A DNA stretch of 64,000 nucleotides from Erigeron canadensis (taxonomy: Eukaryota > Streptophyta > Magnoliopsida > Asterales > Asteraceae): assembly GCF_010389155.1 (NCBI RefSeq), contig NC_057768.1, forward strand, positions 48,401,633-48,465,632. The letters run 5' to 3'. The notes under the pieces are model-generated. The model was given only the letters and a program-made list of their open reading frames with translations, was not told the origin of the DNA and did no database searches. The stretch's first letter is position 1. Every line of letters begins with the position of its first letter. This document shows, in pieces, positions 1-64,000 of this stretch. A program made the position numbers and the translations under genes.

Positions 1-1742
1 AAAAGAAAAATAAAGACGTTGACTTTCTTTGACCCGGTTCACGCCGGTTTGAATACCGGTCCGGGTTCGTCTGGTTCACGCCGGTTCGCCCCGTTCAATC
101 CGGTTCACATTTTGCTATCAAACCGGGGTCTATCAGGCCGGATTTCTTAAAATATCTGGTCAGACCGCGGTCCAACCGGATAGACCGGCTGGTTTGAAAA
201 CATGAATCATGAGTGTGTTTATTTTTATGTTGTCACCTTTAGTTAGCTTTATATATCAACAGAAAAATGAAAAGCAGGCGTACTGATTGAGTGTCAATAT
301 ATCTATCTTCATGAGTGTATCTACCTAAACCTTAAACTTTTACTTATCTATACTCTTTTATAAAAATTATTCACTCCCCTACAAATAGAAAGTGTTACTC
401 AAATGTGACATACAAAAGTGTATCTACCTAAACCCTAAACTTTTACTACTCTTTTTAGAAAATGTTAAAAAAAAATGGTTACATACAAAAGTACTAAATT
501 ACTCTTAATAAATACCCACTATGGAAAAAAATTTCATAAATTACCAAATTTTTCCTTAATGAATTAATTTACTCTATAAACCTTTATTTTAATAACGAGA
601 TGGGTGGTGCTAGTGGCAGTGGTGGTAATGATGTGATTATTAATCTAAAAGTAACTGATGTAAATGGTTGTGTAGTTATTTTATGGTTAAGAGATATATC
701 TTTTGTAAATACCTTTATTAATAATATTATAGAGATATTAGGTGGAAATATTTAAATTAATTAAAAAAAAGATAGAAAGTTTGGATAAATATGAGTGTAA
801 AATATTTTAGGGATATATTGGATAGATTTAGTATGTGAGTTAGGAATGTGTTGAAAATTAAGGGTATTTTGGGTATTTTAAAGGTAGAGAGTTAAAAAAA
901 AAGGAGGGTAGTTTGTTTATTAATATAATATAGATATAGATATAGATATAGATTAATACTTTAAGACCTTGTCTTCTAAAATATTTCACTATCACATTTA
1001 CATCAACCTACACCACTTGACACCGTCCCCGCCAATAATACTGTCACCGACACCACTAAACCGTCATCCCCACCACTGTCGTCGCATTGCGCGGGTACCA
1101 TGCTAGTTTTGATGTAAACATATTTTAGCGTAGTTAAAATTTTGTATCTAAATGAAAATTTTGTAAGATTTATTTACATAACTTATGGTATTTTATCTGA
1201 GAATCAGCTCGTTTGCTTCATTTTCTTTCATTTTAAAGGATATACCCAAACTTCAAACTTAATGATATATGTGTACTAAACTAGAAACTATTAATGATTA
1301 TAAAAACATATAATAGCATCTCAACTGAATGTAACAGATTATTCTAAATGTTAGTGGTGGCCAAGAAGATGGATATGGATTTCGATAACGTTTAAAAAGA
1401 ATTTTAATAGAAGTTGGGGTCGATTTGGTTGACCATACACCATTTTATATTTAGTGTTTTGTTTTCCTCCAATTGAAATATGAATATTAGTATTATAGAA
1501 GAAACAAAAAAATATATGTTGAAACAACAAACTTACATGAAATAAACACATAACATTCCATATATTAAAAGTTTGAATATTTAAAGAATCTCTTAAAAAT
1601 ATGCATCTTAGTTAAGATGAAATTGGTTTTTGGACATGTCTTGTATGTGAAACATTACTAGCTTGTTTAGTAATGTTTTTTCTTTTGTTATATAGAAGCC
1701 AACGAGGTTTTTCCCTTTATTCAAATAATATATTAATAAAAA
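1..1742. other. Intergenic, AT-rich, no gene seen
   Basis: I see no supportable gene here. Bases 30-200 are rich in CCGGTT-type words and read like the decayed end of a transposable element. Around 300-440 a short phrase (tgtatctacctaaaccctaaac) occurs twice. The rest is AT-rich sequence with stops in all frames. Confidence 0.6.
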
Positions 1743-2013
1743 TATAATTTCAAGGCTGGGTAAAAACCAACTGGGTTGGATCAGTGGTTGGAGCTCATGC
1801 CTCTGGAAACAGAGATCATGGGTTCGATCCTCATGCCCAGCAAGACTGGAGGTCCTTTTCTACCTATGGTAGAACCTGGAAGCAGCCTCTCTACCTTTAG
1901 TAGGGGTAAGGCTGTCTACATATCAACCTCTCCCATACACCATCGAAGACGGTATTGGAACCCAAAACCCGTGAAAGACGGCATTGAGAGTTTTTTTTTA
2001 TAATTTCAAGGCT
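1743..2013 (+). mobile_element. tRNA-derived SINE, copy 1
   Basis: A short non-autonomous retroposon. The perfect 15-base target duplication TATAATTTCAAGGCT lies at 1743-1757 and 1999-2013, so the element is 1758-1998. It has RNA polymerase III promoter boxes: an A-box-like TTGGATCAGTGG at 1776-1787 and a B box GGTTCGATCC at 1821-1830. It ends in a T run. The body (ggggtaaggctgtctacat) resembles plant Au-type SINEs, which I say from memory. A second copy is at 16440-16724 and a truncated one at 41491-41655. The open frame across it is incidental. Confidence 0.85.
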
Positions 2014-3378
2014 CACAAGTAGTGAATATATAAAAGTTTAACGAAACTTGAATTTAAACTTATTTCATTTACACAAATTTTATGTTATGCTCAAACTGGT
2101 TTGAGTCGGTTTAATTCAAATTAACAAGTCAAATTCAAACAATTTAGAAATAAATCGGTTTTTTTATATACCAAAATCTTAGGCCGGAGAAATTGGTCAC
2201 CGAATTGGTGATTTTTCTCAATATGTCACGTCACTCTTACCTAATAAAAACCTAGTTTCCAACTCAAAATTCTTTAATTTTCTCTAAACTTCACCAAATA
2301 AGTGCGACGATGTTACCGATTTCAGTTAATTATAACAAATCAAGTCATCTCCGTGTGTCATCTCCCCTAGCTATCTCTCATCCTCACTTCTTCTATCTTC
2401 TCTTCTAGATAAACATCACCAAATCAAGTCACCGAATTGCTTCACCGGGGATTGTGGGAGTGTTACTAACTCGGTGACGTTGACGCCAGACTTTCACCGA
2501 GCACCACTCTCCATCCCCTTATAAATAGAACCAAATTAATCACTTTTTTACATGATTAGTTGAAATTATAGTACGTGTACATTTAGTCGCCAGAAACGAG
2601 AAAGTAATAAAGAACGGATTATTGGACATAAAATTTAGTACTCTTTGATTCGTGCAAAAGAATCATTCGTACAAACGACAAAATGATACAAGGTTCAAGA
2701 ACTCAATGGAAGGAAAATGACAAATGAGGGTCTAAATTTTCTTACCATGAGGTTGCTGACACTAGATTAAATAAGGAAAAAGATAAAGGAAAACAAAACA
2801 AAACCTTAAAGTGGAAAAAAGAGAGAGAAAACGGATTCAAATACAAGGTACTTGCCACAAAAATCTAACCTTGCTTTTAACTTGTCCTCTTAGCCAATCA
2901 TATCACTTTGTTTCCATATTATGTATAAACAGTTCTACCCCTCTTTAGTCCCTTTTCTCCATTTTGTAACCCAGAAATTCTCTCATTTAACTCTACGTAT
3001 GTTTTGGAAATGAATCTTACTAAAGATATACAATCATATTGGGCCACATATTCTTATAGATTTTGGCTATGTTTGTCACAAGCTTTTCAATAGCTATCCA
3101 GGAGATTTAGTTTTTTGTTTTAAACTAAAAGCTCCTAACATATTAAATGTTTTGTGTGGATACAACTAGTTTTAACTTTTATTTGAAATAAAAAGCTCCA
3201 AAATGAAACAAAAGCTTTAACTTTTCAATTAAGCTTTTAATCTTTAAACAAATGTCTCTTGAAGTTGCAACTACAACTACCATACCAAACATTTTTAATA
3301 AATAAAAGCTCAACCTAACAACTTTGTTTAATAGCTATAACTTACAGTTCCAACTAAAAACTACAGGTACAAGTTACC
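2014..3378. other. Intergenic; possible decayed MITE
   Basis: No gene recognised. Part of 3060-3380, continuing after 4482, has phrases such as ctatgtttg on the left and accaaacatac near 4511 on the right. They could be the ends of a hAT-type MITE interrupted by the repeat at 3379-4482. This is weak evidence. Confidence 0.4.
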
Positions 3379-4482
3379 TGATCAATGTCGTTGGACCGAT
3401 AAAAAATAAAACTAATTACCACTAATTAGCTAGGGTAAGTCGAGTATCGTATCCACATGGAATCGAGGGAAAGTGTTAGACAATTTTATAAAATTAATTA
3501 AACTAGACATAAACTTAAAATCGATTTGATTGATTGGTTTGTTTGATTAAAACTAAAGTTGAGCATAAACTTAACAAAATACTTCAATTAACAAAGTAGA
3601 CCATTCTCATGCTCCTAATTATGCTTTCAAATATGTAACCTAACTTATATTCGTTGGAAATCACATAGACATGATTCGTTATAACGTTTGGAATGAATAA
3701 CTTTAAGAACTAAAGTAATCGGTTGTGATGATTCACGATAACGAAAAACCGAGGAATTGACACAACTAGATTTTCAATTCATTAAAATAGAATTACTAGT
3801 TCATGAGAGATTCTTTCAATAATCCATGATAAACACTAATTTGAAATCAAAAGATAGATGAATTTCATTCAAGGTCATAAACAAGTAATCATTCATTCAA
3901 ATCCAAACAACATTAGATGCAAAACACAATTAAGAATTAAACATCTAATCCAACATGAATATGAGAAAGGTTGAACATAAAAGTCTTACATAATTGTTCA
4001 CATGAGAATGATCAATAGAAACCCTAGCCTATAATCTTCATCATTGATTCTTCAATTAAAGCTTGAATCTCCATGGAATTGTGATTTGATGATGATCTTG
4101 GGGTGTTGTGTATGTTAGGAAACTGCCCAGGGATGATAAAATATGAAGTGATTACTTCCCAAGTCGTCCATGAGGGAATTATAAACTGAAAAGTAATTAA
4201 ATCCCTAATTTTCGGATTTTTAGTGCAGCTAGGGCCGTCCCAGACTGTCACCAGGGCGTCTGAGACTGCCTTCCAGAAATGGCAATTTTCCAGATTTTTG
4301 CCTTGACACTTCTTGACTCGATTCTTGACTTTGCTTGACTTGTTTATGATCCATTTAACTTTAATTTGTCACCAAAGACCTGAAACACTTAAACAAACAT
4401 AAAAACGCCCTAATCGTCTATTAACATTCACAAAACATGTCCGTTTTCATATCTTAAAGTAGTACGGATTAGGCGTTTATCA
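3379..4482 (-). repeat. LTR-like repeat, possible solo LTR
   Basis: A block of about 1.1 kb with TG at its left edge (TGATCAATGTCG) and CA at its right edge (GGCGTTTATCA), interrupting a different repetitive background. On the minus strand it starts TGATAAACGCC and ends CATTGATCA, the TG...CA pattern of an LTR. The flanking five bases (TTACC and CTACT) agree only in part, so there is no clean target duplication. No internal retroelement coding region accompanies it. It could be an old solo LTR or the end of another repeat class. Confidence 0.4.
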
Positions 4483-4555
4483 CTACTGCTACCAATTACA
4501 ACTACCTTTACCAAACATACTCATTGTTTATAAGCATTCGTTTGTAAGTTTAACA

Positions 4556-4708
4556 TGAAAGATTATTGAATGATATGTTTTTCATTGAATCCTATTAAAA
4601 TACAAACGTCTTATATAATGTGAAGATACAACCAAATCCCCATAAATATAGGAGGCTCATAAATATGAAATCAATGTAAAATTATAGCTAATATAGTTTC
4701 CGCTAATA
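4556..4708 (-). repeat. Copia 3' LTR
   Basis: Direct copy of 9173-9324. On the minus strand it begins TATTAGCGG and ends TTTCA, so it lacks the usual TG start. The polypurine tract lies directly upstream of it in element orientation. Confidence 0.92.
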
Positions 4709-4719
4709 TTCCCCCTCAG
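4709..4719 (-). other. Copia polypurine tract
   Basis: Minus-strand GAGGGGGAA sits directly against the 3' LTR. This is the expected plus-strand primer for reverse transcription. Confidence 0.8.
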
Positions 4720-7080
4720 TTGGAACGTGGATAGGCAGAAACGTTCAAGCTGGAGCGAAACAACTCAAACAGGTAGCGTGGAAGGCCTTTTGTAAATATG
4801 TCAGCATATTGCGCGGAAGAGGGCACGTGTAGAACCCGAATATGACCAATCCTAACTTTTTCACGAACGAAGTGAATGTCCATCTCCACATGTTTGGTAC
4901 GTTGGTGCTGGACAGGATTACCAGATAGGTAAATGGCAGACACATTGTCACAAAAAACGACAGTAGCTTTCTGAACTGGAACTCTTAACTCGAGAAGTAG
5001 ATTTCGAACCCAAGTAGCTTCGGCTACTGCATTAGCAATGCCTCTATATTCAGCTTCCGCACTCGACCGTGAAATAGTCTGTTGTCGCTTAGACGACCAA
5101 GAGATGAGATTATTGCCAAGAAAAATGCAGTAACCATATGTAGAGCGACGAGTGTCGGGGCAACCCCCCCCCCCCCAATCTGCATCAGAGTAAGCAGTCA
5201 AGGCATGATTGGGGGATGCTGATAAGCGAAGACCAAAATCCATAGTGTCATGTAAATAACGTAATACTCGTTTAAGGAGGGCAAAGTGAGGTTCCCTTGG
5301 AGCGTGCATGAATAGGCATATTTGTTGCACTGCATAGGAGATGTCGGGACGAGTAATAGTGAGGTACTGTAAGGCACCCGCTAAACTGCGGTATAGAGTC
5401 CCATCTGGAAGAAGTACCCCCTCAGTGGCACTAAGTTTAGAGTTCGTATCCACAGGAGTAAGACAAGGTTTGCATGTGGTCATATTTGCCAAATGAAGAA
5501 TGTCTCGGGTGTATTGAGACTGACCTAAAATCAAGGACTGATGATCACGAGTGACTGTGATGCCAAGGAAATAATGAAGATTTCCCATATCAGACATTGC
5601 AAACTCATTTGATAACTTTGTGATGATTGCGGTGAGAAGACTTTGATGACTTGCAGTAAGCATGATATTGTCCACATAAAGAAGAAGATAAGCGAGTTGA
5701 TCACCATGTTGGTAAATAAATAATGACGTGTCACACACACTGCTACGAAACCCCAAAGAGCTTAGGTAAGAGGAGAACCGTGTATACCATGCCCGTGGTG
5801 CCTGTTTTAGGCCGTATAAAGACTTTCTTAAGCGACAAACATGATTCGGGTGTGCGGGGTCGATGAACCCAGGTGGTTGAGTCATGTACACAATTTCTTG
5901 AAGTGTGCCATTAAGGAAAGCATTTTTTACATCTAATTGATGTATTGGCCACGATCTGGACACTGCTAATGACAAAACTGTACGAATGGTGGCTGGTTTA
6001 ACAACCAGGCTGAATGTTTCAATGCAATCAATTCCAACAGTTTGAGATTTCCCATTACAAACAAGACGAGTCTTATACCTATCCAATATGCCATCAGCTT
6101 TAAATTTATGGCGAAACAGCCACATCGATCTAATGATCGGGTAATCCATAGGTTTTGGAATAAGTTCCCATGTATTATTATCCTGCAAAGCACTAAATTC
6201 ATCGTTCATGGCACGAAGCCAATTATGGTTCGATAAGGCTTTCATATAAGAAGTTGGCACGGGAGAGATGACAGAGGTAGCGACCAGGTTATACCGCGGG
6301 TTTGGTTTGGTGACCCCCGCCTTGGATTGGGTCAACATGGGGTGGTCATTTGTTGGACCCGTGTTCACATTAGTTTGTTGGGCGTCAGATTGGGGTGGGA
6401 GGTGGCACGGTGGTGTAGGAGGTGCTGACACAGGTGGGGTGGTGGTGTGAGGTGCTTCGGTTTGAGTCGGGCTTGACGGGGGTTGTTGTGCCAAGGGTTG
6501 GCTTGCGTTTTGGGGTTGTGATGAGGGTGATGTAGAGGGTTGTTGTTGAACATGATGTGTAGGAGCAGCTGATGTTGGGAAGGACGGATGGAAGAAATGA
6601 GTTATGGTAGAAGGTGAGTCATCAAGGAAGGTGTAGGTGGAGGGTGAGGTTGGTTTAAAATCATTGAAAGGAAATGTTTTCTCATCGAAAATAACATGGC
6701 GGGAAAGATGTACCCGTCCCGTGATCGGGTCATAACATCGATTCCCTCGAAAGTCAGAAGGATATCCTAAGAATATGCATCGGGTAGACCGGGGTGAGAG
6801 TTTGTTAGGAGCCGTGGCTGACATGTTTGGGTAGCAAGCACAACCAAAAACACGAAGATGCTCATATGTGGGTTGGCGTAAGTAGAGGGCGTAGGCGGGT
6901 GTTTGGAACTGTAATCTTTTTGTTGGGAGGATGTTATGAAGATAGGTGGCGGTGTGTAGAGCTTCAACCCAAAATGTGGGTGGAAGATGAGCATGAGTTA
7001 GAAGAGCACGAATTATATCATTTAAATGACGTATCATTCGCTCGGACAGTCCATTTTGTTGGGATGTTTTGGGGGCAAGA
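4716..7080 (-). pseudogene. Copia integrase end, reverse transcriptase and RNase H
   Basis: The open frame 4716-7037 (773 residues), with its frame extending back to about 7080, holds the integrase C-terminus, a proline/serine/threonine-rich linker, and the copia reverse transcriptase (for example DVKNAFLNG and LYGLKQAPRAWY). RNase H follows (SSAEAEYRG, then ADIFTKGLP near the C-terminus). It would convert element RNA to DNA in virus-like particles. The metal-binding motif normally YVDD reads YVDN; the Asn codon is at 5667-5669, replacing a catalytic Asp, so polymerase activity should be lost. In RNase H the DADW motif is followed by four glycines coded by a long C run (plus strand 5163-5177). 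The frame is out of register with the upstream part by a single-base change. Confidence 0.93.
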
Positions 7081-8532
7081 GAACCGAAAGATTAGACCAT
7101 TTTGAGTTGCAAATGATTTAAAGCTATTGTTATCAAATTCACCACCAAGATCACATTGAAAGGTTTTAATGGTTGACTGGAATTGAGTTTGGACTAATTT
7201 GTGAAATTTGACAAATGTTGGGAATGTTTCAGATTTGTAATTTAACGGATACACCCAAACATAATTTGTATAATTGTCAATTAGAACCATGTAATATTTG
7301 AAACTAGAATGACTTAAAACAGGGGATGTCCAAAGATCACAATGAATAATATCAAATGGTTTAAAAGTAAATGAAACAGAATCACTAAAAGGCAAACGTT
7401 TACTGTTGGATACTTGGCAAGAGTGACAAACCGAAGATCCAACAGCTTTATTACAAGGAAAAAAAGAACGACTAAGATAGTTGAGCACGGTCTCTCCAGG
7501 GTGTCCTAGACGATCATGCCATGGAATGGATGGTGACCGTAAAGAAAGGGCAAGCTCAGTAAATGGATAGAGTTCGCGGTCACTGTTGTGTCGGGAAAGG
7601 AGGCGTCCATCCTTGAGGTCCTTCAAAGAAAAACCAAAAGGGTCAAATGTAACAGAAACTTGGTTATCAATGGTAAATTTTCGTACAGATACTAAATCTT
7701 TAACTATGTTAGGGGAGTGAACAATATGATTGAGGTGATATGTTTGTTGTGGGAGTTTGAGAAAGCCATTACCGGAGCCATTTACTTGTAATGATTGGCC
7801 ATTACCGACAAGAATAGGACTAGTAGGAGATAAGCATGAAGTAGTGATTTTACCTCGGTTGGATGTTATGTGGGAAGTAGCTGCTGAATCCATGTACCAA
7901 TTTGGATCGTTGTAGTTCAAACTCATGGTCAAAAGTGTTGTTCCAATATCACTCGGGCATAGAGCATTATTACTTGATGGGCTGAACCCAGGAGGAGCCG
8001 AAAAAGAGGCGTGATTTGTTAGACGGGCCTGCGGGGGCTGTGATGGGTAAGGTGTTGGTGGCGGAGTCCATTGGTTTGGGTATTGGGCTTGATAAAAAGA
8101 GTTTGGGTTGTAAGGTGGATGGGCTTGCCATGTGCTCCGATTATTCCCGGTAGACTGTTGGGTTTGTTGAGCCTGACCCCATGCACTCTGCCCATGAAAT
8201 CCAGTCGACCTAGCGTCCCTTGCCGTATATTGCCCACTGCGAGACTGTTGACCACGTCCCCGTGCGGCTCTAACCGAGTCATAATTTTTTCCTCTGTACC
8301 CATTTGGATATGGTGAACAAACTAAACTAGAGGAGCCTGACTGGTTGGTGTGATTGTTGTAGCTATGCGCTTGTGTTTGTGAGAGGAGGACGGTTTCACG
8401 ATTTGTTCTGGTCCTAGCCGCCTGAAGTTGTTGCTCAGCTTCAATCATACCCCTGGCGACGTCCCATGATGGACAACTTTGATTGATAATTGCCCCGATT
8501 GCATTGTACTCAGCTGGGAGACCTCGAACCAT
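7018..8532 (-). pseudogene. Copia gag C-terminus, protease, integrase core
   Basis: A 504-residue open frame. It starts inside gag (MVRGLPAEYN), has a Gln/Ser/Pro-rich spacer without a CCHC knuckle, then the protease motif WYMDSAATSH, the integrase zinc-binding region (WHDRLGH with CHSC) and the integrase core. The first two acidic residues of that core are in HCDLW and QCDLGGEF. It terminates early after a single-base change in a C run near 7080 moves the reading frame, so the third acidic residue of integrase is coded in the next open frame. The start shown is only the first Met after the upstream stop. Confidence 0.9.
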
Positions 8533-8550
8533 TTGGATAACAAGACGACT

Positions 8551-9090
8551 TTAGGTAACAGGTTGATCTATGTCACCTAGTTGATTGGCTATATCTTTCA
8601 AATTTTGGCAATACTCGTCAAAGGATGCGCCAGAAGTGAGAGTAGTATTGCTGAATTTCTGTTCGAGCGTGGCTGCACGAGCATGTTTGTTGTTGATGAA
8701 GATGCCCTGTATTTTCAGCCAAGCTTCACGAGCAGTGATATCATTATCAAGAACCCGGGCAAGAAAATCATCGGAGAGAGTACTATAGATCCATTGAAAA
8801 ATCAAGGCATCGAGTTCTGACCACGCCATGTAAGACGGATCTGATTGGTCGGGTGGGTCGGTTCCATCAATGTGGTTGAGAACTTTATAAGCTCGTACAT
8901 GTAGTTTGAATAGCTTGACCCATGACGAATAAGTAACCTTCTTTCCATCAAGGGTGCGGATCTTGTTGTTGATGTTTGTGACGGAATAGGCTGGATGTAA
9001 GGATTGCTTGTCGGGATTGGTTGTGTTGTTTTTGTCGGAATCTTCTTTATTATGAAGGGTTTTGTCTGAATTTTCAGGATTGTCTCCCAT
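8551..9090 (-). pseudogene. Copia gag N-terminal part, cut by a stop codon
   Basis: Starting at the ATG at 9090 (MGDNPENSD), this frame codes a copia-type gag polyprotein head: YSSWVKLFKLHVRAYKVL and the segment through ARAATLEQKF. This is the UBN2-type gag of plant copia elements. It ends at a TAA at 8551-8553. The same frame stays open downstream and continues as gag (8532 onward), so the stop is a simple nonsense change rather than a real gene end. An in-frame Met lies further upstream at 9201, inside the LTR, and is less likely. Confidence 0.88.
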
Positions 9091-9158
9091 GGTGGTAAAA
9101 GGGGACGAACAGAAAGAAAGAAAGAAAAAAAAGATAAAAAAAATTAAGGTTTTAGTTT

Positions 9159-9172
9159 GGCTCTGATTACCA
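9159..9172 (-). other. Copia primer-binding site with one extra base
   Basis: Directly inside the 5' LTR the minus strand reads TGGTAATCAGAGCC. The usual plant copia site complementary to initiator-Met tRNA is TGGTATCAGAGC, so this copy has one extra A. Confidence 0.85.
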
Positions 9173-9324
9173 TGAAAATTATTGAATGATATGTTTTTCA
9201 TTGAATCCTATTAAAATACAAACGTCTTATATAATGTGAAGATACAACCAAATCCCCATAAATATAGGAGGCTCATAAATATAAAATCAATGTAAAATTA
9301 TAGCTAATATAGTTTCCGCTAATA
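9173..9324 (-). repeat. Copia 5' LTR
   Basis: Direct copy of 4556-4708 with one base missing near its left edge and one substitution. In element orientation this LTR supplies the promoter. Confidence 0.92.
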
Positions 9325-9518
9325 TAACATTTCTCTTTATATGTAGACTTTTTGTAAGCAAAATTTATACAAAAATTTCAACAAAAGGAAGTTTTACCAA
9401 GAATCATATATCGCTAATAATTTACTGGAAAAAAAAATTACAATGTGATATAAACTTTGTATCTACTATCATAAGTTATTTTGTGTTTATATAAAAGTGT
9501 ATATATGTATTATATAAT

Positions 9519-10787
9519 TAAATTCAAGGGTAAATTACAAAAATCATACCCGAAGTTTGTTCGAAACTACATTGGTCACACCTACAATTTAAAAATTACG
9601 CGAGACTTACCTATCATTGTCAAAAACTTACACTAACCATACCTATCGCTGACGGTTGTCTATTTGACCGTTAAGTCAAGTCACGTGCCTTGCATGTGAG
9701 GTATCAAAATCGTAATTTTGCGTATACTTCAGGTATCATCTGTGTAATTTACTCTAACAAAAAATTATTAAGATATTTATATTTATATTTCAATTATTAA
9801 AGCGGGTAGATATTCTATATTAAATTTCATATATATATAGGGTAACACTCCGGCAAGAACACTTTTAAAATAAGAACGTTGAGAACACTTAAATACATCA
9901 TTTTGACGCATTAAAAGTCCATAAAACTAACACAGTGCATAACTATTTATCATTATTTAAGTGTTTAACAACACATTGATCCGTCAAAATCGGAAAAATC
10001 ACTTTTTTTATTGGATGCATCATTTTGAAGAATATGCATCTAAGATGGATGCACAAAACAAAAAACATGTTTTTCTCTGGAACTCCAAACCCAAAATGCT
10101 ACAGATTGCTAATTTGAGAAATATTTTAAAACCGTAACGAGTCTTCAACTTTGCTTTACCCCTCTAATCTCAGGGGATGACAAAAACCATATGAAAAAGT
10201 TATATTGCTTCTTAAAAAAAATTTTGTTTTGTATCTTTTTATATATAGGTTTCTATCAAAAAGACTAAATCATAAAAGATAAAATAATAATAATAATATA
10301 AAAGTAAAACTTTAGTGTTTTTTATGGTTATCATCCTTGTTATATTCACTATACACATATTAAAAATAACAATGATATATATAATAATAAATGCATTATT
10401 GTATCAATTATTTTTCTCGATACATTTTTCATTAAAAAAAAACTTTTTTTTCATAATTAAATTATTTTCTTTTTTTTCTCTTTTTCATATCTACCCAACT
10501 CAATAATTGAAGTATAAATAAAACTCTAAAATTCTTAATAATTTTTTATTAGGGTAAATTACACAAATGATACCTGACGTATACTAGAAATTACGATTTT
10601 GATACCTCACATGCACGGCACGTGACTTGACTTAACGGCCAAATAGACGACCGTCAGCGATAAGTATGGTCAGTGTAAGTTTTTAACAACGTTGGGTATG
10701 TCTCGCGTAATTTTTAAATTGTAGGTATGACCAGTGTAGTTTCGAACAAACCTCAGGTATGATTTTTGTAATATACCCTAAATTCAA
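9519..10787. mobile_element. Non-autonomous Mutator-like element with long TIRs
   Basis: The exact 9-base target duplication TAAATTCAA is at 9519-9527 and 10779-10787, bounding an element at 9528-10778. Its ends, 9528-9755 and 10551-10778, are imperfect inverted copies of each other over about 228 bases (GGGTAAATTAC at the left, GTAATATACCC at the right). Long terminal inverted repeats with a 9-base duplication are the hallmark of MULEs. Each arm also carries its own shorter terminal symmetry. There is no transposase inside. The interior contains a truncated copy (about 9840-10085) of the foldback element at 50909-51300. Confidence 0.85.
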
Positions 10788-11428
10788 TTTTCAATTTGGT
10801 TTTGTTTTGAAATCAATAAACCATAACCAAATTGTAAACCAAGTTTTGAATTTGATTGATCCTAGACTAAACCCAAAGTCAAAAAAACCAAAATATTCGT
10901 TTTGGTTTGGTTTTGATTCCTTTGACTTTAACCCATATCAATATTGGATTTGATGTAGATAGGAACGAAAAGAAAAAACCGTGCTAGACTTAGGTAAACT
11001 TGAAACCGATTTTTTGGGTCGAGGTTGGGCATGTGGTTTACGCCCCGAGTTATGACTTATGAAATGGTTAAATTTCGTCTTTGTGCGAGTTCGGGTTTTG
11101 AGACGGTTTTAAATGAAAACTCGTATACTCGCTATGTCTACACAATACTCACTTGAACTATATATATTACCCATAAATATTACATTATATAATACGAGTA
11201 ATAATATTTTCATTTCAATAAGTATTAAAAAGTACAAAATGATAATTGAACTAACACGTACTAATTTTAGAAATTCACAAAAACATTTGTAGTAAGTGAT
11301 GAATAAAAAGACAATAAAAACTTAACGGATATTCGATTATCCATGAAAATACCGATAACTATTAGATTAAGGACTTCGTTGGGTTCGAATCTCATATTAT
11401 CAGCTAGTTACCATCCCTACTATAGGTG
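10788..11428. other. Intergenic, no gene seen
   Basis: AT-rich sequence with runs of AACCAAA/TTTGGTTT-type words at 10790-10920. I see no gene or bounded element. Confidence 0.5.
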
Positions 11429-11431
11429 ATA

Positions 11432-11460
11432 ACTAGATTTTTGACCCGCGTCCGGGGTTT
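11432..11460 (-). mobile_element. Helitron-like 3' terminus
   Basis: On the minus strand the sequence reads CCCCGGACGCGGGT, then an A/T-rich spacer, then CTAG followed by T. A short GC hairpin about ten bases before CTRR, inserted next to a T, is the classic Helitron 3' end. The matching 5' TC end was not located. Confidence 0.5.
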
Positions 11461-11645
11461 ACGATATTATCAATATTAGATTTTCATACATTTAATTCAT
11501 AAAAGCTTATAATTTTGAACGTATACGGTTCTAATTGACATTGTTATACTTTGCAAGTTGTAGTACAATAATCACAAGTTCGTCACCGTCATTATTGGTT
11601 GAGACTTATTGATGGAATTATTTGTCGTAGTCATTCCACAAGACA

Positions 11646-13003
11646 TGTTGGAAAACTTAATGTCAAAACATTTACGTATAGAAGTCAGTTTGTATATATG
11701 TGGGTCAAATACTTTAGTCTAGTATAATTGGGTCATTAGATGGGCTATTCGGTTTGGGCTGCAAGCCAACAAACCTTCTGTATATATAAATAAAGCCCTG
11801 TGTCGATTAGATAGAAACGTTGCCACAGTTATCCATCAGTTATACCGGTTCACTATGAAACTGCCATTCACACCTGTTGGAAGCAACGATTAAGTGTGTG
11901 TATATACTAGGATATGTGTCGATCAAAACTATCAGTTGTATCACAATTCTCTGTTAATATTATTAGTGTTATTATTATAGTTATTCTCCTTCTATTTCTC
12001 TATATCTTTATCGATAAAACCTGTGATGAATTTAACCAAGAAACCAGTCACGGTTGGTGTTTTGGTCAAAAATTATCCAAGATAATCAACCTTGAAGACT
12101 TAGATCAACTATGTAACCAAACTTTCGTTCGTGAGTTTAAGGGCTTGTAAAATTGGTTTAGATTCAAAGATGCGTTTAAAATAAGTATGATAAATCAAGA
12201 TTATGTCGACTTAAACAAAAGAAGGTAGTCAAAAGATTTCGCAAATAACTATATAATCAAATATAAGATAGATTAAGCAAGATAAAGAAAGATAAACGTA
12301 AATAAATGCGGAAAATAAAGAGAAAGGAACAAAGAACACCGAGATTTGTTATCGAGGAAAAGCCCTTAATCCTTATGGATTGCCGGCATAAAAACCCGGG
12401 AGGAAGCAATCGTCCCTGCCTTGTTCTTTATTAATGGTGTAAATTGGTTACAATGATAGAGCGACTTGATCGATCTTTCTAAGTAAAGAAAAGTGTGTTG
12501 GTTGTTTACAAGTGTGAGCAGAGAAAATAAGCAAGTAAATATGTGAGTGTGTGTAACGTTGTATATCCTATGATCGATCAGGTCCTCATTTATATAGAGC
12601 AGCCTAGTAACTAATTTTCCGAAATTACAGGGATCTTCCTGGTCTTCATCTGGTGAACGTTGAAGCATATCTTGACTGATATTGTAGCCGTTTGAAGATA
12701 TTCTCCTCATGCTGAATTCCTCTTGAAGTCCGATTATGATGCTGGACTAAGTCTTCTTTGCATGTTGATCAAATAAGACATGTGTTGAATCTCTTTTATA
12801 CCGTTAGAGATATTTCCCTTGTGATAAATATCAAGTTACCTGCATAATATTCTCATAAAAACAATACTTGAAGTTTATCGTTAGTAATTCGTCAAGGCGT
12901 GTCAAGATCCTGAAGGTCCATGATCTTGAGGTCCCAAGATAATGAAACCTGAAATTTCACCGATAACAGTTGGGATGAGAAATCGTCTTAATCAGACCTT
13001 ACA
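11646..13003 (+). repeat. 5' LTR of the ARID element, split by a solo LTR
   Basis: 11646-12057 and 12974-13003 together match the 3' LTR at 14945-15386 from TGTTGGAAAAC to CCTTACA. The 911-base block between them is a later insertion described separately. Confidence 0.9.
12053..12973. mobile_element. Solo LTR nested in the 5' LTR
   Basis: The inserted block 12058-12968 (911 bases) begins TGTTTTGGTC and ends CGATAACA. It is flanked by the exact 5-base duplication GTTGG (12053-12057 and 12969-12973), while the uninterrupted 3' LTR has a single GTTGG at that place. TG...CA ends, a 5-base duplication and no internal coding domain fit a solo LTR left by recombination of an unrelated element. Open frames inside it look incidental. 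Confidence 0.85.
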
Positions 13004-13562
13004 GTGGTATCAGAGCGTTGGGCTCGATTCCTGGAAGAAGCCAACACAAAGAAGATTGGGATTAGGGCTTAAAAATCCCCAATTCAATAAGAGGTTTGGT
13101 ATTGATTCACTACTATGGAAAAGAAATCAAGTCAGAAGGATCAGTCAAGAATGCAAACAATTTTTGAGAGACAAACTCTTGGAAATTGAAGGCTTTAACA
13201 AAAGAAAAGCCAAAGAATTTGGTATGATTCACGACACCAACAGACCATTCACTCAGGCCGAAAAGGGCAAGAAGAAGAAAGGGAGTATTCGGTGTCGACA
13301 TAGGGGACATCCCTATTGGTTTTGCCCACACAAGATTGAACCAGACTCTGACAAACAAAAACCACTTCCAGACCCCATGTTCGACCCGCAAGACAACAAA
13401 GAAAAAGGGGAAACGAGTGGTGGCAGTAATGAAGAATTAATGAAAGTTAATAGAGACGTTATGGTGAGGGAACGGTTGCACAAAACTGGAATGATATCTG
13501 TTATGTTAACCACACTATTAAAGATCATCTTAGTCCTTCCAAACATTTATTTGTTAGAATGA
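13004..13562 (+). pseudogene. N-terminal basic region of the ARID element protein
   Basis: The open frame covers a Lys/Arg-rich segment (for example FLRDKLLEIEGF, then KGKKKKG) and a Cys/His cluster, CRHRGHPYWFCP, that looks like a variant zinc-binding motif. A probable start (MEKKSSQ near 13116) lies in a neighbouring frame, which suggests a frameshift near 13150. After about 13470 the meaningful reading moves to the frame used by the downstream ORF, so the last 30 residues of this frame are probably not real. In that other frame, WNDICYVNH and following residues resemble the region before the copia pre-integrase segment. A TAG at about 13649-13651 interrupts it. Function unknown; a gag-like packaging role is conceivable. 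Confidence 0.5.
13005..13016 (+). other. Primer-binding site, ARID element
   Basis: TGGTATCAGAGC lies one base after the end of the 5' LTR. It is the standard complement of plant initiator-Met tRNA. Confidence 0.9.
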
Positions 13563-13660
13563 AACCCGCTTTCGATACACCAACGTATGAAATAGGAGAC
13601 AAATTCTTGTTTGTAAATGGAAGGGGCGAAGTGATTGTGGATACAAATTAGAATGGTTTA

Positions 13661-14755
13661 GTGATTCCTAATGTTTGTTACACACCAGAACTTGGAATTA
13701 ATGTTTTAAGTCACCAACAATTGTTAGCACAAGGTTATGAATTATTATTCAACCAAGGAAAGTGCAAAATTCGTTATATGTTTGATGAGTGTGAAGGATT
13801 TGAAGATGTGACTGAAGAAGATGTAAAGAACATTCAACATAAGCTTCTGGTGAGATATTATGATTCCCTTGTACCCAAGACGAAGGCTGACATTGAATAT
13901 GAACGTATGTGTGAAAAGTTGGAACTCAAACCAGAGATAGAAGTAAACGGCCAAGTCTACAATCTGCAAGTAGACTCACTTGAAGGGTTAGTAACTTTCT
14001 TTGATCTTGTTAAGAATAACTTTGTTTTGAATGGAAATAGGAAGTTATTTGATAAGCAATTCGATGAAATGGTGAAATGGTTCTACTCGAATTATTTGAA
14101 ACGATTGAAAGTAGAATGCATACCACCAACTGTAGGAAATAAGCAAATAAGTTTGTTAAAATTGTTTAAGATTGTTGAATCTTTTGGAGGGTATTACTCC
14201 CTGCTTTTTGGAAAGGTATGGGGAAAGGCTTGTGTGGAATTTGGAATACCTAAGGAGTATGAAAACGAGTTAAAGGATTGTTATATTAAGTTTATAGATC
14301 TTATAGTTTGTTATTATGAAACTGCCAAAAGGGTTGGCAAGAAAAGTGGTGTTTTAGAAGCCAATGAGGCTTGTGATTCTGTTGGAATCAGAAAGAAAGG
14401 TTTTGCTGGAACCATTGGAGATCGCCGTGGCGACCAGAGTATAGAAGGCACATTGGGTGCTAGTGGAAAAAATGGTAGGAACTTGTATGACAAACCAAAT
14501 GGGAAGAGCATAGTCGAAGAAGAACTCAAGACAAGCAAATCTATAACATGTTATCGCTGTCAAAACCTTGGACATTATGCCTATGAATGCCCAAGTAAAA
14601 ACAAGAACAATAGTGGAATAGAACTGAAGAACGATCAAGAAAGTGAAGGCTGTTTAAAGAATGGAATCGCAACGGGTCAAGGCTGCAAATTTGGAATCGA
14701 AACAGAGAAGAAAGGAGTGCTTGAGGACTGCAAAACTGCTGCAAAACTTTACTGA
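13661..14755 (+). CDS. ARID domain plus CCHC zinc-knuckle protein of an LTR element
   Basis: A 364-residue open frame. Residues 1-30 (IPNVCYTPELGINVLSHQQL) resemble the copia pre-integrase region. Residues about 130-222 match the ARID/BRIGHT DNA-binding domain: PPTVGNKQISLLKLFKIV, then FGGYYSLLFGKVW, then the closing helix ending YYE. Residues 297-310 form a CCHC knuckle (C297, C300, H305, C310, spacing 2-4-4), the motif retroviral and retrotransposon gag proteins use to bind nucleic acid. The first residue is GTG-coded; upstream the same frame is interrupted by TAG, so this is the downstream part of a longer protein. After the stop at 14753-14755, another frame continues with an acidic tail (EEDIDDDDF) ending near 14898, which implies a frameshift near the stop. 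ARID proteins normally bind AT-rich DNA in chromatin complexes; a role in the element is inference. Confidence 0.82.
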   Translation: MIPNVCYTPELGINVLSHQQLLAQGYELLFNQGKCKIRYMFDECEGFEDVTEEDVKNIQHKLLVRYYDSLVPKTKADIEYERMCEKLELKPEIEVNGQVYNLQVDSLEGLVTFFDLVKNNFVLNGNRKLFDKQFDEMVKWFYSNYLKRLKVECIPPTVGNKQISLLKLFKIVESFGGYYSLLFGKVWGKACVEFGIPKEYENELKDCYIKFIDLIVCYYETAKRVGKKSGVLEANEACDSVGIRKKGFAGTIGDRRGDQSIEGTLGASGKNGRNLYDKPNGKSIVEEELKTSKSITCYRCQNLGHYAYECPSKNKNNSGIELKNDQESEGCLKNGIATGQGCKFGIETEKKGVLEDCKTAAKLY

Positions 14756-14931
14756 TTGAAGATGGAACAATGTTCCAGCATGCCGAAGACAAACAAGCAA
14801 GCAACAAGAAATCTGCAGAAAGTTTGTACACTGATCAGAAAGGTGTCAATAAAGAAGAAGACATCGATGATGACGACTTTGTTATCATTATCAATTGAAG
14901 CCTCAAGTTCAAAGAAGGAAGACGTTTTGAC

Positions 14932-14944
14932 ATTAGGGGGGAAA
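14932..14944 (+). other. Polypurine tract, ARID element
   Basis: ATTAGGGGGGAAA lies directly against the 3' LTR. This is the expected plus-strand primer. Confidence 0.85.
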
Positions 14945-15386
14945 TGTTGGAAAACTTAATGTCAAAACATTTACGTATAGAAGTCAGTTCGTATATATAT
15001 GGGTCAAATACTTTAGTCTAGTATAATTGGGTCATTAGATGGGCTATTCGGTTTGGGCTGCAAGCCAACAAACTTTCTATATATATAAATAAAGCCCTGT
15101 GTCGATTAGATAGAAACGTTGCCACAATTATCCATCAGTTATACCGGTTCACTATGAAACCGCCATTCAAACCTGTTGGAAGCAACGATTCAGTGTGTGT
15201 ATATACTAGGATATGTGTCGATATAAACTATCAGTGGTATCACAATTCTCTGTTAATATTATTAGTGTTATTATTATAGTTATTTCCCTTCTATTTCTTT
15301 ATATCTCTATTGATAAAACCTGTGATGAATTTAACCAAGAAACCGGTCACGGTTGGGATGAGAAATCGTCTCAATCAGACCTTACA
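14945..15386 (+). repeat. 3' LTR of the ARID element
   Basis: An uninterrupted 442-base LTR, TGTTGG...CCTTACA. Over 412 plus 30 bases it matches the two parts of the 5' LTR. A possible TATA (tatatatataaata) is present about a third of the way in. Confidence 0.9.
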
Positions 15387-15391
15387 AGAGA

Positions 15392-16439
15392 CATGTTACA
15401 ATAATTTATCTATTATAGAATTTTTGTAATATAATAATATATTTGGATAATGATTATTAGAGTTTTTAATTTATAGCTAATCTAAATAATGACATAAGCG
15501 AGAGATAATTTGATGAAATTGAACAATTTTATTGACTGATAAGTCATTAGTTCGATTGTCTTATAATATATATTAAGATCACACGTAAAGACAAAACTTC
15601 ACTATTTACTTGGTAAAAGTGAAACATTAACATGTTAAACATAATCATTAAATTTTTAAATTTAGTAGGTTAATAAAAGGCCATTAAAAAAAAAGTTTGA
15701 TGACACTTTGTGGACCTTTTATAAAACACACGTAAAATGCTCCATTTAAAAAAACATGAAGAACAACTTATGTTACCGCACATATGTTTTCCATATATAT
15801 AAATATCATTAATCTCCTTAAAAATGTATTGTTATAGACTTATAGGTGAATCAATATTGGTATCACAACTACTAATTGATAACCTTTATAACATATTATA
15901 CAAACCAGTAAAACATGTATAATATATAATATCAATTGTAATACCAATAGCATATATCTTCTTAAATGGATATAAATATTTTTCTTTAAATATGTGATCA
16001 CTTAGAATAGTTGAGTTCGTCTACCTTTTTTATATATTTTCTTATGATTATGATGATAGTTAAAGCAACAAGTTTTTTTTTTTTTTTATATCTTTATTTT
16101 TAACTCAACTTCATATTGTCTTCATTAACTATATAATCTTAAAGTCCTTTAAGATATAAGTATCCACCAGAACTTTTAGTAAGATAACTTTATGAATTTT
16201 TAAAAAATAAATAATTTAATAGTTAGATGTAGTGTACAAGAGATCACAAGCTATAAACATCCTATCCTAGATATAAACTCTAAAATTGAAAAAAGAATAG
16301 TTTCATAGATAGTTATGAAATATCCTCATTAAACAACATGAATCCGTTTGACACAATGGATGTACATTCTTGGCGAGAATTTATAAAATTGGGAACTTAC
16401 GGCTTCTAAGATTTTCCATACCCATGTTTATGAAACAAT
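15392..16439. other. Intergenic, AT-rich
   Basis: No gene, RNA gene or bounded element recognised. A run of 16 T's is near 16073-16087. Confidence 0.6.
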
Positions 16440-16724
16440 ATTTTATCTCACTCATAAGGATTATGAAACCATCTGGGTTGGATCAGTGGTTGAAGTTTAT
16501 GCCTCTGGAAATAGAGGTCATGGGTTCGATCCTCATACCCAGCAAGGCTGGAGGTCCTTTTCTACCTATGGTAGAACCTGAAAGCAGCCTCTCTACCTTT
16601 GATAGGGGTAGGGCTGTCTATATATCAACCTCCCCATACAACGTCGAAGACGGTATTGGGACCCAAAACCCGTTAAAGACGGCATTGGGAGTTACTTTTA
16701 TTTTATCTCACACATAATGATTAT
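16440..16724 (+). mobile_element. tRNA-derived SINE, copy 2
   Basis: Same family as 1743-2013. The element is about 16465-16699, with a B box GGTTCGATCC near 16523 and the same body and tail. It is flanked by a 25-base duplication (ATTTTATCTCAC...GATTAT) at 16440-16464 and 16700-16724, with two mismatches between the copies. Confidence 0.85.
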
Positions 16725-17206
16725 AAAATATTGAAAAAAGTTATTTTGTTAGAATGAAAGGACTAAAGAAAACAATTGTGAGTAGTATAGGGGTTAAACA
16801 GATACCAAAACTAATTTAATGTCACATGAAACTGGTGAAGTAGGGAAGAAAGAGAGAGAAGTGTGGATGAGAAAGAAACAAAAACCAATTAATTCACACA
16901 CAAAATATAATATACATATACAAATATATATACAGAAACCCCCAATTGTTGCTTATGTGATTATTCCCTCTCGAAATTCACAACGAATCCATCTCACCTT
17001 TTTTAACCCCATTCCCCCTAACTTTTCCTTTCTACTAGTATTTCGTAGCTGCTATTTAATAATATATATATATTACTGATAGCTAGCTCTCTGACGACTG
17101 ATTATTCCACGGCCATTTGTTTTGTATTTTGTTAATTTTCAATAATATTCAGTCATATTGTATCAGATACATATATAGATATAGGTATATATAAATATCG
17201 ACATAG
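16725..17206 (+). promoter_or_regulatory. Upstream region of the ABA receptor gene
   Basis: About 480 bases between the SINE and the receptor ATG. It is AT-rich, with several TATATA stretches (for example 16922-16932 and 17062-17073), any of which could serve as TATA box. No single element can be chosen by eye. Confidence 0.35.
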
Positions 17207-19578
17207 ATGGTGATCACCGGAAAAGACGACGGAACAGATTCATCGTCATCGGAAAACGATTACATTAAGAAACACCATAAGCATGAGGTTAAAGATAATC
17301 AGTGTACTTCTTCTCTTGTTAAACATATCAAAGCTCCTGTTCATCTCGTAAGTTCCTCCTCCTCATTTCTCTATATATATCTGTACGACTGTATGTATAA
17401 TTATATATTTTAGTGATTTTATTTTATTTCGTGGATCTGAATTGAAGCTAATGCATGTTAGTTAATTTCAGTAGTTATAATATTCAAGTGTTAATTAACT
17501 GATAGGTTTTTATGTTAGTGATATATGTATTTTATCATATTTTTGTGTGTGTATGTTTATATATATATATATAGTTTCAACCAACACATTGATCTGTTAA
17601 AACACTTTTTGTTTTATGCATAGCTAATTTTCATTGTTTTCGACATAAAATTGAAAATCTGCATTTATATTTGAGATGCAAATGCATCAATAATGTTAAA
17701 CTACTTCTTTAAAAATGTGCTATTCTCTGATTGTTTTCAGAACACTATATATTCTGATTATTTGAATTATGTCAATAACAGGAGAAAAGTTTGGTGTAGG
17801 AATAATTTTGTTTGATGAGTTTGAGAAGCAAAAGGCCAAAGGCATCAATTTTAAGTGTTAAGCTACTTTTTAAAAATTCTGTTATTTCTCTAATAGTTAT
17901 CCGAACACCAAATTCTGATTATTTGCATTTTGTCAATAACAGGAGAGAAGTTTGGTGTAGGAATAATTTTATGTGCGTCAAGTTGTATAGAAAGGTGCAT
18001 CACGGTGTAAAAATAATACGTTGTACGTGTTACTTCCAAAATGTTTCATAAACTTTCTATCGTAAATATTTTTTTCCTAAACCCCATTCTTGTTGGATAA
18101 TCTTCCCTAAGATGTCATATTTAAACACCCTCAACATGTCATAAGTAGCTAAAGTGCTTATGTTTTAATACTAATTAGATATGATATTAGTGTCGTTAAG
18201 CATGTTATTTTGAAGCAAATCTAATTAGTTTAGAAGCCTAAACATTGGTCAAACACCAATAGTGTAAACAAAAATATTGGTGCCACAACTAAAATGCATA
18301 ATTAGCACTTGTATTGTAAAATTGGTCAAACATTAAGTTTTGGACTTTCGGCTTTTGGCTCTTTTTGTGAGCTAGAAAAATGATAGTAATATAGAAATGG
18401 CCGGAATATGCCAAAATTGTTTAGGATCCACGAGGTATCATACATAGGACAAATTTTTTGGAGGTGCATCAGTGCACAATAAAGTTGCTCAACTGGTCCC
18501 CTCTCTCCTGGCTTGGTCTAAAAGACAGAGACATATCAAAAATGGCCATTTAATTTTTAGTTTCCAGTTATGATAAAGAAGTGTTAGTTGGAATAGTTAT
18601 ATTTAGTATTTTACTTAGTTGATTCTAAAACGTTGTGGATTCAACATTTTGGCATACAACATACTTATCTAATTAAGGACACAACTTATTCATATGAGGT
18701 TAAAGTTATTGTTAAATCAGATAGTGATCTTACCATTGTAAGTTCCTTGACCTTTATTTTAGTTTCTTAACAAGTTAATGAATCCTAACTTGACCAACAT
18801 GTTGGACAGGAGGAAATATCATTGATAAGTCCTAACGTGATCACCGCACGGGAAGTATATATACTACGAGTATTGTACAATGAATAGATTTGATAGCAGC
18901 GTATGCTATGGCAGACATTAGACTTCTATTTTTTAAGTGTATGCAATTTAGCCCCGGAAAAAGATAATTGTATAGGAAAGGGGAATATACTACTGTAGAT
19001 ACACACGAGATGACTTACATTTACTAAATTATTTTTTGAATGTTTTTATAAGGTATGGTCTTTGGTGAGGAGGTTTGATCAACCACAAAAGTACAAACCG
19101 TTTGTCAGTGGGTGTAATGTGCAAGGTGACCTTGAAATTGGTAGCGTCAGAGAAGTAAATGTTAGATCTGGGCTTCCTGCTACCACAAGTATGGAGAGGC
19201 TGGAACTTCTCAATGAAGAAGAACACATACTGGGCATGAGAATAGTTGGTGGTGATCACAGGCTTAAGGTACATCCCTTGTTCCAACATGACACACACCA
19301 TTATTTTAGTTTTTATTATTGGTTATTTCCTGAAATAAATTCTCTTTCAATTTGTACAGAATTACTCGTCAATCATTACACTTCATCCAGAAGTTCTTGA
19401 CGGGAGGCCTGGGACTTTGGTAATTGAATCATTTGTGGTGGACGTGCCAGACGGCAACACGAAAGATGAGACATGTTACTTTGTGGAGGCACTCATAAAG
19501 TGCAACCTGAAGTCATTGGCTGATGTATCAGAGCGCCTGGCTGTGCAAGACCGAACGGAATCTATAGTTCGAGTGTGA
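17207..19578 (+). CDS. PYR/PYL/RCAR abscisic-acid receptor, PYL8/9 type
   Basis: Soluble ABA receptor of the START/Bet v 1 fold. When ABA binds, the gate closes and the receptor inhibits clade A PP2C phosphatases, releasing SnRK2 kinases. Three exons: 17207-17347, 19053-19268 and 19360-19578; all junctions are GT/AG and in phase 0. They give 191 residues, close to the roughly 190 of PYL8/9. Key features: K62 (in QKYKPF), the usual anchor for the ABA carboxylate; gate SGLPA at 86-90; latch HRL at 116-118; and the C-terminal helix LADVSERLAVQ. Proline follows K62 where PYR1 has histidine, as in the monomeric PYL8/9 group. The serine/acid-rich N-terminus (DSSSSEND) is variable in the family. Intron 1 is long (1.7 kb) and contains an internal duplication. 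No disabling change seen. Confidence 0.95.
17697..17975 (+). repeat. Direct duplication inside ABA-receptor intron 1
   Basis: 17697-17815 and about 17856-17975 are imperfect direct copies. Shared phrases include attctgattatttg, gtcaataacaggagaraag and tttggtgtaggaataatttt. It is probably a local tandem duplication in the intron. Confidence 0.7.
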
Positions 19579-21203
19579 TTTTAGTGGAAGCAGAGATTAG
19601 TAGTAGACTGGACTGGACTGGACTGGACTGGAGAATCTCCCATCCTTGTGCATATAGCATTAGAGACCTTTCTTCCTAATTGGACAAAAAATCTGATCGT
19701 GTTTCGCAAATCCCCGTACCTTTTTGTGAACAATATGTTTTATTTTCATTGTCAAACTCTTCATACTTGCTCTGAACACAATCCTAGGGAGCATTTAAGA
19801 AGCTGTGTTCTTTTGTGAATATGAATAAATAGAATAGAAAGTTTTGATAATTGCTATATGTAAAGAAAGTTCTAACGTTGGGCCTGAATGCTGTAATGAC
19901 TATGTTTAGAGTTTTATACTTGTTGAACTTTAAATTCTAAGGCTGAAGTTCATCTATATATAAAACGGTCTTTTGTGTGTGTTACTGACAGGTGTTAGTT
20001 TGTAAATGGCTGCTTGCCGTTCACTTCGAAAAATCACATTGGTTTTCTACTTATCTATGTGAGTTTTGCCCAAATATATAAGTACATGCCCATTTGGTCA
20101 TCAACTTTGTGTCTTTTAGAAAGAAAAAAACAGGCCTTAAAATATACATATGCTTGACAAAAAATAATGGCATTTCATGGGTTGGAGGTAATAACAGAAT
20201 GTGGAATCGTTCTATGTAGAGACTTGATACCTCACTTTACTATCAAAAAATCGAAATGCAGTAGACAGGTACCTGCAACATGGCTACCCAAATCAATTCC
20301 TACTATGTTAGTTATTCAGTTTTTGGGTTTTGGTTATCCCAAATCTCTTGATTTTCAGATCAAGCAACTCTAGTTTTCAGTTTTGTTTTATTTCTTGAAC
20401 GTGGACTAAAATGTACAACTTTTTTATTTTATTGATGGATCACCTTAGATACTGGTAGCTGTTTGATCTCAAACTGGATTGTGATTTGTGAACCAAGACA
20501 GACTCATCCTTTTGAATCCAATGTATTTTCTTGTCCTACAGATGTCGTTTCATCTATCAAAATTAACCCAGTTATGAATGTGACTGAGCTTAAAATCGAT
20601 TATATTTCGTACGGATGGAGATCGGGCCATACATACTCTGGTCCTGGTTATAGTTTGGGGTCAGTTTCAATATTTTGGGCCGAGCACCTAACTTATCTGA
20701 AATCACATTATTGAAGAAATCGAAAAGAAGAAAAAATTGGTTACTGCTAGTATTTTTAAACTTTCCTCCAACTTTTTTTTTTTTTTTAATCTTGAATATC
20801 ATTTTTAATTTCATTTATTTAACTAACACAATATAAGGAAAAATGAAATCTTCATGTCACATTCCCTATTTTGTACAAGGAAGGAAAATAATGCAGACTC
20901 TAAATCTAACCGTTAAACAGCAGATGATTTGTCCTATAATGTCCATAATATCTTAAGCCATCCATTCTCGCCCACCCCATGTGCATTCTGAGCAATCTTC
21001 CACACTCTTCTCCTTCACTCACTCACTAGCAAATAAAAGAAGAATACCATCAAATTAATAAACTAGTACACAAAAAAGTCTGTCAGAAAACCAACTGTCA
21101 CATAACACAACAAAACAAATAATCACCATCCTATCATTTCATGTCTACAAAACGTACCTCTCTAAATTCTATCAACTAAAGTTACACATTCCATAAACAT
21201 AAA
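19579..21203 (+). other. ABA-receptor 3' region and intergenic DNA
   Basis: A pentamer run (ACTGG repeated five times) at 19608-19632 falls in the probable 3' UTR of the receptor. A candidate polyadenylation context (gaataaata) is at 19822-19830. Open frames at 20167-20373 and 20463-20714 match nothing I recognise. The last few hundred bases before 21204 should hold the polygalacturonase promoter; I see no clear TATA. Confidence 0.5.
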
Positions 21204-23620
21204 ATGAGGAGTGTGTGTGTTTGTGACATGTTGGCATGTCTTTTGGTGGTCATATTGAAATGTTGCCTAGTTGGTAGTGAAGTGGTGACATGTTCTGGAA
21301 TAGTACCAATGGTATATAGGAATGATAAAATATCGATAACGGATTTTGGTGGAGTAGGCGACGGAAGAAGGTTGAATACGAAAGCGTTCAATGAGGCGAT
21401 TTATAGGATTCAGCATTTGAGAAGGAGAGGAGGGACATTGTTGTATATACCTCCTGGTGTTTATCTAACTGAGGCTTTTAATCTTACTAGCCGTATGACT
21501 TTGTACTTGGCTAAAGGTGCTGTCATTAAAGCCACTCAGGTATATCTCTCTAGCTATCTATCTACAGTTTATATATTCTTGATTCGACGCATAATTTGTG
21601 GTGTTGTATAACTTTTGGTTAGATTTAGAGGCAGACTGTTTTTCCATATATATCCATATCCAGTTTATATTACCACTCATATTTTTACAGCTTTTTGTGG
21701 TGCTTGTTGATTAAGTTTTGTTAATGCCAAACTCAAATCAACAGACTGGGCACTATAAGCTTTGTATTTTTACAGATATATCCTTTCTTTAGCATCCTAA
21801 ATTTCTAATGCAATCATTATAAATTTCTAAAACTGTGGGCGGATGGACCAATAAAGACAAGCAGTGTAAATCCATGAGAAATAGACCACACTTCAATAGT
21901 AGTTCGTTTTACCCACAGACAAATTTTGTCTAGGGAATAGGTCGGAATGCGTCCATTTGTTATTTTGGTCGGTGTAAATCTTGGCTACTATTAATGTTAG
22001 AATTGCATTTTCCCACACTTTCAATATTTAAAAAAAAAAAAGCATGTTAAAAAATAGTAACCAAGATTCTAACATTATACGAGTATTTTTTAATTGAAAT
22101 ATTTAAAACAAGATTAGCAATTTTTTCTAGTTGAATTCTTTAGCATTCTTATGTTTAAACCAAAGAAGTAGTCTGCTAATCATGTCTATCCTATTCTCCA
22201 TTGGTTTATATTTATAGGTATGTTCACTTGAGTGATGTGCAGTAACTAATTCGAAAATACCAAAACTTGTTAATTTCAATTGACTGATATAAAGATTCGC
22301 TATTTCTATTTCAGAACACTGCAAACTGGCCTTTGATAGCTCCCCTGCCTTCTTATGGAAGAGGGCGAGAACGTCCTGGAGGAAGATATATGAGTTTCAT
22401 CCATGGAGAAGGTCTCCATGATGTAATTATTACCGGTATGTTGAAAAGAGATGCTTCAAATGCACACCCAACTTAATGTTTTGTGTATCAAGTCTTCTAA
22501 TAAGATGGTTGATGAATTGTTATGCGTAGGCGAGAATGGGACAATTGACGGACAAGGTGGAGTTTGGTGGAACATGTGGAGGCAGAGGACCTTGCAATTC
22601 ACTAGGCCAAACCTTGTTGAGCTCAAGGACTCGAGAAACATCATCATCTCTAATGTGATTTTCAAAAACTCCCCATTTTGGAATATCCATCCTGTATACT
22701 GCAGGTACCTTCCATCGACATATATCAGTCTCATCTATAATGGTTAATGTCTTCTTGATACTAACACCATGGGTCAGAATATAGATGCATATATATCTCC
22801 TTCTAACATCTTTAACTTTCCGTCATTAAATACGAACAGCTATGTTGTTATTCGGTATGTCACGATATTGGCTCCACATGACTCTCCTAACACTGATGGA
22901 ATTGATCCAGGTATGTGATGTAAAAATACAGACTCCTTTGTAACCATAATGTCAGTAAAATCACTGATTGTTCTCATTTTTTCAGACTCAAGCTCCCATG
23001 TTTGCATAGAAGACTCTTATATCTCCACAGGAGACGATCTAGTGGCAGTGAAAAGTGGCTGGGATGAATACGGGATTGCATATGGTCGACCTAGCAATGG
23101 CATCACTATCCGCCGGATCACAGGATCCTCACCGTTTGCAGGAATTGCAGTTGGAAGTGAAACATCAGGAGGGGTGTATAATGTATTGGTAGAGCATATA
23201 ACTCTTAAAAACATGGGAGTTGGAATCCATTTAAAAACAAACATCGGTAGGGGGGGAGTCGTAAGAAACATCAGTGTGTCCGATGTTTACATGGTGAATG
23301 TTCGTAAGGGAATCAAGATTGCCGGTGATGTGGGTGACCATCCAGACGGAAACTACAACCCGAATGCCCTTCCCGTCCTAAAGCATGTGAGGATAACAAA
23401 CGTGAGAGGCAGAAAGGTCCAGCAGGCCGGTCTAATACAGGGTCTGAAAAACTCACCATTTACGGATATTTGTCTCTCTAACATCAATCTTCACGTCACT
23501 ACCGGTTCAAAATACACCCCGTGGAAATGCTCTGATGTAAGTGGAGGTGCCATTGAGGTTCGACCCCCACCCTGTTCAGATCTTATTGGCACCAAGGGTA
23601 CATGTTCCCATCATTTCTGA
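21204..23620 (+). CDS. Probable polygalacturonase, GH28 pectin hydrolase
   Basis: Glycoside hydrolase family 28, which cleaves alpha-1,4-galacturonan in pectin of the cell wall. Five exons: 21204-21539, 22315-22435, 22530-22704, 22840-22910 and 22986-23620. All have GT/AG borders with matching phases, giving 445 residues. Residues 1-25 are a hydrophobic signal peptide (LACLLVVILKCCLVG). ITDFGGVGDG starts the beta-helix. Active-site segments: NTDGIDP (about residue 230), GDDLVAVKSG (family consensus GDDCIAIKSG, both aspartates kept), FAGIAVGSETSGG and GIHLKTNIGRGG. The third segment lacks the histidine of classical plant polygalacturonases. That is usual for the plant clade with the AGIAIGSE pattern, so activity cannot be assumed to be endo-type. 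The start is the only ATG preceding a signal peptide. Confidence 0.92.
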
Positions 23621-24288
23621 ATCTTTAACTAGTTCAGTTGTGTACTGTTATTGTATTTCTGTATATGCACTAAAGTTATAGGACATCAGAACTCATACCT
23701 CATAGTAAGATCAAGTCATACCCATGATAAATGAAATGCCACATCACCTTTTATGTGAGGCATCACAAGAATCGCACCGAGTATTATCCTAAACAAGCAG
23801 CATGTACCATATTTTTTGAACTGCAAATTTCATACAGCACCAGATTACACTCCTAAATCCGAATGTGTCAGGGATTGATTGAGCCTCTACCTAACTTCAC
23901 GTACAATAGCCACTTAAGTGACATATGAATTGTAAACAAAACATAAGCGAGTTTGACCATCAACCCTCGCATTAGCATTAATCGCGGATATATGATACAG
24001 AGTAATTTAATAAGAAAGAAATATATATAGAGATAAATAATACAGAAAAGCTAGTCTGCTGTTTTGGCATATAATAATTAAAACAAGAAGTGAAGTGAAG
24101 TGAGATTACAACAAACAACTGATGCTCATCATAATTCAAACATATTACTAGAAGACTAATTAAACGTCCCACATATATTGAGTAATAATAATAGATCGAT
24201 CATTATATTACGAGTATATAATAATAATAAATCACTTCCACAATACACGCAAGCAAACGATATCATCATCGTCATCATGATTGATTAT
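23621..24288. other. Intergenic between convergent genes
   Basis: Holds the 3' ends of the polygalacturonase (plus) and of the histidine-rich protein gene (minus). No further gene. ATT/ATA-rich short repeats near 24170-24230. Confidence 0.55.
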
Positions 24289-24891
24289 TCAATCAAAAGC
24301 ATGTTTTAGAAACTTGCGAATGGCCCTCATGAAACCAACACCTTTATGATGACGATGATTCATTTGAAGCTTGTCCCCATCGACCTCGTATTTATCCTCG
24401 TCATGGTGGTGGCGGTGGTGACCGTATTCATGCTTAAACTCTAACCACTTGGACGGAACGTGATCATCGCTGGCCAAAACGACGTCGCTTCTGTAAAGAT
24501 TGCTCTTTACCGAAGGCTGATTATTATTAAAATTGATGTGAAAGTAGTTGCGGCATGGATGACGTCGGACGAATTTGAGGGGAATACGAGGATGATCGAT
24601 ATAGAAATGACGATTGATCTGATTGGATCTGGAATACCTGATCGGACGGTTCATCGGCCTGCTAACAATTAATGTTTGAGTGGTGGTTTCGGGTTCCACG
24701 GGCAAACTTACTACTTCGCTGGTGGTGGTGGCCGTGATTTGATGATGATCATTAGTATTATCATTTGGTTCTGATTTGATCGCTACGGCGTCGTTTGATT
24801 CATCATGATGGATAGTGGTGATGGACAAGGGGCGGAAGGCGGTGGCGGAGACAGTGAACAAGAAAAATAGGATGGTGATAGTATTCTTCAT
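24289..24891 (-). CDS. Small secreted histidine-rich protein, family unknown
   Basis: A 200-residue protein starting at the ATG at 24889-24891. An upstream extension of the frame is open to 25113, but it passes the TATA box and lacks a better start. Residues 1-18 (MKNTITILFFLFTVSATA) are a typical signal peptide. A Ser/Thr/Asp-rich, low-complexity stretch follows to about residue 80, then a basic segment (RPIRYSRSNQINR). The C-terminal third is rich in His (GHHRHHHDED, MNHRHHKG), and the end reads FMRAIRKFLKHAFD. It has only one cysteine after the signal peptide. I do not recognise a named family. The His/Asp clusters could bind metal and the basic amphipathic end could touch membrane; both are inference. 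It is intronless and convergent with the polygalacturonase. Confidence 0.7.
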   Translation of the reverse strand: MKNTITILFFLFTVSATAFRPLSITTIHHDESNDAVAIKSEPNDNTNDHHQITATTTSEVVSLPVEPETTTQTLIVSRPMNRPIRYSRSNQINRHFYIDHPRIPLKFVRRHPCRNYFHINFNNNQPSVKSNLYRSDVVLASDDHVPSKWLEFKHEYGHHRHHHDEDKYEVDGDKLQMNHRHHKGVGFMRAIRKFLKHAFD

Positions 24892-24946
24892 GGTCACGGC
24901 TGACTCGTGGTTAATTCTTCTACTATAGATGGATTCTGTGTGTGTT

Positions 24947-24956
24947 TTTATATATA
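24947..24956 (-). promoter_or_regulatory. TATA box of the histidine-rich protein gene
   Basis: Minus-strand TATATATAAA lies about 56-65 bases before the ATG at 24891. This spacing suits a TATA box with a short 5' UTR and supports the shorter protein. Confidence 0.6.
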
Positions 24957-26106
24957 CAAAGGAAAAATTAAATAAAAAAAGTGGGGAAAGTGGTGAGTGA
25001 GTTAAAGTGCGGATCGGACGCGTCCACGTGGATGGATATTTAGATTTCTCTGCCGTTGGATTGCATTTTGTGGGACCACCACAAAACAAAGAACTTGTAT
25101 GAGACTTTTTCACGCTACTACTTGTATTAGGACTTTAGCACGATTAATTTAGTAGTATTATCTTTTGGGTTTTCTTAATGGGAATTATTCCTATAACATA
25201 TTTTAGCCATTTATTATAATATCTGGATCATGCAGTTGTATTCTGTGCATAAAAATTTGTATTCTATGCATAAAAATTTATACATTCGTTGTAGATGACA
25301 AAATTTTATTATAGAAATTACTAATTTCATGTATTAAAATTTGTATATTGCTATCTAGAAATTCAAAAGTACAATAAAATTTAATACATAATGTATTAAT
25401 TATTAAATATATAATAAAGTTTTACTCACTGTCATTATCATTTAAAAAATATTAAATTAATTGTTTTCTTCATATAGACAAACAAATATTGCTCGGTTAT
25501 GACGAAAATTTATCCTTTACGTTCGCGAATGCAAAAGGTGTTGGTTATTTTAGCTTATTATGTAACTTTTTCTAGAAAAAAAATGGGTAAAAACGAAGCT
25601 GAAAAACTAAATCTTCGTCTAATTGGTAATATCTTGATATCTCATCACACTACAATAAATTTATTTATTAATAATGTTATTTTAATATAAAAGGAACTGA
25701 CATTGACATATATGATTAATAACGAGTTTTTATAGGTCATGCATTACATCACATAACAAAATTTAAAACTATCCAATCCCACTTTTCATATAACTATTTT
25801 TTTTAAAAATACATAATACCAAAAAAAAAATAATATATATCTTTCTATTAAATAGCCTAATAATTTTATTGACAACCTTATTACATGAAAAATGTAATGC
25901 ATCAATTCTCTTTCTATTAATCTTACATTTTGATTTTAACAAATGGCAAGATTAAATTGTTAAGAGGATCATTAAACTAATTTATTAAGAAGATATATAT
26001 ATCATTTCTCAAACCAAAACCTTCGACAATGATCCCATGTTAGGAACATTTCACGATGGCGGACCAATGCAGGCACGTCGAAAGTAAGATAGTTTTGGGT
26101 TGAAGT
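24957..26106. other. Intergenic, AT-rich
   Basis: No gene recognised. Short repeated words (gcataaaaatttrta) at 25240-25290. A 63-residue frame at 25499-25690 has no recognisable features. Confidence 0.55.
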
Positions 26107-26299
26107 TAAGACTAAACGGAGTGGGGCGAGATACCCCCATTTTTCGCCCAAATTTTGCTCTCCACACCACCCCTGCTTGCCAATTGCGCCCCAACATCCC
26201 TCCAGGCGGAATTTTTTTCCGCCCAAATCCTTCTTTAACCAAGCCTTGTTTTCCTTTTCTACTCCTTTCCAATATAACAAGTGTCACAAGTCCCCCTTA

Positions 26300-26600
26300 T
26301 GTAACACCCTGCTTATAAAAATGTGGATTTCAAAAATTTTTCCAAAATAAAACATAACTCCGTTAAGTAAAGTGCGGAAGCGTCGTTCAAAAATCCCATT
26401 TGATCCGTAACGGAATCGATAAAAACATAATAAATGTCTTAAAAGATGTTACCAACAATATCATCACAATAGCCCAAATGAAATCCACAATCAACGTAAA
26501 AGACAACCGACATAATAATGGCCAAATGGCTAAATAATAAGTCTACTTAAATAAATGCAACTATGGGTAACTAAAGCCACAATCCTCAAGCTCCATAAGT
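26300..26600 (-). repeat. Truncated 3' LTR of the gypsy element
   Basis: 301 bases matching 29606-29906 with two differences. It then breaks at 26600 directly into reverse transcriptase sequence, the deletion junction. Confidence 0.9.
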
Positions 26601-27259
26601 CTACACAATTTCTTCTTCAAAATCTGAAAAGATCTTTCTTGTGAATCAGTCCACACGAACTTCACCCCTTTCTTTGTCAACTCAGTCATCGGCTTAGCAA
26701 TACGAGAAAAATCTTGAATGAACCTCCTGTAATAGCCAGCTAAACCCAGAAAAGACTTTATTTCCGTCGACGACTTCGGCTGCTCCCATTTCATCACAGC
26801 TTCAATTTTTGATGGATCAACTTTCAAACCTTCACTAGAAATGACATGCCCAAGGAAATGAACTTCCTTAAGCCAGAATTCACACTTGGAGAATTTTGCA
26901 TATAGCTTATTCTCCCTGAGAACCTCAAGAATAGTCCTCAAGTGCTCACGATGGTCTTCAACAGATTTGGAGTAAATAAGAATGTCATCAATGAAAACAA
27001 TGACAAAATGATCAAGATAAGGTCGGCAAACACGATTCATGAGATCCATGAAAGCAGCTGGAGCATTAGTCAAACCAAAAGGCATGACCAAAAACTCATA
27101 ATGCCCATAACGAGTACAAAAAGCTGTTTTAGCAACACTTTCTCCATCCACCTTCAACTGATGATAACCAGACCGCAAATCAATCTTAGAAAAATAAGAA
27201 GCACCCTGCAACTGATCAAATAAGTCATCAATACGAGGAAGAGGATATTTATTCTTCAC
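26601..27259 (-). pseudogene. Gypsy reverse transcriptase fragment
   Basis: Continues the gypsy pol frame after a stop near 27265. Reverse transcriptase motifs are well kept: [28 protein letters not shown], and the catalytic [10 protein letters not shown] with both aspartates. The connection region [16 protein letters not shown] follows. The frame then runs into the deletion junction near LKKKLC and ends in LTR sequence, so RNase H and integrase are missing. The apparent start is a GTG codon, not a true start. Confidence 0.93.
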
Positions 27260-27385
27260 CGTTTACTTGTTAAGCTCACGATAATCGATACACATCCTCA
27301 TAGAACCATCTTTCTTCTTTACAAACAGAATAGGAGCACCCCAAGGTGAGGAACTCGGACGAATAAACCCCTTATCAAGCAACTC

Positions 27386-29356
27386 TTAGAGCTGAGACAT
27401 CAACTCCTTCATCTCAGTAGGAGCGAGACGATAAGGTGCTTTAGCAACAGGGGTAGCACCAGGAATAAGATCAATATGAAACTCTACTTCTCTATCAGGA
27501 GGAAGACTAGGAAGATCATCTAGAAAGACATCAGGAAACTCAGCTACAACATCAACATCAGAGATAGAAGGATTAGCTTTTCGTGAATCAATCACATAAG
27601 CCAGAAAATGATCAGAATGATTCTTAGTCTGTCGGATACATCTAAGAGCTTTCACAAGAGAAACAATCTTCACACTACCCTTTTGTTTATCACCATAGAC
27701 AGAAACTACATCACCATCTGGAGTAGTGATATGCACAATCTTCTTAGAACAGAGAATAACAGCACCATTTTTAGACATCCAATCCATACCCACGACAATA
27801 TCAAAGCTAGAAACAGTAGTGGGCAACAAGTCAATAGAAAAAGAATGACCCTCTATCTCAATAGAACAATCAAAGAAGCCATTGCGAACCATAGAAGTAC
27901 GACCATCAACTATCTCAACCTCAATTGGTGTATCTAATGGGCGAGTTACTGTACCAAGCTTAGGAGCAAATAAAGTAGACACAAAAGATCTATTTGCACC
28001 AGAGTCAAATAACACATTAGCAAGAGAAGAATTAATAATAAAGGTACCGCTAACTACCTCATCATCTGATCGAGCCTGTTCAGCTGTCATGTTGAAGGCA
28101 CGAGCTGTAGTCCTCGGTCGCTCATTCTTTTTCTCACCCTCTTTTGCTTGCGGGAAATCAGCAATTTGATGTCCAGTCTTTTTACACCTATAACAACGAG
28201 CCTCCCCTGTACAATCTTTAGCCAAATGACCTGTAGCGGTGCACCTATTACAACGAAGAGTGCTAATAGTACACTGCCCAGTATGCTTAGACCTGCATCT
28301 ATCGCACCAAGTCCCAATCCTCTTATCATTACTGCTATTGGAAGAATTACCCTTAAACCTTTTATTCGACCCTGAAGACCTGTCATTGCTCCTTTTAAAA
28401 CCAGAATTACCGTCTTTCCTAACCCTGGACCCCAAGTCATACTCCACACGCTTGGCCTCATCAATAGCCAAACTCAAGGTAGTTTTACTCCTACAGAACC
28501 CACGATACTCAGCTGGAAGCCCATTCACAAAACGGGTAATAGTAGATGCTTCAGTACCACACAAGTGAGGGCAGAATGTCATCTTCTCAGTAAACAACTT
28601 AGCATATTCTTCCACAGATTTATCCCCCTTTTTGAGAGTCAAGAACGATTGCTCCAATACCTCTAAGTCCCTGTCAGTACAATACTCCCTTTCAAATAAC
28701 CCAACAAAAGACTGCCAAGTCATGCTAGAAATGTAAGCTCAACCCAAAACAGTGCGACGAGTATTCCACCAATCTAAAGCACTATCCTCAAACATTCTCG
28801 AGGCAAACAACACTTTCTTATTCTCCAGACAATCACAAGATTCAAATACAACTTCCATTTGCATAATCCAACGTCTATTGGCCACTGGATTGTGACCACC
28901 CTTGAAAAACTTTGGCTTGCATTTCATAAAATTATTATACTCATGAACTGTATCACGGTTACCCCCACGATCATGATTATTTCTGTTAATAATCCTATCA
29001 CCATCATCCCTACGCCTCCTATTAGTATCACCATCCCGACCATCAAGGGTCCTGTCCTCCTGTCGATGAATAGAGTGAATCGAAGAAGTATTACCCGTGA
29101 AAGAACGGGTGGGAGATGGTTCCTCATTCCGGCAGTTCCGGCGAGAGTAACTCTCTCCTGACCTTTCAGGCTGATTCAATAGATAATCCCTCTCATTTCT
29201 GATTTCAGTCAACTCAGCTCTTGTCCTGGTTAATTCATTGGTGACACTACGAAGCAATTCAGCCATTTCAGCTTCAGTGGGACGAGGATTCACATTGTTA
29301 TTTAGGTTACTAACACCCGGTCCATTAACACCATTCATGCTCCTTCTGTTCACCAT
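27386..29356 (-). pseudogene. Gypsy gag and aspartic protease
   Basis: Two open frames in the same register, 28739-29356 and 27386-28723, separated by a TGA. The first starts MVNRRSMNG and contains the gag head. The second has the gag core (MTWQSFVGLFEREY), then zinc knuckles. One CCHC motif is intact (C158 to C171 of this frame). The next has CYRC...GH but phenylalanine replaces its last cysteine (position 190). The protease motif LFDSGANRSFVS has its catalytic Asp at 240. The frame stops at 27386 by a TAA where the homologous region before reverse transcriptase should continue; reading in the same frame resumes at once. Confidence 0.92.
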
Positions 29357-29591
29357 AATTCTATAAAATCACAACGACGAATTTAGAGACGGATATAGCG
29401 AGAAGTCAAGAAAATAAGGCTAAGCTACAAAAATATGCATATACACCACAAATACATATAAGCCTTAATCCTACTCTCACTCTCAAACCAAACCCGTCCT
29501 AAAGTAATCATGCTAAAGCTCAAATGCGCAATATATCACTAGTTTAAGTCCAAGACCTACACCTATGGCCAATGGTTCACTTAAACTATTA

Positions 29592-29603
29592 CTCTGATAC
29601 CAA
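29592..29603 (-). other. Gypsy primer-binding site
   Basis: The minus strand reads TTGGTATCAGAGTA two bases inside the 5' LTR (LTR end GTTACA, then AG). This fits initiator-Met tRNA. Confidence 0.85.
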
Positions 29604-29605
29604 CT

Positions 29606-32421
29606 TGTAACACCCTGCTTATAAAAATGTGGATTTCAAAAATTTTTCCAAAATAAAACATAACTCCGTTAAGTAAAGTGCGGAAGCGTCGTTCAAAAAT
29701 CCCATTTGATCCGTAACGGAATCGATAAAAACATAATAAATGTCTTAAAAGGTGTTACCAACAATATCATCACAATAGCCCAAATGAAATCCACAATCAA
29801 CGTAAAAGACAACCGACATAATAATGGCCAAACGGCTAAATAATAAGTCTACTTAAATAAATGCAACTATGGGTAACTAAAGCCACAATCCTCAAGCTCC
29901 ATAAGTAGCTACCCATCTCACCATCTACCGATCAGCTTCAAGTCCTAACTTGAGGGCACAACATTTTTCCACAAAACACAAGTGTCAGCTTAAAAGCCGA
30001 GTAAGATAACAGGTTAGTACAAAACAAGGATTGCCAATTAAAACATTTTTATAAAGAAATATATCTCACACATATGTATAGGCACAATCACCCAATTCCA
30101 CGTTAACAACATCATAAGGATATTTAATCCTATAAAGTGCCTAGCAATCCTTATTATTCCACGTTACAACACAATTTCCACATTCCACGTGATTCACGTA
30201 TAGTTATGCCATTATAGTCAACAATAAAATATTTGTGTGTAGGCGGTCATAAGACCTTGAGGAACCTCACACCCGACATGATGGGTAACCTTTCGGGGTC
30301 CATCGACATCGTTATGGATAGGCATAACCAAATCCATGAGCAAACCGTTTCCGCACGTATGGTGGTCAATCACTCCACCCGGTATACTCTTTCTACGATG
30401 ATTGAGTCACACGGGAAGCATGTACATTGCCCCCGAGTGATCCACGTACACAAGAGTCCATTGGACTAATGTGGGTTAAGCTTAACACTTTTCCACGTTG
30501 TGCTCGAGACTTAAACACACGATAAATTCCACGTTAACACATGATAATTCCTCGTTAAACTATTAGGGCCCCTAACGTGCTTCGTGATATGACAACTTAA
30601 ATAAGTCTAGTGTACTATGTGTACAAGTCCAACAATAAAGACACGTCACATTCACCATCACACATCATTATCCATATAGCATACATAATTAATAAATTCC
30701 CAAATAACCGCCCAAAAAAATCCCATACAACACATATGCATGAGATAACTTCAATAATTAAAAGGGGTTATATTAAAACTACGTTTTATTGTGTCCCCCA
30801 TCGTGACAAAAGTAAGTTATCTTACCTTTAAGAGCTTCACAAACCACAAATAAGAATATTTTACCAAGCTTGTTATGTATTCCCGACAACCTATAGACGA
30901 CCAATAATTAAGATAAGCCAATAAAGAATAAACACTAAAAACTGCTAAATAGTACATCATAAAATCACTTTTATTCATCTACTACTACTCGATTAGAAAG
31001 CAACAAAATGAAAATGTCACTTTATTTCCTGTTGAACGACTCGTGTGAAACAACAGCAGAAGAATCCATTTGTTTATGATTGTTATTCACCAAAGAAGCC
31101 AAAATTACACCAAACAATATATGTATATATATAATATATTGTTATTATGGTTATATTAATCAGATAAAAATGTTTTGTTTCCCATTTTGTCAGTATCTCA
31201 TGAGATGGCAGGAACAAGTGGCCAAGCCCAATTTTTTCGGTCATATAATTTTAAAAAAGAGAACAACACACTTTTTCATTCTCATTGTGTATTACTAGTA
31301 TTAGGACTAATGTACTATGATGATGAAACTCGTTACTAACTCACCTGGCCACAACTATCCTCCTCATTTATATTTATTAAACTTACTATGTACTATAACT
31401 AGACAATAAAACAAGCAATAGGAATGAACCACAATTTTGACTCCTTTCACTTGTATGTCATACGACATTTTCAAAGAACAACAAAACCAACCAACTTTTT
31501 CTCTTTTAAATTAGACTACTAAAACAACATCTTTTTATTATTATATACATATAGGTACTTCAATATGTATATATATATATATAATTAAAACAAATGGACA
31601 AATCACCTCTCCTTTCTTTCTTTTGATCCATACGAAACATAGACACAGAAACAACATGACTTTGTAGGATACACAATTTCTTATATAATATTATATATAG
31701 GGCCTAGTCTTGTATGTATGAAGCAAAATATGTATTTTTATTATTTACTTTCATTGAAACCTGGACACACTTGAGTATCTCTTTTGTGAAAACTACAAAC
31801 AACCAAGCCACAACACCTTTAATATATATATATATATATATATTATATTAGTTTGATAAAATAAAGAAACATTCAAAAAGACGACAAAAGTTGACTTCTT
31901 TTATTACCTTATTAATTGTGTTACTGCTATGGGAAAAAGAGGAACACGAATACATTCTAATGGTAACAATGAACTCCTTTCTTTTCTTCTATTGGGAATG
32001 ACGGCTAGAGACTGCTAAAGATAACAATTTTCTTTTTCCTATTCGACGGCACCAACAGGGAAAGTAAACAATGACTAGATTATGGACTAACCTGACATCT
32101 TATTAGGTTTTAGCAATATTAACATTTAACACCCTCCTAGTTTAAATAGATTAATGGCAGCCTCAAGCAACTTTATATAACGACAACTAATATCAAGTCG
32201 ACACTAAAGGGAACACACATCACCTTAACAAACCTTAATGGTAAACATATATCGCCACTTTTAATCGCACAAAATGGGTACCCCTACCCAAATTTATCCA
32301 CCTAAACAAATAATAATTGACATCATAATTATTCACCTAAATATAAGGTCACCTAACTCTAGGACAACATTGACTAACGGTCAAAGTCAACGAAATGAAT
32401 AAAAGAGTTCGGGATGTTACA
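29606..32421 (-). repeat. Gypsy 5' LTR, 2.8 kb
   Basis: A 2816-base LTR with TGTAACA...TGTTACA ends. It contains no recognisable gene. Short frames at 30233-30469 and 30610-30831 are incidental. TA microsatellites are at about 31568-31582 and 31820-31843. Confidence 0.88.
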
Positions 32422-32532
32422 CCTTACCTCAAATCTTGCCTCACTCCCCCTTTTTCCCACCAAAATTCTCTTCCTTACGTGGCGCCACATGGCGGATATC
32501 CCCCACCCTTAAATATCCCACTCCTTTTAGCC

Positions 32533-34483
32533 TAAGGCCGGTCACTAAGCTGTGTCGACAGCCTCTTCCACGCCTCGTCGACTAGGCAAGGCTCAGGGAG
32601 GGAGTCCATCGACAGGAGCTTCCTTAGACTTGTTTCGTTTGTACGATGACCATTGACGCGGAGGAGGAGCATGGGGTGTGACCTTGTTAACGTTAAGTTG
32701 TTTTTTTTTATTCAAACGACTAGATTTAAAAAAAAAACTCCTCTATAAAAACCAACTTCTATTCAACCATTCTCATCTCATTCACTTCTTTTCACTCATA
32801 TATTTTTATACATAACAACACACACTCCTTACATTTTCACTAAATATGTCGAGTTCTGACGAAGATTCAGTTTCATACATGAGTAAATATACAATAGATG
32901 CGGAAATGTTAAACACTTTCGTTACTTTAATCGAAGATGAAGAAGCAGAAGCAGAGAGCTCGAGAATGGCAATCAAACCAAAAATACCGAGACGAACACT
33001 AACCAGAAACCATGTGGAAGCCTCCACACTTTTATACAATCATTACTTTGCCCTGCAACCCGTTTTTCCTGCCGATTATTTTAGAAGGCGTTTTCAAATG
33101 CCGAAAGAAATGTTTCTTCGCATAGTGAACGATATATATAACTTTGACGTCGTACAACCATTACCGCCCCACTTTGCATTCTTCCACAATGCTCCAACCG
33201 ACGCTGTGGGTCGCCCGACGTTAACATTTTTCAAAAATGTACTTTCGCTATACGCCAACTGGCTTATGGTTCTACAGCCGACCAGTTAGATGAATACCTC
33301 GAAATGGGTGCTCAAACGTCTGCCGATTCGTTGAACTCCTTCTGCAAATGTGTTGTTCAATTATATCATGCCGAGTTTTTGAGAAAACCAACACAAGAAG
33401 ATGTTAACCACGTGACCGCTAAACATGAGGCGGTACACGGTTTTCAGGGTATGCTTGGAAGCGTTGATTGTACGCATTGGGCTTGGAGAAACTGCCTAAC
33501 GGCATGGCAAGGCCAATACACTCGTGGTGACAAAGGACATCCGACGATTATGCTTGAAGTGGTTGCTTCTTATGATTTGTGGCTTTGGCATGCTTACTTT
33601 GGACCCGCCGGTTCGAACAATGACATCAACGTCCTTAATGAATCTGACTTGTTCGACCAGCTTCTCCAAGATAGAGCTCCTGCGGTAAATTTCACCGTTA
33701 ATGGCCAACAGTTTACAAAGGGTTATTATCTAGCTGATGGTATTTATCCAGAATGGGCTACACTTGTCAAGTCTTTCAAGTGTTCCATGGACCCTAAGAC
33801 CTCTAAATTCAAACGCTTCCAAGAGTCTGCAAGAAAAGACGTGGAGCGTGCTTTTGGGGTACTTCAAGGCCGATGGAGAATCCTTCAACAGGGTGTGCGT
33901 CCATTAAGTATTAACAAAATTAAACGCATCATGTACTCTTGTGTGTTGTTGCACAACATGGTCGTTAAATATAACGGGCGTGCAATCAGTCCTTTGGATT
34001 TGGAGGTAATTCCCGATAACCCGCCAACGCGTTCTTGGGACGAACGTGTTGACATTCAGTTACGTATGACAGGGGAGTTACGTGATAAGGGGACACACAA
34101 CCGTCTAAGAGGCGCCCTAGTCGAGCACATTTGGAACTTGCCGGAAAACCAACATGAACGTTGAGTGTATTTTGTTTTTTCTAGTTGTGTTTTTTTAATT
34201 AATAAATGTAATGTATTGTGTTTTTTATTTATTAATGTAGTGTGTTTTTTTTAATAAATGTAGTGTGCTTTTTTAATATTTAATTTTAAATAAATGTTGA
34301 ATTATTTATTTTTTATGTAAATATAAAATAAAATAATAAAATAAAAAGTGTAGAAGAGGTATGGAAGAGGGGTTATAGGGAATGATTGTGGAAGAGGTGG
34401 ATGAAGAGAGAGAAAAGCTGATGTAACAGTGTGGAAGATGTGTGAAAGAGGTGGAAGAGGTTCTAGCTTAGTATAAGGCCTAA
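32533..34483 (+). mobile_element. PIF/Harbinger DNA transposon, nearly intact
   Basis: The element is 32536-34480, flanked by TAA at 32533-32535 and 34481-34483. The terminal inverted repeats are imperfect: left GGCCGGTCACTAAGCT..., right (minus strand) GGCCTTATACTAAGCT..., both followed after a few bases by CCTCTTCCAC. The inside carries a transposase gene broken by one frameshift. TATA-like tttatacata lies just before the coding start. The left TAA is shared with the neighbouring MITE. Confidence 0.88.
32846..34164 (+). pseudogene. PIF/Harbinger transposase with one frameshift
   Basis: The two frames 32846-33289 (147 residues) and 33304-34164 (286 residues) together cover a plant PIF/Harbinger (HARBI1-like) transposase. 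Frame one has an acidic N-terminus, then the conserved FPADYFRRRFQMPKEMFLRI segment. It runs out of register in a T run near 33230; the sequence just after reads correctly one frame over (IRQLAYGSTADQLDEYLEMG). Frame two contains the catalytic acids: D55 in GSVDCTHW, D107 in PAGSNNDINV and E181 in KDVERAFGVLQGRW. It ends normally. A single-base change therefore disables an otherwise well-kept enzyme. The Myb-like partner ORF that autonomous Harbinger elements carry is absent here. Confidence 0.92.
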
Positions 34484-35813
34484 TGGAATTGAATCATGAA
34501 GGTCAACACAACACAACAAATACGTTTAATGTATAGCTTTAGGTTGACGAGTGTAACCCTCTTACAACCCATCAACATGTTGAATATAAAAAATAAAAAA
34601 ACCACTCGTATATGTTATGAACTCAAAATGAATAGTTCCAGATGTTACTAACTATTTTTACTTTCTCATATCTCTATCTTAAATTGCAAAGTGTCTTTCA
34701 AAATATTTATACTTTGTTCATAATATTGCGTGGATCTAATCTGCACGAATATTTTCAACTTATACATTGAAGTAGGTTTTGATTAAATACGGAGAAGGGG
34801 ATTTTTTTATGATCTCTCCAACTTGACCCCTCAAGTTGAAACTAACTTGAGGGAATCTCAAATGTTAATACGGAGTATTAGTTCAGCACTTCGATACGAC
34901 TACCCTGTTTAGTAAGTTGGGGGCCTTGTTCCAGCCTAAAATACTAAACAACCTTAAACTAGATACAATAAACTTAATTCTATTTCTCCTTGTGACGTCG
35001 GCGAGCCAATATGCGGATAGTCGTAGATAGAATCGTGAATTAAATCATTCCTTTCTCCATTTTCCCTTTGTCTTCGAAAGAAAAGTTGCAAGTGGCTTGG
35101 TACGCATTCAAGACTTTATACCTATAATAATTGAACAGATTGATTATTTATATATCTCCTCTTTTTTTTTTTTTTTTAATAATCTAAGAAAACGTATGAA
35201 CTTTTGGAAATTGATATTTTTAAATTCATATAAGGATTCCTAGCTTTGGACGACAAGTAGATACGTGACAATTTTTCCAACCTTTTTTTTTTTCCTTCGA
35301 TGAAATTTAGGAACTATATTGTAGTTTACAACCCGTAAGCTAGCCAATTAAAACTATCAAAATCTTAACAAAAAGGGGTCACAGATTCAGATTCACATTC
35401 ACGCTCACATGCATTCATTCAAACAGGTCCACAATGTTATCAAGAGCTCTAAATGCCAAGCCTAGAAGGAGTTTGAAATGGTAATTAAAGCATGTATCAT
35501 CATGTATATATATAAAAGGGAAACGCAGATGAAATTACTTCTTTCGTTTTACTATATCTACATTTTTCAATATCTTAATTTATGGTGGTGTATATACTTA
35601 TCGTATGTACGTATACATTTATTTCTTCATCATGTTGAAAAGTCACATACAAAGGCTAGCTAGTAAATTGAACAGATTTATATCTTTCCATTCGTTCATC
35701 CATTGTTTTAATTAATTGACTTTTTTATTAATGTCCGCCTTCATATTATTTATGTTTAATTTGAGGTTAACCGGCCATTTTCATCACAAAAAGAATTTGT
35801 GTAAATATGTTAT
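34484..35813. other. Intergenic
   Basis: No gene seen. Long T runs at 35162-35178 and 35284-35294. A small frame at 35478-35663 is AT-driven and not supported. Confidence 0.55.
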
Positions 35814-37085
35814 TTGGTTTGGTATAGCGAAGAAAATGAGCAATCCTCGTTCTCTCTATGTGAATATGATGATATATTCATCGGCTGTGTGGATGATATG
35901 CCGGTGGTGTCATGTCACCATGACGAAGGAGATAGTCTGTGGCTATGGACAATGAAGGATGTGATGAGGGCGTCCGTTGGTGTAATGGGAGAAAGTGCAT
36001 TAGGAGTAACTGAAAAGGTTGTGTTTTTAGATGGTAAGTGCCATGTTCTTAAAAGGTTTAGAACGGTTTGTGTTCAGAGGAAGGTGTTTGCACAACGTAT
36101 AGCTCGATTAGCATCCCTTTGTGAACAGTGTGCTTATCTTGTTCCGCTAAATGCTTATCTTTACTCGAAAAGGTTCAAGTTTGTAGTTTGCGACTATTAC
36201 CCCATGGGTAGCCTCCATGATTTGCTTCTTGGTACGTATTCATAGTTCCTTTTTTTAAGTACACAACTGTATATCATGTCATTATGATTTGAAACTTGAA
36301 AGCAGGGATCATTATTGTAACATAAAAACTAATTATAATTAGCTAGGCAACATATATATACTATCTTTGGTGTTTTGACAAGACAGGATTAAGGGTTTGT
36401 CACTATAAAATGTTATTACAGGTATAAAAAATGTAAAATTTCTAACATGAGTTGAATGTCTTTCTTGTGTATAGATATATTCTAACAAATTTCTCATGGA
36501 TTCAATTTCATATATGATCTTATAGGACCAAGGAAACTTGGACACACACCTTTAACATGGAATGAAAGGTTCAAGATAATCTTCCAAATAGCAAGAGCCA
36601 TTGCCTTCATTCATTCGCAACCTCGACAAGACAAAGACCTCATGGTCATCAATATCCATGGCAACCTCAAAACCTCCAATATCATGATTGATATCGATTT
36701 CAGCATTCGTATAGCTAATTACGGTTTTACCCAACTTGCAACCGAAATATGTGATGTTGATAAACAAAAAGCACAATCGCCGCCTTCCCCGTTGCCACCG
36801 GAAAACAACATAGATAAACTATTGTCACAAAAAAGTGACATATATCATTTTGGAATGATGCTTTTGGACATACTTGGAGGCCCAAATGCTTTAATTTCAA
36901 CACAAAGGGTTTTTGAAAGAAAAGAGGATATCTTAAGTAATAAGTTTGAGTTTTTTGAGTTCCCCTACGAAGGGACGGACAAAATGCAAATTTTCAAGGT
37001 TTTCGACATTGCCATGGCATGTGTGCATAGGTTACCTCAAGTTCGTCCTACTATAGAAAACATACTGTTATATTTATGCAAGTAA
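35814..37085 (+). pseudogene. Truncated receptor-like pseudokinase
   Basis: Two exons, up to 36231 and 36526-37085, joined by GT/AG in matching phase, code a kinase domain close to the LRR-III inactive receptor kinases. The N-lobe has WTMKDVMRASVGVMGESALG (the DLLRASAE-type motif), the lysine in HVLKRF, and CDYYPMGSLHDLL. The C-lobe has HGNLKTSNIMI where active kinases have HRDxKxxN, and IANYGF where they have DFG, so both catalytic aspartates are gone. SDIYHFGMMLLDILGG and RPTIENIL follow. No leucine-rich repeats, signal peptide or clear transmembrane exon are found upstream. The first in-frame ATG is near 35897, inside the kinase homology, and an in-frame stop lies at 35802. It is either a 5'-truncated pseudogene or a gene whose first exons I cannot place. 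Confidence 0.75.
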
Positions 37086-39248
37086 TAACAAGAACAAAAT
37101 TTCTCTAAATCATTCTCATCTTGTTAATTAGAACTAGATTTTATGTTGTTGAATTGTATTTCGTACTACTTTTCTACTTAAATTAGAAAGTTAAAGGGTG
37201 CATGTAAGAGTAAAATGTACTCGTATATAATTAGAGGTTTAAGTTTCTTTGAACTTTCTCATTTGTAGTAATAAGCCTTTTACAATAATAATAATCTTAC
37301 AACATAAGATATTTTTTCTCTCCATCTATATATCATCTCCAACTATGGGTGTTACCGAGCCGAGCCGAGCCCGAACTCGACTCGAAGAAAAACTGGTAGG
37401 ATCGAGCTCGACTCGAAGAAAAATTGGTAGGCTCGAGCTCGGCTCGATAGCTCAACGAGCTTTCAGTATGTAGGCTCGAGCTCGACTTGGTATAGTAAAA
37501 TATGGCTTGAGTTCGGCTCAAAAAAGGCCCGACCTTAGCTTGTTATGTCAATAAATATGGTTCGAGCTCAGCTCGAAACTCTAAAAGCTCGAAAAATTTG
37601 ACGGGACTTGACTATTAAAGTATCATAGATACATATAAATAAATAATATATTAAAAGCTCGATAAGTACTCGACCCGAGCTATGTAAAACCCGAGCTCGA
37701 AAAATTACAATATTTACACACTTATACATGTGAAAAAGAAAAATTCACACTTTCAAGTGTGTAAAAATATATCAATTGTTCACACTTAAGAGTGTGAAAG
37801 TTAATTTGTGACACCTATTTACTTCACACATGGAGAATGTGAAGAAATTATGCTTTACAAATCAGCTTTCACACTTTTAAGTGTTAACATTTTTTTTTTT
37901 TACATTTATAAATGTGAAAAAATTATAACTTTTGAAATATATTAACACATTTAAATGTAACTTTTTTTCTACACATTTTTATGTGAACAAATAACAATTT
38001 TGTTTTTAGTGTTTTAGGATTAATTAATTGTGAGTTTTGGTGAAATGCGTGAAATGTAGGTTGGAGATAGGGTTGTCAACGAGCCGAGCTTTTATCGAGC
38101 AACTTGAGTTCGACTCGATCGAGTCGAACTATTATCGAACTCAAGCTCGAGCCCGAGCCATAAAATCAAGCTCGAAATAATTATCGAGGTTTAATTTTTT
38201 TTTCACACTTTTAAATGTCAATTATTTATACACACTTTTAAATGTAATTAAATTAACATAATTTTTCACATTTTTTAAATATATAAAAAAATAAGTGTAA
38301 AGAAATAACATATTTATTGTAGTGAAATCACCATTCACAATTAAGCTAGTATTTATTCGTTTCACATCTACAAAATATTTAAGTTAAATTCAAATTTGTT
38401 GCATAGGTTTTTCTTTTGTAAAAAAGTAACGAACCATCTTAATTACAAATAGCTAAGCAAAAATTTATTATGGCATAGTTGAAATATAATCGCTTAAAAG
38501 GATAATCAAATATGCTAAAACAGCTTAAATTTAAATCAGTCATCCCCGATAACAACTGACGACAAATGTGTGTTTTACACTTTTATTACGCAATAGTAGG
38601 CAATATAACCCGAATCTCTGAGTTTAGAGAAAGATGTATCAATCCTAACAAGTATTAAATATTTAAATTAATTAATTAAATCCTTTATTATGACAAACCA
38701 ATATGAATAGTAATGTATACTGTATAAGTTTATGACAAACCAATGTGAACAGTACTATATAAGTTTAAGAGCATAATGCACAAGGTACCCTTAAACCATT
38801 TAAACTTTTGTTATATTTGAAAGCTTAACACTTATATATATTAGATTGGGACCAATCTAGCTAATAAATTATATACCTACTTATGTATTTATTGGTCAAT
38901 TCTTTAGGGCCGAGTTCTTATATTTTACACCTATTTTATTTTTGGTTTAAGTGTGTGCGTATTTGAGCGTGCTCGAGGTATTGCGCATTTGTCAATATGT
39001 AATTGCTTTTGTTTATATATATATATATATATAGGTAATTTTTGTACTTTTTGGAAGTTTACCTGTCTATAATATTGCATTTGTGGAATTGTCTTTAATA
39101 AAAGAAACCGATACATGTGATAACAATTATTTCGGCGCCACAATGCGGGTTCCTAGCTAGCTACGAATAATTTGAAGGATGATAAAGACCGCCGCCAATT
39201 AATTAACATCCAATAAAAAAAAAAATTCAACCGATCGATCGAATTGAA
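37086..39248. other. Intergenic with GAGCTCG-rich blocks and short palindromes
   Basis: 37350-37470, 37560-37700 and 38073-38185 are rich in GAGCTCG/CGAGCCGAG words. Between them lies a series of short palindromes built on CACACTT/AAGTGTG (37746-37988, with more near 38200-38285). A TA microsatellite is at 39016-39033. No gene. Confidence 0.55.
37746..37988. repeat. Array of short palindromes
   Basis: Seven near-perfect short inverted repeats: 37746-37761 (CACACTTTCAAGTGTG), 37779-37798, 37823-37843, 37868-37885, 37901-37916, 37947-37958 and 37971-37988. They are spaced roughly 25-50 bases and share a TTCACA(C/T)TT core that drifts to more AT-rich versions. Confidence 0.6.
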
Positions 39249-40493
<1,245 letters not shown>

Positions 40494-40768
40494 TTAAATA
40501 CAGTTAAAGATATAACGACCATTGCTTTCCAATCTTGCATGCTACTTTTAATAATTTAAAAATCATTAGTTTCCCCATATTGACTTTAAGATCAAATTGT
40601 ATCAACTACTTTGATAAATGACGTCGCAATCGTATTACAGATCAAATAATACACATGAGAAATGTGGCTGCTTTATATTTCAAGTGTGAGCAATTACACC
40701 TTGATTGCGTCAAATAACAAAAAAATTTATAAGACAACCAATTAAAAACTATTCTCTTATATATCATT

Positions 40769-40800
40769 ACTAGCGAATTTATCTGGGTTCAACCCGGACA
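40769..40800 (-). mobile_element. Helitron-like 3' terminus
   Basis: On the minus strand a hairpin (GGGTTGAACCC) is followed after about ten bases by CTAG and then T, as at Helitron 3' ends. The 5' TC end was not found. Confidence 0.45.
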
Positions 40801-41490
40801 TTTTAATTAAAATTATAAAACTAAAAAATATGCAAGTAATTTTTAGAGATAGTGAATTGAATAACACAATATTTATATATTGATAAAGTACCTATTGCAT
40901 TAACAAAACATGAAATGATATTATATATTATATAAAATAATTTTCTTTGTTTGTAAGTAAAAGGTTAATAACTTTAAATAAGCATTTAGTGACCTATTTT
41001 TAATTAAAAATAGTGTAAATTATTTATGACATCATAATTAAAATAAAGAACTTTTAAGTAAGTTGTAGACTTAATTGCCACATCATATTTTATCTAAAAA
41101 TACTTTTGAAAGACAATTGTCTTTTACTTATTATAGCGATATAATAAATATTAAAAAATAAATACGTAAGAATTTCTATACTTAAGTTTAGCTAGGTACA
41201 TACGATCACACCTTCACAAAGTTTATCATATCAAATATATCTTTATTTACAGGCAATACTACACGCTTAAAAATTTACATGCAATATCAAGATTTTAATA
41301 TGTTAAAACCATAATAAAAAGATGAGAAGTTGGTAATGATAATTGATATAGATGGATGAGAAGGAGATTTGATATATTTAGGTAAAAAAAATTTTGTAAC
41401 CTGCTATATATAACTAGTGAGCGGGTGTCACATTCTACCTAGGCAGAAGTATGCGGAATGTGACGTACCTAAATCGCAATCACACCTCAT

Positions 41491-41655
41491 ATCCAACAAG
41501 GCTGGAAATTATTTTTTAACCTTTGGTAGATCTGGAAATAAGCTATCTACTTTTGGTAGGGGTAAGACTTTCTATATTTCAACTTCCTCTATACACCGTC
41601 GAAGACTGTATTGGACCCAAATCACATAGAAAATGGTATTGGAGTTACTTATACT
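41491..41655 (+). mobile_element. Truncated SINE fragment
   Basis: From atccaacaaggctgg to tattggagttactta this matches the 3' two thirds of the SINEs at 1743 and 16440, with many differences. The promoter boxes are missing and no target duplication is visible. Confidence 0.75.
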
Positions 41656-44430
41656 TTAATTTTCTAAATGAGATGTTTAATATATCATTGATATTATTTC
41701 ATTGTATTTTTACAAAAGATGATATGAGTTTCACAATGAAAAGTTCAATGTCCAAAAAACCTATAGGTTATATCCCAAATCTCCTCGTTACTAATATTTT
41801 GCAAGAGTAAATTCACGGATCATCCATGTGGTTTCACCGAGCATCTATAAACAAGTCTAGTTACATGGCCATCCCTGTGTTATGCATTTATTTTAGTTAA
41901 ACGGAGTTAATTGTTAATAACCCCATGTGCATCTCACATGAGGACACTTGTGTCTTTTCTCCATCTTCAATCTAACGGAGGTGTTTGAAGTTTTGGTGTC
42001 TTACTGATGAATTTAATTTGATATCTTTGATCTTTTCTATATAAATTTAACTCTAAATTTAATTTAACTTATGTTGCATATGGATGCTGGTTTTAAATTT
42101 ATCTGTTGCCTTTGGATGTTTCTACAATTGCAGTTACTTTTGAATAATATGTTGGTCTAATTTACCGAGGTTTGCATTTTTTTTTTTCCAAGAAAAGGTG
42201 TTCAACTAGTTAGTTTAGAGTGTTTGCAGTTTTTTTTTTTTTTAATTTTTTAAATTGAGTGTTTGAAGCTAAAAGCTATTTCGTCTATAATATTTGTGTA
42301 GCATTTGATTTAACTCATAGGTTAGGCTGTTTACGTCTAGGATTGATTTCAGAAATGGTTGGAAATATTCGTTGAGATATCCTGATTAAACCGTATAATA
42401 CATGTCAATAAGACTCGTCATTTCAGTTAAAACAAACATAAAAACCTTTTCCGTTTGTCCATTTACCTTACTAATTTAATAAAGTATATATATAAAAAAA
42501 AATCGCACATACTTGTTTTATATAATTAAAGTTATTAATTTTAACTTGTACGCTTATTAGCAATAATGTTTTTAAGGACGACGATAGGTTGCATTTCATC
42601 AAAAAGCGTCATATCTAAGAAATTAACGATAGTAATTAACACAATCAATTAATAACGCTCAAAGTGTTTTGCGATTTACATATATATATATATATATATA
42701 TATTTACATAAAATCTGTAGTATGTTAATGTTTTGAAAAAGGTCCGGATCATGCATTATGGCTATATCTAGATTTGTATTTTGTATTTATAAATGTACTT
42801 TTTAGTAACTAGCGATCGACTTGCTAGTTAATTATTCTAATAAAAATCCTTCGTTGTAAAACTTTTTTACAAAACATCATTTTATCAACGTATGGTTATA
42901 GCAAATAGGTACAAATAATTAAGCCTTGCCTTGAAAAGTGTACATACTACTATACCATGTAAACCAGAAAAGAGGAACGTGAAAGGGAGTGTGGTTTGCA
43001 GATTCCAGGTATGTTCAATCAGCGTGTATTAATTGTTTGTATATGATTGGATTTATGTAATTTCTCATACTGTATTAATATAGACAGTATGAGAGTACTA
43101 CAAAAGATCAAAGTCAAGAAAATATCTTTTGACATCACCACAAAATACGTGTCGACCTCATGAATTAGGGGCTCCTATTATAAACAACGAGATATAGACA
43201 CGTGTACTTACTGACAAAATAGACTTCCTCTTAAAACCACCGACTGTTTCTTTATATCCACACGTGAGAGGATACTTTTGTTACTAGGGAGTCGAGCCAC
43301 TAAAAGCTCGAAAGTTTTTCGAGTTTGAAATTGAGGCTAGCTCATGCTCGGGCTTGATATATGGTAACACTATTTCATCTAGTGAAGTTCAATGCCGGCT
43401 CAAACTAGAGTTACTAGCTTCGATAACTCGATTGAGATACATAGGAAAGTAAATCTTGTAAAATCTGATTTATTATTAGCTGTGGTAGAAAAATAGATGC
43501 ATGATATTGTACCATACCTACAAGGTTATAATTATTCCATTATTTTAAATAGTAACTTAACCGTTCAAAAATGAATCCAAGTCTACATATCGCAATTAAG
43601 TTAATCATCAATATTACTGTAATAGATAAATGTGCACGTCGCACTGTAACATGGCAATAAATTTCTGCTTTAGATTCAAGGAATCTGTTGACTTTTCACT
43701 ACAAGAGAGAGCGTGCGTAATTCGTACGTGCGGTGACCAATATTCTACTACCATTTTACTTTCAACACCCCTTGCATTAGTGAAGCTTCCATGCAAGATT
43801 TGAGGAGGCAAGTCATTAATTAGTTGTACTTTACTTATTCCTAAAACATGGTCAACTCCATATAAAACTAATTAAGTGTGATGACTTGGCCAATTAGGCC
43901 ATTCGGAATGAGGCATTCCCTTCCCAAGGCACGCCCAAAAAGTGCAAGGAACGTCCCGGGAACCCCTAGCACACCGCCCTTAAGGGCGTCCCGAGAAAAA
44001 AAAAATCTTTCCTTCCAAATTCGAACGCCCGCTCACAAAACTTATACCTTTGATGACCACACACTCCAAGGCTTTCTTAAGCATTGAAAATATCCTGAAT
44101 ACGTATTTAAATTACAGTGGAAACTAATTCACGGTTACATATATACTAGCTAGGGGTGAGCACGGTTTGGTTTGGAACGGTTTTTGCCTAAAACCGAACC
44201 GAACCTTTTTAATTATAAATTATAACTTTTAACTCATTAGTGACAGAAGGAACTATTTTCTTTTTTTTTTTTATCTATATATCAAAACCCACAAAAATAA
44301 CATATCTTAATTTGGTTTATTTATTTTTGTTAAAACGTTAGCTAGCAGCTAGGTAGATCCATGATGGTTAGGTTTGACATAGTCAAAGTGATTTGGTGGG
44401 GTTTATCAGAAAAGTGATTGGGTGATGTAC
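41656..44430. other. Intergenic with repeats
   Basis: 41811-41960 holds a repeat-like phrase (gtaaattcacggatcatcc). 42676-42702 is a TA microsatellite. 43285-43440 has CTCGA-rich words like those at 37 kb. 43910-44000 is a GC-richer island (ggcacgcccaaaaagtgc, aagggcgtcccgag) of unknown origin. 44157-44210 has GGTTTGG/ACCGAACC words. No gene. Confidence 0.5.
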
Positions 44431-44438
44431 TATATAAA
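44431..44438 (+). promoter_or_regulatory. TATA box of the I9-like gene
   Basis: TATATAAA lies about 118 bases before the ATG at 44556. Confidence 0.6.
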
Positions 44439-44555
44439 AGGGCAATGACCATTGGATCCTTATCATCACTCAAAGCAGCTTCCTTGCCTAGCTAGTAGCT
44501 GCTATACTCAAACTAAATCCAAAAATAATATATTAATTAAATTAAATATTAATTA

Positions 44556-45201
44556 ATGGGTGACGACGGCAGATCACAAAAACAGCTGCACTTTGTGTTC
44601 ATGAAGTATGATCCTGAATATGAGCGCCTTCAATCTGATAGGTAATTATGATTGTTAGCATTATTATTCACTTAATTTCTTTTGCCACCCCGCCACACAC
44701 TATATATAATAATGGTGTATATATGTTTTAAATGTCGTTTATTAACCAAGATAGTGTTTTTACTTTTTATCTAATACATATATACTAGTTAGTAGTTACA
44801 ATTCATAATGAATGACGTAGATATGGCTGCAGGACAAAGAGAGGGGTAAGGGAGGTGGAAATGTACTTGAGCAAGAAGCATAATGACTTGTTGGCTAAGA
44901 CACTTGAGCCTGGAACTTACACCAAAACCTTATCTTTGTTCATTGTTGATGCTTTTGCTGCTCAGATCACTGATGCTCAGGTACCTCCCTCCCTTTTTTA
45001 ATTAATAATAACACGTACACTACTTAAGTTAATCACCCACAAGATTAATTATTTAGACCGGCCTTATCTAGCTAGCTAGGTTGTATGGCTCTTCTACCTC
45101 TAATATGTGGTGTACGTGCGTACCTTACGTTTCAGGCCAATGTGCTTAGATCTGCAAAAGAAGTTAGAGTGGTGGAGAAGAACCAAGAGCTTGCTAACTA
45201 A
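44556..45201 (+). CDS. Stand-alone subtilase-propeptide (inhibitor I9) protein
   Basis: A 99-residue protein from three exons: 44556-44641, 44833-44980 and 45136-45201, with GT/AG borders and consistent phases. It looks like a free copy of the propeptide of plant subtilases: a first strand HFVFMKYDPE, a helix VREVEMYLSKKHNDLLAKTL, YTKTLSLFIVDAFAAQITDAQ matching the YxxxFxGFAAxLTxxQ pattern, and a last strand VRVVEKNQELAN. Family members such as Arabidopsis SPI-1 bind and inhibit mature subtilases. There is no signal peptide and no protease domain downstream, so it is not simply the start of a subtilase gene. Inhibition is inferred from family resemblance. Confidence 0.72.
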
Positions 45202-46007
45202 TTGATCGATCCATGAACTATATATATAAAAGTATATATATATATTAATGTTCGTTCTTAATTATGACTTTCGTCAGATATATCATTGAATAAGCACCTT
45301 ATTTACGAGTAGTAATTAATTATCTACTTCTACATAACTAGCTAGCTAGCTAGAGACTTACCTACGACATTATCTGTGTATAGCATTTGATTTTATTAAT
45401 ATGATTATGGACGTACTTTTGGTCTTGTGCTTCAAGAAAATGTATTAATTCCTATCAGTACGTCTGAACGTATTTTACGTTTTACTACATCAATATTGGC
45501 TCGCCGATTATTAACCATAATATACGTAGTCAAGACTTTTGACTTAATTAGAGGGTATTCAAGATATATTATTGTACTTTTTAGTTAGTTTTTCATTTTC
45601 ATTATGATCTAATCTTACGATGCAAATCGTTTAACTAAGAAGGGATAACAATAATTAAGTTAGCAATTATATTGAATAGCTTCAAAGCATTGTCGTCAAT
45701 TACTTTCTTCTTCACAAGTATCCATGACGGTGGAAAGAAAGAGTCCGTCTAATCTTTGGAGTTTTTTGCGAAATATATATTTTTCATTTTAGCCATACAC
45801 AACAATACATTACATAAAAATTGTTGTACAGACATCAATTACCTTTTAATAGTAGTAATGACGATGACGGTGTGCTGGTGGCGGAAACCGATGATGGTGA
45901 CGACGAGTAACGGGGATAATTAATGAAAAAAAGTAATTATTATAAAGAAGATAACAGATATTTAAATTTAAATAATAAAATATTGATAATGATATTTTTT
46001 CGAACAT
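45202..46007. other. Intergenic
   Basis: 3' region of the I9-like gene and AT-rich DNA with CTAGCTAG repeats near 45340. No further gene. Confidence 0.5.
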
Positions 46008-46205
46008 TCAGTTGGAACACGACATCGGGGAAACCTTACCGTATAATGTTGAAGCCTTGTACGTACCATAAACAACGAGATGTTGATCATGAGCCGTTAG
46101 AAGTATTCAGAGGGAAAACTCTCAAAGTTTTGTCATCTCTAAGGATCGAACTCAAGACCTTAGGTAAAAGCAAGAGTGTTTCTGACCAGTTGTACTGATG
46201 TTTCA
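46008..46205 (-). mobile_element. SINE on the minus strand
   Basis: On the minus strand CAGTACAACTGGTCAG (box A region, about 46181-46197) is followed by GAGTTCGATCC (box B, 46143-46153), with spacing typical of tRNA-derived SINEs. The body then runs to about 46008. No clear target duplication found; a different family from the other SINEs here. Confidence 0.55.
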
Positions 46206-46453
46206 TTGGTTGACGATGATATAATTAATTATATTTCGCATCTAACTTAAGGTTCATTAAATGTGTAATACATAAATATCATTTGGGGCTTAATTATTTT
46301 CAATTTTGTCATTAAAAAAAAACTAAAATGTAAATTGGGGCTTGATTAAGGCATCAATTTTGCTATATCCCGGGAATTGGCACAGCGCGTCAGCCAAAAT
46401 CAGTGTTATCGTATTTGGCTATTTGCCTTAAAAAAGCACTATTTTCACACTTA

Positions 46454-48385
46454 ATGAAAATGGCCCCGAAGCGGCCGCGAGCGACGAAAAACGAACACGA
46501 AGAATTAGCAATACAATTATATTCACCGCCAATCAAAAGACCCGAAATCGCGCCGGCCATACCGCCGGTGGTGGTTTTCGCTCATGGTGCTGGTGCTCCT
46601 TCTACTTCCGAGTGGATGATTAGGTTTCACTTTTTTTATTATTTACCTTAAAATCAGTGGTACATTATGCCTTAATAATAATTAGCCAAATTCACATTGT
46701 ATACTGAAGTTGTGGAATTCATATGAAGTTTTCAAGTCAAATGTAGTAATCATTTTTAATCTAACTAATTAGACTTTATATTTAATTTATTGTAGAAATT
46801 GTATGTGTGTGTGTGTATATATATATACTGTCAATATTAAATGATCAAGTACTGTAGCACATTATGCTAATTGTGCTAAGTTAGATCACATTGTACACCG
46901 AAGCTGTGGAATTACGATAAAGTTTGACTTTTGAAGTCAAAATTGCTAATTAAGGTTTAGGGGGGTGTTTGGATTAGCTTATATTCTGGGTTTATTTGAT
47001 CTGGAAAAAAAGGAACCTTGTATCTATTGTATATTATTCTCCAAATAGCAGACGAGAATCTGAATATAATGCTGCTTACTGGAAATGATAGCTTAATATG
47101 AAAGTGCTGGCCATGAAGGGCAAATCGGTGGTCCGTGGAGTCATGTATTTTTTATTTAGTTTTCTGCTTGCTTACTTCAAGATTTGTATTGAACATCAGG
47201 TTTGAGTTTTATGCAGATGGAGGAACTTGTTGGCCAAAGCTTTAAATCCTATCGAGATTGTAACTTTTGACTACCCATGTGAGTTTTGTTTAACGATTAA
47301 GTGAGTATAAGGAATTTTCGAGTTCTTATGTTCTTTGCAGTGTGACTGTGTGAGGTTAGCACATAAACTAATTGTGGCTTTTGGCAGATATTAATGGTAA
47401 AAGAAAAGCTGCACCAAAGCCTGAAAAACTGGTTGGGTTTCATACGGATGTTGTAAAAGAGGCTGCTGCCAAGTACCCTGAACATCCTTTAATTTTAGTT
47501 GGAAAATCCATGGGTTCAAGGTAATGATATATCTGTTAATATTCTTGCAGGGGGGTTCTGTAAAACTGTCTTTAGGCATATATAGTTGCAGTTAATAGTG
47601 TATTTTTAAAGAAGCCATTCTCTGATTCCGTGCAGAATCAGTTGTATGGTAGCTGCCGAGATCGATATTTTGGTTTCAGCTATAGTTTGCCTGGGATACC
47701 CACTAAAGGTTTTTCTACTTAAGTTATCTTTCCATTGATTATTTTGTCTATATATACGTTTTAATGAGTTAGAATATATAATTTACTTTATATTCTTGGT
47801 CTTTATAGTCCTCGATGAGAAACATGCCCTATATCAAACTTAATGTTGCAGGCTACGAATGGAGTCATTAGAGACGAGACCCTCTTGCAACTCACGGTTC
47901 CTATCATGTTTGTACAGGTAAAACAACAAACTTTTATGAAACAATAGCATATGCAAACACTGCTTCTTGTGCACTATCGTGGGTTAAATTTTATCTTCCT
48001 TTTATGTGTGTTTACATTGCTGACATATGGGCCTCTTTTTAAATGAAGTCTTCTCTTTTCTCATTCACAACGAAACCAACTATTTTAATGTTGGTGTTAC
48101 TTTGCATAAATCGTTGCTTTTTATCTTTGTTTGACATAGGGTGGTAATGATGGTTTTTGTCCACTGGCATCGCTGGAAGCCGTTAGAAAAAAATTAAAAG
48201 CTGTAAATGCTTTGCATGTTATCGAAAATGGTGATCACTCATTTCAAATCGCTAAGAAGAATCTTGAGTTAGCTGGCATGACTCGTGAAGAAGCCGAAGA
48301 ACGTGCTGTTGAAGCTGTTGCAATGTTTGTTTCACAAATCAGAGGGGAAAAGGTGAACAAAGGTTCTATAAGTAAGTTTGTATGA
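46454..48385 (+). CDS. Alpha/beta hydrolase, TEX30/KANSL3-like
   Basis: Six exons (46454-46623, 47217-47278, 47388-47520, 47636-47708, 47852-47917 and 48140-48385) with consistent phases give 249 residues. It is a small alpha/beta-hydrolase resembling the TEX30/KAT8 NSL-complex subunit 3 group: PPVVVFAHGAGAPSTSEWM early, the nucleophile elbow GKSMGSR with S118, GGNDGFCP with D172 and GDHSF with H201. That is a complete Ser-Asp-His set, so hydrolase activity is plausible, but the substrate is unknown. The basic N-terminus (MAPKRPRATK) could be a nuclear signal; this is inference. Two Mets three codons apart (46454 and 46460) could start it. The frame is open further upstream, but without homology. 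Confidence 0.88.
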
Positions 48386-48681
48386 GTGATAATTTTTTCG
48401 TATATACTATCCTATATCATATTATCAGCATAATTGTAATATCTGGTGAAATATTAAATTTCTCTGTCTTGCTTCTTAAATTTAGTCTTGCTTGAATTGT
48501 AATCCCTGACATTGATTAGCTCATTTGAACTGTTTTTGAGGAATATCGGTGGGGGATGGGTTACCTAGTTGAGAAACAGGTCATTTGTTAGAAATTGCAC
48601 ACAAAACAAACATAATTCTAGCATACTAGTTTCAATAAAATTCTACAACCACAAGTTTTGCTCATTGAACATACACGAACG

Positions 48682-48712
<31 letters not shown>

Positions 48713-50908
48713 CCGCACCTTCTTTACAGAACCCTATATATATTCATCGATAGAACGGTCCCTTTAGGTACGTCTCTATCTTTACATTTACAGTCACTTC
48801 CCTTCCTTCTCGAGTTTTTGTTTCTTTTATTGTGATCACCAATTCATGGTATGCAGTTGCTCATGCCCAATTTTTTCTTTTTTTCCACGGTTACACCTCC
48901 AAAACCATGGATAAATTGTTTTGGGCCAGGGTTCGGCCAGTGCCCATTGTTGTGTTGATCATAGTAGTGCATCTGGTCAGCCACTTTCTTACATTTCTTT
49001 CATTTTATTGGCAAAAGAATGTTCGTTTTCATTACGCTGGCAGCGGGCACTGGTGTTACATTTGTTTTGGAATTGACAGGGGAATTATTATGGTTATAGG
49101 TGTGGTCAACTGGTTTTTGGTAGCCACAGGCATTACATATATTCTGGGCATTTGTTGGGACATTTTTATGTTGAGTGGTGTGTTCAACTGATCTTTGACA
49201 TTGGATTGAAGCCATTGTAGATTAGTTTATATCATGTGTATATAGCAATTTCTGCAATGGGAATTGGATTCCCATATTGCAAATTTGGAATTGGATTCTC
49301 ATTTTCATTCATCTTTCTCCATGACTTCGTTTTTTGTTTTCTTTTTTGTAAGTGCCTTCTTTCTAGCTTAGGAGTGTGACATTACATCTTCTATAAGTAT
49401 AAAGTTTAATGTGCAGTGGTAGTTAAAATATGCATTAGGACTTTTAACAATCCTCTAGTTTGTTGGGTGGAATGTTACCTTGTCAAAAGACTTCTGTTAT
49501 AACTAGGAAAGTTATACCTAAGAAAGACGGGTGCATGCCAGAAGTCGTTTCTATATACGATTTTATTCTAAGCGAGTCAGCTAAAGAGAGACGGAAATAT
49601 GGGCGAACAAAAACATGATTGATTTAGCTTTTAGACAGAGTGACTTGGTAATATTAAACTATTAGACCTTACAGACATAATAGCATGAATACGAATGCGA
49701 ATTATATTTTTAGCATAAGAATAACATCTATCGAGTTCATACTTTTATCACTTGATGAGGCTAGAGTTTTAAGAGTCAAATCTGGAGCAAGTTGTTGATA
49801 GTTTATCCTGATATACGTGTGAACTATAGGTCATGCTTTAACAATATAAGAAATGGTACGAGTATTTGATGTAAGGTTACCCATGTGTGTTTCATTGAGA
49901 ATTCCACCATGTATGTGATATGGTAAAAACTTTTAACAATACTGATTATGAAGGAAACGAAGTACGAAGCAGTATATTACTTGACTTAATCAAGTAGCGT
50001 GCAAAGTCAAGCTGGAGATGCTCAGAGCATTGTACGTTATTGGGAAGTCTAAAGTTTGATGCTTTCAACATGTAATATTGATGCTATTGGGAAATATTAG
50101 ATTCTTTCGCTGGGTCAATGGAATGAAGATGTAGTTTTGCTAAAAGCTCTTGCAAAAAGCATGGGGTAAAGGTGGTGTACTAGAGATGCTAATAATCAGT
50201 TAGAAGATAAAGAAGACTGAGCTTGAAGATACACGAGTTGTGCATAATTGTAACTTTATTTTAGACTTTAATGATTACACAGTGGCGAATTGATGGCGGT
50301 TTAGACTATTGGGAGGCCTTTACATGTAAAAATTGGTCAATGAGATACACTAAGTCAGATAGGACATGCAAATATACTAGGGGTAGGATCACTAATTTTA
50401 TATGTTGCTAAAATAATGACTACAACTATCTAACATTATAAATTCATTTAGTTACAGAAAATAGCAGGTGCGCTGCTTCAAGAATGGCCAAGGGCATTCT
50501 ACCACAATGTGTTTCAAGGATGGATGACCATGTTGGACTTCACGATGCTGGTGTTGAACAAGTCAAGGATATTGGTAAGCAGGCATGTAATCTCATGAAG
50601 TATTGCATGATTAGAAATAAAGATCAATTTGCAAAACAACCAACTCGCCATGCGAGGATGAGGAAATCAGAACGGATACTAATAAACAAGCTTAAGAATC
50701 CTGTTTATGACAAGGATGGACGAGGATCAACAATTGACAAGCCACTAAACATAGATTAGACTTTGCATATTTGGGTAATAGCCACGTGTTATAGTAATTG
50801 GGATAGCCATTAGCCAGTTTAAGTATATTATCGAAATATTGTAATTGTAATGTAATTATTTTTGTGTTTTCATGAATGAAATCTTGGAACGTGTTTCATA
50901 TATATATA
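48386..50908. other. Hydrolase 3' region and intergenic
   Basis: A CA microsatellite lies at 48683-48708. Frames at 48832-49191 and 50484-50759 have no family I can name. The latter ends RKSERILINKLKNPVYDKDGRG, which could be the tail of a transposon protein, but I cannot support that. The rest shows nothing. Confidence 0.45.
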
Positions 50909-51300
50909 GGGGAGCAATCAAATAAGGACAGTTTTAAAATAAGAACGGTGAGAACACTTAAAAAACATCATTTTGATGCATTAAAAATCCATAAAACTAA
51001 CATAGTGTTTAACTAATTATCATTATTTAAGTGTTTAACAACACATTGATCCGTCAAAAGTGAAAAAATCACATTTTTTGTTGGATGCATCATTTTGATG
51101 AATATGCATCCAAGATGGATGCACAAAACAAAAAACGTGATTTTCTCGATTTTGACAGATCAATGTGTTGTTAAACACTTAAATAATGATAATTAGTTAA
51201 GCACTATGTTAGTTTTATGGACTTTTAATGCATCAAAATGATGTTTTTTAAGTATTCTCACCGTTCTTATTTTAAGACTGTTCTCATTGGAATGTTACCT
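50909..51300. mobile_element. Foldback (long inverted repeat) MITE
   Basis: About 390 bases that are almost entirely two inverted arms. Left: gttttaaaataagaacggtgagaac... onward to about 51065. Right: the reverse complement, from about 51145 to ...gttctyaccgttcttattttaagac near 51280. The centre is a short segment around atgcatccaagatggatgcac, itself a palindrome. The element is flanked by TA-rich sequence, so a TA target is possible. A truncated relative lies at about 9840-10085. Confidence 0.8.
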
Positions 51301-53379
51301 TATATATATATATATATATATATATGCAACCTGGGAATGGTTTCATGCTCAGTAAGAGAACCCTAATCGGAAAGAACTGGTACCGGTTATATCTAACTTT
51401 CGACATACACACATGAGAACGTGTTTGAATGAAATCTGGCGTTGATAACAAAAAACAATGTTAAGAGTATCAACACAAGATATTTCGTTTGTAGAGAGGT
51501 GTCTGGAAATGAGAAAATCAAGAAAGAAGTATTAGAAGATTACAGCATAAACTTGCATCAAATAAAACACTATAATCTGTTATAAACTTATAATAGAAAA
51601 CAATGATCCTAATATCCAAAGTAAAATAACAAAATAGCAACTATTGAAACAGACCTGTAAAGCTGTTTTGAGCATTGAGGAAGAGCATCACCAAAAGTTC
51701 TTTTATGTAACATCTACTTCGAAAGAAATTTCTCATATTTGCTAACACTGATGGTCTACAACCAAAGACACCAGTGGCAATGTCAACACCAGCTGAGCAT
51801 GAGACATTCATTAGCTAGAAGTTCATGCAAACCGGCGTATGCATAACCTGCAAAAACAACCCGTTCAAGCAGCTCATATCAATCACACAAACCCACATCT
51901 TGGAGAAAACCCCAGATCTAGTCATTTAATCAGCAGTGTAAATATGAGTCCAGCTAAAATGTGCACAGCTGTATGAAATCAGAGACTCGGTAGTTGATAC
52001 AAATTTCATGGATGCCATATTTATAACGATCCAATAATCACCCTCGCATGCAGATTTTGGGCAAGTGATTGCAATACTTCAGTCGCAAGAGGCAGATCGC
52101 AATAAAAATAACAACTCTACAGGTAATAATGATTATAAAGGAACGACAGTAGGAAGAAACACAGGGTTTAAGCTGGTAGATCAATGCGACTTTGTAATTC
52201 CCAACAGTTTTCAACTATCATTTAATTAGATTTGGAATTCTTGGGGAAAAATATATAAAATATTCTATGTCAAATCTGTAAGGTGTGTATGTAGTAAAGA
52301 ATGCCAAATAGGGTCGAAAGGATAGTGGACGATTTTGAAGAGCTAAATGCATGCATCATTCCACGGATGTAAATAAACAAATAAAAAAAGTAACCACTCT
52401 GACCAATTCATGTAAGCTGGTGAAAATACCAACAAAAAGCATTAAAGTTCATTTCCAGAAAACTTAGATTACTCTACAAATACTGATATGATATCAATAA
52501 CATAATTTTTTTTGAATATCGGAGTTGAGAGAAAGCCATAATAAGCAATCTCAATATGTAGAAATATTTTATGAAAAATAAGGTAGTTGCAGCAAAGAGC
52601 AAGTTGTAAACCCATAAACCGTCTAATTACAGTGATACAGTCATTTCTCTATGCACTTTCCCTGGCTTTGTGCATGTTTGGATAAGATTTGAAAGAACCG
52701 TCGTGCCTATATTTGTTTAACTTAATTATTTTTGTGTGGCATCCATTTCACATTTTATGCTTCAAGAAGAGATGATTATGGCTACCAAAAATGAGAATTA
52801 ATATTGGGTGCAAACACACCTGGTCTGCAAGAAAGTATGTGCACTTGTAACACACTGCATTTGTCTGTCATTAGGAGCTCAGTGGCTCCAATAACAGAAC
52901 ATTCAGAATCTTGCACAAGACTCCTGCACCAGAAAAAGATGGGAATGCCAATAAAGACTCACATCAGGTGGAACCAACTGCACTACAATGCTACATGGAA
53001 AAATGGAAGTCAAGATAAGTATGCAGTGGTAGTAACAGGATATATGTCATTTGTTACCATAGGTTGTAACTGTAAGTATTTTACTTGTAACCCGGTGAGT
53101 ATATACTGAAGTTCATTTTCATTTCTGGAAGAACAAAATTCATCACAAAAATTCCAACTAATTGTTAACTGACAACTGTCTTAATTAAGATGCCAATTGA
53201 TAATGTCTTCTAACCTATGTAGGTAAGTGCCTATTTGTTATGAAAATTATGGTCTGCCTAAAATGTAGGCCTAAAAAGGAATGAAGAAACATGGCAGAAT
53301 CAAAGGTAAAGATGACAAGAAAGAAAAGACATGTGCGAGGAAATAGAGACATTCAAGTTAACGTTACCAATAACAATCT
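51301..53379. other. Intergenic or introns of an unidentified minus-strand gene
   Basis: A TA microsatellite lies at 51301-51325. On the minus strand several short coding-looking pieces are bordered by AG: about 52800-52920 (DSECSVIGATELLMTDKC) and a possible last exon near 51826-51859 ending in a stop. None can be assigned to a family. Confidence 0.35.
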
Positions 53380-53394
53380 GATGTGATAATAACT

Positions 53395-53500
53395 GATCAT
53401 AGATTTCCAACTGAAATGTGATAATCAGCAGCCTGCGCGGTCCCTGATCCTTGTTCAGCCCACAAAACCTGAGGTATTCTGACACATTTCCGGGACTACA
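53395..53500 (-). pseudogene. Orphan exon-like block, LRFCGL type
   Basis: The minus strand codes VSEYLRFCGLNKDQGPRR and then LLIITFQLEIYDQLLSHQIVIGN, followed by GTAACG, a possible splice donor. Degenerate copies lie at 54080-54200 and 57850-57930, both with stops or shifts. It may be a real exon of the minus-strand gene whose first exon is near 61.4 kb. Family not recognised. Confidence 0.35.
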
Positions 53501-53769
53501 AAATAATCAAAATATATGATAAGAAACAGATACAGCCATATTAACAACCAACCTCTAATTGTACCGAAATAGGAAATAAACTTTCTTGATACAATAACTA
53601 ACCCCCATCAGTAACAAGTATGTGTGGCCGATAACTAAACATTATGATACATACCGTGTATCCCAATGAGTAGGGAGGTCATTCAAAATCAGGAAAAAAA
53701 AAATCCTAGAAACACATAAAAGAAAAGAAAGATTGTAACAATAAACCATATTAAAAAGCAACCAACCAG

Positions 53770-53856
53770 GATCTTCAAGCATCACCAATTCATTGGTTTT
53801 ATATCTTATAAAGTCCCTAATTCCTAAAACCTGCAATTCCCTAATTCTTGTCATAA
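53770..53856 (-). pseudogene. Orphan exon-like block, MTRIRE type
   Basis: The minus strand codes MTRIRELQVLGIRDFIRY and then KTNELVMLEDPG. A degraded relative is at 58160-58240. It lies upstream, in minus-strand order, of the LRFCGL block, so both may belong to one gene or pseudogene. Not recognised. Confidence 0.3.
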
Positions 53857-55289
53857 TTATATGACTGAAAAATAATCATAAATAAAATATACGGAGAACA
53901 AATTCACGAAGATTAAGAGCTTGAAAAAAAATTAATAGAATTTAAGAAAAGAAACCTTCAACAAAATAGTACCTATAACAATAGATGGATAGCCAGGAAA
54001 CAAAAAATGATTAGAATATAAGAAAAGAAACCTTCAACTAAATATTACCTATAACAATAGATGGATGATTATAACCAGTTAGAGATTTCTAACTAAAAAT
54101 GTGATAATCAAAAGCCTATGCCGTCCTAACTCCTTGATCAATTTACAAAATGCAGAGTATTCTAACAGAACTTCGGGGTTGGAAAATAATCAAAATATAT
54201 GAAACAGATATACAATTAACCAAAATTTTTAAGAAACAATGTACCATCAACGGTGGTCTTACAGTTTAATAAATTGTCACTAACGAAAAGCTACCAAGGC
54301 CTTTTGATCTTGGAACAAACAAAAATACCCATGAGTAGAACAAAACAGAGCAACTATAAATAAATCTTACTCTATACTATGATATGAAAATCTGTTGAGT
54401 AAACTACAAAATGAAAAGGTAAATAATTGACCAACAACTACATCTTACTCCACCCTGGCCCCCCGTGAAAGGAACATACATGGGCCAGCCCGTCATGATA
54501 AGACATTAATATGACCATCACAGCATGACGACAACACATGGAATTAAGCCATACTAACGACAAATTAAACCAAGAAATTTAGGTCTTGAAACATCATCAA
54601 TTGTTGATTGTCTTGCTTTTGTAGAATATCTGAATACGTATAAATTAACAACCCTGAAGGCATTAAACAAACGAATCACCAATAAAACCAAAAAGGGGGA
54701 AATATCGAACAGAAAAACAAAGCCACCTGACATCATAGATCGAAACGTATGTTTCTGCCCATCAGCAATATTGCCCGACGGATGAAGATGTCATAATATT
54801 CCAAACAGTAGGTTAAAAACCACTAATAATGACAAGTTGTGGTTAGCAACATGCAAAATAGTGCATATCACCCGAAAAAGAAAACATACCTGCGTACGGT
54901 CATATAAAAGGCATTTAAACGAAATAACATGTTCAAACGAATCCAAAAACTTCAGTGCTACCATGTTCCCAATCTTCTATTTTCTGGAGTCTGGACCATC
55001 ATTATGCAGAGACTGCTAACAGACTAATACCCCATATAATACGGCTAACAAAGAGACTTCATGGCCAATAACTGCCAACCTGTCCATAGTTTCCCGTGCA
55101 TTCACTCTTACAGGAACCTCGCATTGAGAAGGTAACAAACACATCTATATTAGTAGCTGGAGTATTATGATGCAAATAATTAGTTACTAGTGGTTGAAAT
55201 CCATGTTGTGCGGTGTGGCCTAAATTGGCATGCCATACGATCAAGAAACAGAAAATAAAAAACTCTGGAGTTGTCTTTCATATTAAAAA

Positions 55290-55533
55290 AAAGTCCAGTC
55301 CTTCACTTGCTAGCGCAGTGGTAGGACACCCGGAAGTTGGAGCGAGGGTCACAAGTTCGAATCTCATCTCGAGCATTATGGCTGGCCAGGTTTCTTGGCG
55401 GAGCGAGTTGAATTTACCGGGTGGGGCGGGCGGGGGGAGGGAATCGGGTAGGCCCACGGTATTCAGTCCGGATACCCGTGGTCCGGCCCTTCACTGTTCT
55501 ATAAAAAAAATATATAAAAAAAATAAGAGTCTA
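55290..55533 (+). mobile_element. SINE inserted in only one duplicate
   Basis: Box A TAGCGCAGTGGTAGG at 55311-55325 and box B AGTTCGAATCT at 55354-55364, followed by a GC-rich body and an A/T-rich tail. Flanks aagtcca (55291-55297) and gagtcta (55527-55533) look like a target duplication. The duplicated region at 59625-59650 shows the empty site (aaaaaagtccaattccag). It belongs to a different family from the SINEs at 1743 and 16440. Confidence 0.85.
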
Positions 55534-55899
55534 ATTCCAGTATATCTATTAAAACCAGTTTCATGTTCATATTTAGCAAAACAAGCACTTCCTTTATATA
55601 AAAATTTTGATTCAGTCTACCTTTAAAGCTAAATCCATATGATATCAAACAGTCCATTTATGGTCTATTTATCGAAGTTGATCACATGTACAAGGGTATA
55701 ATTGTACCCCATAAAAACAGAACTTGCCTCATTACATATTTTAACCAGTCTTGTTTTAGCGCTAGTTCTATATGATATCGAGTCGTACATCTCATGTCAA
55801 CTTGTTGCAAGAGAATTTTGTGACTACATAGATTCTTCTAGTAGGGAGGAATTCAAAAGCAACTGAAACTTTAGTAACATAAGCAACCCAAATAATAAA

Positions 55900-56870
55900 A
55901 TGTCAAAACCACAAAAGATAGGAGAAGTCAAATGCAAATGCAGTCCCCACAACAAGAACAACCTACATACAGATGATCAACCCTCGAGTACAAGCCTAAA
56001 AGTACAAGAAAAAGTTGAAACACACATTTAGGTGCTCTAGTATGCGAATTCAAAAGTAATTGAATGGCTCAAAACATATGTAACCCCATTATTAAAAACA
56101 CCAAAAACCACATAAAGTAAAAGAAGTCAAAAGCTAATGCAATCTTCACTACAAGAACCCTAAAACACACAATTAACGGTCAAGTACAAGCCTCAAAGTA
56201 CAAGAGAAGCTGGAACGAGTGTTCAGGTGTTCTTGTAGTGGGGTATAAAAAAGCAACTGAACATTTTAAAAACGTATCCAACCACATTGTCAAGAAAACG
56301 TAAAAACCAGAGTAAGTAGGGGAAGTCAAAGGCTAAAGCAAGTTCAAGTACAAGAACCTGCATACACATAATCAAACCCTCAAAAGCACAAGCCTCAAAG
56401 TACTAGAGAGTTGAAACAAGTGTAAATCTGTGTTCTAGTAGTGGATGAAAGCAATTGAAAACTTTATAAGCATATGTAAAACCAGTCCCCATTAGCAAAA
56501 CATGAAAACCACATAAAATAAGGGGAATTCGAAAGTTAAAGCAATTCCCAGTACAAGAACCTGCATACACATGATCAAACCCTCAAGCACAAGCCTCAAA
56601 GTACTAGAGAGTTGAAAGAAGAGTAAACCTATGTTCCAGTAGTGGATAGATAATACAAAAGCAGTTGAAAACTTTATAAACATATGTAAAACCAACCTCC
56701 ATTAGCAAAACATGAAAACCCATAAAATAAGGGGAATTCAAAAGCAGATGCAAACCCCTCTACAACAACAGTCTAGATACACACAATCAACCCTCAAGTA
56801 CAAGCCTCAAAGTACAAGAAAAGTTGAAACGAGTGATTAAATGTTCTAGTAGTTGAGAACTGCAAATGGT
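55900..56870. repeat. Minisatellite of about 200 bases, five units, left array
   Basis: The phrase CAAGCCTCAAAGTAC recurs at 55991, 56187, 56389, 56590 and 56801 (spacings 196, 202, 201, 211), each time followed by a GTTGAAACGAGTGTT-like phrase and TTCTAGTAGT. Units are diverged. Confidence 0.85.
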
Positions 56871-57639
56871 GGATACCAAAACCAAATTAACAACCTGAAA
56901 GTGTTCGCTTCAGAGAATGTGAAGCGGGTGTGTAAGCCTTCTCATAGACGAGGATTATGGTTTGTTGAATGTAAGGTAGCACGTTTCCATATAAAATAGG
57001 ACTTGCCAAAATATGAAAATAACTATCATTATTATAGCAGGTATATGGTAATACTTAGTTAATATGAAGCATAAGACAATAACAATTTGTACCGAATTAT
57101 ATCCCAAGAAACAATTTTGAGGGCCTTAGTGACGTAAAGTATATAATTATACCAAGTATATCATCATGTTAAACCAATGTGAAATAGATTTCAAAAATTC
57201 TTTAAAAAATCTAATATTATCTTAATAAAGAAAAGTTAAAAAATAATAATAATAATCATTCAAATGTTGTAAAAAAAACAAATAGATGTAGTAACGTACA
57301 TGATGATTTTCGAATGAATCATGATAATATCTGAATCTTGAACTGGTATGAATTTACTTCTCCATTAAAGGATATGAAACAAACAAGTCGTGCAAGAAGA
57401 GACCCAAACCAACAATGCATAAAATCTGGAGTTAACAGAAAGTGTTTATCATTGAGAGAGTACAGCAATGAGTCCACTCCATGTAGAACTATAGAAGTAC
57501 CTAAAAAAAAAGTAAAAAACCATAAAACTTAACGAGACTGGCAGTATATCGACAATAAACACACAGATTCTGCATTACCTCTCAAAGAAAAATCATCATG
57601 CAAGCAAATGACTGTCCATGGCATATACAAAATAGAAAA

Positions 57640-57842
57640 TGTGTATTGTATATGTATCAATCTGTTTTTGAGGAAAAAAAAATCTCACTTGAGAAGACAG
57701 CTGACATATATGTATCAATCGGTCTTTGAAACAAAAAAAAAAAAAGTCTCACTTGAGAAGACAGCTGACACAATTGTTGTAGATGTTAACTGATTGTACA
57801 TTTGTATTGTATATGTATCAATCTGTCTTTGAAAAAAAAAAG
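57640..57842. repeat. Tandem repeat, about 65-base unit
   Basis: Three partial copies of a unit with tgtatcaatcyg, a long A run and tctcacttgagaagacag. Confidence 0.7.
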
Positions 57843-60009
57843 GATAGAAAATGTGATAATCAGAAGCCTATGGTCCTAACTCCTTGGTCAGCCAACAAAA
57901 GTCCAGAGTATTCTGATATAATTTCGGGATCGTAAAATAATCAAAACATAACCACAATTAGACGAAGCAATGTACCATCGTAAAATAATCTACTGGTCTT
58001 ACAGTTCAAATCAGAGAATCAATAATCATCCAGCTGCAAGATAATGAAAAGCTACCGTTTTTAATCCTGGAAAGAAACAAAAGTACCCATTGAATCTTAC
58101 TCCACCCTATAGATACAACTACCACAACCCGGTCATGCTGCAAAATGTGACGTCATGAATTCTTTGGTTTTATGTTATCGTCCAATGAAGTCCCAAAATC
58201 CTTGAACCTGAAATTCCCTAATCCTAGTTATACTTTTGTGATTGAAAAATGAACATGGTTGAAGAAATAAGAAAAAGAACCTTTAAGCAGTAACAGATTA
58301 CTTCCAATTTGAGTTTGATCATCAAAATCTTCAATGGCATTAATGGTATCCGCCTACCTGGTCTTAGTTTCTTGAACCTAAACTTACTTGATCACAAAAA
58401 GAATCGAACATACTATGAGCAAAAAAAAGGTAACAGTAAGAAAGTAATAGAAGCCTCGGCTTAACCTTATTGCTAGAGGGTACAGGAGCTGGTGGCTGGC
58501 CAGCAACCAACCATACATGCACGAAGCAACCATACCAATGGAACTGATGTTATCTGGTCATAACTTCTTGAACCTACAATCACTCGATAACAAAAAATAA
58601 TAATTTATACAACATTTATTGTATGCTTAAAACAGTAACTGTAAGAAGGAGCATGAACACTTACAGCAACGGGATGGCTAGGAAGTGATATAGCAGAACA
58701 GCAGGTGCCATTAATTTTTTTGATAACCAACCAAACCCTGCAAATGCAAATAAAAATAATCTGACTACTCTGTATTGGGTAAAGTACAAAATAAAAAAGT
58801 AAACAATCGACCAACAACAACCATCTTACTCCACCCTGGCCTCCTATGAAAGGAAAAACACGGGCCAGTCCGGCGTGACAAGACATTCATACGACCATCC
58901 CAGCATGACGACAATGCATGAATTATACCATACTAACAAAAAGGGGAAAATATGGTATAGAAAAACAAAAATCATCCGACGGCATAGATCCAATTGTATG
59001 TTTCTGTCCCGCAGCTATATAACCAAAGTGGTAAAGATGTCTTGGATTCCCAAACAGAAGGTTAAAAACCACTAATAATGAAAAGCTGTGGTTATGTTAA
59101 AATATAAGTGGCATGCAAAATAGTGTATGTCATAAGGAAAGAAAACATACCTGTGTATGGTCATATAAAGGTATTTAAACCAATACTTGGTTAGTGAAAA
59201 GGAAAGCATGCAATCTGTCTTCAAATTTTTTCATATAGGCAGATATAGAACTTCTTCGTTCTCCAATTCAACTCCAGTAGCATAATCAGACGAATCCACT
59301 ATCTGCACTGCTACCATGTTCCCAATCCTCTATTTTCTGGACCATCATTATGAGACTGCTAACAGAGTTATCCCCTGTATGAACTGCTAACAAAGAAACT
59401 TCATGGCCAATAACTGCCAACCTGTCCATAGTTTCCCGTGCATGCACTCTTACAGGAACCTCGCATTGAGAAGGATCAGTAACAAAAACATCTATATTAG
59501 TAGCTGGAGTATTATGATGCAAATAATAACTAGTTACTAGTGGGTGAAATCCATGCTGTGCGGTGTGGCCTAAATTGGCATGCCATACGATCAAGACACA
59601 GAAAATAAAAACTCTCGAGGTGTCTTTCATATTATAAAAAAGTCCAATTCCAGTATATATATTAAAACCAGTTTCATGTTCATATTTAGCAAAACAAGCA
59701 CTTCCTTTATATAAAATTTTGATTCGGTCTACCTTTAAAGCTAAATCCATATGATATCAAACAGTCCATCTATGGTCTATTTATTGAAGCTGATCACATG
59801 TTCAAGTATATAATTGTACCCCATAAAAACAGAACTTGCCTCATGACATATTTTAACCAGTCTTGTTTTAGGGCTAGTTCTATATGATATCGAGTTATAC
59901 ATCTCAAGTCAACTTGTTGCAAGAGAAATTTGTGACTACATAGATTCTTCTAATAGCGGGGAATTCGAAAGCAACTGAAAATCTAGTTATATAGGCAACC
60001 CAAATAATA

Positions 60010-60920
60010 TAAATGTCAAAATCACAAAAGATAGAAGAAGTCAAATGCAAATGCAATCCCCACAACAAGAACAACCTGCATACAGATGATCAACTCTCGA
60101 GTACAAGCCTCAAAGTACAGGAAATGTTGAAACACATGTTTAGGTGCTCTAGTATGCGAATTCAAAAGCAATTGAACAGCTCAAAACATATGTAACCCCA
60201 TTATTAAAAACGCCAAAAACACATAAAGCAGGAGGAGTCAAAAGCTAATGCAATCTCCACTACAAGAACCCTAAAACACACGATCAACAGTCAAGTACAA
60301 GCCTCAAAGTACAAGAGAAGCTGAAACGAGTGTTCACATGTTCTAGTAGTGAATTGAACATTTTGAAAACGTATCCAACCCCGTTATTAAGAGAACATAA
60401 AAAACAGATTAAGGGAAGTCAAAAGCAAAAGCAATTCCGAGTACAAGAACCAGCATACACATGATCATACCCACAAGCACAAGCCTCAAAGTACAGGTGA
60501 GTCGAAACAAGTGTAAACCTGTGTTCTAGTAGTGGATAGAACATACAAAAGCATATGTAAAACCAACCCCCATTAGCAAAACATGAAAACCACATAAAAT
60601 AAGGAGTATTCAAAAGCAGATGCAAACCCCTCTACAGCAACAGTCTAGATACACACGATCAACTCTCAAGTACAAGCCTCAAAGTACAAGAGAAGTTGAA
60701 ACGAGTGTTTAAGATTTGTTATAGTTAGGGAATACAAAAGCATTTGGAATACCAAAATCAGAAGAAAAAAAACGGGGAAGCCCAAAAGTTAAAGCAATCC
60801 CCGCTACAAGAACAAACCTAGACACACACAATCAACTCTTAAGTACAAGCCTCAAAGTACAAGAGAAGTTGAAACGAGTGTTTAAGTGTTCTAGTAGTTG
60901 AGACCGAACTGCAAAATCGA
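60010..60920. repeat. Minisatellite of about 200 bases, five units, right array
   Basis: CAAGCCTCAAAGTAC recurs at 60104, 60298, 60480, 60673 and 60846 (spacings 194, 182, 193, 173). It is the duplicate of the array at 55900-56870. Confidence 0.85.
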
Positions 60921-61355
60921 TTGAAAACTTCAAATTTAAATGTAACCCCAGATGTCATAATAGACTGAATGCGTAATTCCATGCAACAAGAACGACCTAG
61001 ATACACAAGATCAACCTCAAAGTGCTCGTTTTCAAAAATATAAATAAGCGAAGATTATTTTTTTTTTTTTTCTTGAATGTAAGGTAGCACGTTTTCAAAT
61101 ATAATAGGATTTGCCAAAACAACTTTTATTATTATATCAGGCATATATAGTAATACTTACCAACAAACATTTAACAGATGTTAAGTAACTGATTCTAACA
61201 AGATTATTGTCATGTTAAACCTATTTGAAATAGACGTCGAAAATTCCTTAAAAAAACTAATATCATCTTAATAAAGTAGAATTAATATTAAACAATAATA
61301 AGAAGAATAGTCATTCAAATGTTGTGAAACTAACAAGTAGATGTAGTGAGCGTAC

Positions 61356-61463
61356 ATGATGATGATGATTTTCGACTGGATTTTGATGATATCTGGATCT
61401 TGAAACTGCTATGAATCTTGTTCTCCATAAAAAAGATATCGAATTTAGGGCTTGAAACATCAT
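61356..61463 (-). CDS. Putative first exon, organelle-type presequence
   Basis: From the ATG at 61463 the minus strand codes MMFQALNSISFLWRTRFIAV and then SRSRYHQNPVENHHHH, followed by GTACGC, a possible donor, after exactly 36 codons. The segment is rich in Arg and Ser, poor in acids and hydrophobic at intervals, like a mitochondrial presequence. A TATAAATA box lies about 180 bases upstream. A degenerate copy is at about 57303-57370. Downstream exons cannot be assigned with confidence, so the product is unknown. It could also be a chance frame in a transcribed leader. Confidence 0.4.
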
Positions 61464-61642
61464 CAATTGCTGCTTTTGTTTATTTTCTTGAAAAAAGAAT
61501 CAGGTTTATCGAAATCAAAACCCTAATTAATTACAATTACTACTCTAATCTATAGATACAATCGATTAATGTGTGTGGGTGGGTGGGTCGGTGAGTAGTT
61601 GATGAAGAATGGGAATGAATTGTGTGATGTGATTTTACTGTG

Positions 61643-61650
61643 TATTTATA
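61643..61650 (-). promoter_or_regulatory. TATA box of a putative minus-strand gene
   Basis: Minus-strand TATAAATA lies upstream of a C/A-rich leader (CACCGACCCACCCACCC) and the ATG at 61463. Confidence 0.45.
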
Positions 61651-62315
61651 GATATGGGTATATCGCGTTTTACCAACGCTACGCGGTAATTATTTTTACG
61701 CTCGCCTGGGGTTTTACAACGGTCTAATAAAATCTCAAATGTCTTTTACGCGGTAATTATTTTTTCCCCCTTAACTCATTATTTTTGTTATTTTTTTTTT
61801 ATTTCACTTTTTATAATAGGGCAATTATCTATATCTAAATATTAAACTTTTACGAGTCACAAGTCGACTCTTACGAGTCGAGTCGATATAGACAAAAAAC
61901 GAGGCGACTCACTGGGCGATTCTTTTTTCTCCTAACTCTTACGTGTCGCGGTGTGAATTTGGAGCGAGTCGCAGATTTATGATTGTCGTAGTTTGATAGT
62001 ATTGTTATATATTATATATCATATTTATAGTTATATTATTTTGTATACTATATATGTATTTCTGTCTTACTTTAATACGAATTTGGAGATAAACTGTAAG
62101 TTTATTACTCAAAAATATCGAATATGTAATATTTTGGTAATGTATTAAGATAATCAAGTTATATTTTGTTTATAAATACGTCATATATATAATTATACAT
62201 TATTATGTAATATATAAAAATGTCCTGACTCTTACGAGTCGAGTCACGTTTCGAGGCAAAAGTCAAAAATCAAGTTTTTTTACTCGAGGCAAAAGTTACG
62301 AGTCGACAACTATGA
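61651..62315. other. Intergenic with GACTCG-rich words
   Basis: Copies of CTTACGAGTCGAGTCG-type words occur at 61850-61890 and 62228-62305 around an AT-rich core. It could be a MITE, but I found no target duplication. Confidence 0.45.
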
Positions 62316-62760
62316 TCTATACTACCTTATAAAGCATTTACCCCATCTCATTTTCTTAAAAAAGAATTTGAACTTCCTAAATTACCCCATCTTTTGTCCA
62401 TTAGTTTAAATATCATATACTACTTATAATACCCTATAATCTCATCAACTCATTTTTTCTCTCTCTCCTCCACAAATCATTTTATTCCTCTAATTCATTC
62501 AAAATCTTTTTATCTCAGAAACCGTACATCGATATATTATAAAAATTATATGGGTATTCTTAAAATTCCATGCTCTTTCATTAGAGATGTTATTCGATAT
62601 ATTTTCAATGAATTTTTAAATCCGAGGGAGGGAGCCCGTACGACTAAGGTCGGAGCCCGTCAGATAGATTACCTCATCACTGCTCACCCCTATGACCTAT
62701 CACACTTTATGACCTATCATCTTACCATTTTACAGCCGCATTGCACGGGCATTTGGAATT
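62316..62760 (+). mobile_element. Possible Helitron-like element, decayed
   Basis: Begins TCTATACTACCTTATAAAGC after an A, like plant Helitron 5' ends. It continues through a pyrimidine-rich stretch to a GC hairpin-like phrase (GCCGCATTGCACGGGC) at 62735-62750. No CTRR terminus is visible after it. No helicase gene. Confidence 0.4.
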
Positions 62761-64000
62761 ACCATATAATGTATATCTGAATTCAATAAATTTAAAATGT
62801 TGAGTATTTAATTTTATTCATCTACAAAAAGTATCTAAGTATTAAAAAAGTATTTTATTAATTATATAAATAGAAAATCCAGGCAATAATCTCCAAGATT
62901 ATTACAAATAAAATAATAAAATCTCTAAGATTACTAATTAAATTTAAAATCTCTAAAGATTACTAATAATTAAATAATAAAATCTCTAAGATTATTGTTT
63001 GAATTTTCCTATTAGTTAATTTGTAAATGTTGGTTAAAATTAAGAAGTAAATTAATAGGGTATGGTATTCGTTTTTTAACCTAAAAACTAAAGTTATTAA
63101 AGGTTAAGGCTAAATACTTTTTAACGTATTATTAGTTTGTTGAAATACGATTCGATGTGGGAAGCCCGACCAGATAAAATGACTATACTTACAAATTTTG
63201 CCAATATCTACTTATTTTTATCAGTCACCTTCAGCCAGAGACATTAAGACTGTGAGTCCTTACGGACTAGTGGGTAGTGATTGGCTTATCCAGTAAGGTA
63301 CAATATTTGCAATTAACTAATTATGTTAACGTGTTTTCACTGAAATCATGAAAACTTGGTACGACTTTCCTAAATATGTGTTTCACTCCTTGCACAAATC
63401 TGGTACCATGATTAGATGTCGAGTACAGTTTGCATCACCCAAGAGCCATGGGTATTTACATTCTTCACTTTCATAAACATGGCTTACTTCCATCAAATGT
63501 AGACACAAGTTTCAATAACATCATAATGCCTGGCTTATGTGAAAGATGTTAAACATACCAACATAGGATCTTGTATAATCACATCTTTCAACATTCACCA
63601 ATGAACTCAAATCCTAACAAATATATGAAGGAAAATCACCATTTACCAGGCGATTGAGACAACCTCGATTACCTGCCTCATGTTTGCCATGGGGACATGC
63701 AGGGGTGACACTCCTGACTCCTCCTTTTGTATGACCATTAGCCAAGTTTGAGTCAACATTCATGAAATGAAGACGGACTGGAAAATGATAAAAGTGAACA
63801 AGATATTACAACTACTCAGATCAAACTTTTTCTATATATGGCTATTAGATATAAAGTACACGCCTTTTAAGCCTATAACCATTCAAGAATTCTCTGATAA
63901 ATGCCATCACAATAACAAAACATAAGAGAGAAAAAAGCCCACCACATCACATATCTGTATAAATTGCTGATCAGATTTCTAAAAGCCAAGGAATGGTGGC
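62761..64000. other. Intergenic, no gene seen
   Basis: 62880-63000 repeats the phrase aaatctctaagattac several times. I recognise no gene, RNA gene or bounded element to the window end. Confidence 0.5.

Follow-up and report, generated by a model that had tools for sequence, protein, structure and literature searches.

Structure of the element in the window

The window, that is, the whole stretch of 64,000 nucleotides of Erigeron canadensis DNA that was analysed, carries an LTR retrotransposon at 11646-15386 with a primer site, a polypurine tract, and a near-perfect target duplication (Table 1). An earlier sequence-only reading had proposed these features together with the element coordinates and a 442-base LTR pair, all of which were borne out; the LTRs were identical at 424 of 442 positions (K2P 0.042) after removal of a 911-bp insertion. 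That reading had overlooked the insertion, which interrupts the 5' LTR (overall span, 11646-13003). Because it starts with TG, ends with CA, and is flanked on both sides by GTTGG, the insertion is a probable solo LTR of another family. The primer site TGGTATCAGAGC is presumably the complement of the 3' end of the initiator Met tRNA.

Table 1 Features of the ARID-carrying element in the window.
Feature	Position	Strand	Remarks
Left target-site duplication AGACA	11641-11645	.	4/5 match to 15387-15391
5' LTR, first 412 bp	11646-12057	+	395/412 identical to 14945-15356
Nested 911-bp insertion, TG...CA	12058-12968	.	GTTGG at 12053-12057 and 12969-12973; splits 5' LTR
5' LTR, last part	12969-13003	+	Matches 3' LTR end; 12969-12973 is the duplicated GTTGG; in-frame ATG at 12975
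Primer binding site TGGTATCAGAGC	13005-13016	+	One base past 5' LTR; in relatives identical or with one mismatch
Upstream CCHC-like knuckle, degenerate in window copy	13284-13325	+	By eye, in the frame of 13005
Pol_BBD (PF22936), Copia protease-type beta-barrel, catalytic Asp missing	13523-13738	+	Stop codon at 13649-13651
ARID domain	14027-14335 (Pfam stretch 14096-14296)	+	PF01388; also solved ARIDs by sequence
CCHC zinc knuckle, intact	14543-14596	+	PF00098, 28.5 bits (cut-off 20.8)
C-terminal acidic tail ending DDDDFVIIIN, shifted frame	14725-14898	+	SIM-like by eye; similar tails in relatives
Polypurine tract AGGGGGGAAA	14935-14944	+	Adjoins 3' LTR; like tracts in relatives
3' LTR, 442 bp, TG...CA	14945-15386	+	Pairs with 5' LTR
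Right target-site duplication AGAGA	15387-15391	.	4/5 match to left copy

Coding content of the window copy

The coding frame of the window copy was broken by one stop codon and by frame changes near 13465 and 14745. Its longest open frame of 367 codons exceeded the maximum of 237 obtained in 1000 dinucleotide shuffles of the interior. ARID is a DNA-binding module usual in chromatin regulators, and its presence, claimed from the letters alone, was confirmed by the profile search (36.5 bits; cut-off 24.1, E 6.5e-9), with weak support from the predicted fold (AlphaFold pLDDT 61.9, low confidence; Foldseek E-values of 0.38 or more). The claims of a gag-type CCHC knuckle and of a missing reverse transcriptase (RT) also held: the downstream knuckle scored above the zf-CCHC cut-off, no RT, integrase, or gag domain was found by Pfam in the interior pieces scanned, and no RT was found by tblastn with the window's own Copia element as the query.

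Pol_BBD scored 35.0 bits (cut-off 27, E 1.8e-8) when the in-frame TAG was written as X; scored separately, the piece after the stop gave 16.8 bits and the piece before it gave no match. The copia-like N-terminal segment had been taken for the pre-integrase domain (gag_pre-integrs), an assignment that was rejected, as the segment matches the Pol_BBD barrel. The related proposal that the ARID was inserted into or replaced copia pol is supported as to place: by comparison with the window's Copia, the ARID occupies the pre-integrase/integrase position after the barrel.

Related copies in the same genome

The window copy is one decayed member of an ARID-carrying, pol-less LTR retrotransposon family. 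The family was surveyed in one genome (426 Mb), in which ten fusion loci were opened: the window, C5:12402020-12406870, and L031, L032, L033, L034, L035, L036, L037, and L038. As the sequence-only reading had considered possible for relatives, LTR pairs enclosed the ARID-CCHC fusion at eight of the ten, window included. Perfect 5-bp target duplications were present in five of these eight copies (L031, AAATT; L032, TTAAA; L033, GACGC; L035, ATATA; L036, ATGTC), each of which has an LTR pair, a primer site, and a polypurine tract and belongs to another subfamily than the window copy. The duplication matches at four of five bases in the window, and none was recognised at the C5 copy and L038. The LTRs of L032 and L036 start with TA instead of TG, and the 12-base primer site had one mismatch in L031, L032, L033, and the C5 copy. 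Interiors of the LTR-paired copies were 1.6-2.2 kb long across several subfamilies (about 1.9 kb in the C5 copy, minus its 2,079-bp insert).

A search for the window LTRs elsewhere in the genome, as the sequence-only reading had proposed, revealed that the window subfamily also includes a second full copy at the C5 locus, one fragment, and one solo LTR flanked by TATAA on both sides. L036 was inserted in a Copia RT-RH gene, which lies split, on the opposite strand, at the element ends. L037 contained the fusion with no LTRs visible within 5 kb, and only part of the 3' LTR was present at L034, the copy on C3. The Copia RT that adjoins L034 most plausibly belongs to a nested insertion, since the element's 5' part is located 5.9 kb upstream. 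L035, L036, and L032 are the youngest copies. Four opened ARID loci outside the family (L039-L042) had no BBD match.

Layout of the fusion protein

The encoded protein consists of a CCHC knuckle, a barrel without the catalytic aspartate, one or two ARIDs, and an acidic tail, and the window subfamily has a second CCHC knuckle. The whole fusion lay in one unbroken frame at two loci, L032 (556 codons) and L031 (656 codons), and in six of the eight LTR-paired copies the frame may start from an ATG that lies within the LTR. The upstream knuckle showed the full C-x2-C-x4-H-x4-C pattern in L031, L032, L033, and L035, always under the Pfam cut-off (L031, 14.4 bits vs. 20.8; L035, 13.6 bits vs. 27 with a related model; L032, L033, and L036, no match). 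BBD exceeded its cut-off in the window (with X), L032, L033, L035, and L036, and stayed below it in L031 (17.7 bits). ARID scores, against the cut-off of 24.1 bits, were 71.6 (two domains) for L031, 38.6 for L032, 72.2 (two domains) for L033, 39.7 for L034, 31.8 for L035, and 36.9 for L036. Acidic tails like that of the window copy occurred in relatives.

The retropepsin triplet D-[ST]-[GA] was absent in all eight element proteins compared (pattern search for six, inspection by eye for the window copy and L037) and present in the window's own Copia. Pfam showed no gag domain in L031-L036 or the window pieces. By tblastn (E 1e-3), the eight LTR-paired interiors gave no match to Copia RT, and no integrase was found in the interiors by Pfam (window pieces, L031-L036) or tblastn. 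Since the protease-integrase query used in tblastn missed even the barrels, integrase remnants could escape in the copies outside the Pfam scan (C5 copy, L037, and L038).

Probable selection on the fusion protein

Comparison of the window and C5 copies over 510 codons gave a dN/dS of 0.387 (bootstrap 0.25-0.62) with a dS of 0.120, near the 10-12% LTR divergence between both copies. The other two frames gave 0.74 and 1.14. By segment, the C segment had a dN/dS of 1.27, and the segment past the ARID had no synonymous change. Weaker values were obtained for L032-L034 (0.54; 0.35-0.88) and L032-L036 (0.45; 0.19-1.32, a range that includes 1). The result for the window-C5 pair indicates, for this one pair of copies, that the fusion protein was probably under selection while the element was mobile.

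Origin of the fusion

The CCHC+BBD block (approximately residues 98-275 of the L032 protein) aligned with about 50 of 80 genome matches, mostly long frames, which we read as probable Copia polyproteins. In the ARID tree, the element ARIDs fell on one side and four other ARIDs on the other (support 80/94, not firm by the program's standard), and L031 and L033 grouped together by their second ARIDs (96/96). Because the fusion recurs in divergent subfamilies, the element ARIDs group apart, and the second ARIDs pair, the ARID-CCHC-barrel fusion looks old and inherited. The domesticated-to-mobile course suggested earlier was not supported; in view of the ARID tree and the match of the CCHC-BBD block to Copia-like frames, it would be simpler to suppose that a Copia-derived element captured an ARID. 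Since no RT or integrase was found in the interiors, the lineage is Copia-derived, not a member of Copia by pol order.

Discussion

We consider it probable that these copies form a multi-member, non-autonomous lineage that derives from Copia and is mobilised in trans. Its protein most likely binds the RNA of the element and tethers it to chromatin. Besides its LTRs, such a lineage would have retained a primer site of the initiator-Met type, the polypurine tract, and a single frame that encodes a gag-like fusion of an N-terminal region, CCHC, dead barrel, one or two ARIDs, and acidic tail. RT and integrase would be supplied in trans by ordinary Copia elements, because they are absent in the interiors and yet the insertions are complete. 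Of 20 stretches of 10 kb sampled blindly, 8 had matches to the window's Copia, which makes helper elements plausible. The autonomous partner with the same LTRs that the sequence-only reading had envisaged was not seen in searches with three LTRs, in which a minority of the weak matches was opened. In this scheme, the knuckle would bind the element RNA and the ARID would bring the protein to AT-rich or ARID-accessible chromatin, and their action may aid packaging, nuclear return, or site choice.

The copies might instead be deletion derivatives of an autonomous ARID-bearing Copia, the selected protein being that of the parent and the short copies late by-products. This would account for purifying selection in source copies and agrees with the Copia type of the CCHC-BBD block; nevertheless, we regard it as unlikely, since no open frame that matched in the ARID search exceeded 656 codons, none of the eight LTR-paired interiors matched Copia RT, these interiors, drawn from several subfamilies, measure 1.6-2.2 kb, the three LTR searches, with a minority of the weak matches opened, revealed no pol element with these LTRs, and the RT at L034 is best read as nested. 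Plain gene capture, with the ARID as a passenger host-gene fragment useless to the element, appears less probable still. Although capture by LTR elements is common (PMC3726574) and ARIDs without BBD exist at L039-L042, the same fusion recurs across divergent subfamilies, young copies (L031 and L032) keep open frames, the dN/dS of the window-C5 pair is below 1 with a dS near the LTR divergence, and the ARID tree sets the element ARIDs apart (not firmly) while pairing the second ones. The LTR pairs at eight of ten loci and the five perfect target duplications make it very improbable that the fusion is a host ARID-CCHC gene, a domesticated Copia remnant lying by chance between LTRs or picked up again. 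L037 and the LTR-free Gag-host fusions described in sunflower (PMC9784723) would fit such a gene, whereas L036 sits within a Copia gene and the four opened ARID loci outside the family have no BBD match.

Beyond the trans-mobilised lineage itself, we tentatively entertain a narrower reading, which we find possible but somewhat doubtful: an enzyme-free lineage living on one protein, in which the pseudo-protease/knuckle core may serve as a minimal nucleocapsid, the ARIDs would steer RNA or cDNA to particular chromatin, and the acidic SIM-like tail may attach to SUMO-marked chromatin. Such a lineage would be a parasite of Copia elements that carries a targeting device of its own.

LTR elements that lack pol are commonly regarded either as empty shells, namely TRIM and LARD, or as elements with Gag only. 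Unlike TRIM and LARD, which have no coding capacity, this family has open frames that reach 556 codons (L032) and 656 codons (L031). With a pol-less family whose one probably selected protein bears a chromatin-type DNA-binding domain, it becomes testable on a single small protein how Copia parasites of plants locate their RNA partners and sites of insertion. The window's Copia (4550-9325) likewise has Pol_BBD and LTRs; initiator-Met-type primer sites and 5-bp duplications are general Copia traits. It differs in having gag, a DSA-bearing protease barrel, pre-integrase, integrase, and RT, and its 160-bp LTRs do not match those of the ARID element in a window self-comparison. In chromoviruses, the chromodomain forms the end of the integrase of an autonomous Gypsy element, whereas here the element is Copia-derived and lacks integrase, and the ARID forms part of its gag-like protein. 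The likeness to these Ty3/Gypsy elements (PMC2864245), a chromatin-reading module on an LTR element, is one of analogy.

Among the TR-RTE elements listed in PMC9784723 (TR-GAG, TR-RT, TR-RT-RH, TR-RH, and TR-INT-RT), which are non-autonomous with one retroelement protein, TR-GAG shares with the family two LTRs, one frame, no pol, and presumable trans-mobilisation. The frame here encodes CCHC, a protease-like barrel, and ARID without a Pfam gag domain; the family works like TR-GAG, yet is not TR-GAG by domain. The HadGAG and Ctrg host genes described in the same paper also join a retroelement protein, Gag, to a host-protein domain, but are reported with 4-10 exons and no LTRs, whereas the family consists of insertions bounded by LTRs, and in five of the eight the target duplication is perfect. 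Elements that have captured host genes, described in rice, sorghum, and maize (PMC3726574), resemble it in carrying a host-type domain between LTRs; the difference is an in-frame fusion to a Copia CCHC-protease, present in several subfamilies and, for one of the pairs compared, probably selected. ARID is not mentioned in the main text of either paper, and our literature search found no description of an ARID-carrying non-autonomous LTR family.

We assign to the element family 12 of the 22 ARID loci that the genome search revealed (a lower bound, counted exon-wise). Genes taken for ARID or CCHC "regulators" in such genomes may for this reason be transposons. If the reading of an enzyme-free targeting parasite is true, these 12 loci represent its lineage's share of the 22 in the host genome.

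Structure, age and copies of the window element

The sequence-only reading described an LTR retrotransposon in the window that carries an ARID-CCHC protein and lacks a polymerase; this was confirmed with corrections, one of which concerns the 5' LTR, which is complete but split by a 911-bp insertion. The termini and flanks of the insertion indicate that it landed later and is probably a solo LTR of another, unrelated family. With the insertion removed, the LTRs shared 424 of 442 positions and differed by 13 transitions and 5 transversions (K2P 0.042), corresponding to an age of about 1.6-3.2 million years at plant substitution rates of 1.3e-8 to 6.5e-9. The element is flanked by AGACA and AGAGA, a target duplication matching at 4 of 5 bases.

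Positions and marks of the LTR elements (positions without a contig name are those of the window)
Feature	Position	Strand	Note
ARID element, whole	11646-15386	+	LTR to LTR
Nested insertion in 5' LTR	12058-12968		911 bp; starts TG, finishes CA, GTTGG both sides
Primer site TGGTATCAGAGC	13005-13016	+	one base past 5' LTR
Purine tract AGGGGGGAAA	just 5' of 3' LTR	+	sequence
3' LTR	14945-15386	+	sequence comparison
LTR pair, second full copy	C5:12402020-12402459 and C5:12406431-12406870		encloses same interior as window copy
5' fragment, same subfamily	C5:6626120		LTR match
Solo LTR, same subfamily	C5:40343569		TATAA each side
Perfect 5-bp target duplications			L031 AAATT; L032 TTAAA; L033 GACGC; L035 ATATA; L036 ATGTC

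The genome was searched as a 426.2-Mb assembly of 356 contigs, in which C1-C9 are chromosome-sized (37.9-60.6 Mb for eight of them) and the window is C8:48401633-48465632. The LTR gave 17 matches, three of them inside the window; besides the C5 features in the table, the matches outside were ten weaker ones (67-77% identity) at nine places. Copy number within the subfamily was low by this search. The second full copy, on C5, shares 1403 of 1499 positions over the first 1.5 kb of the interior; this copy is broken by a 2,079-bp insert in which no frame is longer than 89 codons. LTR divergence was 10.3-12.0% between the two copies versus 4.1-4.3% within each pair.

LTR-bounded loci elsewhere in the genome

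Protein searches gave 43 matches with the window frame and 80 with the protein of L032, another locus coding the fusion of a CCHC knuckle, a protease-type barrel (Pol_BBD), one or two ARID domains and an acidic tail. Ten such loci were opened, counting the window. The prediction that ARID-CCHC genes sit between LTRs held in this genome, as pairs were found at eight of the ten (window, C5:12.40M, L031, L032, L033, L035, L036 and L038). At L034 a 3' LTR is only partly present, and the 5' portion of the element is found 5.9 kb upstream (C3:9540441-9541096) with a Copia RT between; the locus was therefore probably split by a nested Copia. No LTR was visible in 5 kb at L037.

Six pairs (L031, L032, L033, L035, L036 and L038) have primer sites like those for initiator Met (three exact, three with one mismatch), purine tracts, interiors of 1610-2156 bp and LTR ages of 0.9 to 3.1 My (rate 1e-8). 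No target duplication was recognised at C5:12.40M or L038. At L036, the element (1448-3764) interrupts a Copia RT-RH gene on the opposite strand, whose matches end (973-1446) and restart (3766-5499) at the same residue, 624; this is a direct sign of insertion. LTR-bounded insertion thus recurs across several subfamilies, without a detectable polymerase.

The fusion protein and its origin

Unbroken frames cover 556 codons in L032 and 656 in L031; that of L033 spans both ARIDs (599 codons), with a single stop ahead of the tail. Pfam scored the barrel above its cut-off in L032 (45.1), L036 (40.3), L033 (39.1) and L035 (29.6); the L031 score (17.7) fell short of it, and no barrel was reported in L034, which has lost most of the domain. 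ARID exceeded the cut-off in L031-L036, twice each in L031 and L033; L037, L038 and the C5 copy were placed by their similarity to the protein of the window or of L032. A C-x2-C-x4-H-x4-C pattern was seen by eye ahead of the barrel in L031, L032, L033, L035 and L036, where Pfam knuckle models were sub-threshold or silent. The acidic tails contain an aliphatic run in the window (14866-14895), L031-L036 and L038, and by our own reading resemble a SUMO-interaction motif (putative SIM-like).

In six of the eight LTR-paired copies (L032, L033, L035, L036, L025 and the window; not L031 or L038), the frame through the primer site is open upstream to an ATG within the LTR, a possible start. In the window the LTR's own ATG is at 12975, and the first ATG along the open frame falls in the nested insert. 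Translated, the primer site gives Trp-Tyr-Gln or a close variant, such as Trp-His-Gln in L033 and Trp-Cys-Gln in L025. Since the frame can start in the LTR and runs through the primer site, these two and the protein N-terminus would co-evolve.

Some 50 of the 80 L032 matches align to its residues ~98-275, which hold the knuckle and barrel, and lie in frames of up to 1363 codons; the long frames were taken as Copia polyproteins. The barrel is followed by ARID in the elements, and by pre-integrase, integrase and RT in the ordinary Copia element of the window. The catalytic position, D-S-A in this Copia, is substituted in all eight element proteins compared. In a tree of 13 ARIDs, nine from elements stood apart from four others (80/94, not firm by the program's standard); these four proteins (one JmjN-ARID-PHD-JmjC, three ARID alone) have no BBD at their loci. 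The second ARID of L031 grouped with that of L033 (96/96), so the duplication seems to predate their subfamilies. By our own matching of the searches, 15 of 26 genome-wide ARID matches fall at 12 loci inside the family and 11, five of them short, at 10 loci outside, four of which were opened.

Probable selection on the protein

Between the window and C5 copies (510 aligned codons), dS was 0.120, close to their LTR divergence, and dN 0.047, giving a dN/dS of 0.387 (bootstrap 0.25-0.62), as against 0.74 and 1.14 in the two remaining frames. Post-insertion drift of ~0.021 per copy (0.043 summed) uses up nearly the whole dN, leaving a pre-insertion dN of ~0 against a dS of ~0.08, an arithmetic that assumes neutral LTRs and concerns this single pair. 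By segment, the C segment gave 1.27, and the stretch past the ARID had zero synonymous changes. L032-L034 gave 0.536 (0.35-0.88) and L032-L036, too young a pair to decide, 0.451 (0.19-1.32). From the window-C5 pair, the protein was probably under selection while the element was mobile.

Proposed working and related elements

Copia elements would provide the enzymes in trans: the one in the window codes for RT, integrase and gag domains, and matches to its proteins occurred in 8 of 20 10-kb stretches sampled blindly from the genome. An autonomous partner sharing the LTRs was not seen in genome searches using three LTRs, and the two weak LTR relatives opened (L028, L029) had no Copia match within 1.5 kb. 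The protein would serve the element through knuckle-RNA and ARID-DNA contacts. ARID factors are described as members of PEAT complexes linked to heterochromatin (PMC8725346), which makes steering to chromatin a plausible, putative role of the ARID.

TR-GAG elements would work alike, whereas the ARID family has no gag domain. LTR elements with captured genes are similar, but the ARID fusion is recurrent and probably selected; the likeness to chromoviruses is analogy only. No report of an ARID within an LTR element was found in the literature searched, which excluded most subscription papers. What appears new is an LTR family derived from Copia that has no enzymes and codes a protein joining a CCHC knuckle, a pseudo-protease and ARID; the kind of element is already known. 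ARID or CCHC labels are frequent in the annotation of Asteraceae proteins, and a good number of the genes so named may belong to elements of this type.

Other features in the window

The Copia element (4550-9325, minus) has 160-bp LTRs 98% alike and encodes gag, Pol_BBD with DSA, pre-integrase, integrase and RVT_2; its domains fall in three frames (8551-9207, 7018-8550 and 4716-7091), so it is itself broken. A young Ty3/Gypsy-like element at 26300-29906 (minus) has 301-bp LTRs 99.3% alike and an interior of just 3.0 kb, with gag, CCHC, RVP_2 and RVT_1 in the frames scanned, and is perhaps another shortened element. A frame of 338 codons at 33148-34164 is transposase-like (Plant_tran / DDE_Tnp_4), and 55525-56866 and 59638-60915 form a large duplication, diverged to 83%, that contains internal repeats.
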